Part shown: in pieces, positions 1 through 64,000 of the stretch | Numbering within the stretch: position 1 is the stretch's first letter | Layout: every line of letters starts with the position of its first letter | Assembly (NCBI GenBank): GCA_947034885.2 | Contig: OX344749.2 | Location: 43,119,682 to 43,183,681, forward strand | Direction: 5' to 3' | Source of the DNA: Thuidium tamariscinum | Taxonomy: Eukaryota; Streptophyta; Bryopsida; Hypnales; Thuidiaceae | DNA: 64,000 nt | Position numbers and translations under genes: made by a program | The notes under the pieces: generated by a model | Told to the model about the DNA's origin: nothing | The model's database searches: none | Seen by the model: the letters and a program-made list of their open reading frames with translations, nothing else

Positions 1-1146
1 CTTAAGTCTCCAAATTTGTACCATGTGGATGCTATGTTGTTAGGATTGACAAATTCAAATGTCTTGGGCAAAATCATGTTCAAAATCTAGATGTTTAAAT
101 GCTATGGATAGTGGATGGTTTGACGGTCAAAGGTCTTTCATTTTTTTAAATGATTTTAAAAATTGTTTAAAAATTATTTAAAATTATATAAAATTAATTT
201 AAAAATATAATTTAAAAACAAGAAAAATTATTGAATTTTAAAAGAATTAAAAAAACTTACCATCTACCATCAAAAGAATTTTTGATGGTGAAATGAAGAA
301 TTTACTTCATTGAAGGTTAATGAGAATAAAAGGTAGAGAACTCATGTTTATATCCATTCTCTATGTATTGTGAGACAACAAATATGACATAACTAAAATA
401 TGGCAATTTTGCCATAGTACATGTCAACATTGTTTCAAACATCTGGTGATGTGGCAGTCTATCTTTTTTGGGATGTCACAAAAAATATGAACTTGTTTTT
501 CCAAAAATTATAAAGATTATGATTATCCACCTATAGTGACATCTACTCATTCTCCAACTTATTTGCACACATTTTCCACAACATCTAATCAAATTCATAA
601 TCTTGCAATTGTTCACCAATCAATGCATGATGCCTTAAACAGGGTTGTTCTACCGGACATTGCGACATCACGATAGACAGACGTCACGCAACGTCTAGTA
701 GAGCCCTTGTGACGTCTCAAAGACTAAAAATCAAGTTGACTTAAAAATAAATCATTAGAAATTTAAAATTTTGACATATTTAATTTGGGTTTCAATTAAG
801 TGTTTCAATTTTATGAATACATATTACATTCTTCATTTAGGTTCATAGTAATAGTAAGATTTTCATTTTTTTGAGCTGTTGAAAATGGACTTTCGCGACG
901 AGGTGCGATGCCCTTCGTAACAAGTTGTCACTGTGACACGCGACGTTGGACATCGTATACGACACCCAAACCCAAAAATATGTTTGACAAGACAACCTTG
1001 GCCTTAAATAGAAAATATGATATGTTTTTTGGAAACAACACCAATAACACAGGTTTTTTTATAGTGATATCAAATCTTAAAAAAACTTGTAATATCATAT
1101 AAAACTTTAATTAGTTTTAAAAATTATTAACCTATGAACTAATGTA
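1..1146. other. AT-rich intergenic DNA, no gene seen
   Basis: Low-complexity AT-rich sequence with short A and T runs. Two CpG-containing patches, near 650-720 and 890-965, stand out from the surroundings and share words such as GACGT and CAACGT, so they may be ends of an old repeat. I could not align them into a convincing terminal inverted repeat. No open frame here looks protein coding. Confidence 0.6.
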
Positions 1147-1400
1147 CCTCTGTTGTTACTACAACTAAAATAAAAATAAAAGTAATTTTTTAATTTTCTT
1201 GAATCATAAGAATTTAGTTTGAAATTCAATGTCTTTTCTTCCATAGATGAGTCAAAACACCATGAAAAAAAGCCTATAATCCCCTCCATTTTGAGAGCTC
1301 TATAATGGCATTAATACCGTAATTAGGGGATACATGGTCTAAAAGATCTTACCATAGCAAACAAACAAATAAAACAAACAATTTAACTTATATGGATGGA
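1147..1400 (+). repeat. Dispersed repeat family R1, copy 1
   Basis: First of four diverged copies of an approximately 230-260-bp repeat, all in the same orientation (others near 1460-1733, 3390-3610 and 44380-44615). Shared landmarks in order: a TTGCCA/TTGTTAC-like start, ACAACTAAAATA, an AATTCAA..TTT block, a CATAG(G)T(C) word, a CC(A)AAACA..AAGC word followed by CCCTCC, then GAGAGCTTT, and a tail of AACAAACAAAA words. No coding capacity is seen. The family class is unknown; no terminal repeats or target duplications were found. Confidence 0.55.
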
Positions 1401-1459
1401 TGAATGCTTTTATTTGATTAGAAACAAAGATGAAAATTGGGTATTTGTACAAGTGTGCC

Positions 1460-1733
1460 TTGTCTTGTTGCCATAGCTATTAGAATATCAAAAGTAATGG
1501 CTAAGCCTTCTTTAATCTCTTGAAACAAAAATAAAAATAGTTTTCTAAATTTTTAATTCATAAAACCTTCAAAATTCAATATCTTTCACATTGTAGGTCC
1601 AAATGCCACAAAACAAAGCTTTGGCATCCCTCCTTATTGAGAGCTTTTAGATACTATCAAGAATACAACCAAGAGACACACAATTTGAGAAATCTCACTA
1701 TAGCAATAAATAAAACAAAACAAATAACCTATC
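1460..1733 (+). repeat. Dispersed repeat family R1, copy 2
   Basis: Second copy of the R1 repeat, directly downstream of copy 1. It carries the same order of words: GTTGCCATAGCTA, AATTCAATATCTTTCACAT, GTAGGTCCAAATGCCACAAA, CCCTCCTTATTGAGAGCTTT and a final AACAAAACAAATAACC. It ends at the TTAA where the TTAA-flanked element at 1734-2670 starts, so that element appears to have inserted at or near its end. Confidence 0.55.
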
Positions 1734-2670
1734 TTAACTCCTAAAGGTTTTTGACTTTGTTTTCACCAAAAATCCTTCAAAATTGTCATTTCTAGGACAA
1801 CTACCAAATTTCAAGAACAAAATATTTTTAGACAAATATAATTGTAGGATCTCTTAGTACACTAGTTTGAAAAGATAAGGAAAAAATTTCAGAAATTTCC
1901 ACCATGTAGATTGTAAGATATTAGTGTTTGAAGTGACAAAAATCATTTTTTAGCCACTGCAAAAATTTGGGCAATCGCATTTTAGAAGGCCACATTTTTA
2001 TGAAAAAATGTCCACAATGGTTGTAACTCTTTGGATTCATTCTTCAAGCCAAATTGGCTACATGCTTTAAAATTTTCAAATCATTTGGAATTGTAAAACA
2101 TGTAGGAAAAAAATAGTAAGTAGAAAAAAGTAGGAAGTGATTCAAAATACTAAATTGTTAACAATTTATTTACAAATTAAAAAAATCCAATCCCAATGGT
2201 TGTAATGTTATATTAAACAATATACACTCAATGTTTTTATTTTTCAAAAATACTAGAATTTGAATTAAATAAAGGACTTTCAAGTTTATTTTAGGGTAGA
2301 TAGTCTATAAGTTCCCACAAACTACCCACAAACTAAAATTTTCATAACTTTCAACTCATTAATCAAAATGAAATGATTCAAAGTTTTCCACATATATAAA
2401 CAACCGATTTCAAATTATTATTTTAAAAAAAGTGATTTTTGAAGAATATTTTTGGCCACATGGATTGCCCATCGAGCAATGAAAATTACATATCATACAA
2501 TAACTTTTAAACCATGTAGTCCAAAGTTATGAAAATGGTTGGGCCTTAAAGCTACACCCTGAAAAAATGTTGTGTGAAAAATTCAAAGAAAAAAATCAAA
2601 ACTCCATTTATAGGTACTTGCCAAAACCATTGTATTGCCAAAAAATGCACTTTGGTCCTTTAGGCATTAA
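1734..2670 (+). mobile_element. TTAA-flanked non-autonomous DNA element, copy A
   Basis: The left end reads TTAACTCCTAAAGG and the right end CCTTTAGGCATTAA, a slightly decayed form of the family ends CCCCTAAA..TTTAGGGG next to TTAA. The interior matches copies E, F and I: a CATTTCTAGGACAACTACCA word, then TTCCACCATGTAGATTG, then GTTGTAACTCTTTGGATTCA, then a GGCTACATGCTT block, and near the right end AAAATGGTTGGGCCTTAAAG. No open frame of useful size is present, so this is a non-autonomous element. A TTAA target duplication points to the piggyBac or Sola3 type; that assignment is an inference from ends only. Confidence 0.7.
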
Positions 2671-2788
2671 AGGTGTAGATGGATATAGATGGATAAAATA
2701 AGAATATTAAATGAACATATTGTCTTCAATGTCTTCTCTAGAATGATCTACAAATCAATGAGTGATGAGTGAGACTAAAACCATTGCA

Positions 2789-3042
2789 CAGGATGTTAAA
2801 TCCTACCAATGAAAGTGGGCTCAACAAGGTGGATTTTAGATTCTTTGGGATAAATGTGAAAAAAAGCCCCCTATTTTGTGATGTGTCTAGGGTATGTTCA
2901 AGACTTCTTCTAACTAATTATTTGGCATCTTTGATTGCGAATATGAATTTATAATTTGCAAAAAATAAAAAATTCCTGTGTTTTTTTCCAAGGTAAATCC
3001 ACCTTGTTGGGCCCACTTTCATAGGTAGGATTTAACATCCTG
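2789..3042. mobile_element. MITE with ~48-bp terminal inverted repeats
   Basis: The left end (2789-2837) and the reverse complement of the right end (2994-3042) agree over about 48 bp with only a few differences. Both read CAGGATGTTAAATCCTACC at the tip and AACAAGGTGGATTT at the inner edge. The 254-bp element has no coding capacity. A clear target duplication was not found, so the superfamily is open; the CAGG tip would fit hAT. Confidence 0.75.
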
Positions 3043-3079
3043 CCTAAAGTAGGGTATTGTTAATGCAATCTGGCTGTGA

Positions 3080-3265
3080 AAGTGCCCTCTAATATTGAGG
3101 TACATTTTTCTTTCTTTAATGTACCAAATAGTATACATTTCAAGAGGAGGTTGCTTTTAGAAACCATTGCATTTCAACTTCAAAAATTGATAACTAATTC
3201 CGCAAAGGTCCAAAAAATATGAAATGACTTGAATTGGATGTCAATTTCATTTTCCTTCCTATAAA
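3080..3265 (+). repeat. Dispersed repeat family R2, copy 1
   Basis: A stretch including TTGAGGTACATTTT, CAAGAGGAGG, TTTTAGAAACC, TTTCAACTTCA, TTGATAACTAATTC and AAAATATGAAA..GACTTG. It recurs in reverse orientation near 24105-24290 and partly near 47925-48015. Short, diverged and non-coding; class unknown. Confidence 0.5.
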
Positions 3266-3389
3266 AATTTATTGAAAATTTACTGAAAATTGTTTCATAG
3301 ACTTTAGTTTCCTCCAAATGCAATTAACTTTAAAGAGGTCACTTTAAGAGCACACTACCTTATGTTATGTTTCCAATAAGCTAATTCAC

Positions 3390-3610
3390 TAGGGTGCCTT
3401 GTAACGTTGCCACAACCAAAATATAAGTAAAACTTCAAAATATAATATTTTCTGACCATGAATCAAAACATCACAAAACATAGCCCAAACAGCCCTCCTT
3501 GCTCAAAGCTTTCCAATAATAGTAGAAATGTCACTAGCAAATACAAAATGCCAGAGATTTCATTGTAACAAACAAAACAAACAACATTCTAGCTTACGGT
3601 ATGGATTGCA
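3390..3610 (+). repeat. Dispersed repeat family R1, copy 3
   Basis: Third copy of the R1 repeat. Landmarks are GTAACGTTGCCACAACC, AACTTCAAAATATAATAT, ATCACAAAACATAGCCC, CCCTCCTTGCTCAAAGCTTT and AACAAACAAAACAAACAACA. No gene, no inverted ends and no target duplication seen. Confidence 0.5.
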
Positions 3611-5736
3611 TTAGGTTTCTAGAGGGTTTTGCCATCTGTGTCTCACCAAAATTATTTTCTTATTTTATTCAAGGCAATGTATGAATTCAACTTCACTATA
3701 AGCTTAACTTGACAAAGGTAACTACACCTAATTTCAACCCTATGTCAAAAATCAACACCCATAGATTTTTGTCTAAAATGTACTTCTACTATTTATAAGA
3801 ACTTAATGTTGATTTTGAAAATATGTGTTTTTTATACTATGAATATTGATAGTTTATTTATATTATGTTTAAAAATTACATCCTAAAAGAATCTAGAATC
3901 CTATTTTGACTACCAATAAGACTCTATAGTTTAAAAAATATACAAAACAATGGGAACCATACAAAATTGCATATTTAGTTGATTTTAGATGTAATTACCT
4001 TATTGATATAAAATTATCTTAGAACAATGGTTTTCTTGGGGATTTAAACTTAATTTACTTTAGAACAAGATATATCTTGCTAGAAGTAAGTTAAAAGTAA
4101 GAGTAATTGATAGACTTCTACATTGAAGGATTTTAAAGGATCTACATTAATTTATTGACATTTCACACCATATAAATATCTATCTTTGCTATAAGTTACA
4201 TCAATAGTTATTGGAGTGTCCATGGCTTGTACCTCATACATTAAAGAAAATTTGAGGAAGTAACTTAGGTTTATTTCAAGCACTTCTCACTCCTTTGTTG
4301 TTCCCGAAGCAGTGAAAGAGAGGCTAATTGTTGTCAACGTCACAAATACAAAAGAAATTGTTTCTAAAATTAAAAAAAATGTTCAAAATTATTTAGTTAA
4401 TTTTTTTTTAATCAAATCAAATATCTCACATAGTTATCTCCTAATCACATCAAATTTTGCTTTGGCATAGTTCCTAGAGTTTGTGTAGCAATTCACAATC
4501 TTGTTTGGAGCCAAATCTCATGTAATTCAAACATTTGTAGTTTACCAATAAAAATTTCCTTTTGATTTCCCCCCCTCAATATCCCTATTTAGTACTCCGT
4601 ATAAGTTATTCTTCTTTTCTTACTAATGATTTATTATGATTTGTTATTGTAGGGATTAGACCCCTTGAAAAGAAGGAAATTTGCAATTGAGTGGCTTTAA
4701 GGTAAATATGAATTTGGTCACATTTAAAGTGTCAATGGTCAAATTTTGCTTTGGTAACTATAATTTGCTAAGAACTCTATGATCTATGATTTTGCTATGT
4801 TTTTGAAGTACTTGTCTAATGTCTAAATTTGAATTTTTTTGTTCTTTTTCAAAGTTCTTTTGGATGTACTTCTAATGATACAAATTTCAAGTTCTCATTA
4901 AAACTGTTTAAAAGTTGGAATTATAGTTAGAGGGCCAATATACTTGTTGCACTAAGAATGCTCTTATATAATTCAATGCTAAAAATTCATTTATATTTCT
5001 TTTGGAATAACTAGATCTAAAATGGATTCCTTCCATTTTTTTGCTCTTAGAGGAAGACAAAGTGTAAGGTCAAAGCACTTGTTTCCATCATTGTATCCTA
5101 AATCAATTTCAAAATTATATACATATAAGAAATCTAAAATATACAACTTGCATATATGAATGTAAAAAAAAAATTGGAGTCACTATGTATTTGAAATTCA
5201 CAAATTAATAGTATTTCCATACATTTTCAAAAAATTATCATTTTGATTTGGAGAGTTTATGATTTTTTGTTGCCAACATGTATGGTTTTAACTTCAAATT
5301 ACATTGAATTGTTTCAAGTGATGGAACTAGCTATCCCTACCTTACCTAATAAAATGAATGTATAATTCTTGCATCACAAACATTGATTGTCGCCTACTCC
5401 CATAGTTAAAATTTCATGTCGCATAATTAATTAATGTTGAAAAAGGAGTATGGTAGTCACTTCTAGACTTGATACATAGAAACATTAAGGAGGTGCTTGC
5501 CTAACAAGTTTATTATTGGAAGGTGTCCCATTTTATTGATAGTCCCACAATTGCTAAATAAATAATTTGTTTTCCTATTCTTTGTCAAAGTAACTTCCAA
5601 AAAAATTTAACTTTTATTTAGTTTTCTAGTCTTAAATATATTTGAATTTTTTTTAGATCTTGATAGTCAAAAATGGTGCCCTATTGGATTGAGGCATGGC
5701 CCTGGACCAACCACATCATGTACTGCAAAAAGAAAT
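3611..5736. other. AT-rich intergenic DNA, no gene seen
   Basis: No coding frame, RNA gene or clear transposon end was found. A TACTCCGTATAAG word at about 4593 resembles a motif common in plant MITEs but is isolated. An AAAATGGTGCCCTA word near 5672 matches the terminal repeat of the small MITE at 47816-47921 and may be a solo end of that family. Confidence 0.5.
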
Positions 5737-5802
5737 AGAGAGACAGAAAGAAAGAATTTCTATTCTAAGCTTAGAATAGAAATTCTTTCTTTCTGTCTCT
5801 CT
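5737..5802. repeat. Perfect 66-bp palindrome with no loop
   Basis: The 33 bases 5737-5769 are followed at once by their exact reverse complement, 5770-5802, centred on a HindIII-like AAGCTT. The arms are AG-rich on the left and TC-rich on the right; the TC tract then runs on to about 5828. It lies at the step from AT-rich repeats to GC-richer genic DNA. It could be a real cruciform-forming repeat, the scar of an inverted duplication, or an assembly or cloning artefact at a junction. Confidence 0.95.
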
Positions 5803-7264
5803 CTTTCTTTTTCTTTTCTTTTTCTCTCCTCGTGGGACTTCCCATGACAGTACATCCACCAAAAAGGCCAGTGAGTACGACCCCGAGCTGACCCTGTGCG
5901 CCTGTTCCTCCCTTCAATCCGGACGCGACGGCGCCCAGCGCGGCAACAGAAGCAAGCGACGCAGTGACGTTCTGCACCCTCGCAAATCGGTCTTCTGCAC
6001 CGCGAGTTCCGCTCGATGATTGAGACACGATGCAATGCATCCCCAATCCAGGCTCACAGCATCTGGCACCTGAACTTGGCGCAGTTTCAATTCCCCCCCC
6101 CCCCACATCGCCACTTACAACCCGTTTTGCCCGCTCCAAATGTACAGCAGACCATGGTTCCACCGACACCTATTCAAGTCCATCTTTTGCATCCCTCCGG
6201 GTTTTTTAAACCCCGGTGAAACCTTCTATCGCAATCTGCACAATTCCTGGAAGTTAAGTGGAAACTACATTAGAGCTCGCCCACACCTCGATCAATTCGC
6301 GGGGTTTTTTTCAGATCGTGAATTGAAGTTCTCTCGCAGGCAGGCCTCTTTGTAGAGAATCGGAAGATCGACAGCTTTAGACTCGATCGATCTTTAGCAG
6401 TTGCACGGACACGTGGGGCTGAAGTTGGTGTCGGCGTGGATCGATTTCGAGGGGAGAGTGTTTTAGATAATATATGAAGTAACTCGCTTTTGGTAGTAAA
6501 GATGGGTTGTGTGAATCTGGGTTGTGCGAATTTGGCGGTGCTGAATACGAATCGGTGCTGATTTTGTTAAGTTTGTGATTAGGAGACATTCGTTACTAGC
6601 TAGTCGTGGGTGTGCAGAGTGCGTGGCAAATGCTGTAGCCATAGCTGTAGCTGCAGTGAACGGTTTCCATATGATTTTGGAAATCTTCCCTCATGGTTTC
6701 ATTTGGTAACTCGTTTCGATCGCTAGCAGTACGTGCTTCGATTGTAATTAGTTCGGTTCGTACTCTCGTCTTTGTGACTGTTTTAGAATCGATGTTATGA
6801 GCGGTTTGCGGATCTGTGGCGGTTTTGTGAGTTGGCGATGGGATACTATTAGTCTGTTAATTTACGGAGTCGGTGAGAGTGGAATCAGTGGGCTTCCAGT
6901 GACCGTTGCGATACATTTTTCGACCTCATATTCACATGTTTTCGGTTCTTGTGGGTTCCATGTTTTGTTATTCTTGTCTCAATCAGTGCTCAATTTAAAG
7001 TAGTTAGCTTAGTCTTTTCCGATCCCTCGGACTGCTTGGAATTATGGTGTTAGGCCGGATTCCGGTTACTCTTCATTTTCAGCAAAGAGACAGCAATTCT
7101 CATTGCTACCGATGCTCCGGAGAGCTTCTGCATTGATAGGTTAATTCTGCTGCACCCGATACGCTGTTTTCTGAGGTGATGAAGACGCTCTTCACATTTG
7201 GTAACATTGTCAAATTGTAACGGTGAAGACCGCGCTCAATCTTTGGTCGACCCCTCGCAGACAC
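5803..7264 (+). promoter_or_regulatory. Probable promoter and 5' leader of the glycosyltransferase gene
   Basis: GC content rises sharply here compared with upstream, as expected for the promoter and 5' untranslated region of the gene that starts at 7265. Visible elements are a long pyrimidine tract at about 5790-5830, a poly-C run at 6096-6106 and a small inverted repeat at about 6198-6217 (CCGGGTTT..AAACCCCGG). Several short frames on both strands cross this region, but none resembles a known family and they overlap each other, so I do not call a gene. An untranslated exon and leader intron are possible; the transcription start is not determined. Confidence 0.45.
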
Positions 7265-10200
7265 ATGCTTCCCGTTTTTAGCCCCCCCATGACGAAAACG
7301 AAGATCATGCGGCAGAGCCTGAGCGTCGACTTCGACGCCATGAAGGCGGCGTCGCCCTACACAGATCTCGCGGCAGGGCGGCTTTCCACAGATAGCGTGG
7401 ACATGTTTCCCACCACGGGGCGCCCCAGCTTGAGCAGCAGCAGCAGCTCACGCTCCTTATGGAAACCCAACGGCACCATACGAATGGCTTTTCTGCTCAC
7501 GTGCTTGCAGTTCAGCTTCGCCATGTATGGCACGCTCCTCCTCTACTGGTCGAGTCCTGCTGTGCCGGATCTCGTGATGAGGCCTGATAGTGATTTCTGG
7601 TTGCCCAGCATTGGAAAGATTTTCCCCAAATCGGGACAAGCAGGCGGAGGTCCCAATCAGCGAATGAAGCTGGAGTCCGGATTCACGACCGCAGCAGCGA
7701 TGGCTGTTTCCGCCGAGGCACAGAAGCTGGCGGTTTGTCAGAAGGAAGAACTTCAGTTCGAGCAGAAGAAGTCCAACAACACGAAGATGATCGAAATCAA
7801 GACCGGCCTGTTCAGGTGCGTGACTGAATTCCAGGCATGCACAATGCCACCTGCCACCTCTTTCTATTTTCTTCATTTCATAAAATACTTAATTGCGTTC
7901 GAGAAAATGAAATCCCATGACAGAGCTAAACACAGATCAACAGCCAAACTCCAATCAGGAGCTGGACCAACAACTTGGTTCTTTCTTGGATCTTGAAATG
8001 TGAGGAAATTAGCTTCATTTTGGGCTCGTGAAACACGAGAAAATTAGCTTCCATTCTGGCATTTGAAAACCTTGGCAGCTGCTCGGTGATGACTGCAGCA
8101 GTTGATGACACTGTTCACCTGGTGATGGATTTAAGAGAACCGACATTTCGAAACATTAGAAATTCCAAGTCTGAATAAAACACAGATCAATATCCAAGCC
8201 TCCAAACAGAGGCTGGACCCAACGACCTTGAAATGTGAGGAAATTAGTATAATTTTTGGCTCGTGAAACTTGAGGAAATTCACTTCTATTTTGGCGTTTG
8301 AGGAACGTGGCAGCTGCTTGGAAAGCGATGTATAGTTGATGGCACTGTTCACATGTCGGATGGCCTCAAGAGGTTGTGCTATTCGAAGCCATATCTTACT
8401 CTGATTCTCGAGAAACTAGCTTAGGAACTTGGGTGTTAGTTTAATCGTTTATGGGAATTGTTACATGCCGATGCATGCAACCGCTATTCCAGAGGTCGTG
8501 CTGTTCGAAGCCGCATGAGAGTCAGGTTCCAGGTTCACCGGAGCAGGGGGGAGGGAAACTCGCTCATACCAAATCTTAAAAAATAGATACATTCGGGAAA
8601 TACTGTGCCGGAAATTAGTTTTCTCTGTGCTTTTTTTAGTTGAAATTTTCACTTAAAATAAAATCATTCGCAGTTGGAGTTGGTTGCAGCAGGGACACTG
8701 TCCTGTAGAAAGTACACCAAGACCTCTTTAATATCACGTCCAAAGTGCAGCGACTAGCGACGGAGTTTTGCGACATCGTGTCGATCTAGTATCACAATTT
8801 GAAAATGAGACACTGAGAATTGGAAACGTATCATGAGTAGAAGGGAGAACAGAGGGTGTGATATTAGAGAAGTGATGCTCAGGGAGGTCTGGTTGCAAAC
8901 GGCGAAATGTACATATACATTGCATGTCAGCTTTCTTGTGGTCCTCCTCTTGTTTGGATTCCTTTCTGAAAATTTGGATGTTTTGGAGAGAGATGATTCC
9001 AGTTCATTGCTTACAGTAGTGACGGATCATACCGGCACAAGTTGCACTGCAATTCAAGAGCCGCCTGAGACTACCCAGCTGAACAATGCATGGTAGCTTT
9101 CAGTGGAAAGAATTTTCACTTCGAGAGCAGGTTTAGAGAAGAAGCTCATGTGTGTCCCATTACGTGCTGGATGACTACCTGTCACGAAGATCGATTGTCG
9201 CTAGTGACTCACGAAACCGCTTGTTGGAACGATGGTGACCTTTCAGGGAGGTTATGGAATTTCAGCAGCAAAAGCGAGGCTGCGAGACCCTGGAGGAGCT
9301 CCTGGAGCTGCCATCGACGGGCGACGAGGCCAAGGTGACGGTGATCCTGAACCATTTCCAGCGGAAGACGCTGTGTGCGCAGCTGGACGCGCTCCTGGAG
9401 CAGACGCTACGGTTCCACGAGGTGTGGGTGGTGGCGTTCGGCAGCCCGGAGAGAGACAGTCTGCGCGCCATCGTGGAAGCGTACAACGACACGCGCATCA
9501 ACATCGTGGAGTCCAAGTACGATTACCGATACTACGGACGCTTCCAGCTCGCGCTGCAGGTGCAATTTCGCATCCAGTGATTCTTTCCTGGCTTCAACTT
9601 CGCCAGATTTCGACAAATTTATAGGTCCAGCTAAAATTCTACAAGAGATTTACGGAGGAAGATGCCATCATAGACCTAGATTGTTGAAAATAGTTTGATG
9701 GACGACAGTAACTGTATGTTAGCTACCAAAGGAAGAAAATCATTAAGCACGAATTGGTAGACTCAAGCAATGTTTTGCAGCGAAAAGCAAAGAATCGGAA
9801 AGAAGCCCTGTCCAGATCCGATTCGGCGCTACGAATTTGCGGTTTTACGGTTTAAGTCTGATGTTGTTCATTGTGCAGGCTCTGGGCGCGGATTTTGTGT
9901 ACCTGGTGGACGATGACATGATTCCCGGCAAGAAGGTGCTTGAAATCTTGGCTCACACGGCCGGAACTGAGAAGTACCGAAACTCCGTTCTGGGCAGCAT
10001 TGGTCGCATTCTGCCGTTCCGACAGAAGGACTTCAGCTTCCCGAGCTACCGGAAGACGGGCGCCCGGGAGGCGGGCTTGTACTTGCCGGATCCAGCTTAC
10101 GACATTGTCATTGAGAGGATTGTGAAGGTGGACTTCTTGTCGAGTGGTTGGTTCCTCTCCGCGGACTTGGTGAAGACCATTTTCATCGAGACGCCGCCGA

Positions 10201-13200
10201 CCTTCTCCACCGGCGAGGATCTGCATCTCAGGTGAGAGCTTCGGGGTGGTCAGCATTGTTATGAGGAACGGTAGCGTTTTCGTGATTCGAAATTGGCAAT
10301 CCAGTCCTGCAATGTCTTGGTTCTTTATCAACAGCCTGTGTTCTTGAGTTGTAACCTCCCTGATGTAATCGAAAGACATTGAAATTGGAGCTGAGTTCGA
10401 AAGCAGGACGTTCACGGACGCTTGTGGCTGGTATCCATGGTGATTAGAGCTGCGATTAGGTCAAATCTGATGTCGAATGTTTTTGGATAGAAAGCAGCTT
10501 TTGACTGATCTTTGGGGTTGTGGTTGGTTTGCATGCAGTTACCAGCTTCAGAAGTATCATGGCCACGGCTCCTTCGTGGTTCCGGTCGATCCGAACGACA
10601 AGGAAACTTGGGGAGACAAAGAGCATCGTCTCGCGCAAGTGTCGGAGACGACTGTCATTCATAAAGAAGTGGTGGAGGTACAATCAACTCTTGCCATCCG
10701 GGGTCCCAACTTTGTCTCTGTGACATTGAAAGAAGTGACTGCTATTGTGGCAACTGTGCCGTTCATTTTAGAGCAGGTCATAATGAAGTGGTTTGAGTGT
10801 AGCTTTTTGTAGTCGCAGTATGGGACTTTGAAACAGTTTGTTTTCTGTGGCACGGTTTATCATCTAGTTCTTCATACGATTGTGCTGTAGTGAATGGTGC
10901 GTGTGCAGGATATTCTAGAGAAGGTCATTTTAGAGAATGCCATTATTGAGGGTTTGGATTATAATATATCTGCAGTTGCTGCATAAGACATCGAAAACGG
11001 TTTGTTTCTGTGGCAGACTTTCGTGGTTTCTGATCTCGTTGTCGGTGAACTTGCAGGTGCGGGACAACCAATGGTGGCGAGCATTCTCCAGGGGATATAT
11101 AACCCAGTGGGCGGAGATGAACCCGCAACGCAGCGACGCGTTCTTCTATGCGCACCGAGTCAGCGACGTGCAGGCTATGGCGCCTTTGTTGCAGAAGTTT
11201 CGTGGCACACTTGGGAGGAAAGTGTACTTGGTCATCAGTGGAGGCGATTTCTGCTCGTGTGAGGAGGCTGCTCAAGTTCTAGGCTGGGCTTCTGCTTCGT
11301 GCAATGACCGCCGCTTCAAGGTCTTTGATCTCGAGGTAAGCACCGGGAGGCACATAATATAGGGATGCAAGAGTCTCTCCGAAATGTATTTTATATAATT
11401 TTAGGGGCTTGTCCCAAATTTATGAAGCGTCCAAGAGCCTTGGACTATGTCTTAATTGGATATAAAATGAGTAAGATCATGTGAATTGTTGAAGGGACGG
11501 TCCTGTTTACGAGCCTAGGTTACGCCCTTGATTACGTGAGTTGAGTGCGACTTCCATATTTTTCATGGAAGCATCTTGACTGCGTGATAAATGTTAAAGT
11601 CAGTTTCTACGAGTCTTTTGTTTGGATGATAGCTGCATTGTGAAAGGGTGTTTTTTCAACCCACAGAAAAGGCAATTGGGTTCATACGTTTCGGAGGAGG
11701 CTGAGCATGTGGCTGTGTGCAGGTGGGTTCCATTCACAGAGGGTTCTCGGAGACGCCATTCATTCAAGAAGTTTCGGCCTCCATGCGGGGTTTGATCCGA
11801 ATGCACTCGCCCAGTCTGCTGATCACCGTGAACGACTTGCCGTCTGCCGTCGTGGACGCTTTGAAATTGGCCACCGCGCAAGCTGCTACCAACACCTCCC
11901 TCGTGCAGATTCCGCACTCGTCGTTCCCTCATGCTCTCTGGATGGCCACTGTTCCTCCTGCATCACTGACATGTACGATTTCTCCCAATAGTATGTTTGG
12001 AGGATTCCAATTGATGCTCCAAAGGATGTATCATTTGAATTTTGAATGAATAAGTGATGACTCGCTGAAGGTTGGAGTAGTAAGGTGCTAGTCAATCCCC
12101 TTGAACCATGAGTATTGCATCCACAATGTACCTCGTCGATTGTGGCAGAATGTGTAGGTATTTCAGTACTTCTTTCAAGTCGCGTGTTTGGATGACTTGC
12201 TTTGTAAATGAGTGCCTGGTATTCGTGTTGGTTTTCTTCTCTGTCTGACGTGATTGTGGACGGCTAAACTGCTTGATGAAAATCTGACGGGATTTGTGGA
12301 ATGAACCATCTTCCTGGACCAGTTTGGAGCAAAATGAAGATTCAAATCAACATCATTACCCAGAACAGAGCCACGTCCCTGATGCGCCTGCTACAATCTC
12401 TTTCCGATTCTCATTACCTCGGTGACACCATCGACATCTCGTTCAACATGGACAGCGCTGTGGATAGCCCGACCCTGAATCTGATTGATTCCTTCCAGTG
12501 GCCCCATGGGCAGAAAATTGTGCGGCGACGCATCATTCAAGGAGGTCTCATCAGAGCTGTGAGCGAGAGCTGGTAATTTCGGAAGCTTGTTCCTGTCTCT
12601 TCTGTCTGTATATGTACTTTTTCTAGTTCAAAGAGTAGCGAGTTTCTTCACTGTGATGTCGACTTACCCTACGTGCTCGAACTGAGAACAATTAGATCGA
12701 TTAGTGAAAACCAAGACCACATAATAGTGCCATCATTCTTCCGAAATATCTATGCCTTTTTGAGTCCTGTATATAGTTCTTGTTCTTTTCATAATTCCAT
12801 TCCACGATCTTCCTTGAAGCCTACTCTATGAATTGATCAAGTGGAAGAGTTGATCTGTTCGAAAGCATTCATCATCTAGTGGATGGTTGAGCATGGAGGG
12901 GCTAAGATTCATGTGTTTGCAGGTACCCTGCTTCGGATGACGATTTCGGTCTTCTACTGGAGGATGACATTGAAGTGTCGCCATTCTATTACATGTGGCT
13001 GAAGTACGCGGTCCTGCAGTACCACTACAACCCCAACGTCCACCTGCCGGAGCTCAACGCCATCGCCCTGTACAGCCCGCGTGTGGTGGAGGTTGTGAAG
13101 GAGAGGCCTCATTGGAATGCCACGGACTTCTTCAGCGCAGTGCATCCCAACACTCCCTATTTGCATCAACTGCCGTGCAGTTGGGGCGCCTTGTTCCTGC

Positions 13201-14167
13201 CGCAGAAGTGGCGAGAGTTTTACAAGTACATGGGCATGCGCTACACCGAGGACGCCAAGTCCAACCCCGTCCAAATTCCCAAGTCGCGAACCAATGGGTG
13301 GCAGGTCAGTCATCTCGCCTTGTCTTGGTTGACATTGCGGTCAGTGATGCAAGAAATCGGCTACTTTGAAACGTTTTACACTGGTAGAGTAAACCTCGTT
13401 TATTGTGATAATTATGTGGGTAATATTCTGTGTTTCGATTTTGCATTTCGTTGAGATACACCGAGTTTCTATGCTTGAAGTTGTTGTTGATTGTTGCCGG
13501 CACGTTTGATGACAGGCGTCGTGGAAGAAGTTTCTGATCGACATGATGTACCTGCGGGGCTACGTGACACTGTACCCCAACTTCCCCAACCAAACAAGTT
13601 TCAGCACGAATCATATGGAGCCGGGTGCACACATCGGTGCTGCTGCCAACAAACTCGCTCACAACAGGATTGATTTCGTGGTCCCTCTCTTGCAGGTTTG
13701 GCTCTCGGAGCTCCTGCAAGCTCCTCTATCACCCAAATTGCGCTCATAGTCCTCTTTATTCCGATCTTCTCAAAAATGGCATTCTGACTTTTTCTAGATT
13801 ATCGTCGACTGTATTGCACTTGGCACGCATTCATAGTATGTTTTGGCTATTGTTGGGGACCTTGGGCAGTCGAATGGAAAAGGTTAGGTTGTGGTTGCCG
13901 TTTGTCTGATGTCCAGGGGTCGGGGAGAACGCTGACTTTGGGATGGATGTCGTTTTACAGGAGGATTTCTTTCCCCTGTTGCCCAACTCCAAGCTGCCGC
14001 CGGCTTCCAAGCTGCCCGTGATCAACCTGTTCAACCAAGCTGCTTCGCTGCGGGGACTCAAAGCTGCAGGGGCCAAGCTCGGCCAAGACGTGCTGAATTG
14101 CACGGAGACGCAGGTGGTGATGGCCGATGACAAAACCGGAGAGCCGCAGACGTGCCGCACTTTCTAG
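7265..14167 (+). CDS. Tandem GT-A glycosyltransferase-like type II membrane protein (ten exons)
   Basis: Exons with GT-AG borders and consistent phases: 7265-7815, 9247-9559, 9879-10231, 10539-10677, 11057-11335, 11723-11972, 12323-12572, 12923-13304, 13516-13695 and 13961-14167, giving 967 residues. A start at 7289 (959 residues) is equally plausible. Residues 1-73 are a Ser-rich cytosolic tail and 74-95 a single membrane anchor, typical of Golgi type II enzymes. A first GT-A-like domain begins near 214 (VTVILNHFQRK) with an acidic VDDDM motif at 298-302. A second begins near 635 (IQINIITQNRA) with LEDDIE at 724-729. Both acidic motifs could bind metal and nucleotide-sugar, so both halves may be active. 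It resembles plant proteins annotated as glycosyltransferase family 2 (as I recall, the Arabidopsis At5g60700/At5g12260 group); donor and acceptor are unknown. Family membership is fairly sure; the activity is inferred. Confidence 0.85.
7920..8352 (+). repeat. Two-copy tandem duplication inside intron 1
   Basis: Within the first intron of the glycosyltransferase gene, about 7927-8130 and 8178-8352 are diverged copies of one another. Both start at CACAGATCAA, continue through GGAGCTGGACC or GAGGCTGGACCC, CTTGAAATGTGAGGAAATTA, GGCTCGTGAAAC and GGCAGCTGCT, and end at CACTGTTCAC. The second copy lacks about 20 bases. No splice-site pair or conserved frame suggests an alternative exon. Intron 1, at 1431 bp, is the longest intron of the gene, partly because of this. 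Confidence 0.7.
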
Positions 14168-17100
14168 ACGAAAGGTTTCTACGCCCTCGATGCAACAGCG
14201 TTGCGCTTTTTTGACTCGCCAGTTGGGGATATCACAGTCATCTCGGTACTAACATGCCCAGCTCTCCCATTCATGTATTAAAAGCATGCATTTCTTGGCA
14301 TCTGCGCCTGCCAGCTCATGTGCATTGAACTATTGGCATATTTATCAATTTACATTTAATTGTAATGAAGAGTAGAGCAGATTTTAGTTAAGACTCTTGC
14401 TCTTTGGTAGCATAATATCTGAGGTGGCGAAATGCGCGTCCTTACCTGCTGGACATTCTGGCTATAAATGAAATGCGAGGCGATATTCTTCGCATGAGGT
14501 GGATGCACTCGAGGATTCAAAAAATTCAGTATTGCAGGAAGGCTGGATCAATAGGACAGAAAATTCGATGATCTGAGGTGGGATGAACTCAATTGTTCCC
14601 TTGACTTGAGTGAGATGACTGAGATTCGCGTCTTCTCTGCAGTAAACGCAGCCCATTTGTTTTCTCCAATTTTACTGTTGCTCACTTGAATGATCTTTCA
14701 TTTGGTTGCTTCTGATCTCTTGAATCTGGTAGGAATGAAGGGAGAGGACATGGATTCATGTCTTGATTTCAATCACATAATGCCAATACACATGATAGAG
14801 AGTCATTAAATGGTTGTTTTCCAATGACAAGTCTCAGCATTAGAGGCACCCGTGAAATAAGATAATAAATTGCATGAGGACGCCGGATATGGAATTCGGA
14901 AAGGAAGACGAACATGGAACTTGGACCACGTCATGTGAATGAACTTGGAATCCGTGTGATTGAGCAACCAGATTATAAATGGACGATCATAGCAACCGCC
15001 GCCCGATTTTATACCCTCTCCTGAGCAATGTCCTTGTGAGGTGTTGATAGTGACCTCCCAAAAATCACTCCTGCATAATGGTAAAAATGCTGAAAAATGA
15101 CGCAAGTAGTATCCTCTACCTTAGTGTTTGTAACCAGCCTCATCCATGAGCAAAGATTTAGATGAAGGCCTCCCACTCGAAAATAATTGATATTACAAAA
15201 TGAATGATTTGTGTAGTCCATCAAGAAAAACTTGTAGCAAATTGTGTTATAATTTGATGGATAGAGTTTAATATTGAAGCTAAAATCCATTGCCATTGGC
15301 ATCTAATAATCCTAGAGGTGGCTATCCTTCTAGGATGTGCAAACAATATTAGCTATGGGCAAACCTTGGGCTATCCTTGCCCAATAGACAACCATCGAGA
15401 CTATTGTCCTTCATCCATTATCCATGGTAAGAATCAACATTGTTATTTTGAGTAATAATTTGCTCAATCTATCAAAAGTTGGCCCTGTTGTTGTCATCCC
15501 TCCAAATAATAACTAATGTAGTGAATTCAACAAACATACACATGCCCAAAAAAAACTATGGTAAAAATAAAATTTACCAAAGAACTTTTGTGATAATCCA
15601 TCTTCTTGCTAGCATATAGTTAGTTGTTCACAAAGGTTGTCCAATGCATAGTCAGTGCATGTGGAATGGAACAATAGTCAGGGCATCCATTCTCAAGTTC
15701 AAGGCTCCAATTGTGGATTGTGTGGGTAATCTTGATTTAATGGGATACATCTACTCAATCAGACAGCTAGTGTAGATGGTGGGTGATTGCTACAAGATTG
15801 CATTGAATGGGTTAATGCTAGCAAACTAGGGCCAAGACTAGGGGCTTAAGGGGGGCAAACATCCATGTATCTAGGAATTAAATGACCAAATTTTGGTGTC
15901 ATATATTCTCTCGGGGGCATTGATGTCTATAGTTTTTTAGTCTTTCTATTTAGACATCCTAGTTACTCTCATGATAATTTTTTTTAATACAAAAATTATG
16001 TACTTCCAAACTCAATTGGTGCTGCATCAAAATAATTTCAAACTGAAGAAAGTGAGTAGCTTCCATAATTGATACATTAGAACTTATAAACATAGACATT
16101 GACAATGTAAGTATACATAGGAATTAAGAAAAGCCTCAAACAACTACAAATAAATTGGCCAAAATTTTATAATTCAAACCCAAAGTCTAATAAATTAGAT
16201 ACTACTTCTACTAGCAAACTCTACTTTAAATACCAAAGGCATCATTTCTTAGGAAGCTTGTTGTCTATCTATTTTTATCAAATTTATATGTAAATCCTAC
16301 TAAATAAAAGTTATTGAGAGCTAATACAAAATCTGACACGAGATCAATTGACTTTATCCCCAATCCTAATCCAAATAGAATTTAACCGTAGGAAAAATTT
16401 TAGATCTTAAATCTTTGACCTTGAAAGTTTTTGCATCTTGCGAGGCATCTTGTAATTTCATGAAGGAATTTTAGACATACCTCTCTGCTTACATATGATG
16501 CTTTAGATATTAATAAGATGCTTTGGACATTAATAAGCTATAGATTCTCATACACAAATATTGAAGATTGCACACAAACTATAAAGATCATTGACAATAG
16601 ATCAACTTGCAAATGATTTTCATATTTGTGAAAGGCAATCAATCCACTATGAATAGCGAGGAGGATGTCAAATTGTGAATTGATGAAGAAACTAACCTTC
16701 AAATTCAAAGATGATGAGCTCTTGCAACACAATATGTGCAGTAGAGCAAGCTTGGTTACTTCTAGATGAGTTCTTCTTCCAAAAACAACTTGAAAATTAA
16801 TTTGTTCAAAAACATAGAACATATTTGTATTGTATCCAAACAAAAGTATACATAGTTCTTAATTTTTTACTCACTTTGACACCACAAAAAATACACAAAT
16901 ATTATTGTTTCCTTTGCACCCTCAATAGTCAAGTCACTTCTTTTTATAGTTCTTGATGGTGCATTGATTATGATTGGAAACTAGATTAGAAGGTTTTGTT
17001 TATGTGTGTCAAGGATTTTATATAATTAAAAAAAATTACATGTATTTTCTTTTGGATATTGTATTCTAGAAGAATATATTCTTATTGGAGATAATATTCT

Positions 17101-18614
17101 ATTTACCATACCTAGTGGTCAAGTTTGGCAAAAAATATTTCTCAATTATTTTTTTCTAAAAGAATAAATTATATGGAAGAAAATTATATGGATATTTTTT
17201 TTATTTTAGGCACTTGCCACATCTAGTGAGTAGGAAAGAAAATAACTCAAATATCCCCTCAAAAAACATTGTAATTCATTTGACCAAATTTTTGCTCAAA
17301 AAGAACTATTCAAAGTTTGAATTTTTTTATAAAAATGTCAATTGATGAATTTTCAAATTCCAAATAAGTTGAATTAGAATTCAAAATCATATTGTACAAG
17401 TGGTTCAAGGAATTTCTTATCAATTTTGTTGCCTTTACAATTCCAAAATATTTGAATGTTGATTGCAAGTGCAATTTTGTACCAAACCACTTGTATAGTA
17501 AATTCAAAATTTGTTGGAAAATTTCTTCATGAAGCTAGGCTGTGAAATGGTGTATCATACATTTAATTTGGTGAAGAATTGTCTAGAGAATTGTTCCAAA
17601 CTGAATTATTGTTCAAAATGGTTGAGAATTTGGTACTTGCTAGCATTTTGATATATTCAACAATGATTGACTTTTGACCATCACAATTTAGTAAATAACA
17701 AGATATATTTGTATAAATTCTCTTGTAAACTTCATGAGAATCCACATCTTCTTGAAGGCCTAAGCCTTTTCTTATGACTCTTTAGATTCATCTACATTAC
17801 CATCAAGTACATTTATAGTACAACAATGTAATAAGAGTGAAAACAAAAAATAGATGTAGAATAGGGTATGCTCATCAAGATGATGTCTTTTTTTCTATGT
17901 GGCAAATATTATCAATCATTCAATGAAAGGATTTTAGATTTTGAAACTTCAATAAAGAAATTTATATAGTCTTATTAATGTACTAAATTAAAATTATTAC
18001 TTATGCTTATATAATGTTTGTAAATTTTAAAAATTTTAAAAATCTCCTAATTTTTTTAATCATTTCAAAGTGAATGTAGGATCTAAGTATATATGAACAT
18101 ATAATATAGATGTCTTTTGGGAGATTTTTAAAAGTTTGAAGTTATGTACCACATCAATAAGAACAAAATAGTACTAAAATTTTGAATTGTCAAATTAACT
18201 GATAAGTAAAAAATAAGTTGGTTAATGGCACACAATTTATGCAATTTTTATTCAATAATTTGTTGGTTTGTTATCAAATTTGATACAGGTGTGGTAAATA
18301 ATAAAAGATTGGTTACATATAGATGAAGGTATAGAGGTATTGTAGATGGAATGTTACAAAATGTGCAAAAAAATCAAAATTATTCTTTTTACAAAAACGG
18401 AACATGTATGAGATTGTTTGTATTGATCTTTGACAAATCAAGGAAATTAGATTGTAAAAGCTATTAGAAAAAATAGACCACTTTATTTGGTTGTAAAAGT
18501 AATACCCTATTATCATTTGTAAAAGTATTGAATATAGTAGTTTGCTTTAGGATTCTTGATTTTCTATACAATTTTGAAATCAAGATAATTAACCCGTCAT
18601 AGTCCAACTCCATT
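14168..18614. other. 3' flank and AT-rich spacer, no further gene seen
   Basis: The first few hundred bases after the stop at 14165-14167 are still fairly balanced in composition and probably hold the 3' untranslated region; no single polyadenylation site can be chosen. From about 15.3 kb the DNA becomes AT-rich. A purine-rich AAGGGGGGCA word near 15849 is isolated and I could not attach it to any element. No RNA gene or transposon border was recognised. Confidence 0.45.
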
Positions 18615-18623
18615 GCTATTAAT

Positions 18624-18920
18624 CTAGGGGAGGACACTTCCCATTTTTTAATAACCTACGTGCGGCGGAATATAGGGTACATTTAAATAATCTTAGGTAA
18701 AATTTATAAGAAATTTACATATAAAATAGGGGACATTAAAAAGGCAAAGTGTTTTAAAAATAAAATAGGGATGATAATATGGTTGATTTTTCTGCTTTAT
18801 GGTAAAATAGGGATTCTTTTAATGTTGCCAAGTAATGATTACAAGTAATTGATAGCCCCCCTAAAAATACCCCACCGCCGCACGTGGGTCCCCCAAATAT
18901 ACAAGAAGTGTCCTCTCCGG
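18624..18920. mobile_element. Mutator-like MITE with 9-bp target duplication
   Basis: The 297-bp element is flanked by perfect 9-bp direct repeats GCTATTAAT (18615-18623 and 18921-18929). Its ends are inverted: the left begins CTAGGGGAGGACACTTC and the right ends GAAGTGTCCTCTCCGG. The similarity extends inward to an ACGTGCGGCGG word about 40 bp from each tip. A 9-bp duplication is characteristic of Mutator-like elements. The interior is AT-rich and codes for nothing, so it is non-autonomous. Confidence 0.85.
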
Positions 18921-18929
18921 GCTATTAAT

Positions 18930-19480
18930 TGATCAATCTCTATTCTAAATTAAATGCAATATTGAAAATTATCATTGCATTTTAAATTTTATTTTATTTA
19001 ACAAAAAAAAGACTACATATGGTCTATCAATTTTGGAAATCTCATATAGGTTTATGAAGAAATATTGTTGTTACAAATTTTAACCAAAAAATGAGAACTG
19101 ATTGGTAAATTTAACAAAATAATTTATTTATGTAATTTAAAATTTTGCTTCAATAAAAAAGTAACATTGAATATGAATGCTTAAAATCTTTAAAAATAAT
19201 ACTTTATGTTTCGTACACAATGCATTGTTAGTTGTGACCTTCATGTCAAATTTTTATTTTCAATCTAAATTGAGCCCATATATTTTTTTTAATAAAAATT
19301 TGATACCATCCATATGTGAAAATAGAATTTTAATTTGTGAGTTTTTAATTGCAGTAACATGTTTCTCTAATCTGAATGCAACAATCTTTTCAATAAAATT
19401 GGCAAACATTCGAAGTTATTGCGATTTGTTGTTTAATTATTTTTGACCAAGACCACCACTATGTATACCGAGAGCAGGTA
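18930..19480. other. AT-rich spacer upstream of the eL37 gene
   Basis: No gene is supported. A short frame at about 19177-19446 is AT-rich with no recognisable motif. The composition shifts to genic near 19440. Confidence 0.5.
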
Positions 19481-19661
19481 CCGATGGATATCTACCCACA
19501 TACCACGAGCAGGTACAAGGGTTGTCTTTTCCCCGGTTATCGTGGATCCGGGTATAAGGATTTTAGGGCTACACAAACCCCTGGTCTGCGACTGAAGAAC
19601 CTCTTTCCCAGTGCTGCTGTCGGTTCTTCGCTGCTCGAGATTTGCATCGCCGTTGCTCGCC
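19440..19661 (+). promoter_or_regulatory. Probable eL37 promoter and pyrimidine-rich leader
   Basis: Balanced-composition DNA between the AT-rich spacer and the eL37 start codon. It contains an AGCAGGTAC word twice (about 19473 and 19508), a TTTTAGGGC word at about 19560 resembling half of a telo box, and a pyrimidine-rich CCTCTTTCCC at about 19599. The last would suit the 5' end of a ribosomal protein mRNA. The exact start site cannot be read from sequence alone. Confidence 0.5.
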
Positions 19662-20820
<1,159 letters not shown>

Positions 20821-21677
20821 AATGGAAGCAATCTTAGCGCCATGATGAAGTCACTAGACTGACTATTTTTATTTCACATGTGGAGAGGCTTCTTTGTGGC
20901 CTAACGATTATGACATCAGGAAAGGAATGAATGTGGATCGTTCTTGAACTTTGTCTTGTTGAATCTCAATTTTCCTTGTGTCAATAGTGTGTGTATTTTT
21001 TTCTTTTTTGAGGTAAAAGGTCGTAACAAACTCTTTGTAGTATGTGAAAGACCTGTCAGTCCCTTCCTATGCGTTAACCTCAATCAGGCGACTATTGAAT
21101 ATAGTGTTCAATTAGAGGTTGGTTTCTGTTGACTTCACTCCCACATCACTGTAGCTTTGACTCCGTTGCACAGTTTAGTAAAGCCCTGTAAAAATTGTCC
21201 TCATTTTTCAAATCGCCCTTAAATAGTGGATGAACTTGTCGTAACTGGGGGCCGGTCCTCTCATCCTGACGCGACACATTCAGTCGCAATCACGGTACGA
21301 AAAAGGATTGTTAGTATTGAAGTATAAAGGTGTTGATTATATGGTTTTACTATGATTTTTGGAAGTCCAAAAGTGCTTCGAACCCATAGCCAATGTCTAG
21401 AGTCTTCCAATTCAGAGTCTTCCAATTCATCTAACAAAGGTGGATTACCGTACCAGAGTCTTGGGTAGTTGTGATCTGCCCTCTCACACTTAACTCACAA
21501 TCTCTGATTTGCCTCCTGTAGTGAGCGGGCGATAGGAAGCTCCTCACTTTGCTTCACTTTGAAAAATCTTCCCTACATCTACAACTGAATTCGAAAGTCG
21601 TCACTTCCCCGTGGCCTTCACCAAAATTGCAATTTTATGAAAAAAATGAGCAAAAGGATAATGCTTCGTGCACTCAA
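20821..21677. other. Shared 3' flanks of eL37 and the BTB gene
   Basis: The two genes converge, so this stretch should hold both 3' untranslated regions. A direct repeat of CAGAGTCTTCCAATTCA type occurs at about 21397-21430. No additional coding frame or RNA gene was recognised. Confidence 0.5.
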
Positions 21678-22961
21678 CTATGTAGTGAGGCGTTTCATCA
21701 AACACAAGTCTTCTTTTCTGGATCCAACAGTTTCAAAAGTCTCTGATCCAGAGACATCGAAATCTGACCAACTGCTCTTTGAAAGCATCGAAATCAAAGA
21801 ACTCGCGCCAATGAAGTCATCAAAGTTCTCCTTTCGCAAACTGATAAACTCCGTCTGCTGCCTCAAGGGCAAAGTCGAAAACAAGTTCCTTGTTGCCTGT
21901 TCGTAGCTCTCTTTCTTCAGTTTAGACTTCATCACTGAATGCCAATTTGTCAGCAACGCAATTCGATCAGGCAATCTTAACAGCAAGTTGCCAGTTGCCA
22001 CCTCCTGGTACATCCGAAGAACTATCGCAGCAAATTTGTGCTTTGCTGACATATTCCAATCCGTGTCCACATTACTGATGCAGTTCGGAATCACATCCAA
22101 ATGCACAACGTTTTGTACCAACTCATCAGCCATTTTTACTATCAGCAAAGTATCCAAAATCCAACACATGGCTTCCAGGTCATGGCTCCAAGTACTATTA
22201 GCGAACCGATGGCTCAAAATATTAGCATCCCAGTCTTTTCCAATTTTTATAAACATGTCCTTGGCTTCTCTGCTTACGATCACAACAACCATCCTAGCAA
22301 AATCAGCACGTCCAATGCCCTGTAAAAATTCAGTGAAGAAAGCTCGAGGACGGTGATCTGTGCCATTCAGGGCAATGCGAATGCACTGTCGAATCAAGTT
22401 GCACAATTGCTGTTGACAACCTTCTTCATTCTCGTCCAACCCCAACCGTTCAACTAAATCCTTGAGATGAGAACGGGGAAAATCTGGAGACGACGAGTAC
22501 TCTCGAACCCTAATTTCATCTTCGTCAGACCAAAATATGGATGATAAGTAGAGGGAGATCCGCTCCATGAGCTCCTGAAAATCAATCTGTGAGGCGACTT
22601 TCAGAAGCTCCACACTTTGCTTGACGCCTGGAAAACTCTTGTTGCACGGCGAGTACATGTTGGAAAAACAGTCGAAATAGTATTGGACATCTGTTTGGAC
22701 CTCCAGAACAAACTCGATTGAACTAGCTGGCAAGGTGGACTTTCTCCATCTGTCGCTCAGGCATGTGTTGAAGTACTTGCAATGAGAACTCAAAACATGG
22801 GAATGCAGATGGATGAGTGCTAACTTTTGATCTTTGTACCAAGACAACGGAATCCCGTTGGGTACCAAGATAATAGTCACATCTTGGCCTTCCCCACCAA
22901 GCGTCCACTCCTCCGGCAACTGGCAGAGCAACTTCTGTTCCATCTGCTGATCAAATTCCAT
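21678..22961 (-). CDS. Intronless BTB/POZ domain protein, At3g05675-like type
   Basis: A single uninterrupted 427-residue frame with a good start context (ATGG). Residues about 25-142 form a BTB/POZ fold: the DVTIIL strand, a hydrophobic LALIHLHSHVLSSHCKYF segment typical of the BTB core helix (the part bearing the H.A.VLA..S..F pattern in the family), and a later VELLKVASQIDFQELMERI helix pair. The C-terminal half is helical and matches the domain that follows BTB in plant At3g05675-like proteins (LLRLPDRIALLTNWHSVM and LFSTLPLRQQTEFI segments). Such proteins are thought to be substrate adaptors for CUL3 ubiquitin ligases; the target is unknown. The coding sequence lacks introns. No stop or frameshift interrupts it. 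Confidence 0.82.
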   Translation of the reverse strand: MEFDQQMEQKLLCQLPEEWTLGGEGQDVTIILVPNGIPLSWYKDQKLALIHLHSHVLSSHCKYFNTCLSDRWRKSTLPASSIEFVLEVQTDVQYYFDCFSNMYSPCNKSFPGVKQSVELLKVASQIDFQELMERISLYLSSIFWSDEDEIRVREYSSSPDFPRSHLKDLVERLGLDENEEGCQQQLCNLIRQCIRIALNGTDHRPRAFFTEFLQGIGRADFARMVVVIVSREAKDMFIKIGKDWDANILSHRFANSTWSHDLEAMCWILDTLLIVKMADELVQNVVHLDVIPNCISNVDTDWNMSAKHKFAAIVLRMYQEVATGNLLLRLPDRIALLTNWHSVMKSKLKKESYEQATRNLFSTLPLRQQTEFISLRKENFDDFIGASSLISMLSKSSWSDFDVSGSETFETVGSRKEDLCLMKRLTT

Positions 22962-23740
22962 GATTCAGAACATAGAAATGTACATAATTTTTCAAGTTAT
23001 TTTGCTGCAGCACACATTTTACTGTTCATATGAAAACAAGAAAAAGAACTGAAGATGGAATTTGGATTCAATCAATATGACTGAGAATGGCGTGCAACAG
23101 CGTGCTACTTCTGCTTGGTCATAATTTTCCATCTGGAATCTACTGTTAGAGAGCTATAGAAATGATCGGTCTCGATGTCTTCCTCCTCCAAAATCCGTGA
23201 ACTCAAGATATAAAAGAAAATGTGTCAAAGAACGCCCTTGATCTCAAAGAATTAGGGCATCGTGGATACCCTGATTCTTCATCAGTTGGGCTCAAGACCC
23301 TAGGCTCCTTTTCGAATACGTTATGCAAAAGAAATCCTCTAAATTTCAAAATTTATTCACAACAATGTGAACCAACCCTAAAACCTTGAAACTATTTCGC
23401 GGGATAAAGGTCATGTAGAGCTCCAATTTTCATATTCAGTACACTTACCTCAGACGAATGAAATGGACTAAATGTATGAAACGAAGGTAACTAAACTTCC
23501 AATACAGTCTCTGCACTTGAATATGTGCGGTCAAGATTTCTGTTAACTGAATTTACCGGCACGCAAGACCATATCAATTTAAAAAGATCAAATGAAGATG
23601 CAGAGAAGAACTCACATTCGCTTTGCCTCAACCCCACAAGCAGAGAGTGCACAGGTGCAGAAGACGAAGAGCTGCTTCGACCACCCTCGGGAAACAACCC
23701 TAATTAATTCACTCAGATCATCATGACTGGATGCGATGAT
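22962..23740 (-). promoter_or_regulatory. Probable 5' leader and promoter of the BTB gene
   Basis: DNA upstream of the BTB start. It contains an AACCCTAA word (23696-23703), the core of a telo box, and CAACCCTAAAACC at about 23372. Short frames in this region are not supported as genes. A leader intron is possible but not identifiable. Confidence 0.4.
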
Positions 23741-24060
23741 CATTCCTGCGATGATCCAAGTAGTACCAAGCAATGTATAGTAGTCCGTCTTGTTGCCAAT
23801 CCAACTTCAATCGATGTTGAGAACGGAAAGTCTTTTTCAATTTCGGCAACATGGCGATGATCGGCTGAAACTCGTCACACATCGCCATGCTCTGGAAATT
23901 GACAGAGTGAGGATGCCTGTGAAGCAACCACGCCAGACGGACGAACTGAAAGGAATTTCACGCATTCTACAATTGCACCATGCTGCAGGAAAGCCTGCAA
24001 CAAGGAAGAAGGCTGGTCTTAACCCTAAATGGACTAAGGTCCATAAAGCGATCATCTAAG
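23741..24060. other. Balanced-composition tract with unassigned frames
   Basis: The tract is less AT-rich than its surroundings and has overlapping frames on both strands. One + frame from the ATG at 23814 to 24059 is basic and ends KKAGLNPKWTKVHKAII; it has no recognisable domain. It may be a decayed gene fragment or part of the 5' region of the BTB gene. No function can be given. Confidence 0.25.
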
Positions 24061-24104
24061 CCCTGAAGCTGAATTTGGGGGAGGGAAAAATATATTTTTC
24101 AAAA

Positions 24105-24290
24105 CACAAGAGGAAATGACATCCAATCCAAGTTGTTTCATATTTTTTGGAGCTTTGTGGAATTAGTTCTGAAATTTTGAAGTTGAAATGCCATAGGGTT
24201 CTAAAAGCCACCACCTCCTAGAATGTACACATTTTATACATTTTGATATATTGAAGAAAGCAAAATGTACCTCAGTCTAAGTCATGTTTA
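24105..24290 (-). repeat. Dispersed repeat family R2, copy 2 (reverse)
   Basis: The reverse complement of this stretch follows the order of the repeat at 3080-3265: GAGGTACATTTTGCTTTCTT, CATTCTAGGAGGTGG, TTTTAGAACCC, GGCATTTCAACTTCAAAAT and AAAATATGAAACAACTTGG. Diverged and non-coding. Confidence 0.5.
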
Positions 24291-24373
24291 GTTCAAAATG
24301 CCCTATCAAAGTTCAAGCCTCCTACTTTATAGACAACAACAAGTTATTGTATTCACTTATGTACTAACCTAGA

Positions 24374-25430
24374 CTAAATAGCAAAATTAGGTTGTCCCTC
24401 ATGACACTAATTCCTCAACATTTGACATTGTATAAATGCTTTCACTTATTTCCTAAACATTAAAGTCTTTCCAAGTGTGTTTTGACTATGAAAAAAGAGT
24501 ATTGGATTGTAGTTCACCCCAATGAAATAAATTGTTTTCTTTTTCAAATCTAACCGTATAAATGTTTACAGAGCTTGTTTATTAGTATCTATACTAATTT
24601 TGGGTGCAAAATTTCATAGAAGTTATGAGACTATAACAAAAAAAATGTAGATATTTTATTTTTGATATGCTCCTTTTTCCCACAATGTTTTAGAAATTTG
24701 TCTATAAAAGTTTTTTGGGATTGGAGGTGACATTAACAACTTCAAAGAGTTATTACACTAAAATACACTTCTAAAAAATGAAATTTTAATATTAAAAAAA
24801 CAAAAACCATCAAACTAATTATTCAATCTATGTTGCAATTGTTGAAATGCAATTTTTTTAAATATTAAGTAGAAATTACAAACAGCTCTAAATCAACACT
24901 TGCATGTTTAAATTTTCAATGTTGAAAATCATAAAAATCAATTTATTCTTTCCATTGGAACCATTTTCAAAGCAAATGGATAAGTATAATATCTTGAATC
25001 TCAAATCAAGTAAAATTGCCAAGCTTTGCATAAAGCTAGGAAATGAATTAAAATTGGCTTCCTTTACTCTCCTTAATTACAAATATGCCTTCAAAGACCT
25101 TTCAATATATAACTAACTACATACTTTTTCCATGAAAAATGAATAGTTAACCCTCAAAACTACTCAGAAAAAAAATTTAAATGGTCAAAAGAATCTAAAT
25201 ACCCCCACAAAAATGGGCTAAAAAATTTCAAATCAACCCTATATGGTCACCTAGGCAATTAGGGATAAAAATACAAGAATGCACTACTTTTGAATTAGTT
25301 ATTGGTGTAGTAGGAATTCATAGACCTCCATGTCTACAAATGGAAATATTTGTAGAAATATTTATTGACTTTGATGGCTTGTAAAGTGACTTTTTTGATG
25401 TAAAGCAACCTAATTTTTTACTATTTTGTA
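24374..25430. mobile_element. Possible ~1-kb element with CTAAATAG..AATTAGGTTG ends
   Basis: The left edge reads CTAAATAGCAAAATTAGG and continues TTGTCCCTCA. The right edge holds CAACCTAATTTTTTACTATT, an inverted match. The same terminal word bounds the small element at 25461-25688. The last ~160 bp (25271-25430) are a direct repeat of 25535-25690, so the two elements share their right halves. No coding potential. Borders are approximate and no target duplication was identified. Confidence 0.45.
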
Positions 25431-25460
25431 CACAAGAATTTGTCTGCATTGGACTACACT

Positions 25461-25688
25461 CTAAATAATGAAATTAGGTTGTCCCTCACTACTTTCTTAA
25501 TATTCTTTGGTAAGTAAATATTTAGTGTGACTAGACAAGAATGCACTACTTTTGAATTAGTAATTGGTGTAATTAGAACTAATGAGCCTCTATGTGTACA
25601 AATAGAAGTATTTATAGAAATATTTATTGAATTTGATGACTTGTAAAGTAACTTTGTTGGTATAAGGCAACCTAATTTCACTATTTAG
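25461..25688. mobile_element. 228-bp MITE, CTAAATA..TATTTAG ends
   Basis: The left end, CTAAATAATGAAATTAGG, is inverted at the right end, CCTAATTTCACTATTTAG; about 20 of the outer 23 bases are complementary. The right two-thirds match 25271-25430. It is a short internally deleted relative of the neighbouring larger element, non-coding, with superfamily unassigned. Confidence 0.6.
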
Positions 25689-26175
25689 TTTAAAATAACT
25701 TCTAAAGCAAGTCAAGTTTAGCAAAAAAAAAATGCCAATTTGGACATTGGCAAGGTTAGTTTTGACTTTGCAATTAGTTTTATGATGTGGCCTACTTTGC
25801 AATCATTAAACATAATCTCAATGCAGGAGAATTGAGCCATTTGACTTCTTTGATTATTTAGCTTGTTAGTGTATGTTGTAGGTATGAATAAATTCATAAA
25901 TATATGTCAATATAGTTTAGTGAAAAGTTACAGAAGATGTATTTAACAATTTTATGAACTCACTCCATGAATTCTGGTGAATCCATACTCACTCAATTAA
26001 TACTAGCCCTAGTATTAGTATAGATTTCTCTTATATTTATCTCATTGGCAAACTATTGAAATTTTTACATAATACTACCATATTGAAAATCTCTACTACA
26101 AGCAAATAGCAAGTATTATCTAAATTAATTTCTCTTTCTTTAATGAATGAAAACATACCACAACAGCAAAACTTT

Positions 26176-26571
26176 CTTGTATTGAGATTATAGATTGATA
26201 ATTCAACCACTAGCATCATTCATTTGGATGGCATTTTAACATTACAAACACTAAAAGAAAACTGCACTATTCATGCCAAAAACTGCGTTAAACTTGTCAA
26301 ATCTGCATTTTATTTAACAAAGACTGCGTTGCATTCAACAACAAAGTGTGGAATGGATTTTGTTGAGTTCTCCCTCGATAATGCAAAATTTTGTGTTTCA
26401 ACGTTTCAACACCAAATTAAACAAGTAAAACGTAGAATTCAACAAGTAAAATGCATAATTTCATGTTGGAATGAAAAATTCCGCATAATAAAGGGAGACT
26501 TGTATTGAGATTATAGATTGATAATTCAACCACTAGCATCATTCATTTGGATGGCATTTTAACATTACAAA
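26176..26571 (+). repeat. Identical 73-bp direct repeats around 250 bp
   Basis: Bases 26176-26248 and 26499-26571 are identical over 73 positions and in the same orientation. They enclose 250 bp that begin CACTAAAAGAAAACTGC. Identity in otherwise decayed surroundings points to a recent event. A 94-codon frame crosses the first repeat and the middle, but it is AT-rich, Cys/Lys-rich and matches no family. Partial tandem duplication with a 323-bp step is the simplest explanation; a transposon with very long duplications is less likely. Confidence 0.8.
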
Positions 26572-27370
26572 TTAACCTATTTGTCTTGAAGGTAGCATAT
26601 TGCACTAAATTGCATACACTCATTCTAGAATCATTGATGGAGGGTAAGACCCAAGAGCACCCCAACAACTAGTAGACAACAATCTCAAATTACTAACTTA
26701 ATTTGTAAGCATCCACACTCATCTCTAAAATTAATGATTTTAGAAAAATATTATTAAGTCCTATTTAGAAGAATATTTTGGAATTGAGATGCAAATAAAA
26801 GTTGTAGAATTTGAGTTTTAGATTCTACCCATATGGTTAGATTCACCAATGCTATCACTAATATTTTTCTATAAATTTTGAAAGGTAAAATTTAAAATTT
26901 CATAAATACAATTACAAGAAAATGTTTGTCATTTTCAAGTTAACTTTGTTGGAATGGATTTGAAATGAGGTTCTCTTGACATAGTGATTTTTTGAAATTT
27001 TTATGTTCTTTGATTCTGTGACCTCATTTTTGTAATTCTAAGTTTGACCTAAGGTCAATGCAATTTTGGCTTAGTCAATGACTTCACGTACTTCCACATT
27101 TGTAATTTTGGAAAATACATACCCCAGTAACACCAAATCTAACCTTTGGATAGAACAACTTTATAAAGTACTATACTTATCTCTAAAAATTAGAATAACT
27201 TTCATCCAAGTTGTAATGAAAAATTGGAAATCTAATTTTCAATCTGTACATTGTCCAGAAATTGGGCTTCGGAGTTACACCCTCTGTCAGACCATATCTA
27301 TTAAATTTCAAGATTTAAGTTATCTCTACACACCTTCTTCATTACATCTATGTTTTCTGTAGATTGAGAT
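26572..27370. other. AT-rich spacer, no gene seen
   Basis: No coding frame of interest, no recognised repeat border. The composition changes at about 27370, where the snoRNA cluster begins. Confidence 0.5.
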
Positions 27371-27375
27371 TACTT

Positions 27376-27387
27376 TTAGGGTTAGGG
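27376..27387 (-). promoter_or_regulatory. Telo-box pair at the head of the snoRNA cluster
   Basis: TTAGGGTTAGGG on the + strand reads CCCTAACCCTAA on the other, two overlapping telo-box cores. Telo boxes are established features of plant snoRNA and ribosomal gene promoters. This one lies about 260 bp upstream of the first snoRNA-like unit, at the sharp change from AT-rich to balanced DNA, so it is a good candidate for the promoter of a polycistronic snoRNA precursor. Confidence 0.55.
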
Positions 27388-27636
27388 CTTCTGGAACCTT
27401 TGGGTCTTCGCTTGCTGCATAAAAGACATCGCGTGCCTCATGCTCAGCCATCTGTCTCGCAAGTATGATGCAACTAATCTGGTGTCGTAGTTTTCTTCTT
27501 GGGGAGTTTTCTCGTATTCGTTAGCGTTTAACTTAGATTGTTTTGAACTTGAAGTCCTGATCGGTTTCCATGGTTTTGGTGCTTCGAAGCATTGCATCTA
27601 ACGAAGACTTGGAACCCCAATACGCGGAACCTGGAT

Positions 27637-27745
27637 ACTTGGTATTGTAAAGTCTCAGGCTTGTTTCTCAACCGTTCGCATTGGCTGCCTAAAGCTTTCG
27701 AGTTGGTGCAGCTTCCGAACCTTCCTTGAATGTCTGAGTGTTTTG
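27637..27745 (+). pseudogene. Decayed U14 box C/D snoRNA copy
   Basis: It matches the two U14 copies downstream over about 100 bases: CTCAGGCTTGTTTCTCAA, then GCCTAAAGCTTTCG, then CAGCTTCCGAACCTTCCTTG, then TGTCTGAG with box D at 27734-27737. The expected box C (RTGATGA) is not there; the site reads TATTGTAA. The rRNA-pairing domain A differs from the conserved ATTCGCAGT (GTTCGCATT). No terminal stem can be drawn. These changes affect the essential C box and domain A, so it is probably a non-functional relic. Confidence 0.65.
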
Positions 27746-27995
27746 TTAACATCTGATATGCTGAGAATATTTTTCCCAGACCGGACGCTGGATTCAACTA
27801 TATTTCGGCTAACAGCTTGGAAGAGCCAGGAAACTGATCTGCTATGTCTCGTGGTTTCTAGGGTATAGGCTCTTTTATTTTTACAATGCACTTGCCGCAG
27901 GACTTGAATGAGCTCTTATGATGAACGTTGAGGAGGTTGGGAGATGTTTCGTGTCTTTCATTATCTATCATTTGTCGAATATTTGAAGGGTTGTG

Positions 27996-28079
27996 GAGCT
28001 ATGATGAACCACTATACCAGTATAAAGCCAGTTCTGCTTCTGATATCTGTGATTGATAAACTGGTCAACGACTGAGCTC
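27996..28079 (+). ncRNA. Box C/D snoRNA, predicted 25S rRNA methylation guide
   Basis: All four boxes are present in order: C ATGATGA (28001-28007), D' CTGA (28040-28043), C' TGATTGA (28050-28056) and D CTGA (28072-28075). A short terminal stem, GAGC with GCTC, closes the 84-nt unit. The bases before D' (AAGCCAGTTCTGCTT) are complementary to AAGCAGAACTGGC, which I recall as a conserved segment of eukaryotic 25S/28S rRNA. The box-plus-five rule would place the 2'-O-methyl group on the A of GCAGAA, which I recall as yeast 25S A1449. The second guide, before D, was not matched. It lies between U14-like units, consistent with a plant polycistronic cluster. Confidence 0.65.
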
Positions 28080-28112
28080 TATTTCTATTTCTATTTCTAC
28101 TTGCGTTTCTGA

Positions 28113-28251
28113 TCGGGAGAACTCGGTGATGATAATTCCTCAGGCTTGTTTCTCAAACATTCGCAGTGGCCGCCTAAAGCTTTCGCCCTGCCGGGCTCGA
28201 GAGCTAATGCAGCTTCCAAACCTTCCTTGGATATCTGAGACTCTCTTCCGA
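28113..28251 (+). ncRNA. SNORD14: U14 box C/D snoRNA, copy 2
   Basis: Box C GTGATGA at 28126-28132 and box D CTGA at 28235-28238. Between them are the two hallmark 18S-pairing regions of U14: domain A with ACATTCGCAGTGG and domain B with CCTTCCTTGGATATCTGAG. An imperfect terminal stem joins TCGGGAGA with the bases TCTTCCGA, allowing one G-U pair. U14 is needed for early 18S pre-rRNA processing and guides one 2'-O-methylation. The length, about 139 nt, is a little longer than the 120-130 nt usual in plants because of a GC-rich variable loop (CCTGCCGGGCTCG). Confidence 0.85.
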
Positions 28252-28362
28252 GTAGATTGTATTGAAGAGGCGATAATTAGTGGTTTGGAATTGTAGTATT
28301 ATATTTGAATTATTTTTTCTGAACTCTTATAGCTCTTTATGTCCTTTTGATTTTTCGCTTCC

Positions 28363-28441
28363 CGATGATGAATTGCAGATTCTTAGTCGGATTCCCTCCG
28401 ATGCTAGTGGCAAGTGACGCTAATCTGCTCTTCTGATGGTT
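28363..28441 (+). ncRNA. Candidate box C/D snoRNA
   Basis: Box C ATGATGA (28365-28371) and box D CTGA (28433-28436) lie 61 bases apart, a normal spacing for C/D snoRNAs, and the unit sits between two U14 copies in the same orientation. The closing stem is very short and no convincing C'/D' pair is seen. The guide before box D (ACGCTAATCTGCTCTT) was not matched to a target from memory. Two boxes alone occur often by chance, so position in the cluster carries most of the weight. Confidence 0.35.
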
Positions 28442-28508
28442 TTTGATAGAATTTGCGATGTCATTTTTTCCCGAACTTCTCTTCTGATCGTTAGTCAATT
28501 GAAGTCCA

Positions 28509-28642
28509 TGCCAGAGTCAGTGATGATAAACTTCTAGGCTTGTTTCTCAAACATTCGCAGTGGCCGCCTAAAGCTTTCGCCTTGCCGGGCTTGAGAGCTA
28601 ATGCAGCTTCCAAACCTTCCTTGGATATCTGAGACTCTGGCA
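28509..28642 (+). ncRNA. SNORD14: U14 box C/D snoRNA, copy 3
   Basis: The best preserved of the three U14 units. A perfect 10-bp terminal stem pairs TGCCAGAGTC (28509-28518) with GACTCTGGCA (28633-28642). Box C is GTGATGA (28520-28526) and box D is CTGA (28629-28632). Domain A (CATTCGCAGTGG) and domain B (CCTTCCTTGGATAT) match the conserved U14 18S-pairing segments. It is nearly identical to copy 2 between the boxes, which suggests a recent duplication with a step of about 395 bp. Transcription as part of one precursor with the upstream units is inferred from order and strand. Confidence 0.88.
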
Positions 28643-29823
28643 CTCGTAAACTTTTTGGTGTATTTGTTCGTCTACAGCGATGATTAAAATACACCCGCGC
28701 TTCTGAGGGGCAACCCACTGAAGTCAAAGGGATATAATGGTTGAATTTCTTTAGATGAGCTGTGAATGTTGAATATATTCATTTTTTTTCATGAGTCGCT
28801 AGTGTCTAAAGCGGAGTTTCAAGCTTGTGATGATTCCATGGTTACTTCTCCTGAAATTTCAAGTGCTGCAGTTGAATGTCCTGTCAGGCGTGCTCTTGAA
28901 AGTATGAAGAACCCGAGCTCACATGGAAACATGTGAGCTTTACTGACTCTATCTAACTGCTGTTTTCGATCAATCACCAACCTTGCTTAGCATAGCGATT
29001 GCATATCAGCTTGTCAATCGTTACCACAAAAGTGAACGAGTCGAAGAGAGGAAATTAAAGACATTGAGGGAGCTTAAAACGAATCTACAGATATCAGTCC
29101 ACTGAACTGCGTTATACTACAATGGGAGAATTTGGAGCGACACCCAGGAGAGGATGAGACCTTAGTATTTGGTAGCTCTTCACCACGAAAAAACTTGGGT
29201 GGCCCGTACCAGACAATTCCGGAAGAGGTTTGATGTTATCCAGTTTTTGTGGAAATCATATCCTTGTTGCATCTGTAACAAAGGGGTTTCTGTTCGCTCT
29301 CTAGTACCGGTATTCGTAGTCTTCAAACGTGTAATTTCATGCATAGTGATTCTAGTATGTAGATTGTTAGACTAGTTGGTTCCCTTTTCATAGAGATTGG
29401 CTAATTTGTGTTAGAGATTGAACTGCCAGTTTGAACAGGATTTACATTAAAGTTCAATCTATTTTATGTAACAAGCTCATGCTATCAATTTCACATGGTT
29501 ACCAAACTATGATAAGCACAAATGGAAAAAAAATCGAATGCAAATTCATAGGAAACTTGATGTATTCGTACGGCACCAAACTCTATTGTTCACTAATCTA
29601 GCCCTAAGCCTATCACTAAACAATTGATAATCCTGTATTTTTTGGTATTTCTTAGTTTTCTGTATTCCTCAGGTATGTCAATGCATAGTTCAATAGATCT
29701 GTTTTTTTAATTGCTTTTGGGAGGAGCATGTGCCATATTACTAGTTCCTTAGAGGATGAATTTGTGCTGAAGGGCTAAGTTGAAGGAGGAAATGAATATC
29801 TTTTTAACCCCTAAATCTGTTGT
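28643..29823. other. Downstream part of the snoRNA region and spacer
   Basis: The first part keeps the balanced composition of the cluster. A box-C-like GTGATGA at about 28827 is followed by CTGA, but the stem is poor, so it is not called. At 28916-28941 a hairpin AGCTCACATG-GAAA-CATGTGAGCT has a 10-bp perfect stem and a GNRA tetraloop, suggesting that this stretch is transcribed as structured RNA or ends a transcript. From about 29400 the DNA returns to AT-rich spacer with no gene. Confidence 0.4.
28917..28940 (+). other. 10-bp hairpin with GAAA tetraloop after the snoRNA cluster
   Basis: AGCTCACATG pairs perfectly with CATGTGAGCT across a GAAA loop. Stable GNRA-capped hairpins are typical of structured RNA and rare in random AT-rich DNA. 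It lies about 275 bp after the last U14, so it could belong to another small RNA or to the 3' end of the snoRNA precursor. Function is not known. Confidence 0.5.
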
Positions 29824-31440
29824 TTGCAAAACTTTAATGTTAAATTACACCCAAGAACTAGGTACCTATTTTCAGTAGTTTATATTCTTGAAAGCTTATT
29901 TTTGTGGGTTTGCAATGACCTTAAACTACCCCGGGTGATAGGACAGGTGGTAGGGACATCCGGTGGGATCCTTGAGGTCCCCGATTCAACTCCCCATGCT
30001 AACATTGCTTGCATGGGGGCTCTTCGTGCCGGTGCACGAGGAGAAGGTTGGTGTTCCGTCACTTGTTCTCGACGGGGATGCCCAAGGTGGGTAATTCCTT
30101 GGTTATCATACCGGGTTGCCTTGGATGTTGTGTCGTGTCAGTCTCGCTACGACCCTTGAAGGTCGTATGTTTCAAAAAAAAAAAGCTTATTTTTGAATTT
30201 TAGTTTTAGCATCAGAAATCTGATTTGGACTTACATATTCAAGATTTTTGGCAAGGGTGTCCATTGCAACCTTGACTTTTTTTTTAGTTGAGGGTTCTTG
30301 GAATTGAGCCTTTAATACAGTAGATTTTCAAGAAAAAACTACATTAGAGTTTCTTCTAAAAAATTGTAAAGTAGATTTAAAGCTCTAAATTGATTGTAGT
30401 TAGACATGTGAGACCTAGTAACCACATATTTTTGGGGTGGGGAACTTTGTGAATTTGACTTTGTGAAAAGAGGATCAAAAGACTTCAAGTCATTAACATA
30501 GTTTGAACATGTTTATGATCAAACATTATAATCTTCCAATGTAGAAAAGATATTGTTGTGTTTTCTTTTCCTAAGCAATCACTTGTCTTTTGATTTTGTA
30601 CAATTACATTATAAACAAAATTAGTGAAGTATATCAAAATGTGAGCTTTTTGTTTAATTTAGATCAAATTTCTAAAAACCAACCAAATATGTTGGGTAAT
30701 TAGTGGTTAGACTAGTAATTATATGTTGTAGATTTTTCATTGAAGTATAGTGAATGAACCACTAAATGTCGAAGGTACCAAAATTTGGTGTTTGCAAAAC
30801 TTTGAAGTTAAATGAAACCTAGCAAAGTTGCTTTTTTTAGTAGTTTATATTTTTGAACAGTTATTCTTTAATTCTAGTTTCAATGTCAAAATTTTGATTT
30901 GGAAAATGAATCATAGTGATTTTTGTATTCAAGATTTTGAGCAAGGGTACCTATTGCAATCTTGACTTTTTGTAGTGTTGAGAGCTCTTGAAAATGAGCT
31001 TGAAATACATTGGATCTTACAGAAAAAATCACATTCAAAATTCATTTACAAAAATTGTAGAATAGGATTTGAGAAGCTTTAAATTGATTAGAATCATGTA
31101 TGTTAGGTTCTTTAATCTAATATTTTTCTGCTCACCAACTTTTTTGATTTGACTTGTAAAAAGAAGACAAAAAGACTTCACATCACTTTTGTAAGTTTTA
31201 ACACCCTCGATGGTTTATATTATAATCTTTCAATCCATAAGTGATATTGTTGTGTTTTCTTTTCTTGTACAATCTCTAACATATCTAGTTTGAATTCATA
31301 CGGTTGCAATTCAAAAAAAATTGATAAAACTTATCAAAATGGTGGCATTCTGTTCAATTTAGACCAAATTCCAAGAAACTCAAAACAAGCCTTGGGCATT
31401 TAGGGATTAAAGTTTCAAATCAATAAGTCCTACTATTAGT
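29824..31440 (+). repeat. Two-copy ~0.65-kb tandem repeat, first copy split by a SINE
   Basis: The stretch 29824-30710 (without the SINE) and 30787-31440 are diverged direct copies. Both start at TTTGCAAAACTTT, then TAGTTTATATT, GCAAGGGT.. ATTGCAA, TTGACTTTTT, a run ending in GAGCTTG or GAGCCTTTAATAC, and later an AAGACTTCA and a TGTTGTGTTTTCTTTTC word. No coding frame is conserved between the copies, so this is a duplicated repeat, not duplicated genes. Confidence 0.7.
29905..30181 (+). mobile_element. tRNA-derived SINE with 14-bp target duplication
   Basis: A 277-bp insert is flanked by perfect direct repeats AAAGCTTATTTTTG (29891-29904 and 30182-30195). It has a box-A-like TAGGACAGGTGGTAGGG, a box-B-like GATTCAACTCC about 40 bases later, and a 3' A run. 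These are the internal RNA polymerase III promoter parts and tail of a tRNA-derived SINE, mobilised by LINE machinery. The tandem copy near 30841 preserves the site without the insert. The intact target repeats suggest a relatively young insertion. Confidence 0.85.
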
Positions 31441-31979
31441 AAGATCTTTGGGGAAAAATGGAAAAGAAACTATGACTAAGTATTTATGATTAACCCTTTG
31501 AAGATGAGACATTCAGATTTTGAAAAAGGAATGGATATCAACATGCTTTAAGCTTGTGAATCGTAAATAATTCATCCATCTATAGATTGATTGACAATGA
31601 AGTGCAGAAGGAATTTACAATTATTGTTTTGAGATTTAATTGGAAACCATTGGTCATCATCATACATATGTTTAACTATATGGTTGTATAATCACTATAA
31701 AACATCAAGAAACATTTGAAAAGATTGTATGTTCATGTTTTATATATAATGACATTCATAAAAATTCTTACAATTCAAAAATTGTCATAACTAATGGTAA
31801 GATTAGATTGTTTCAATATATTTTAGACATGTTAAAGTTCTAGTAAGAGACTCGTATAGAATGATTTTCAAACATTTTGAGATATTACTTTTCTATGATT
31901 CAATTGAATTAATAGGTAAAAGAAAATTCAATAGAATTAACTTTTTTTTAAGATTCTCTTATAATTGGAATAAGAGTTG

Positions 31980-32950
31980 TCTTTGGACTCTCTAGTAAAC
32001 CTTTCAAGAATTCAAGAATTTGAGAATTTTATTGGTTGAAATATTACTAACCATAAGATAACCATAATGGTCAAATTTTTTTTAGAATAGCCATTTCTAA
32101 ATTTAGGAATGTAAAAAGTCACTTATTCTTGGACTCATTCTCAAGACAATAAAGTTAACTATAAAGTGGTGTATTTAGATAAAGAAGGAGAGTAATTTAG
32201 AACATGGGTGGTTTAAAGGTAAAGAATTAAAAGAAAACATCAAATAGAAAATTCTAGCCAATGAGGTCAAGGCATGTATTTCTTTAGCTCTTCATGGTCT
32301 ATATCCAGCAACAATCACTAGAATGTACATCTTGCACTTGAATTTGAGCCATTTTTTAAGAAAAATTCCTTTTATACATTTTTTTTTCCTATTCTTTGAC
32401 TTCATTTATTTGATCTTGTATTTTGGCTCTAAATATGTGTAGCAAATCTTTCATTTTTCTCTTCTTTTTCTTTAAATTTGACAATAAAACAATCACTATT
32501 GCTAGACAATTTTATCACTCATTTTTTATCCTAAAAATACAAGACTTGTTTCTATGCATGTAGAACTTAGTTACCTTGAGAATGAATAGAGGATGCCAAC
32601 TTTCTAAAATGTAATGTGTTCAAAAGAGCTACTTACAACACAATTTTAGTGACTCCAAAATATTAATTTTCTTGAAGTAATCTTCATGTTTATGTCATAA
32701 CAATTTTAGTGACACCAAAACATGGATTTCCTTGAAGTAATATTCATATTTATATTATGATCTTGCAATTTATGAATTGGATTGAAACCAAACTTTGTAG
32801 ATATAATAGGGACTTGACTTTCTACAAGATTATGTGGTTAATTGTGCCTAAAAATGATTCATTGCCCTTTGAACATCAACTCTTTGTAACTTACAAAATT
32901 GGGATACAAAACACCTTGACAATTGCTAGAAATTTTAAGGGTTAAAATTT
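31980..32950 (+). repeat. Dispersed repeat R3, forward copy
   Basis: An approximately 0.9-kb AT-rich repeat whose reverse complement lies at about 51190-52030. Shared words, read in the forward sense: ATTCTTGGACTCATTCTCAAG, TTGTATTTTGG, CATGTAGAACTTAGTTACCTT, CAACTTTCTAAAATGT, TTTTAGTGAC..CAAAAC and AATTGGATTGAAACCAAA. This copy contains a doubled ~60-bp unit (32637-32696 and 32697-32756) not doubled in the other copy. No protein domain and no terminal repeats were recognised. Confidence 0.6.
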
Positions 32951-33540
32951 TACAACTTTATTTTATAAATTTTATTACTAATACCATAATATGTCTACTT
33001 TTTGCTTAAAATCTCTAATTCCTCAACTAAAACATGTTTTGTTTGTATAAAAATATTTTGAAAACCACAGTATATATGTTATAGCATAGATATATACAAA
33101 GGATATAGAATATTGACTAAGATAATACGAAAAATATAAATAAAGTTTAATGTAACAATTACTACATGTCAAACAAAAAAATTGAACTCCAATTCAAAAA
33201 TGAGACAACTTTTATGGTATTGTGTCTATAGTGATTGGATGTCATACTTCTCATTTTTTTTTTAAATTTTACATTTTGATTGAAGCTTTTAAATTTTTTC
33301 TAAATTTGACAACTTATAGAATTTAATAAACATTTTCATTTAAAAAAACTCTATTCAAGTGTACATAATTGTGTTGTTCATTTTTGTTTGTTTATTTTGT
33401 ATGATTCAAACTATCTTGTGTAATTACAGACACGGCCACAAGGACCCACCCCCTCCCTTGAAGCTGAAAAACAAGAGCCGTCAATCAAAACACATTCATT
33501 CCCTTGATGAAAAATTTGAACTGTTGATTTAAAATAAGGG

Positions 33541-33640
33541 GTTACAACCCTCCCTTCATGCATATCGGGAAATTGCTGCCCCAAGTCGGTAGCCCGAGGG
33601 TAGCAAATTTCCCGATATGCACAAAGGGAGAGTCACAACC
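33541..33640. repeat. Long imperfect hairpin in GC-richer patch
   Basis: About 37 bases (33541-33577) pair with 33602-33640. The core CATATCGGGAAATT is matched by AATTTCCCGATATG, and the outer GTTACAACCCTCCCTT by AAAGGGAGAGTCACAACC with small gaps. The loop of about 24 bases is itself partly self-complementary. It probably is the core of a fold-back MITE whose outer limits I could not set. Confidence 0.7.
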
Positions 33641-34483
33641 CGGCATTAAGTGGACCGGGTTTCTTTTTCTTTCCAGTGCTGCAACAGTGCAGTGCATCGT
33701 TGCACTTTTCCAAGTATTGTAATGCGTTATTGCATCAATTATTTAGAATGAGACTAGAAACCCAAGTGCTTAACGAAGGAAGAAAATTCCCCCAAAAATT
33801 ACAAGCCGTTGATTTTTATTAAAAAGAATGCTCCCTCTCCAAAATGCTATCAATGTCTTAAAAAATCACAAGCCATTGATCTTTGCGAGATTTAAATTTG
33901 AATTCTTCAAATACAAATTCAAAATATGGATACGGATATTGTATACATACCAAAAATATATATAGTACCAAGTATAAATACAATACAAATATGATACAAA
34001 ATTTGGGTATGGTTATGGTATAAAAATTGAATAAGAAATACGATTATGCAAACGGATATAGATATAAGAGAAAATATGGATATGGGAGTAGATATGAGAT
34101 ACGCAATTGTTCCATATTGATTGTCAAATTAACTAGTGTTCAAAATTCTAAGTAGGGAGTGGGAGGGGAGGGATGAGAGGTAATTAATTTTTGTATAACC
34201 TGCTTGGGGATGAGGGGAATTTTAAAACTTAAAAAAAAAATTGGCACACTATATTTTGGATGTACCTCACTATCCACCCAAAAGACAGTCCATATGATTC
34301 AAACTGTATACTTTTGCATGTATAAGTTTGAGTTTAGTAATTTTGGTTAAGTTAACATTAACATTAATTTCAGTGTATAGTGTCATACTACCATTGCTTG
34401 AATGGTATAAATTTATATATTTCTTAACAAAATCAATTGAAATATAATATAATTTTAATCTACAATAACCATGTACATTTATC

Positions 34484-35415
34484 TTAACCCCTAAAGGACC
34501 ACGGCCGTTTTTCAACCCAAAACCACTCAAAACTGCCATTTTTGCTCCATTCATCCATGAAAAACAAAAAAACTAAATTTTTAGAATCTAACCATAGGAT
34601 CTTGTACTTTACTTAACTAAGATCATGTGGTGAAAATTTCATGAAGTTTGATCGTATAGATAGGAAGATATGAGCATTCAAAGTTGGAAAACAAAGTTTT
34701 CTTAAACTCTAGTTTGCAACTTCAAATGACTTTGTCCTCCATTTATGTAATTTTTTTGCACTACAGACCTTGAATTTAAATTTTTTTTCTATTGATAAAT
34801 TGAGCTAAGAGCTTAGAAATAAAAATTCACAAAATAAAGACTTTTTTTTCATTCTTTAAAAAATTGTCAAGTAGATGTAGGTCCAAGATTGAAAGAAAAA
34901 CTAAATTGCAAATATCTCATAGATGGAAATGAAACACAATAATCCCAACGGTGAGATTGTTCTAGCAAACAAAATCAACCTTGTCCAACAATTTTTTTTG
35001 AAAAATTGTGAAAATTGCATTCACAAATGAATCCTATAAGTTATTTTTTCAAGAAGATGCTTAGATTGCCCGAAAAACAAGATTGTTCATAACTTTCACA
35101 TTACTAATCCAAATGGAATGAATCAAAGCTTTACTTGTAGAAAAAAATAAAATCTATAAGAAAAAAAAATTAATTTTTTAATTTTGAAGTTTTTGTAGAT
35201 TTTTTTTTCTGCCTGGCAACATGAAAATTATGTTTAAGATGGCATAACTTTTGCTCCCGGTCACCAATTGAAAAATTAATAATATTCCCACAAAGCTAAT
35301 CAATTTTTCTATCTTATGTGAAAATTTTAAGAAAATTCATTAAAAATTGAAGTCACAAGTACCTGCCCGAATTCTTAAAGTCCCCCGAGGGGACTCTTGG
35401 TCCTTTAGGGGTTAA
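34484..35415 (+). mobile_element. TTAA-flanked non-autonomous DNA element, copy B
   Basis: TTAA at both edges (34484-34487, 35412-35415). The inner ends are perfect inverted repeats over at least 14 bases: CCCCTAAAGGACCA at the left and TGGTCCTTTAGGGG at the right. The flanks beyond TTAA differ (ATC left, TGC right), as expected if TTAA is the whole duplicated target. The interior keeps family words such as AAAACCACTCAAAACTGCCAT and CATAACTTTTGCTC but is AT-rich and non-coding. Best structural match: piggyBac or Sola3 type, by ends only. Confidence 0.75.
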
Positions 35416-35658
35416 TGCATTTCTATGGTGACCAGAAATACATGTATATATAAAAAAATTTCACCTTGTGAAGTTTTTTTGGTAGTTACTTTAAAATAGA
35501 TATTAGTTTTTAGCAACCTTCATTCATATGTGTATTTTTCAACTTGGGTAGTTTATTGAACTATTTTGAATTGAAACCTAGAATTTGGAGTTAATTGTTT
35601 ATAAGAATGTTCTTTAAATAAAATAATTTTCTTTTCTTTTCAATAGAAAAAGAGTAAC

Positions 35659-38158
35659 ATAAGAGGATTTATGGGCCCCCAGGAGACCGTTTCAGGGGTG
35701 TTCCCCGAAATTGTTCCCACTGCTGCAGACCAGCACCCTGCTGATCTGAATTTTTGAATTTTGAAAAAAAAAATTAAAATTTTTTTTTTTCAAAAAACTT
35801 CAGATAATATTAAAGAGAAAAAAAATGATTTAAAAAAAATATATATATATATATATATATTTTCAAAAAAATATTTTAATAATATTTAATATTTAATTAA
35901 AATTAATTTTTAAAAAAAAATTCTGACGTGATAGTCGCTCGACCACATCAGCATCGCGTTCCCAGAGTTCCCAATGCGTTCCCAGCGTTTGGGAACTCGC
36001 AATCTCTTACAGTAGCTGAAAATCCTCTTATGCTTATATTGATTGATTATTTGTGTTTGATATCACAAACCAAATCAATAGTTGAAATTCCAAAACCAAT
36101 ATCAATACTAGTCGCTTATTCCAACAATCTTTTGTGAAGATTAATCTTTTATTTTATAGAATCATAGTCTATAAATTTTAATCAAATTAAGAAAAATTAC
36201 CTAAATTTCATATCAACTAGTAATAACAATTTGTAAACATAAGTCTAGAAGTTCTTTTACTACAAAAAGTCAATTCACGGAGAAGAAAATCATAACAATG
36301 TTGATGATAATGATATTGGTATTTATTTTGAATAAAATAAAATAAAATTGAAAAATTGAAAAATTGGTGACACATCAATATGCCTTTAGAAAATTAGAAT
36401 ATTAACTAGTTTATGATATGACAAGTCCAAAAACTTTCTATCTATTGCACCTAATATTTGTCCCAAATAGTCAACATGTCAATAAAAATAATATGAAAAT
36501 ATTTATTAATTGCCTATACATTTGCAATACTAAAACATTGCAAAGAATACATAACATGAATTATTAACTAGTGTCAAGAATTTTTTTTCTGCTATTATTA
36601 ATTTTACATATTATAATAGAAAAAATTCAAAAAAATCTATAATATTTTAAATATTATAAAATAATCATACATTTTTCATATTCACAATATTATTTATAAC
36701 ATGTTGATTAAAGAAGTGTTCTTTAATCATTATTTGATTCTTAACTACTTTGAAATATGACACAAAACATTACAAATAACATAAAAAATGTTTTACTAAG
36801 TGTAAACCTCTCTTTAATTTGTGATAAATCTTGATTTTTCCTATTCATGATCATCTCAATGTATATTGGATGTGATTTCATTATGAATTTTGAATGAAAA
36901 TTTCTATATTATGCATGTCTTTTTATTCAAATCACAATTTTATTCTTCATTCTATTTTTTCCTTTCTTGATCATTTATAAATAGAAATGTTATTAGCAAT
37001 AATAAGAGAACCAAAGATGGATTAAACTCTCCATCTGTTTCTATAGGTTTAGGAGATTTGTGTTTCAATTTTTGTTTTCCCATTTATATAAAACCATATA
37101 AAATCTAAATCTAATTTTGATCTATTCTACAAAATTCAATGTAAATAAATAAGCATTTGAAAGGCATCTCTTGAATTTCTATCAGTTCATATGTATATCC
37201 ATTATTGTATTCTTTAAAGAATTGAAGTCTACTTGTTGAATGATATAAATGTATTGGCAACATGATTTACATGAAACCACAAATGATCTCACTTCAACAA
37301 GATATATTTATTGTATTTTTATTTTTGTAGCTTAAGATTAGAATTCATTTTATATTGAATTGATTATATATATAATACTTCATTTAAAATGTAAAGAAAG
37401 TATTCAATTGGCAATAGTTGTAATACACTAGTCTCATCATATTATTGTGTTGAATCTTTAAAGATTTTTTTAAAAGACTGATGTGCATTGTATTGATGGA
37501 ATATTTGATACATCAATTTGAAAACATCTATAGTACAAAACAATCAAGGTTTCATTTTTGAATAACATAAAATATTTGACATTAATTTCAATACATCTCA
37601 AACTATATATTTCATGTATTGTAGTCTTTATCAATACAACAATGTAATATATTCATATAGAAAATCATTATTTCTTAAAATTTGTTCAATCTTCATATAA
37701 TTCTTACATTGAAAAATTATACATTTGTAGGTAATGTTGTCACAATATTCAATAATGTTTTTTATTATATTATCAAAACACCTATTGCCTTCAAGTATAG
37801 AAGTCCTTCTATGTTTTTAGCACCTCCTCAATGCATATAAACCCTTGTATTTCTTTTTTTTCCAATCTAACCTTTGATTGACAACCCCTAAAGTACTACA
37901 AGTTCCTACAACCTAAAAACGCAAAATTGGCCGCAAAACACAGTTTCGCAGGAATCCTATGTGGTCAAGTGACTGTCATGTCATAAAAAAAATAAAAGAA
38001 TTGAAATTTTTTTTGGACTTATTTTCATATTTCATTACCCAAAATTTTAATTAAAATTTTTTTTTTGGTTAATTGCCGATTGACAGCAGCTAGTAGTTCC
38101 CCCAGTTTTGGGAATAGACCCTGAAACGGCCCTTGCGAGCCCTCAAATCCCTCCTAAT
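35659..38158. mobile_element. ~2.5-kb DNA element with long inverted ends
   Basis: The left ATAAGAGGATTT..GGGC and CCGTTTCAGGGGTGTTCCCC are inverted at the right as GGGAATAGACCCTGAAACGG and GAGCCCTCAAATCCCTCCTAAT. A second inner block, GACGTGATAGTCGCTCGACC, pairs with TGGTCAAGTGACTGTCATGTC near 37965. The inverted ends therefore span roughly 300 bp each, broken by A/T runs. Such long inverted ends suit Mutator-like or fold-back elements. The 1.9 kb in the middle is extremely AT-rich with no transposase frame. No target duplication could be set with confidence. Confidence 0.6.
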
Positions 38159-38365
38159 GGCAACTTTAGGCAGTTCACTACAAATGGAGTTTTTAAATCT
38201 TTTTCTTCAAAGTTTTCACACAACATTTCTCTATGGAGCACCTTTAGTGCCCAACAATTTCATAACTTTTAACTACATAGTTGAAAAGTTATTGTATGAT
38301 ATATGTAGTTCTAATTAGTCTCCGGGCAGTTTTAGTAGAAAAAATATTCTTTAAAAGTAATATAC

Positions 38366-39211
38366 TTAACCCCTAAGCGCTCAAACGACCATTTTCTGGT
38401 CGCTGCCTAACTTCGGGCAGAATTTTCGAGCAAAAAAAAAACTTTTTTCAAAATTTTTTTTTTTTCGGTTTTGAAAAAATTGGGTTTTCTTTGAACATTG
38501 ATATTCAAAACTAAGATCAGTACGGTCAAAAAAAAGTTATAGCAAAAAAAAGGAGAAATAGTACAAAGTGTCTAAAATTGCTTAGTGTTGAAAAACTTAC
38601 TATTTGGGGGAAGTACTGATGCTCTCATTATTAAATACTTTTTATTTTTTACAAGTCAATAAAAACCACAATTTTGACCAATCAAAAAAAAATTCAAATC
38701 ATAAAAATAGAAATTGTATTTTTGGTGAATTTTTGAAGTTATATCTTCAAAATTCATTTGAAGAGAATCTATAAATATTTTTAAAATTTTGATCGTATGT
38801 ATACTTTCTACTTTTTGTGCTTTACATTATCTTCTTTGATGCTAACTTCAAAAAAGTTGTAAAGCTTATATTTTATAACACATTTGTATTTTGTCTTAAT
38901 CCCTTGGGCTTTTAGAGGTTGAATATTTTGCATTTTTCTATAAATCAATAAAAAACACAATTTTGACCAATCAAAAAGAATTTCAAATCTTAAAAATAGA
39001 AATTGTATTTTTGGTGAATTTTTGAAGTTATATCTTCAAAATTCATTTAAAAATAATCTAAAAACATTTTTTTTACTTTGACTGTATGGATACTTTCTAT
39101 TTTTTGTGCTTTACATTATCTTCTTTGATACTAACTTCAAAAAAGTTGTAATGCTTATATTTTATAACACATTTGTATTTTGTCCTAACCCCTTGGGCTT
39201 TTAGGGGTTAA
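38366..39211 (+). mobile_element. TTAA-flanked element, copy C, with duplicated right half
   Basis: TTAA at both edges with CCCCTAAGCGC at the left and GGGCTTTTAGGGG at the right. About 265 bp of the interior occur twice in tandem (about 38655-38920 and 38945-39207). Each copy ends in a family-like right end: an inner CCTTGGGCTTTTAGAGGTTG and the true outer CTTGGGCTTTTAGGGGTTAA. The inner one shows that a right end was copied inside the element. Non-coding; divergence between the halves is low. Confidence 0.72.
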
Positions 39212-39239
39212 GAAATAAAAACTCAAAATTGTTCACTTT

Positions 39240-39850
39240 AGATTTATATTTTAGTGGAAATCTTTGAATCATTCTATTTTGATCAATGAATCAAAAATTA
39301 TGAGGGATTCTAGTTTAAAATAGTTTGTACATAGTAATATAATTTATATTCTACCCAAAAGTTTGAAATAATTTATTCAATTTAATTTTTAATATTTTTG
39401 GAAAAAAAATTAGGTGTAGGTTGTTTATTACAACATAATAGAAATCGGGATTGAAAATTTTCAATTCCATAAAATAATTGTTAATAATTTTGTATTTTAG
39501 ATCATACTCTACTTCTTTCAATTCATTATTTTTTTCCTATATGTTGTACAATTCCAAATGATATCAAATTTTTAAGCATGTAGCTAACTTGATTTGAAGG
39601 ATGAATCCAAAGGGTAACCACAATTTTTAATATTTTTTATAGAAATGTGACCATTTGAAGTGTAGCTGCCCATTTTTTCACAAGGTTAAAAAAAATTATT
39701 TGTCAATTCAAACGCTCATATCTTGCTATCTATGAGATAGAAATTTCTAAAAGAATTCTACATCTTTTCAAACCAATTTACTAGAATATGATATTGCTAC
39801 ATGTGTCCAAAAATGTTTTTCTTAACACTTGGAATTTATACTAGAAATTG
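39240..39850 (-). mobile_element. Truncated reverse copy of the TTAA-flanked family, copy D
   Basis: On the reverse strand this stretch follows the interior of copies A, E and I: a CATAATTTTTGATTCATTGA word, ACAACATATAGGAAAAAA, GTTACCCTTTGGATTCATCC, AGTTAGCTACATGCTT, and a CACATTTCTATAAAAA block. It abuts copy C and lacks recognisable TTAA ends. It is a fragment only. Confidence 0.55.
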
Positions 39851-41700
39851 CAATTTCAAAGCATTTTTAGTGAAGACATAGTCAAAAACTTGCAGGGATT
39901 GTATTAACTTTTGGTCACATCAATCTAAACTATCTAGATTCACCTCAAGATAATATAACATTTCCAAAAGTTCATCTAAGCAAGTATAATTACTCATGTA
40001 CATTCAATTAAACTAGAAGATGGCAAATTTCATTAAAGTGACAAAATTTCAATTCTTTGACACTTCTTACAATTCACACCGTACAATCTAAAATCAAAAT
40101 TTGTCATAGATTTTTAGACTGTATATTTTTTCTAGATGTTTGAAAATCAATATGAGTCCTATATGTCAATTTTCAATTCAAACCATGTGTTCAGATAAAT
40201 GGCATATAGAATACCATCATTTAAATAAAATTTGTCATAAAGATCCTGTGTACCCAAATTCATTAGGTTTAAGGCATGATAGAAGGTAAAAAATTGGGCT
40301 TAGGAAAAAAAATCACTGAAATGATTTAAGAACAAAGAATTTGGCAGCATTGGCTAAGAAAAATTCTTTGACCTTCATATTTGACGTACAACATGAAACT
40401 CAATTAATACTAATTTAGAGTTATGGAATGTATCTCCTGCACTATAAAATACATTCTTTTCTTAGAGGTGAAACAAAAACATAATTTGAAAACTAATGAT
40501 GAATTCAAAATATACCTATAATTTTTTATTTTCTTCTCATTTATTAGTGTTGCAATTATTCCATCCAAAATTTTCAAAATAAGTTCTATTTCTTGCCAAA
40601 AAGTATAATAAGATTGTTTATTAATGTGATATTTATTTTGTCTAGAATTTTCAAAATAAATTTCAATGCTCACAAAAAAGAATAACCAAAATATAAGTGT
40701 TCTTCAGTATATTATTTTATAGTCGTAGATTATAAATATCAATATAGATAGTGAATATAGATCAAGTATGTTATTACCAAGAAGATATTGATTGCATCTT
40801 CTTGGTACATAGTAGGAAGGTATTGTGGACATACAAAAGAGACATTTTACTTTCAAAAATGAACAAGATGTTGAAGAAGATCCTCTACTCTAGTGTCAAT
40901 AGCCTATACCCCTTTACTATAGATATTCAATCTTTCACATGCACCACAGATGGTGAATCTTCTTCTCCATCTTCATTTATTGTTTGAAAATTCAACTTCT
41001 TTGATAATCACAAGATCTTTTGTTTCATGCTCGCTTCTTGTTTTAAAAGAAGGGGGGATGTTGGTGATTGATATGTCATAATTTTCTCTCAAAATTGCAA
41101 ACAAACCTTTATAATCTACTACTCTATCTAACAAAACATTCAATGGCAAGAGCTAGTGTTTTGCCCTCACGTGCTTCAACATTTATATTAAGGACAATGA
41201 CACAAGGCTTGCAGACATTGTTTAGTCCAACTAACTTCTCATTCATCCATTGCAATATTTGAATCTTGAAAAGACAGCCTTTTGTAATGACCAATTTCAT
41301 GAAATTGCAATAAATGATATTTTGTAAATGCTATTTATTCTAAAATGTAAACAAAGGTATACAAAAAGTTGAGGCATCAAGCGTTTAACCTTTAAACATC
41401 AACAACGACATTTTATGGCTAACAAATGACAATGAATCTTTCCTTGTAGGACAAAAGTGCATCTATTCATCCCTGGTATTAAGGGTGGAAAGGAGAGATC
41501 TTCTCCAATACTTTGACTTCCAGTGAGTATAATTGGCTTATTCAAAGTAAATGATGTCACAAGGTATCACAATGCATGATTTGTTTTTTTTAATTTCAAA
41601 ACGAACCAAATCCGACTCACAAAAGAAGGAATAGAAAACCATTCTCACACACATGCCACGATTCCAGTGAGAACTAATAAGCATCAGGAGTTGGGAGGAT
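39851..41700. other. AT-rich spacer with short unassigned frames
   Basis: No gene is supported. Frames at about 40410-40673 (-), 40751-40987 (+) and 41068-41262 (+) are short and resemble no family I recognise. An inverted pair ACCAAGAAGATATTGATTGC / GCATCTTCTTGGT at 40778-40808 forms a small hairpin. The stretch may contain remains of an unidentified repeat. Confidence 0.4.
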
Positions 41701-41748
41701 CCCAAAAGGAAGAGCCACTGTTGAAGTCTGGAACACATTCTCCACTGA

Positions 41749-42391
41749 GAAGCTCTACTGTTGAGAGCTTCGAAATTGGATTCTCTCCCCCAGCAAATCG
41801 ATGAGCACCTTGCAATTCTATTTGCAATGGACAGTTTCTTCATGCATCGAATCATTCAAGCTTGCACTTTCGTTTTGGATGCTGCCGGTACTGATACCGA
41901 TCCCTGCACAGTGAAGCTCAAGATCGATATTCTGCGTTTCATTGTGGATGGAATTTGCCGAAATCTCAGGGACTTCAGGTTGAGCACCTTCTCCAATGTG
42001 CGAAGCCTCTCTGCATCCGATCCAACAACCTGGAAAATTCGTGAAGCTGCGGAGTGAGAGTGTCGCGCTGTACAGAAATCATGACCTCTGTAACGTCCTA
42101 AAGGTATCTTTTGAGTGGACCCATCTGAATGTTACCCAACAATTGCAAAATATATTAAAACAATATGATTTGAACTCAACTGACCCAATGTTGAAAATGG
42201 CATCTGCTTGTTCGTCACAAGAAGGAATTCGTCTCGACCTGTTTGAAGTGACGGATGCAAGAGATTGCTTTCTTCAAAAAATTTGAACTCCTGATGCAAA
42301 AGGATGTAAATGAATGGGAGAAGAATGCCAGAAAATTGTTCAAGCAGGTTGAATACCGTGATTCTTCCTTTCAATCAAGGGTTTAGGAACT
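41749..42391 (+). CDS. Unrecognised coding-like tract (gene with short introns or pseudogene)
   Basis: Three + strand blocks have balanced codon use unlike the surrounding AT-rich DNA: about 41749-42057, 42045-42284 and 42279-42391, each in a different frame. The first, with an ATG at 41827, contains KIDILRFIVDGICRNLRDF; the third contains FELLMQKDVNEWEKNARK. Possible splice donors (CTTCAG|GTTGAG at 41977 and CTAAAG|GTATCT at 42102) and an acceptor (TGTACAG at 42074) could reconcile the first blocks as exons, but no complete model is convincing. I do not recognise the family and give no function. A decayed gene is as likely as a live one. Confidence 0.35.
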
Positions 42392-42399
42392 CTTTTCAA

Positions 42400-44190
42400 G
42401 AGTGGTATGCCTTACAATTCTCTGTAGTTGCATGCATTGGTTCCTTATTGTAGGACCCTGCATATTATTCTTCAAGGACAAGGTCTACAGTGCTTGGCAT
42501 ACTTTCTTCCTGTGTTTTGATGCTTCTGGAATTTGCATATTCGGCAGTCAACAACACGACCGTCGTTTCCAGTACTCACGACGACCTTGGCCGCGAAACC
42601 CTATTTGAAAAATGTGACAACGATTGTGATAATTGCCAGTCAATTCCGCCACAAAGCTCGAGACTCGCTGGTACACCACCACCGAAAGCGGTAGCGAAGA
42701 TCGACTATCAAACCAAGAGATTAGATCTTGCCGCAGATTCCGCCCAGTGGGCGCCAGCAGAGTGCGGACTTGTGAACTTGTGAACGAGCAGGGGCGGTGT
42801 CGGAAAATCTGCTGCTGGGGCGTCATTTTCTCCCAGCCAATTCGGATATACCCTCGACAACACAATCACACAATTACGGCCACTGCTCCTCACTCCAGCA
42901 GTCCAGCAGTCCAGCTAATTGAATAAGTTACTATTAACTTCAGCTTATTCCCGGTATCCATGGAGTCGGCATACTGACACGACACAACTACTCCCCAAAA
43001 CGATAAAACATACTGACATTCGCATTATATTATTACTCCACAATTTTGCATAAAACAAGGTACAGAATAACAGAATACAGACAGAAGATGCCAGGCCTAA
43101 AGAAAAAAATGGAATTATTCCGATGCCCTGGCACCTTGGAGAAATTCAACTCGGGGATGTTCCCATATCCCCCGGGTCCGCAACGACTGTAATGAATCCA
43201 TGGCTTCAGTCCAGTTGTTATTATCCACTCAGACCAGTGGTGGTGGAAAATTCTCGTGGATTCATTCATTCATTCCATGTGGCTGGCAGGTGCGAAGGAA
43301 TCCGTGTCGCCAAGGCTACAGCCAGCGCAATCGACAAGGTCGTGCCCCGAGATCCGTGAACGATGCCTTCCCCCAACTTTGGGCGGTAAGCGGTCTTAGA
43401 TTGGATTCTCTCGTGACGGACGCAGTGAAGCCAAGCAAGGCAGGCATATTCATCATAGATTTCAGGGCAGCGTGTCGGGTACATCACCACATTCCTGCAT
43501 CTTGCCAACCAAACCAAACCCTAATTCCCCAACTTCCCCCAATTTGCCCCAATTTGCCCCAAACTTGACCAATTTTACTACAAATTTGCTCGAATTGGGC
43601 CAGATTGACCCGAAACTTCGAAGAGGGTTCAGAATTACGGGTTGGCTGGGTCCCAGATTAGAGGAGGGCCACGATGTGGATGGCGGCCCGAGATTCTTGA
43701 CAAGCTGACTGGCTGGCTGGACGGATCCTGAATAGGAATATGCCACCACGGGATGAGACTGACGGAGCTGCTTGCGCGGCATCAGCTCAGCTTCCGTCCG
43801 GGCTGGCGTGCATGGACTGACTGATGATGATTCTGCCTTCTCTGACTCTTCCGTCCGTTCGGTCCGGCGACGGACGGAATCCTCGGGTTGGGTGCGAATC
43901 ATGTCGCAAGCATCGCGGGGAGGATCCCACCATATCTCCGTCGTCCGCGGGGCCCGTTGGGAGAAAAACAATGAAAGCGCCGGCTTTCCAGCACAGCAAG
44001 GAAGAAGAAGAAGAAGCAGCAGCAGCAGCAGCAGAAGAACGGAAGCAGCGGCAGCACTGCCTGCAGAGAACACGAATGAGACACGACGACTGGGACACCA
44101 CTGCAGCACAGCTGGCTGGGGCGGCCTGGGGACCTCCGCCCGTTCTTCGCTGGCGGGGGGAATTAGAAGCGCTCTATTTTTCAAATTCAA
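42400..44190. other. GC-richer island of unknown content
   Basis: The composition matches the genic parts of the window. It includes an exact AAACCCTAA telo box at 43508-43516, a run of imperfect CCCCAATTTG repeats at 43526-43565 and a GAA/CAG microsatellite at 44001-44039. Many overlapping frames on both strands exist, the longest (43462-44190, -) containing a Leu run that is only the microsatellite translated. Nothing matches a known protein. It may be the promoter and first exons of a gene whose body lies at 41.7-42.4 kb on the other side, or a decayed gene. Confidence 0.35.
44001..44039 (+). repeat. (GAA)n(GCA)n microsatellite
   Basis: Five GAA units run into six GCA units and then into GAAGAACGGAAGCAGCGGCAGC, so the triplet pattern decays downstream. 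It creates artificial poly-Leu, poly-Glu and poly-Ala frames on both strands. Confidence 0.95.
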
Positions 44191-44191
44191 A

Positions 44192-44372
44192 CTAAGGTAA
44201 GGTGGTAAACTATACCTAGGTTATTCCATTGCCGTCAGAATTGGAGCAAGCCCATTGTTGGCAAAATTGTAATGGCAGTGTGCATTCAAGTTTTCAAATG
44301 TATACCATAGTTACAATTTTGTTCACAATGGGCTTGCTCCAATTCTTACCACGACGGTGTGGTTTACCTCAG
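44192..44372. mobile_element. 181-bp MITE with imperfect inverted ends
   Basis: The tips CTAAGGTAA and TTACCTCAG are near-inverted. The best paired part, AATTGGAGCAAGCCCATTGT (from 44240) with ACAATGGGCTTGCTCCAATT (to 44345), is perfect over 20 bases and continues into AAAATTGTAA / TTACAATTTT. No coding capacity. A diverged relative lies near 44868-44985. No target duplication could be fixed. Confidence 0.65.
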
Positions 44373-44379
44373 TGTGTTC

Positions 44380-44615
44380 TATGTTGTTGCCAAAGCTGAA
44401 ATAAAAGTGCAAATAATTTTCTAATTTTTTTACCCAAGTATAACTTCAAAATTAAATAAATTTCACATCATAGGTCTAAATGCCATGAAATCAAGCCCAA
44501 GCACCCCTCCTAGTCAAGAGCTTTCTAATGGTAAGCTTATAAAGAACACAATTGGCGGATAGAAGGTCTAGCAAATCTCAAGACAATAAACAAAGCAATA
44601 TAGCCTAAGTTAAGG
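44380..44615 (+). repeat. Dispersed repeat family R1, copy 4
   Basis: Fourth R1 copy, about 41 kb from the others and in the same orientation: GTTGTTGCCAAAGCTGAAAT, ACTTCAAAATTAAATA, GGTCTAAATGCCATGAAATC, CACCCCTCCTAGTCAAGAGC and AATAAACAAAGCAATA. Non-coding. Confidence 0.5.
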
Positions 44616-45589
44616 TATAGATGCAGATGTGATTTTTCAAAAAATTGACCATTTTTGTTAATTTCAACCCTAAGAAGAAGAAAGCAAAGAATTTCACTAT
44701 TTTCAAATGGTTTGGAAGTAGAGTCTTGTCATGAGAAATAGCATCCTTGCCACCCTTGTGCCTCTTTACGTTCTTTCTCATAACAAGAGTCTATTTTCAT
44801 ATTACTTCATCCTTTGTATTTAGACCACCCTTAACACTTGAATAATTGGAGTCATTTGATGATACCAATGTGAACAAGCCTATTGTGGACAAAACTCAAT
44901 TGGTGGTATTTGTTTAAGTTCTAAAGTATACACTATCATTATAATTATGCCTGCAATAGGCTCGCGTCTATTGATATTCATCATGGGCTTTGTCACCTTT
45001 ACCTCTAAAGGCCTATGCAAACGTTTTATCTTCAAAATCTAAATTCAAGGTTTGCATGAGTCTTTCCAAAATGCATTAAGAAAAAAGTTTTTGCAATTTG
45101 TCAAGTTATTTTTTCATAATCCACCTAAAAAATTTAATTGGGACAAAATCTTTGCCTTGGGGTGATTTTTCATAGTTAAACACTATAAGAAATGCTCATT
45201 AGAGATTTTCTTAGAAAATCTAGCTCCGTGAGGTCATTCCAAGATCAAATATTTCATAGACTAGATTTTTTCAAGAAATAAACTCAATCTTTAGAGAAGA
45301 TTTGATCTTCTACAAAGAAACAACTATTTAGTATTTGATTTTGTTTGAACAAAAGAAGATTTAAAGATATTTATAGTGCCCCTTTTCAATGCAACCTATA
45401 CTAATCAATATTCTCCTCCTTATTTCCTTTTTTTACACTTTTTAATAACCCACATGTTCCCTTTTTCTATAAGAGATTGGAAACAAAGGCATGCAGCATT
45501 TGCAAGTAGCAATAGTTGTAGAGGTGGAGAGGATAACTTATTAGGTTCATGCATTTTAAAGGGAGGAATCCAAGGTGATTTTTAGCATC
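44616..45589. other. AT-rich spacer with a diverged MITE relative
   Basis: Contains a decayed inverted pair at about 44876-44960 (AACAAGCCTATTGTGGACAA with TGCCTGCAATAGGCTC) related to the MITE at 44192-44372. Nothing else is recognised. Confidence 0.4.
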
Positions 45590-46060
45590 ACATGCCCCAT
45601 TGCTCTCACTTTGACTTGAAGGAAGTTTGCATTGCTCATACAATGTTAGTTTCATTGCAACTTGTGAGTACAAAGGCTATTTGCATATAGTAGAAATGTG
45701 TTTTTTCAATGCAAATTTCTTTGTGAGATTGCTTGGGAATGCACCCTTGCTTTGTCATATTCACCAGATTTATTTGTGATAAGATTGTGCAAGAAAAAAA
45801 TATTCATATACAAAGGACCAAAGTTGAAGAATGCAACCCTAATCCTAAAGGATGGTAGTATTGTTCATACAATGTAAATATTATTGCAACTTTTTGTGTT
45901 TCAATGCCATTTACATATAGTAAAAATTATTTCCTCAGTGCTAATTTCTTTGTGAGATTACTTGGAAATTCACACTTTCTCTATGATATTTACTTGAAAT
46001 AGGATTTTGCAAGAAAAAAATTATTATTTACAAAGGACCAAAATTCATTGGGTCATTTCT
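45590..46060 (+). repeat. Two-copy tandem repeat, ~235-bp unit
   Basis: The halves 45590-45835 and about 45836-46060 share CATACAATGT, ATTGCAACTT, TTTCTTTGTGAGATT.CTTGG, a GATAAGATTGTGCAAGAAAA or ATAGGATTTTGCAAGAAAAA word and TACAAAGGACCAAA. Diverged, non-coding; a short frame at 46007-46195 runs past the second copy and is not supported. Confidence 0.6.
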
Positions 46061-46705
46061 AGCCACAAACATCTTAAAAGGGATCCATATCAAAACATAA
46101 GGTGGAGGCACCAATTGTTGATCACACCCAGTAGCCAACCTATAAGGGTGCAATATTTCCAATCAAGGCTAAATAAATTTCCAACTAGAGCTTGAATTAC
46201 ATGGTCCTTCTTAAAAGCTAAGACTAATAAGATAATGACACATGTCCCAAATTAGTGAGCGGAAGAAGTGAGCAGAAAGTAGTTATGGAATGATCAAAAT
46301 TGGAAGACTCTAGACATTGGCCATCAATGAAATGCACTTTTTGCTTCCCAAAATTCACTATAAATACAATTTTGGGAATAAAATTCTGAAAATTTTGCTA
46401 TTCCCATGTTTCTTATTTTATTACAAGGGAAAAATGTCCACCACTTCATATTGTGCATCATCTACTCAACAATTGCTTAAATAATGGGGTACTAGTACCT
46501 CCATCTTAAGGTAGACCAACCTAATTCCATCTCCAACTCATTTCTATCACCCTATTTTTGACCCCATTTCCATCCATTCCACCATTCAAATTTGTCCAGA
46601 AACGAGCCAATTTCGTTTAGAAATCTGACAAAATCAGTGCATTTAATTGTGTCATTTAGGGTAACATCGTAATAGCTGATTGGTGAAAATCTAGATGCTT
46701 ATAGA

Positions 46706-46991
46706 CAGGGTTTTTTTTTGGGCCTCATGAGGCCCAAAGGCCTCAAAAAAAATTGAGTTGCACCAAGCCTATAGAAAAATTTTGAAGAAAAATTGGATGA
46801 TAATGCCAAATTGCTCCAATTTTTTCAAATAAATTGGATGAAATTGCCAATTTTCAATGAAATTCATCCAAATATGTAGATGAAAAGATAGTTCTATTCC
46901 AAATATAGATGAATACTAAAATATTTGGCTTTATCATTTTCTCATATGTTGCCACTTTAGCACTTCTCTAAAAACCAAAAAAAAAACCCTG
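46706..46991. mobile_element. hAT-like MITE with 8-bp target duplication
   Basis: The element starts CAGGGTTTTTTTTTGG and ends CCAAAAAAAAAACCCTG, inverted tips of about 16 bp. It is flanked by CTTATAGA (46698-46705) and CTTATAGG (46992-46999), a duplication matching at 7 of 8 positions. An 8-bp duplication and a CAGGG tip are typical of hAT elements. The 286-bp body has no coding frame. Confidence 0.75.
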
Positions 46992-46999
46992 CTTATAGG

Positions 47000-47815
47000 G
47001 ACATAAGAAGGTGGTTATGGGTTGTTATTAGGGTGTTCATGACCCTAGTCATGGGCACTTTTGTAAATTAAGGCTGAAGACTTCAAAAATTCACAAAAAT
47101 TACAATTTTGATCAGAAATTTATAATTCCACTTGGGTTTAATTCATGAAACATGCGCATCCCTGTGAAAAATATGTGTCCCTCTTGGAATTAGCAAGATA
47201 GTCAAATTGCAAATCAAGATGGTAATAGGTTGGTCTATCTTAGCGAGGGTGAAAGATCCCTTCACACGGCTGCCACACATGATCCTGGTGATCAGACATG
47301 GGCAGGCTCTGCATGAACTGAAGAAGAATCGCTGAAATGCGGAGAATCATTTGGAGCTCTTGATGCAGCTCGGACCTAACTTAAAGGGGCAGGTCTGACC
47401 ATCCAACCCTAAAATCACATGGAAAAGGAGCACCAACTAAGTTCACTGTAGTGCAACCTATTGGTTCAATAATTAGAGTATTTGGGTGATGTAGGACATG
47501 AAAGTGGTCATTTGAAGTTTGCACCCTCTCGTTGCTGGTAACGTAGATATGTTAGGAAATTCTAAATTTCCAAAATTTATTGCAAATGACAAATACAAAA
47601 AATTAGTATTTTCCTTAGGGATAAAACTGCAAACTTTAAATGACCACTTTAACATCCTACTCTTGGTGACTACTTGGACATGGAGAACCCCATCCCTCGA
47701 AGATTAAATAAGCTTACATCATAATTTCTTAAGTTTTTTTACTTTTCATTTTCACCAAATGCCAGCCCACTTCAAATTCTATAGGAGGAAGCTCTTGAAT
47801 GGAGCGGGTTCTAAA
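47000..47815. other. AT-rich spacer, no gene seen
   Basis: A slightly GC-richer patch at about 47245-47440 has no supported frame or RNA. No transposon borders identified. Confidence 0.45.
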
Positions 47816-47921
47816 ATGGTGCCCTATCTTAAATATACATTACTTGTACATGTTGCATTTTTATAGCCTTCAGCAGTGTACTGACAGTGTACATTTTAGC
47901 TAGGGCACCATTTTAGAGCCC
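47816..47921. mobile_element. 106-bp MITE
   Basis: GGGTTCTAAAATGGTGCCCT at the left is inverted as AGGGCACCATTTTAGAGCCC at the right, with one mismatch in 20. The inner flanks (ATATACATT and GTACATTTTA) are also partly paired. The same AAAATGGTGCCCTA end occurs alone near 5672. No target duplication was clear. Confidence 0.75.
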
Positions 47922-47924
47922 TAT

Positions 47925-48015
47925 GCCTTTTCAACTTCAGAATTTGATAACTAATTCTAGAGAGCTCCAAAAAATATGAAACGACTTGGGTTAGATGCCT
48001 ATTCAAGCTGTCTTT
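47925..48015 (+). repeat. Dispersed repeat family R2, copy 3 (partial)
   Basis: TTTCAACTTCAGAATTTGAT, AACTAATTCTAGAG and AAAAATATGAAACGACTTGG follow the order of the repeat at 3080-3265. It starts right after the 106-bp MITE, which may have inserted into it. Confidence 0.45.
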
Positions 48016-49150
48016 CAAGGAAAATTCTCTGAAAAAATATTTCAAGATGTTTGACCTGCCCAAAATTCTGTTCCAGCCCTTAGATGGTCGGTTTCTGGAC
48101 CTCCTCCCATAGATTCTCTTGTATGGTCAGAGCCAAGAGAGACCTTCTTTGCAAAGAAGCACTCCATCACCATAAGGAAATGACTGTCAAAAGGTAAATG
48201 TCAAAATTGCCCCCTGATTTATACCAAATAATTTTTTTTCTCTCACATCCTCTAGCTAATTTGGAGCCTTCGATTGCCAAGATGGACTTAAAATTTTAAA
48301 ACTTGATCATATGTGGCAAATTTTTAAAATCCAATGTTTTCTCTAGGGATAAAAAAAGGGGTAATAAGGGGTCAATTCTCCATGGTCTTGAGATTAGTCC
48401 TATGTGTGCCCAACTTCTCTAAGTTAATTTATGTCCAATACAACTTGTCTCTTGCTTTGTAGTAGCATCACCATCCAATTATTGGATTTTTAAAAGTAAG
48501 TGCTTTTCCTTGTTAAATAATAATAATAATTTATTGAAACCCAGACTTTATTCAAAGAAAGATCCAAAAACAAATGACGGAAGCCGAAGGTGAACCTTGG
48601 TGAAGAATGTAGAAAACACCAAATAATCAAAACATCAACTTACATGAAGGTCCCGCATATTGGTTTCTTCAAGTATCAGTAACTTACTTGCCTCAATGTC
48701 TGTGGAGGAATTGGATGCAACATCAAGTTTTGTCAAATTTCTATAGAAATTTTTGTTCCCTAACTATAAACCCGTCACAAAGGAAAGAAGTCCAATACTA
48801 TGTCACTATGTCATGCTACCATGGTCTAAGGTTCCCTCCCAAGTGAGGTGTTCCATCTTTTTTGAATAATTATTTGGCCCCCTTTGTGATGCTTTGACTT
48901 TGGCTTGAAGGATAGAATTGACATTTGATGTATGATGTACCTCTTTGCAACACTTTATAATAATATTTAGTATAAACCACATTAATTGATTTATAAAGTT
49001 TATGATTTTTTAGTGTTGGTGAATACTTTTACCATCTATGTTTACATAGATGAAATTTACCTGCATGCAATTTATCATTTTTGCACTTGGACATACAAAA
49101 TTGTGCTTACAAATTGTACAAGCAAAATTAACCTCATCACCAATAAAGAA
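48016..49150. other. AT-rich spacer, no gene seen
   Basis: No supported frame. An (ATA)n tract at about 48518-48530 is followed by TTATTGAAACCCAGACTTTA, which could be the tail region of an old retroposon, but no promoter boxes or target repeats support this. Confidence 0.4.
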
Positions 49151-49154
49151 GGGG

Positions 49155-49601
49155 CACTACAAGAAAAACCAGTGTTTTAAGTATAATCTTAAATATAAGA
49201 TTTTAAATAATGACGTTTTTAGGAGATTTTGAGTAAAAATCACTACAAGAGAAAGGGGTGTTTTAAGTATAGTCCTAGAGATAACATTTTAAGTAATGAC
49301 TTTTTTTGGAGACTTTAAGTAAGAAATAAGTGTCTTTTTAGTAAAATTTTACTAAAGAGACACTTATTTCTTACTTAAAGTCTTCAAAAAAAGTCATTAC
49401 TTAAAATGTTATGTCTAGGACTATACTTAAAACATCCCTTTTTCTTGTAGTGAATATACTATAAATACATGTTTTTTTAATAAAGATTTTAAATAATGAC
49501 CTTTTTAGGAGAATTTGAGTAAGAATTTATTAGAAATATATGCCTTTCTAGTAAATATTATCTTTAGGGCTATACTTAAAACACCCCTTTCTCTTGTAGT
49601 A
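49155..49601. mobile_element. CACTA-like MITE (outer, interrupted)
   Basis: The left tip CACTACAAGAAAAACC and the right tip CTCTTGTAGTA are inverted CACTA-type ends; the last base differs from the expected G. GGG flanks both sides (49152-49154, 49602-49604), a 3-bp duplication as CACTA elements make. It is interrupted by the inner MITE at 49241-49452. Subterminal sequence (GTGTTTTAAGTATA) is shared with the inner element, so both belong to one family. A block AGATTTTAAATAATGACSTTTTTAGGAG repeats directly on both sides of the insertion. No transposase. Confidence 0.8.
49241..49452. mobile_element. CACTA-like MITE (inner, nested insertion)
   Basis: A 212-bp near-perfect fold-back: it begins CACTACAAGAGAAAGGGG and ends CCCTTTTTCTTGTAGTG. 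The arms pair almost throughout around the centre AGTAAAATTTTACT. It is flanked by AAT on both sides (49238-49240, 49453-49455), the 3-bp duplication of the CACTA superfamily. It lies inside a relative of the same family, so it is the younger of the two. Confidence 0.9.
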
Positions 49602-49609
49602 GGGACACT

Positions 49610-51189
49610 TGCCTTTCTTTTGGTTTGTATGAAATTATAAAATGCAACATCGTTTTCCCATAGTATTTTGATGATCACATATTTGAATATTATAGGTATT
49701 TGAGCTCTTGGTTAAAATCTTTATCAAGTTTAAAATGTTTGTAACATGCATTGGGTTTGCAACCTAAAGTACTTGCAATTTTTTTTAAGGTTGTATATTC
49801 CAATATGTTCAAGCAGCTAAAATTATTTACAAAACTCCAATACATTGGGCCTCCTAATTATCTCATTGACTATGTGTAATCAATATGGTGTAATGAAATA
49901 TAGACCTTATTAAACCTTTAGGGATTAATTTCTTTTTAAAAATAGGTCTTATTTTTGAGACCTCAACAATAATTTTATAAAATAATGGTACAAAAATTGT
50001 AAATTGTTTTAATTTTTTTCAATTTTTTAAAATGACAACCAAATATGAATTAAAATGTTTGAATTGTATTCAATTTTCAATATGGGGGGCATCTAATTAA
50101 AAGCAAGCATTTTACTCGCAGGCACATGGTGCCCAAAATTACTTCTATGAGTACACTTTTTTAATATGGAGTACACTAAGAAAGTGACTATGATAGTACC
50201 TTATTCTATAGTTTGCTTGTAATTTATTGATAAAAAAATTGATGTACTGATTGTTTGGGGGTAAAGCTTGGTTCTTATTAAAGAAGGCACACATACCTTA
50301 GTTACATTTAATTTATCTTACATAATTTTTCACATGAAAAAATTGTAATCTTTCTTTCAATATAACATTTACCTTCTTAAATTCCAAAGATAGATATATT
50401 GATTCACAAATATAATTGTTGTGGCTACAATTTTACAAAATCATTTTTTAAGTATATTTATTCTATTTTAAAATTATTACATATATATCCTCTTTTCTTA
50501 AAATAGTGTGTTATGTAATAAATTTTTGTCTAGTTTCTAAAATTTCATTATAATTCTTTGATGTCAACCTTTCAAGAGTTTGAAATTGCAAGTTTAATAA
50601 AGAGCATGTATTTCCACATATTGATCGTGAATCCTTATAACTTGTAGACTTAGAAAATTTTGAATTTCTAATGTACATGTGATTCAATAATTTGGCACAA
50701 ATTAATGAAAAACTCAATGTTAAACAAAAACTCCTTTGATTGATCACTATAATCTCTTAAATCTCTTTTATTTACAAATTAACACATTTTGGGGTTTATG
50801 TTCGTTAAGGAAACCTCAAAATCCTTTTGTCTTAGAATTCTGATTTAAGGCCTCAAAAATGAATATAATTTGATAATTACAAGCTATATTTCTGACAAAA
50901 AGTAACAAATTTTTTTTAAGTTAATGCTACAATTTTTCATTTATTTTTCTTATTTGGGGGCATTTCTATCAATGTTGTATTATTTTGCTTTTGCAAATAC
51001 TTTTATTGTCAATTTATTTTTTTAGCCAATTATTTTAATATTTTTTAAATTATAGAAAAATTGTCTTGAAAATAGAATTTTACAAGTGATACATTTAGGC
51101 TTCAAATTTATATTTTACCACTAAATGTTCAATTATCTACTAAATGAATGATGGATATTTTGAAAAAATATATATATTCAATTATTATT
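49610..51189. other. AT-rich spacer, no gene seen
   Basis: No supported frame, RNA gene or transposon border. GAGTACACTTTTTTAATATG and GGAGTACACTAAG near 50150-50180 are a short direct repeat. Confidence 0.45.
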
Positions 51190-52030
51190 AACTCTTAAAA
51201 TTTCCAGCGACTTTCAAGTTGTTTTGGATTGTAATTTTGTAAGTTACAAAGAGTTGAAGCTCAAAGCACAAAAAGTCATTTTTAGGCAAAATTAACTATA
51301 GGATCTTGTAGAAAGATTAGTTTTCATATTATCTCTACAAATTTTGGTTTCAATCCAACTTATAAATTATAATATTGTAACATAAAAGTGAAGATCACTT
51401 CAAGAAAATCTATGTTTTGATGTAACTAAAATTGTGCTTTGATGGGCTCTTATGAACACATAACATTTTAGAAAGTTGACATTTTATACTCATTCTTAAG
51501 GTAACTAAGTTCTACATGTATAAAAACAATTTTGTATTTTTAGGACCAAAAATGAGTGAAAAATTGGTCTTGCAATAGTGACCACTTCATTGTTAAATTT
51601 TGAAATTTTGAAATGAGTGGAATTGATTTGTCACAAATTTAAAGCCAAAATTCAAGATTGGATTTAATAGAATGAAAGAATACACAAAAAGACACATAAT
51701 AGGGGAAAAAAATTTGAAAAATGGCTCAAATCCAAATGCATGATGTGTATTTTAGTGGTTGCTAGATATACACCAAAAAGAGGTAAAAACAACAACAAAT
51801 GCCTCTACTTCATTGGCTAGAATTCCTTATCCAATGACTCTTTGATTCTTTATCTTTAGGCCACCCATGCTTTAATAATTTCTTAAAATTCTTCTTTTGA
51901 ATTTGAATACATTACTTTGTAACTAAATTTATTTTCTTGAGAATGAGCTCAAGAATAAGTAACTTTTTACAGCCCTAAGTTTGGAAATGATTGTTCTAAA
52001 AATGATCAACTATATTATAGTCAATCAAAA
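51190..52030 (-). repeat. Dispersed repeat R3, reverse copy
   Basis: Reverse-orientation relative of 31980-32950: here TTTGGTTTCAATCCAACTTA, ACATTTTAGAAAGTTG, AAGGTAACTAAGTTCTACAT, TTTTTAGGACCAAAAATGAG and CTTGAGAATGAGCTCAAGAA appear in the opposite order. It has a single version of the 60-bp unit that is doubled in the forward copy. It ends just before the CACTA element at 52075. Confidence 0.6.
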
Positions 52031-52074
52031 TTTTAAGGATTAATTAAGAATATTTGGGGATACTCTTGTATTAT

Positions 52075-53993
52075 CACTACTAGAAAATCAGTGTCCAAAT
52101 CAACAAAAAATTAGCAAAAAAGTGTTGATTTGGTCTAACACTTCTATGTTGATTTAGTGCAGTTGACTTGGACAGTATGTAGCAAAAACTTGTTGAATTT
52201 TTTGTTAAATTTTTTGTTGATTTGGTCATGTTGTAAAATAATTTGAAAAAAATTTAAATTTAAAGAACCAATCAACATTTGACACGTGGCAATCCATGTG
52301 GCACCAAAATGACACATGTCATCTATACAAGTCCCACACCTAGGTCAATGTCCACATGGCGGTCAACATTGACCACCACCTCAATGGGGAGTTGGCATGG
52401 GGGTTTGAACCCCCCACCTCACGGTTGGGAGGGAAGGGTTCAAGCCACTAAGCCACCTCCAAGTACTCATGAACACTCTTGAAATTATTTAGTACATAAA
52501 TCTTTTTAAACCCGCCAATGTTCAATTTTTGTAAGTTCAGCTGACTTCAGAGCTCATTTAGGCATAGTAAATCAATTTTCTTATAAACATTTTGAACTAA
52601 TGAAAGTTGGAGGTTGAAGTTAAGTTTCACCTCCAAAAATCCGTTTGTCATTTGGAGCTTTTAATAGAAAGTTATGGCCAAAATTCAGAGACAGTGTTAA
52701 AAAATGTCAATTTTTTTTTCAAAACACTGTCTCTGAATTTTGGCCATAACTTTCTATTAAAAGCTCCAAATGACAAACGGATTTTTGGAGGTGAAACTTA
52801 ACTTCAACCTCCAAATTTCATTAGTTCAAAATGTTTATAAAAAAGTTTATTTACTATTCCTAAATGAGCTCTGAAGTCAGCTGAACTTACAAAATCCGAG
52901 TTGTGAATGGTTAATTCAATTAAAACTTTTCATTTTATAAAAAACTCAAACCATATTGATTTAAACATATCTCTAATTTAAGAAAAATTCTAATTTGAAA
53001 ACTCTAATTACTCAGAATTAACCAAATTTTTTTTTTTTTTCTTAAATTGGACATTGTTTTCTCAAGTCCACAAAAACATCCTATTAGGTTATAGAAAAAT
53101 GAACTACGAAGAAGTCAAAGTGAAGTTTTAAATCAATAAGTTTTGTAAAATGTAAGATTATAGAAACTTTGTTTAATTAAACACATTTTGACATAGTAAT
53201 AATAAAATCTTCCTTAAATATACAAAGTATAGTACAATTGTTTAGAAATATTGGACAAATTAGTTATTCCTTAAATTTAAATATTTTGAAATCGGTGTCT
53301 CTAAATTTTAGTAAACTTTGGAGGCGATTTCAACATAGTAAAACATATTTTTTGGTAAAAAGAAATTTTATAAAAATTTGAGAAATTAAATTAAATTAAA
53401 TCTCTTAAAACCCGTTTGTAATTTTGAAATTTCAATAAAAATTCATGGACAAAATTCATAGTGGTAGCAAGGAACAATTTTTTTGAGATTTTCAAACACT
53501 CCCTCTGAATTTTGTTCATAACTTTTTATTGAAGACATAAAATCATAAAAGAATTTTTGGAGGTGAAAGTTTGTTTGATTTTACAACTTTTCTTAGTAAG
53601 AAGTTTTTCCAAAAAAGATATTTTACCATGCTTAAATTGCCTCCAAAGTCTGCTGAATTAACAAAACATTGAATTGTGAGGGATTAGTTTTATTTAAAAA
53701 GTTCATGATACAAAGATTTCAAACTATGATTACTTAATTATTGCCTAAATAAATAAAAATTTACTTAAGAAAAATTTAAGTCAATTGCAACAAACATTTG
53801 TTAATTTTTCTGTTGATTTGAACACCATACTATCCAAATCAACAATTTCTTTTGTTGATTTGGACACTAATTTGTTGATTTGGATAATACAGTGTCCAAA
53901 TCAACATAAATTTGTAAAAACGGTCGATACAGTACCCAATTCAACAAAAACTTGTTGTTTTTTTGTTGACCTGGACATCATTTTCTACTAGTG
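52075..53993. mobile_element. 1.9-kb non-autonomous CACTA element
   Basis: It starts CACTACTAGAAAATCAGTGT and ends CATTTTCTACTAGTG, inverted CACTA-type tips. The 3-bp duplication TAT is perfect (52072-52074, 53994-53996). Motifs of the form TGTTGATTTGGAC, in both orientations, are packed about ten times into the first ~170 and last ~220 bases, like the subterminal transposase-binding arrays of En/Spm elements. The interior has no transposase. It contains a long hairpin (52531-52890), a degenerate second version of it (about 53410-53670), and a tract with GGTTTGAACCCCCCACCTC that resembles a repeated plant intergenic motif. Confidence 0.88.
52531..52890. repeat. 168-bp-arm hairpin inside the CACTA element
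   Basis: The arms 52531-52698 and 52723-52890 are inverted with only a handful of mismatches, around a 24-base loop. The tips read GTAAGTTCAGCTGACTTCAG and CTGAAGTCAGCTGAACTTAC. The innermost ~80 bases of each arm pair almost perfectly. An RNA read through it would fold into one long duplex, a good small-RNA precursor. Whether it is transcribed is unknown. Confidence 0.93.
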
Positions 53994-54236
53994 TATATCT
54001 ATGGAAAGAAGAAATGTTGATATACAAGAATGACTAACATTCATGAGTTAAAGGAATTAGAGCATCTATTGGACAAAATGCCAAACCTTGTATAAATGAT
54101 CTATTTATAAGCTCCTAGGCCTCATGGTCTACAAGTCTCCATTATAGTACCATTGTATTGTTTTATTTCATCATTTGTTGTCAATGGTCATGCCTTTTTT
54201 ATCCTCATTGTTCATTGAAGATAATATTTCTCAAGA

Positions 54237-54925
54237 TTAACCCCTAAAGGTTTTTGACTAATCTATGTTTTCACCAAAACCACTCCAATTGTTATTTCTA
54301 GGACAACTACCAAATTTTTGTAAAAAACATTTTTGAAATAATGTAATCGTATGATCTTTTAGTGCACTAGTTTGAAAACATGTAAAAAACATTTAAAAAA
54401 TTTCCACCATGTAGATTGCAAGATATTAGTCTTTGAAGTTACAAAAATCCTTTTTTTACCACTATGGAAATTTGGACAGCTGTACTTCAAAAGGTCACAT
54501 TTCTATGAATTTTTTTCAAAATGGTTGTTACTCTTTGGATTAATTCTTCAATTCAAGCTGGCTACATGCTTGAAAATTTTCAAATCATTTGGAATTGTAC
54601 AACATGTACGAAAAAAATAGTAAGTAGGAAGAAGTAGAGGATGATTCAAAATACTAAGTTGTTAACAACTTACTTATTGAATTGAAAAATGCCAGTCTCA
54701 ATGGTTGTAATATTGTAATAAACAATCTACACCGATTTTTTGATTTTTTTTCAAAAATATTAAAAATTGAATTAAATAAAGGACTTCAAAGTTTATTTAA
54801 GACTAGACATTCTATAACTTCCTATAAACTATCTACAAACTAAATCTCCTCATAACTTTCATCTCATTAATCCAAATGACATAAGTCAAAGCTTCCAAAT
54901 ATTGATTTTCAATATTTGGAACCAA
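54237..54925 (+). mobile_element. TTAA-flanked family, copy E (left part)
   Basis: The left end TTAACCCCTAAAGGTTTTTG is intact. The interior follows copy A closely (CATTTCTAGGACAACTACCA, TTCCACCATGTAGATTGCAA, GGCTACATGCTTGAAAATTT). It stops near TCAAAGCTTCCAAAT, about two thirds through the family sequence. The matching right part begins at about 58383 (copy G), so E and G may be the two sides of one element split by later events. Confidence 0.65.
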
Positions 54926-55169
54926 TCATCACTTCAAAATACTCAAAAAGAAGGTTTGCAATATGTATAATGTCTTACAATGATGTCTAAATGCACTTTA
55001 AGCATAGCCACCCTCACTTGACAAACTTTGTATGCTCAAATTTTCCATCAATTTGAAGGGCCTTCAATTTCCTCATCCCTCATCTTTCTTTACCAAATAT
55101 GACCCATAAATACTCAAGTGACTACTCATGAAGTAGAATAACTTCTCAAGTTTCTTGACTATATTTCAA

Positions 55170-55855
55170 AAAAAGGGTCCAAAATTGTCATTTCTAGTTT
55201 CTATACCAAACATTAAATTTTTTTTTTGAGATTTGTAACCTTAGGATCTTGTAGTAAATTGGTTTGAAAACATCTAGTAAAAATTTCAAAGTTTTCCACT
55301 GTATACATTGCAAGATATTAGTGTTTGAATGTTCAAGAATCATTCTTTCACCTTGCACAAAACATGATAGTTGCTCTTTAGTAAGTGAAAATTGTATGCA
55401 AAATGGTTCAAAACACTTGTGCTTATTTGAATTCATTTTCATTGTTGAAGCCAAGTAGGGTACTTGCCTAAAAATTTTCAAATCATTTGATATTATACAA
55501 CATATAGGTAAAAAATAGTGAGTAAAAAGAAGTAGCAAATGATTCAAAATACAAAATTGTTAAGAATTTCTTTATAGAATTGGAAAATGCCATTCCTAAT
55601 GGTTGAAATGATGTAATAAACAATTTACATCCTATGATTTTATTTTTTTTGAAAAATATTGAACTTTGAGTAAAATAAAAGACTTCAAAGTTTATTTTAG
55701 AGTAGAGAATTGATAACTACCCACAAATAAAAAAACCTCATAACTTTTGATTCATTAATCAAAATAAATGATTCAAAGCTTTCCATGCATACATAAATGA
55801 AGAAAATTAATTTCAAAATTTTCAAACTTAGTGGAACACTTAGTGGTTTCAAAGA
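55170..55855 (+). mobile_element. TTAA-flanked family, copy F (interior only)
   Basis: Family interior in the same order as copies A and E: CCAAAATTGTCATTTCTAG, AACCTTAGGATCTTGTAGTA, GTTTTCCACTGTATACATTG, GTACTTGCCTAAAAATTTTC and CATAACTTTTGATTCATTAA. Both TTAA ends are absent. More diverged than copy E, so older or under a different history. Confidence 0.55.
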
Positions 55856-56054
55856 CCATTCTAAACTTGAATCTCAAGAGAATATTGTAGAAAGCCCATA
55901 ACACTTCTCATCCACATATGAAGAGCATCACACTGCTAAATAATGCGTATGGGTGGCCTGGCTCTTAGTATCTCCACCAATCCTACGTATTAAGCCTTTG
56001 GCTTCAGTCAAGCTCTTTCACTGTGGTGTTTTTTTTCTGGCAAAATTTTGCTAC

Positions 56055-56435
56055 AATGGAAACATTCAAAACCATCAAAATAAGGAATTCAACATAGTTG
56101 GAGGCAATATTTTCTAAAAATGATATTTTTCTAATATTAGCGAGTGAAAATCATGAATATTAAAAAAATATAGATTTTTTGGCTACAGTATGTAATTTCT
56201 ACAAATTTTCAAAGTGTTGGCTCCCTAGACCTGTGAAACCATCCTGTAGGTGCCCCCCAAACTGAACCCTGCGAAAATCAGCATTCAGCCAATTAGATTT
56301 TCCTATGTGTCCTTCAATTGTGTCAGCAAATTACAATCACATGTGGCGAACACATTAAGGGAACTCTACTGATTCATTTATGTGGATCTACTGTCTACTG
56401 CAAGGAACAGACACGGGAATGGATGTTTTGCCCTT
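56055..56435 (+). repeat. Dispersed repeat R4, copy 1
   Basis: About 380 bp that recur in the same orientation at 61319-61706 with high similarity: AAACATTCAAAACCATC, GGAATTCA.CATAGTTGGAGG, AGTGTTGGCTCCCTAGACCT, CCTGTAGGTGCCCCC and a GGAATGG.TGTTTTGCCCTTA tail. In the second copy it is the interior of a 608-bp element with inverted ends, so this is probably the same element with a lost left end; the right end may be the palindrome near 56960. Confidence 0.75.
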
Positions 56436-56958
56436 AATCTGTCCAAATTATGATCTCTGCTGGTTCATCCCTCCAAAATCTAGCCTATGCAGTGAGGCCA
56501 ACAAGGGGACACTGGTCCAAAACAGAAGCCCTCCCTCACATCTTCCAAGACTTCCTCTCCCTCCATCCTAAAGTCTCCTAAAAGTAAATTCCCTTGAGAC
56601 ACTGCGAGTTTTTTTCTCTTGGGTTGTGTGTCAGTTGTTGACTATCTTTACCTCGTGGATAGTTGGATAGTATTGTAGCCTTGTGGAGACTTCTAACATG
56701 GTTGAATAATGTTACGAAACAGGACACATGATCAACGGCTCCGTAGTAAAACAGTGGATGGTACCCTTTCAATGGAATTCGACCATTTGTTTCAAAAAAT
56801 TATTTATTATTTTTTTATTATTATTTTTGAAACAAATGGACAATTTCCATTGTTAAAGGAAACAGTACATAACATTCAGGAGCACTCTGCACGACTGCCT
56901 TCCTAAGGACAGAATCGTGTGGAATATCCCACATCATTCCATCCAAAAGGATGAAATG

Positions 56959-56980
56959 GTGTGGAATATTCCACACCAAA
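56959..56980. repeat. Short perfect palindrome GTGTGGAATATTCCACAC
   Basis: An 18-base perfect palindrome related to the terminal word GGTGTRGAATATTCYAC of the element at 61247-61854. It may be the fused or surviving end of the copy at 56055. Confidence 0.7.
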
Positions 56981-57314
56981 TCAGTAACTTTTATTCAGTA
57001 GCAAGGCAAAGAAGCAACGCGTCAGAGTTTCAGCTTGGAATTTGTGGATGACTCTGCCTGCTTGGAAAAGGCAGAGTCTCTTCTTGCTACTGAATGTTAT
57101 ATACATTGAATCAAGGGCGACCCCGGCGAAGCAATTTTTCTTTAAAATAAATAAAATTTTAAAACAAACAATGGACAATATATGTTTTTTGAAAAAAGCA
57201 TCCATTCTTCTTCTTCGTCTTCTTCCGCGCCGTACTGAAACTTAGAGAAAAACCGGCATGTGCTGATTTGTGTGTGAGAGGAGCATGATTCCAAAGCCTG
57301 GGCATGATAAGTTA

Positions 57315-58210
57315 GACCATCCCCACTGCGGCTCAGAATTTGGCTTAAACTGGGTATTTGGCCGGGTCAGCCAACTATCTGTACCCCATCCCACGCAAAA
57401 TCAAACTCAAAATATGGCCGGGCGTGGCCAAATTTACTGGGCAGACGGGAAAATACTAAGTTTTACCCACGGGCCGGAAGGGAGTTTGACTGCACTTTTG
57501 ACCCCCAAATCGAGGTACAGACCCTGCTGACCTCCCAATTTCAATTTTTTTTTTCCAAAATGAAATGCTTAAAAGCAATTTCATGTACAAAAATGAGACA
57601 ATGCTTATCTCAAAAAAAGATGAGTTCGTAGTCTCTTTTATCCCACATGGATTGGAAATCCTCCTTCCACCCCAAGAGGATGTAGGGAGTTCCACTTCTC
57701 ATGGCAACTCATGCCTCCCTACATTCACTATGAAGTGTATGTAGGAAGAACTGAGCTTGCAATGGAGCAAGGCTCCTTATATCCCCATGGGGTGGAGGGA
57801 GGGGCTCCAACCCATGTGGGATATATGAATTGCAAGTTGTTGGAACTCAAAATTCAAATTTTGAGTTCCAACAACTTGCAATTCATATATCCCACATGGG
57901 TTGGAGCCCCTCCCTCCACCCCATGGGGATATAAGGAGCCTTGCTCCATTGCAAACTCGAAATATTTTGAGATATCTTCAAGGAAAAAGAATGAGACCTT
58001 GAAGGAAAAAACAGCCCAATGTTTTTGGGTTTTAATTCAAGGCAAAACAAACTGAAAAATTGATTAAAAAAAATAAAAACATCTTTTAGAGAGTTGCTTG
58101 CACTGTTTAGCAGTGGGGCTCTCCAACTCTGGCCGGGATGGATTGTAATCATCTGCCCTACAAAGGGTCAGATTTTGAGTCAAATTCTGACCCGCGCGGT
58201 GGGGATGCTC
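57315..58210. mobile_element. Tourist/PIF-Harbinger-like element, 0.9 kb
   Basis: The left tip GACCATCCCCACTGCGG and right tip CGCGGTGGGGATGCTC are inverted with few mismatches, and TTA flanks both sides (57312-57314, 58211-58213). A 3-bp TTA duplication with G-rich inverted tips is the pattern of Tourist/PIF-Harbinger MITEs. It is larger than its relatives because it holds a long palindrome (57757-57954) and flanking repeats. No transposase. Confidence 0.75.
57757..57954. repeat. Perfect 98-bp-arm palindrome with a 2-base spacer
   Basis: Bases 57757-57854 and 57857-57954 are exact reverse complements over 98 positions, separated only by CA. After one mismatch the pairing resumes for three more bases on each side. 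Perfect pairing over this length means recent formation or active correction. Short frames crossing the palindrome are only its translation. Upstream, about 57620-57740 contains a decayed relative (CCACATGGATTGGAAATCC and CATGGCAACTCATGCC). Confidence 0.97.
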
Positions 58211-58382
58211 TTAGCCGGTGCAGCAGATTCTTACTCACCGGTACAACAGGAGAGAGATGTGATGCGCATGGCCTTTTACAAAATGTGTTTTTAAAGCTTC
58301 ACAACTGAAGAGATGTTTTATCAACAACCATCTGTTGTCTCTTGTTGTTGCCGTCGTTGTCATGGTCGTCATCTTGGGATTC

Positions 58383-58747
58383 CATACCTACCCACAAACT
58401 AAAATTCCTCATAACTTTTGACTCCTTAATCCAAATGGAATGATTTAAAGCTTCCCATGGCTGTATAAACCTAAAGAATCAATTTGAAATTTCACTTTTC
58501 AAAAAGAAGTTTTTTTAAAGAAGTTTTTCCAGTTGCCCGGCTTGCCTGCTGAGTAAAGAAAACAACATATCATACCATAACTTTTTAACCACAAAGTCAA
58601 AAGTTATGAAAATTGTTGGGCCTTAAAGCTACTCTTCAGGCACATCTTGTGTAAAAATTTCAAAGACAAAAAAAAAACTCCATTTCTAATGAGTTACCCA
58701 AAAAACTTATGTTGCCAAAAAACGTAGCTTAGGGCTTTAGGGGTTAA
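58383..58747 (+). mobile_element. TTAA-flanked family, copy G (right part)
   Basis: It begins at family position ACCCACAAACTAAAATTCC, continues through TCATAACTTTTGACTCCTTA, CATACCATAACTTTTTAACC and AATTGTTGGGCCTTAAAGCT, and ends with an intact GGGCTTTAGGGGTTAA. No left end is adjacent. It overlaps the last ~100 family positions of copy E, so the pair is not a simple cut. Confidence 0.65.
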
Positions 58748-59389
58748 AGAGGTGCTCCATTTAAGAGCTTGCTTCATTTTAGAACTTCCTACCTTATCTT
58801 GTGTTTTCTTTGAAGAAGATCCCTTCCATTTACTTGATGGTGTACTATTGAATGACTACAAACTATTATTGATTTTGCTTTCTTATTGGTCAATTATTCA
58901 ATTCCTTCTTTTATTGTATATTCATGGGGTTCACACTCTATATGTTTTTATAACCATATGATATAACAAGGTATTTAATGGGGGGAGGGTATTTATTTCC
59001 TTCCAATTTTTTTCCCTCTCTATATTAAAAAATGAAGGCTTTTTCCTATGTCCTATTTTTTTTATAATCGCCCTAAGAATATATTACCAATTCTATGATA
59101 GATTTACCAAAAGTATAAATTTTACCTTCAACAAATTAAATTGACCCTACTTTTTATTTCACATCATTTTTCTATTGCACCACTAGTCTCTCCGTCAAGA
59201 TTGAACATGAAGAGATTGTACTTGAAATTGATCCAATTTAAAATTAATCAAGTGTTCCTTTGGGAAAAAAATGATCAAATGAGCATTTGAGCTTCATTCA
59301 TCATGAAGAGGTTGTTGAAATTATTGTTGCATCTTGTTAGGAGTCAAAATGGGGATCCCAAATTGTCATTGCATGAATTTTTTTGAACA

Positions 59390-59660
59390 AAACAATGTGT
59401 GCATAGAAATGTTGTACAAATTCAAAGGATCTAAAAATTTTCAAGCGTATAGCCAACTTGCTTTGAAGAATGAACCCAATGAAGCACCACCCACTTGGAC
59501 ATTTTTTTTGTACAAATGTGACCTTGTAAAATGTAGCTACCTTGTTTCTTGCAAGGCCTAAAAAAGGAAATTATGGCCTCCAAGTTGACATTTTTTGTCA
59601 GTTCATGTCTCTACGTTGAAAATTTCTAAAAAAAATATTTTTTTTAGTGAAAACACAGTC
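59390..59660 (-). mobile_element. TTAA-flanked family, copy H (reverse fragment)
   Basis: On the reverse strand it shows AAATTTCTACAAAT-like and GGTTCATTCTTCAAAGCAAG, TTGGCTATACGCTTGAAAAT and TTTTTAGATCCTTTGAATTT, matching the centre of copies A and I. No TTAA ends remain. Confidence 0.45.
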
Positions 59661-59980
59661 CGAGAATTGTAGCAATTATGGTGTTTTGTAATTGGTTGCC
59701 AGGGCCTTGCCCTTGGGGGGTCTCTTGTCATTGGTCGAATATTGGATCTCTAGATTAGGGTAGTCCTGTTTATTTGTGATTGGTTGGTATGTATTTTGTG
59801 TTTGCAATGGTCCAGTCCCATTTCATGTGTAAAAATAAAATAAATAAAATAAACCCTTCTAGATGCTGGTAGGGCAACACTCCTTAAAGTCAAACGTCAA
59901 GCCAAGCAGTGTCCCTAATAAGCCAATAGGATTTGGTTTAACTTTGATGCAATATGGGTTCACTCCCCAGTGCTTGCTAA

Positions 59981-60097
59981 GAGCAGCCCCACAGCAACTC
60001 AACAAAGCAACACTGTAAATGGTCTGGTCCATTGATCTTTTTTGCAGCAGGAACGCCATCCATTGATTTCATTTGCTGAGTTGTTGTGGGGCTGCTC
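59981..60097. mobile_element. 117-bp Tourist-like MITE
   Basis: It starts GAGCAGCCCCACAGCAACTC and ends GAGTTGTTGTGGGGCTGCTC, inverted over about 25 bases with one or two mismatches. TAA flanks both sides (59978-59980, 60098-60100), the 3-bp duplication of Tourist elements. The middle contains TGGTCTGGTCCATTGATC. Small, well preserved and non-coding. Confidence 0.88.
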
Positions 60098-60112
60098 TAA
60101 CTTACTAAATTA

Positions 60113-60561
60113 GAGCATCCCCACCACTTGGGGGACGCTGTATCAGAAATTCAGCTCTCATTCAGAGAGGCCGGGCCATGTTTTGAGGAAAAGCCCCACG
60201 GGCAACATGGATGGGAAGACACGGTCCGGTCTCTTTTCCTTATTTTATTGCTAACACAAAGAATCTCTCCCTGAATTCAAGTATCCTCCATCAATGAAGT
60301 CCAGGCCCCATTCACTTTTTGAATATAAAAGTGTATCTTTGGGGAGAATTGTGTTGAATTAATGGATTCGGAGCTTGAGAATTGTGCCAAATCGCTTGGA
60401 GAGCCACAACTAGTGTTCACCATTTGGCCATTTCTTCTTCAATTTTGGCTGGGCTCGGGCAAATTTTGAGCCTCTTCTTGCATGCCGTGGGGAAGTTTTT
60501 CTAACTCCACTCGGCCAAATACTGAGTTTGAGTCTCTGGCCGTGTCCCCGTGGGGATGCTC
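60113..60561. mobile_element. 449-bp Tourist-like MITE
   Basis: Tips GAGCATCCCCACCA and CGTGGGGATGCTC are inverted, with TTA on both sides (60110-60112, 60562-60564). Inner words (GGCCGGGCCATG, CAAATTTTGAGCC, GGCCAAATACTGAGTTTGAG) are shared with the larger element at 57315-58210, placing both in one family. It lies 15 bp from the 117-bp MITE, suggesting a favoured insertion spot. Confidence 0.85.
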
Positions 60562-60564
60562 TTA

Positions 60565-61240
60565 GAGTGGGTGATAGTATAGTTTGGACTAGACACAGAC
60601 CTGATCCTTGTCACTTTATATAGTCTCTCTCTTTCTCTTTCCTCTTCGTTTTGGTCGAGCTTGTTGGGCTTGGCTGCTTGGTACTCGGTGTTTTGCAATG
60701 GAATTCCGTTTGTTTCAAAATTAAAATAAATAAAAATAAAAAAATAAAAATCTGCAAATAACTGCACAACGAACCGCTTCTGCCGTGCTGCTTTGTCTCC
60801 CGCCAGGCCACTTGTGGTTGGCGGGTTTATATTTTTATTTTGCAATGGAATTCTGTTTCAGTCCTTCGTTTTTTTTTAAAAGTAAAAAAGAAAAAAAGTT
60901 AAAAGTAAAAAAGTAAAAAAACTTCTTCTGCTGGCACAGCTGCCGCAAGCTTAGTGGTCTGTACCTCGAACCTCCAATTAAGAAACGCCGTCGGAGGAGC
61001 AACAATTGATCATAGGAATTAGGGACCGTAAAAATGACTTCACTGTACCTGAAGATTCTCTAACTTGCATTAACATAAACTGCACCCCAAGTTGTCCACA
61101 CTAATTAACTTAAGTTAGTTATACTCTCTGCCTGCCAGTAGCAGTCAGTCAGGTGTTCCCAAATGTGATTTTCATAAATAATTCAAATTTAAACACTATC
61201 ATAATATTAACTTAGGGAGCTGCACGGTCATTGCCTTGGC
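60565..61240. other. Mixed spacer with a repeated GCAATGGAATTC word
   Basis: TTTTGCAATGGAATTCCGTT (about 60691) and TTTTGCAATGGAATTCTGTT (about 60838) are direct repeats. A related CAATGGAATTCGACCATTTG lies at 56769 and forms a hairpin with CAAATGGACAATTTCCATTG at 56835-56854. These look like remains of another MITE family. No gene is supported. Confidence 0.45.
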
Positions 61241-61246
61241 TCTACA

Positions 61247-61854
61247 ATAGATGGTGTAGAATATTCTACCCTCCAATAGCCTTCCTTTCTGCCAACTCCC
61301 TTTCCTTCACGCACACTATAGTGGAAACACCCAAAACCATCCAAATAAGGAATTCAGCATAGTTGGAGGCAGATTTTTCTAATAATGATATTTTTGTAGT
61401 ATTAACGAGTGAAAATCATGAATATTAAAAAAAAATAGATTTTTCGGACACAGTATGTAATTTCTATAAATTTTCAAAGTGTTGGCTCCCTAGACCTGCG
61501 GAACCGTCCTGTAGGTGCCCCCAAATCTGAACCCTGCAAAAATCAGCACTAAGCCAACCAGATTTTCTTATGTGTCAGTCAATCGTGTCAGCAAATTACA
61601 ATCACACATGTGGCAAACACATTAACTACACTCTATGGACATATTTGAGTTAATCTATGGTCCACTGGAAGGAACAGGTGCAGGAATGGGTGTTTTGCCC
61701 TTACTCATCATAACTGAACTTACTAAGCCTCCACCCACCATTGCCTCCACCTATCCACTTAGCTACTCCTAAGCACATTGGACCTCCATCTGTCCACTTA
61801 GTTGGTGGCGGATGAAGCACTGTTGCATGTGGAATATTTCACACCGTCTACTAT
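61247..61854. mobile_element. 608-bp MITE containing repeat R4, copy 2
   Basis: The left end ATAGATGGTGTAGAATATTC and the right end GGAATATTTCACACCGTCTA followed by CTAT are inverted with a few mismatches. The interior 61319-61706 is the second copy of R4. Non-coding. The target duplication is unclear because the tips are AT-rich, so the superfamily is not assigned. Confidence 0.6.
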
Positions 61855-62188
61855 AACATACAACAAAAGCAATGACAATGCATGCTACGGATTGTTATGA
61901 TGGGTTTTACACATCTGTTTCATTTGTTTCAAAAAAACAGAAAAAAACATTTATTTGATGCAATTGTTTTAGAAAAATAATTTAAATTGAGTAAAGGTAG
62001 CTACATTTGAATCCATAAGCCAGTAAAATTTCTAGAGAATCCTTTGTTCCATTTCACAAAGGTTGTAAAACAACCAAATGCCATCACTTACCTAATTTTG
62101 CAATCTTCTAGCCCTTTCCATTTGCATCAATCATTCATATATTACGACAAATGAATCCTAGCCACCCTTTAGCATCATGGCATTGCAC

Positions 62189-63134
62189 TTAACCCCTAAA
62201 CCCCTGAACAACGTTTTCACCAAAAAAAATGCTCCAAAACTGCCATTTCTAATACAAGAGCAATTTTTTTTTAAAACACATTTTTGACTCATGTAACCAT
62301 AGGGTATTGTAGTAAGGTGGTTAGTAAACATGTGGAAAAAATTTCAGAAATTTCCACCATGTAGATTGCAAGATATAAGCATTTGAATTGACAAAAATTG
62401 TTTTTTTATCCCTGCGAAAATCCGTGCAACTGCACTTCGCAAGGTCACATTTGTGTGAAAAAAAATTCAAAATGGTGGTTACTCTTTGAATTCATACTTC
62501 AATGCAAGTTGGCTACAATCTCAAAAAATTTCAAACCATTTGGAATTGTACAACATATAGGAAAAAAGAAGTAAGTAGAAAGAAGTAACAAATGAGCCAA
62601 AATACTAAATTGTGAACATTTTATTCATGGAATTGAAAATTTTCAATCCCAATGGTTAAAATGTTGAAATAAACAATCTACACCTTTTGTTTTTATTTTT
62701 TTCCAAAAATATGAAAATTTGAATTAAATGAAGAATTTCAAACTTTTTTTGTATTGTAGAGATTATGTAACTGGCCACAAACTACCCCAAACTCAAAATC
62801 TTCATAACTTTTGACTCATTGATCGGATTGATTCAAAGCTTCACATGTCTGTATAATCCTAAAGAATCAATTTGAAATTTCACTTTTCAAAAAAAAAATT
62901 TGAAAAAGTTTTTTCAGCTGCCCGGTCTGCCCGCCGAGCAAACAAAGTGACATATCATGCCATAACTTTTTATTCACAAAGTCAAAAGTTATGAAAATTG
63001 TTGGGCCTTAAAGCTACTCCTTGGACACACATTGTATCAAAATTTCAAAGAAAAAAAATAAAAACGCCATCCGTAGTGAGCTGCCCAAAAAATCTATAAT
63101 CTCAAAAAATGTTGTTTAGGGGTTTAGGGGTTAA
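62189..63134 (+). mobile_element. TTAA-flanked non-autonomous DNA element, copy I (best preserved)
   Basis: TTAA at both edges (62189-62192, 63131-63134) with flanks GCAC and GAAG outside. The inverted ends extend about 29 bases with two or three mismatches: CCCCTAAACCCCTGAACAAC against GTTGTTTAGGGGTTTAGGGG. The ends contain two units close to the plant telomere repeat CCCTAAA. The interior runs co-linear with copies A, E, F and G across the full length. The longest frame is under 70 codons, so no transposase is encoded. Type inferred as piggyBac-like or Sola3-like from the TTAA target. Confidence 0.82.
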
Positions 63135-64000
63135 GAAGGGGAGATATCAACATGTAGATTAGCATGGGTCTACCTATGCTTTACTAATTTTGTTTTACTA
63201 AATTTTGAAAAATTACAAATAATTTGTTTTTTGCCAAAGCATCTTAATTGTACTTGCAAATAACTTCTCTTGAACTTCAAAATCCTTAAAATATACTTGA
63301 GTTGACAAACTTAAAACTTATCTCTAGTAATTAGATAGCAAATTTACTTGGTAATTGGTGTTTATCTTAAAGTAGAACATTCCATAATGGCCATAATTAG
63401 GAGTTTTTCCTAATGTCACTGTTGAATTGAAAAAATTACAAGACAATTGCAAAAATAGTGCGAGCAATTGAATTTTTCTTTTGACAAAATATGAATTCCT
63501 TATGAATTTTTTAAATGTGATGGTCATAATGGCCCCAAAGAGTCTCTAGACTATTCCCAACTTAACAAAAATTGTATCCATAATGATCATATTATTCACT
63601 TAAAGAAATCACAATATTTTCTAATATAGCTACAACATGCAAGCTTAAAAACTACTTGCAAGGAATTTATTCTCAAAAGGTAGAAGTTCCTATTGTAGTG
63701 ACTAATTACTCCAATATTGTCATCCAATCTCAAAGTGTTACAAATCTTCATCAATTAAAGATATATAATGGGATGATTCCTGAGGTGTCCGTAATATATC
63801 TTTTATCCATAATGGATTGTTCCACTTTATAGCTAATAAGAAGTTCAAAGGATGAAAGTTTATTAGATGGTTAAGTTTGCTTGAAATTTAGAAGAGTTCA
63901 TTACATTCTTTACCAACAAAAAATGTCCTCCTCTAGAGATTGAAATAATCCTTTCATAGATCCCTATATTGAATGTAGTTTAATTTGATAGTCATTGTAT
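63135..64000. other. AT-rich intergenic DNA, no gene seen
   Basis: No coding frame, RNA gene or transposon border recognised up to the end of the window. Confidence 0.5.

Follow-up and report, generated by a model that had tools for sequence, protein, structure and literature searches.

We found that the 64-kb window, that is, the whole stretch of DNA analysed, holds a dense, old and diverse set of elements with profile or tip support at ten places, and that these are probably old non-autonomous, TTAA-specific cut-and-paste DNA transposons of the piggyBac superfamily. Their tips, TTAA flanks, nesting and duplication boundaries were seen directly in the DNA. Five two-ended copies carry the main tip (at 1734, 29804, 34484, 38366 and 62189), and one tentative copy carries a second tip (51188). 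All six places named in the original prediction were present in the window, with two ends at 1734, 34484, 38366 and 62189, a left end at 54237 and a right end at 58747; the two-ended copy at 29804-31410 is a further one. The features are as follows.

1734..2670, plus strand: copy A, two-ended, 937 bp including both TTAAs, decayed tips
29804..31410, plus strand: B29, two-ended tandem dimer with outer tips CCCCTAAAT and TCCCTAAAT
29905..30182, plus strand: SINE-like insert inside B29, with an A-rich tail and a 13-base direct repeat
32079..32945, minus strand: T32, a relative of T51, with the tip TTAA followed by CCCTTAAAATTTC at 32945
34484..35415, plus strand: I34, two-ended, 932 bp, best terminal inverted repeat (CCCCTAAAGGACCA at both ends)
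38165..39900, minus strand: host copy of the A/G62 family, split by N38, profile positions 3-704 and 693-902
38366..39211, plus strand: N38, two-ended, 846 bp, sitting in the minus-strand copy 39900-38165
38631..39211, plus strand: tandem duplication in N38, units marked by TTAA 38631, TTGA 38919 and TTAA 39208, each closing with the right tip
49918..49928, minus strand: possible lone right end, TTAGGGATTAA, no partner found in the window
51188..52043, plus strand: T51, tentative second-tip copy (CTCTTAAAATTT and TCCTTAAAATTT), right end uncertain
54237..54961, plus strand: L54, left end and left three quarters, profile positions 2-718
55139..55819, plus strand: M55, left part of another copy, decayed tip, profile positions 3-691
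58379..58747, plus strand: R58, right end, profile positions 569-945
59408..59632, minus strand: internal fragment, profile positions 152-368
62189..63134, plus strand: G62, two-ended, 946 bp, tips CCCCTAAACCCCTGAA and CCCCTAAACCCCTAAA
62298..62314, plus strand: left subterminal box, CATAGGATCTTGTAGTA with 2 mismatches, 109 bases from the left TTAA

The tip motif TTAACCCCTAA had 9 exact matches on both strands of the window against 0.02 expected, and at least nine matches occurred in 0 of 100 dinucleotide shuffles (shuffle mean 0.02). When two mismatches were allowed, 48 matches were observed against 25 expected, so most of the loose matches are due to chance; two of them, at 31400 and 2660, turned out to be the partners of the ends at 29804 and 1734. 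Tips of the predicted CCCCTAA type were present, but those of the 1734 copy (CTCCTAAA on the left and TGCCTAAA on the right, as reverse complement) are decayed and not among the nine exact matches. We also scored all TTAA pairs 200-5000 bases apart for terminal inverted repeats, with seven control tetramers for comparison. The results showed that I34 (score 31) and G62 (score 29) were at the top, while the best score per control tetramer was 11 to 20. N38 scored 18, inside the control range, and is therefore identified by its exact 11-base tips; A and B29 were not among the best 25 TTAA pairs listed, because their tips are decayed. The pairs 2796-3035 and 49263-49579 (scores 25 and 20) were set aside as longer inverted repeats running through TTAA, which belong to another class of element, and the pair 34484-39211 was set aside as uniting the ends of two different copies. 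Tip bases 3-7 (CCTAA) were identical in 12 of 12 main-type ends, a constancy that is partly built in because these ends were picked by tip similarity, and C stood at base 1 in 10 of the 12 and likewise at base 2. The right ends yielded CCCCTAAAgGCCCAAG, and the left ends agreed only over about the first ten bases. The inverted repeat of I34 comprised 14 identical bases followed by one match in two, that of G62 matched at 15 of the first 16 bases, and those of N38, A and B29 matched at far fewer.

In all six two-ended copies (A, B29, I34, N38, T51 and G62), no direct repeat of 2-12 bases other than TTAA flanks the element, as predicted, although this comparison is partly circular because a search for TTAA tips had brought up the copies at 29804 and 51188, and T51 is tentative. 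Flanks were compared by self-BLAST (E up to 1e-6). The results showed that alignments begin or end at TTAA for the pairs 1734/54237, 58747/63134 and 2670/63134, and that the alignment 2672/58749 extends 2 bases further. The predicted lack of relation between flanks was borne out for these pairs, but the 38366 copy sits inside a relative. When the host site of N38 was rejoined, its alignment with A became continuous again, and the interruption lay at about profile position 700. With 0, 1 or 2 TTAAs kept at the rejoined site, the scores hardly differed (105/109/109 with A, 55/55/51 with G62 and 69/73/77 with R58), and the site agrees with a short duplication. In the internal duplication of N38, one TTAA (38631) is seen at the unoccupied junction, and a single TTGA/TTAA follows the right tip at the occupied one; this arrangement disfavours TTAA being a part of the element that is missing from empty sites.

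The right 288/289 bp of N38 are repeated in tandem with 90.0% identity over 291 positions in self-BLAST. The first unit starts at the TTAA at 38631, the second starts at the TTGA at 38919 after a full right tip (TTAGAGG) and ends at the TTAA at 39208, and identity is down to 27% and 23% in the 30 bases beyond these boundaries. As for the order of events, an element may have inserted into its like at the internal TTAA 38631 and may then have been mobilised with the inner left and the outer right end, which would leave TTAA-bounded tandem right ends. Alternatively, and with somewhat less than an even chance, the duplication could have arisen without self-insertion, by microhomology-mediated or slippage tandem duplication between two TTAAs. 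The 4 bases of TTAA at both breakpoints would suffice for this, and an excerpt of PMC2872659 invokes replication slippage for tandem TTAA MITEs of corals; against it, the right breakpoint is a transposon end, where the transposase cuts, and there are just 7 TTAAs within the 846-bp element. The sequence alone may be read as either self-insertion or slippage and does not decide between them.

B29 is a second tandem structure. Its units (about 29804-30710 and 30755-31410) align lengthwise, and its inner ends are decayed to TTAGTGG followed by TTAG, and TGAA followed by CCACTAA. The SINE-like insert in it comprises about 280 bases, and the direct repeat AAGCTTATTTTTG at 29892 and 30183 (region 29892-30195) is taken as its target duplication.

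We ran a profile over the window for which A, G62 and the copy hosting N38 served as training sequences. Nine stretches were above the inclusion threshold (E 2.3e-289 to 3.4e-32), four of which are the three training copies: 62190-63133, 1735-2669, 39900-39207 with 38376-38165, 54238-54961, 55140-55819, 58379-58746, 34485-35414 and 59632-59408. N38, B29 and T51 were missed by the profile and are tied to the group through their tips. Interior similarities, scored against 30 mononucleotide shuffles per pair (a mild control for DNA this rich in AT), were weak between A and T51 (z 8.4) and between G62 and B29 (z 5.4); N38 was similar only to B29 (z 6.2), and no similarity was detectable between its interior and the A/G62 group, I34, its fragments or T51 (z 1.0 to 2.3). 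Since N38, B29 and T51 are linked mainly through tips, the set is several families sharing one tip kind rather than one 0.9-kb family. Of the earlier proposal of a non-autonomous 0.9-kb family, the non-coding TTAA group stands, but not the single family; sizes run from about 0.85 to 1.6 kb. Pairs within the A/G62 group were mostly 71-82% identical in self-BLAST, and these copies are therefore old. L54, M55 and R58 share one orientation within 4.5 kb; L54 and M55 are 72% alike, below the 81% between L54 and A, so they are not a recent duplication. A reading of 54237-58747 as a single 4.5-kb element was set aside, because on the profile its left part (2-718) overlaps its right part (569-945), and another left part is found between the two.

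The left ends also share an internal box. With at most 3 mismatches, CATAGGATCTTGTAGTA had 5 matches in the window against 0.09 expected, and four of the five lie in left ends. Three of these, at 34593, 51297 and 62298, stand exactly 109 bases in from their left TTAA; for the one at 55240, in M55, the distance is about 102 bases, and the fifth match, at 37894 on the minus strand, lies outside left ends. Eight copies, among them T51 and T32, can be aligned in line over their left 230 bases, and the box may be a transposase site or may reflect mere ancestry. The right end of T51 is uncertain, because its BLAST alignment with T32 ends at 52002, 41 bases short of that end, while a looser alignment (51156-52083) passes both TTAAs.

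Searches against Pfam, in which the piggyBac transposase is named DDE_Tnp_1_7, found no transposase family in 8 chosen ORFs or in 122 of the 258 stop-to-stop ORFs that reach 60 aa; gene-like stretches were excluded from this set, and a decayed transposase whose ORFs are short could have escaped detection. The sole matches were both weak (DUF6636, E 0.018, and VWC2L_1st, E 0.007). The elements are non-coding, which fits the prediction of a transposase supplied from elsewhere. A conserved interior stretch of 23 to 25 bases had 0 matches in each of the viral and genome contig collections, which hold no plant genomes and are silent on plants, and scanning 101 bases of the left flank for promoters and terminators gave nothing of use.

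We infer a transposase encoded elsewhere, most likely of the piggyBac class, that would bind the CCCCTAAA tips and subterminal sequence. By analogy with the system described in part of PMC7351741, in which excision proceeds through TTAA hairpins and integration occurs at unpaired TTAA, the elements would be excised through TTAA hairpins and pasted at TTAA, so that TTAA is duplicated, and copies would also insert into one another. According to excerpts of PMC2872659, piggyBac elements have TTAA duplications and 12-19 bp inverted repeats beginning CC[C/T]T, and an animal survey, as excerpted, gives mostly CCC tips (PMC10813416). The elements here resemble piggyBac and its MITEs in TTAA duplication, C-rich tips, short inverted repeats (about 14-16 bp, in I34 and G62), non-coding small members and nesting. 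They differ in having C instead of T as the fourth tip base, in their plant host and in that a transposase was not among the window ORFs scanned, and at 0.85-1.6 kb they are longer than usual MITEs. The coral CMITEs, in the same portion of PMC2872659, are likewise TTAA MITEs with variable inner tips, tandem arrays and mutual insertion, but their tips retain CC[C/T]T, their interior is conserved, and the autonomous piggyBac element that partners them has been isolated. The first three bases of that motif fit the intact main-type tips (CCCCT) and the fourth does not: it is C in main-type ends where intact, and CCCTT is found only in the T32 tip.

The main rival, which we consider unlikely, is that the elements are non-autonomous Sola3 elements whose TTAA duplications come from a Sola3 DDD transposase. 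Sola3 makes TTAA duplications, and in this the elements here resemble it. Excerpts of PMC10741241 give Sola elements 4-bp duplications and very variable tips and place them in the moss Physcomitrella, and a table in the portion of PMC6890710 at hand lists 2739 Sola against 1230 PiggyBac copies for the fern Ceratopteris. The C-rich tip is nevertheless a hallmark of piggyBac, which we continue to prefer.

A land-plant TTAA transposase lineage distinct from the described piggyBac clades, recognising CCCCTAAA tips and a left box 109 bases inside, whose passengers would evolve by insertion into their own TTAAs and exit with mixed ends, is a speculative and rather improbable extension. That the lineage would lie outside piggyBac, Sola3 and Kolobok altogether appears very unlikely. 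It would suit the CCCCT in place of CC[C/T]T, the left box, whose distance stays at 109 bases across three diverged copies, and the lack of a coding copy seen in the window; piggyBac accounts for everything seen, and no new enzyme is required.

Tc1/mariner-type elements with a TA duplication, tips ACCCC..GGGGT and a preference for TTAA are highly improbable: the palindrome makes T-TA-A CCCC...GGGG T-TA-A suit TA and TTAA readings alike, but the full TTAA stands at every undecayed end examined, where a TA-targeting enzyme should give other flanks. Kolobok elements are scarcely credible, since they share TTAA-specific 4-bp duplications but, as excerpted from PMC9587614, have purine-first termini (5'-RR...YY-3' against 5'-CC...GG-3' here, with C or T first at 12 of 12 main-type ends) and are named in that excerpt, among plants in the wide sense, only for chlorophytes and rhodophytes. 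The superfamilies originally considered, piggyBac and Sola3, thus left out one TTAA-specific candidate that the tips themselves disfavour.

The resemblance of the tips to telomere repeats looks like coincidence. The motif TTTAGGGG at the tips is one G off the plant telomere repeat TTTAGGG, and the telomere-like look had been proposed as a trait of the family, with two units per end in one copy. Two CCCCTAAA-like units at each end are indeed present in G62 (CCCCTAAA as the second unit on the right, CCCCTGAA on the left), but in no other copy, and no TTTAGGG array was among the 21 tandem-repeat rows of the window. The second unit of G62 matches a variable GCCCAAG-type block of the other right ends, which read GGACCAAG or GGACCAAA (I34 and A), AGCCCAAG (N38), TGCCCAAG (B29) and GCCCTAAG (R58) at this place; because they differ there, the telomere look of G62 is one variant of that block. 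A telomeric origin of the tips was rejected, given the lack of an array among those rows and the variable second unit.

The piggyBac group is better known from animals, in which TTAA-specific transposons serve as workhorse tools; for seedless plants, few have been described in the literature examined. A search that left most subscription papers outside yielded no publication describing such tips on TTAA elements of bryophytes, ferns or lycophytes. The presumed rarity of such elements in land plants is only partly right: an excerpt of PMC10004981 counts PiggyBac among seven MITE superfamilies reported in angiosperms, and with the fern table of PMC6890710, also seen as an excerpt, this means that the kind is already known in plants. 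That one window holds so dense, old and diverse a set suggests that such a TTAA system has long been part of this plant lineage. The exact tips provide a handle for finding the transposase, and a live autonomous copy would raise the importance of these elements.

We took the window as plant nuclear DNA because of a cluster of four C/D snoRNA matches at 27993-28762 that reach Rfam gathering scores, namely SNORD14 twice, snoU36a and snoZ223, the last of which we take to be a plant snoRNA family; a tRNA scan of the window found none. A 428-aa open frame on the minus strand (21681-22964) looks like a host gene, with no Pfam match at 0.1 and one chance PDB hit (E 0.73). Near the TTAA elements, but unrelated to their tips, there is a dispersed repeat pair, 56051-56439 and 61316-61706, which is 85% identical over 391 bases. 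In addition, self-BLAST revealed long, near-perfect self-complementary stretches at 57753-57958, 52527-52894 and 49240-49453 (98%, 94% and 95%), which may be foldback elements or sources of hairpin RNA.
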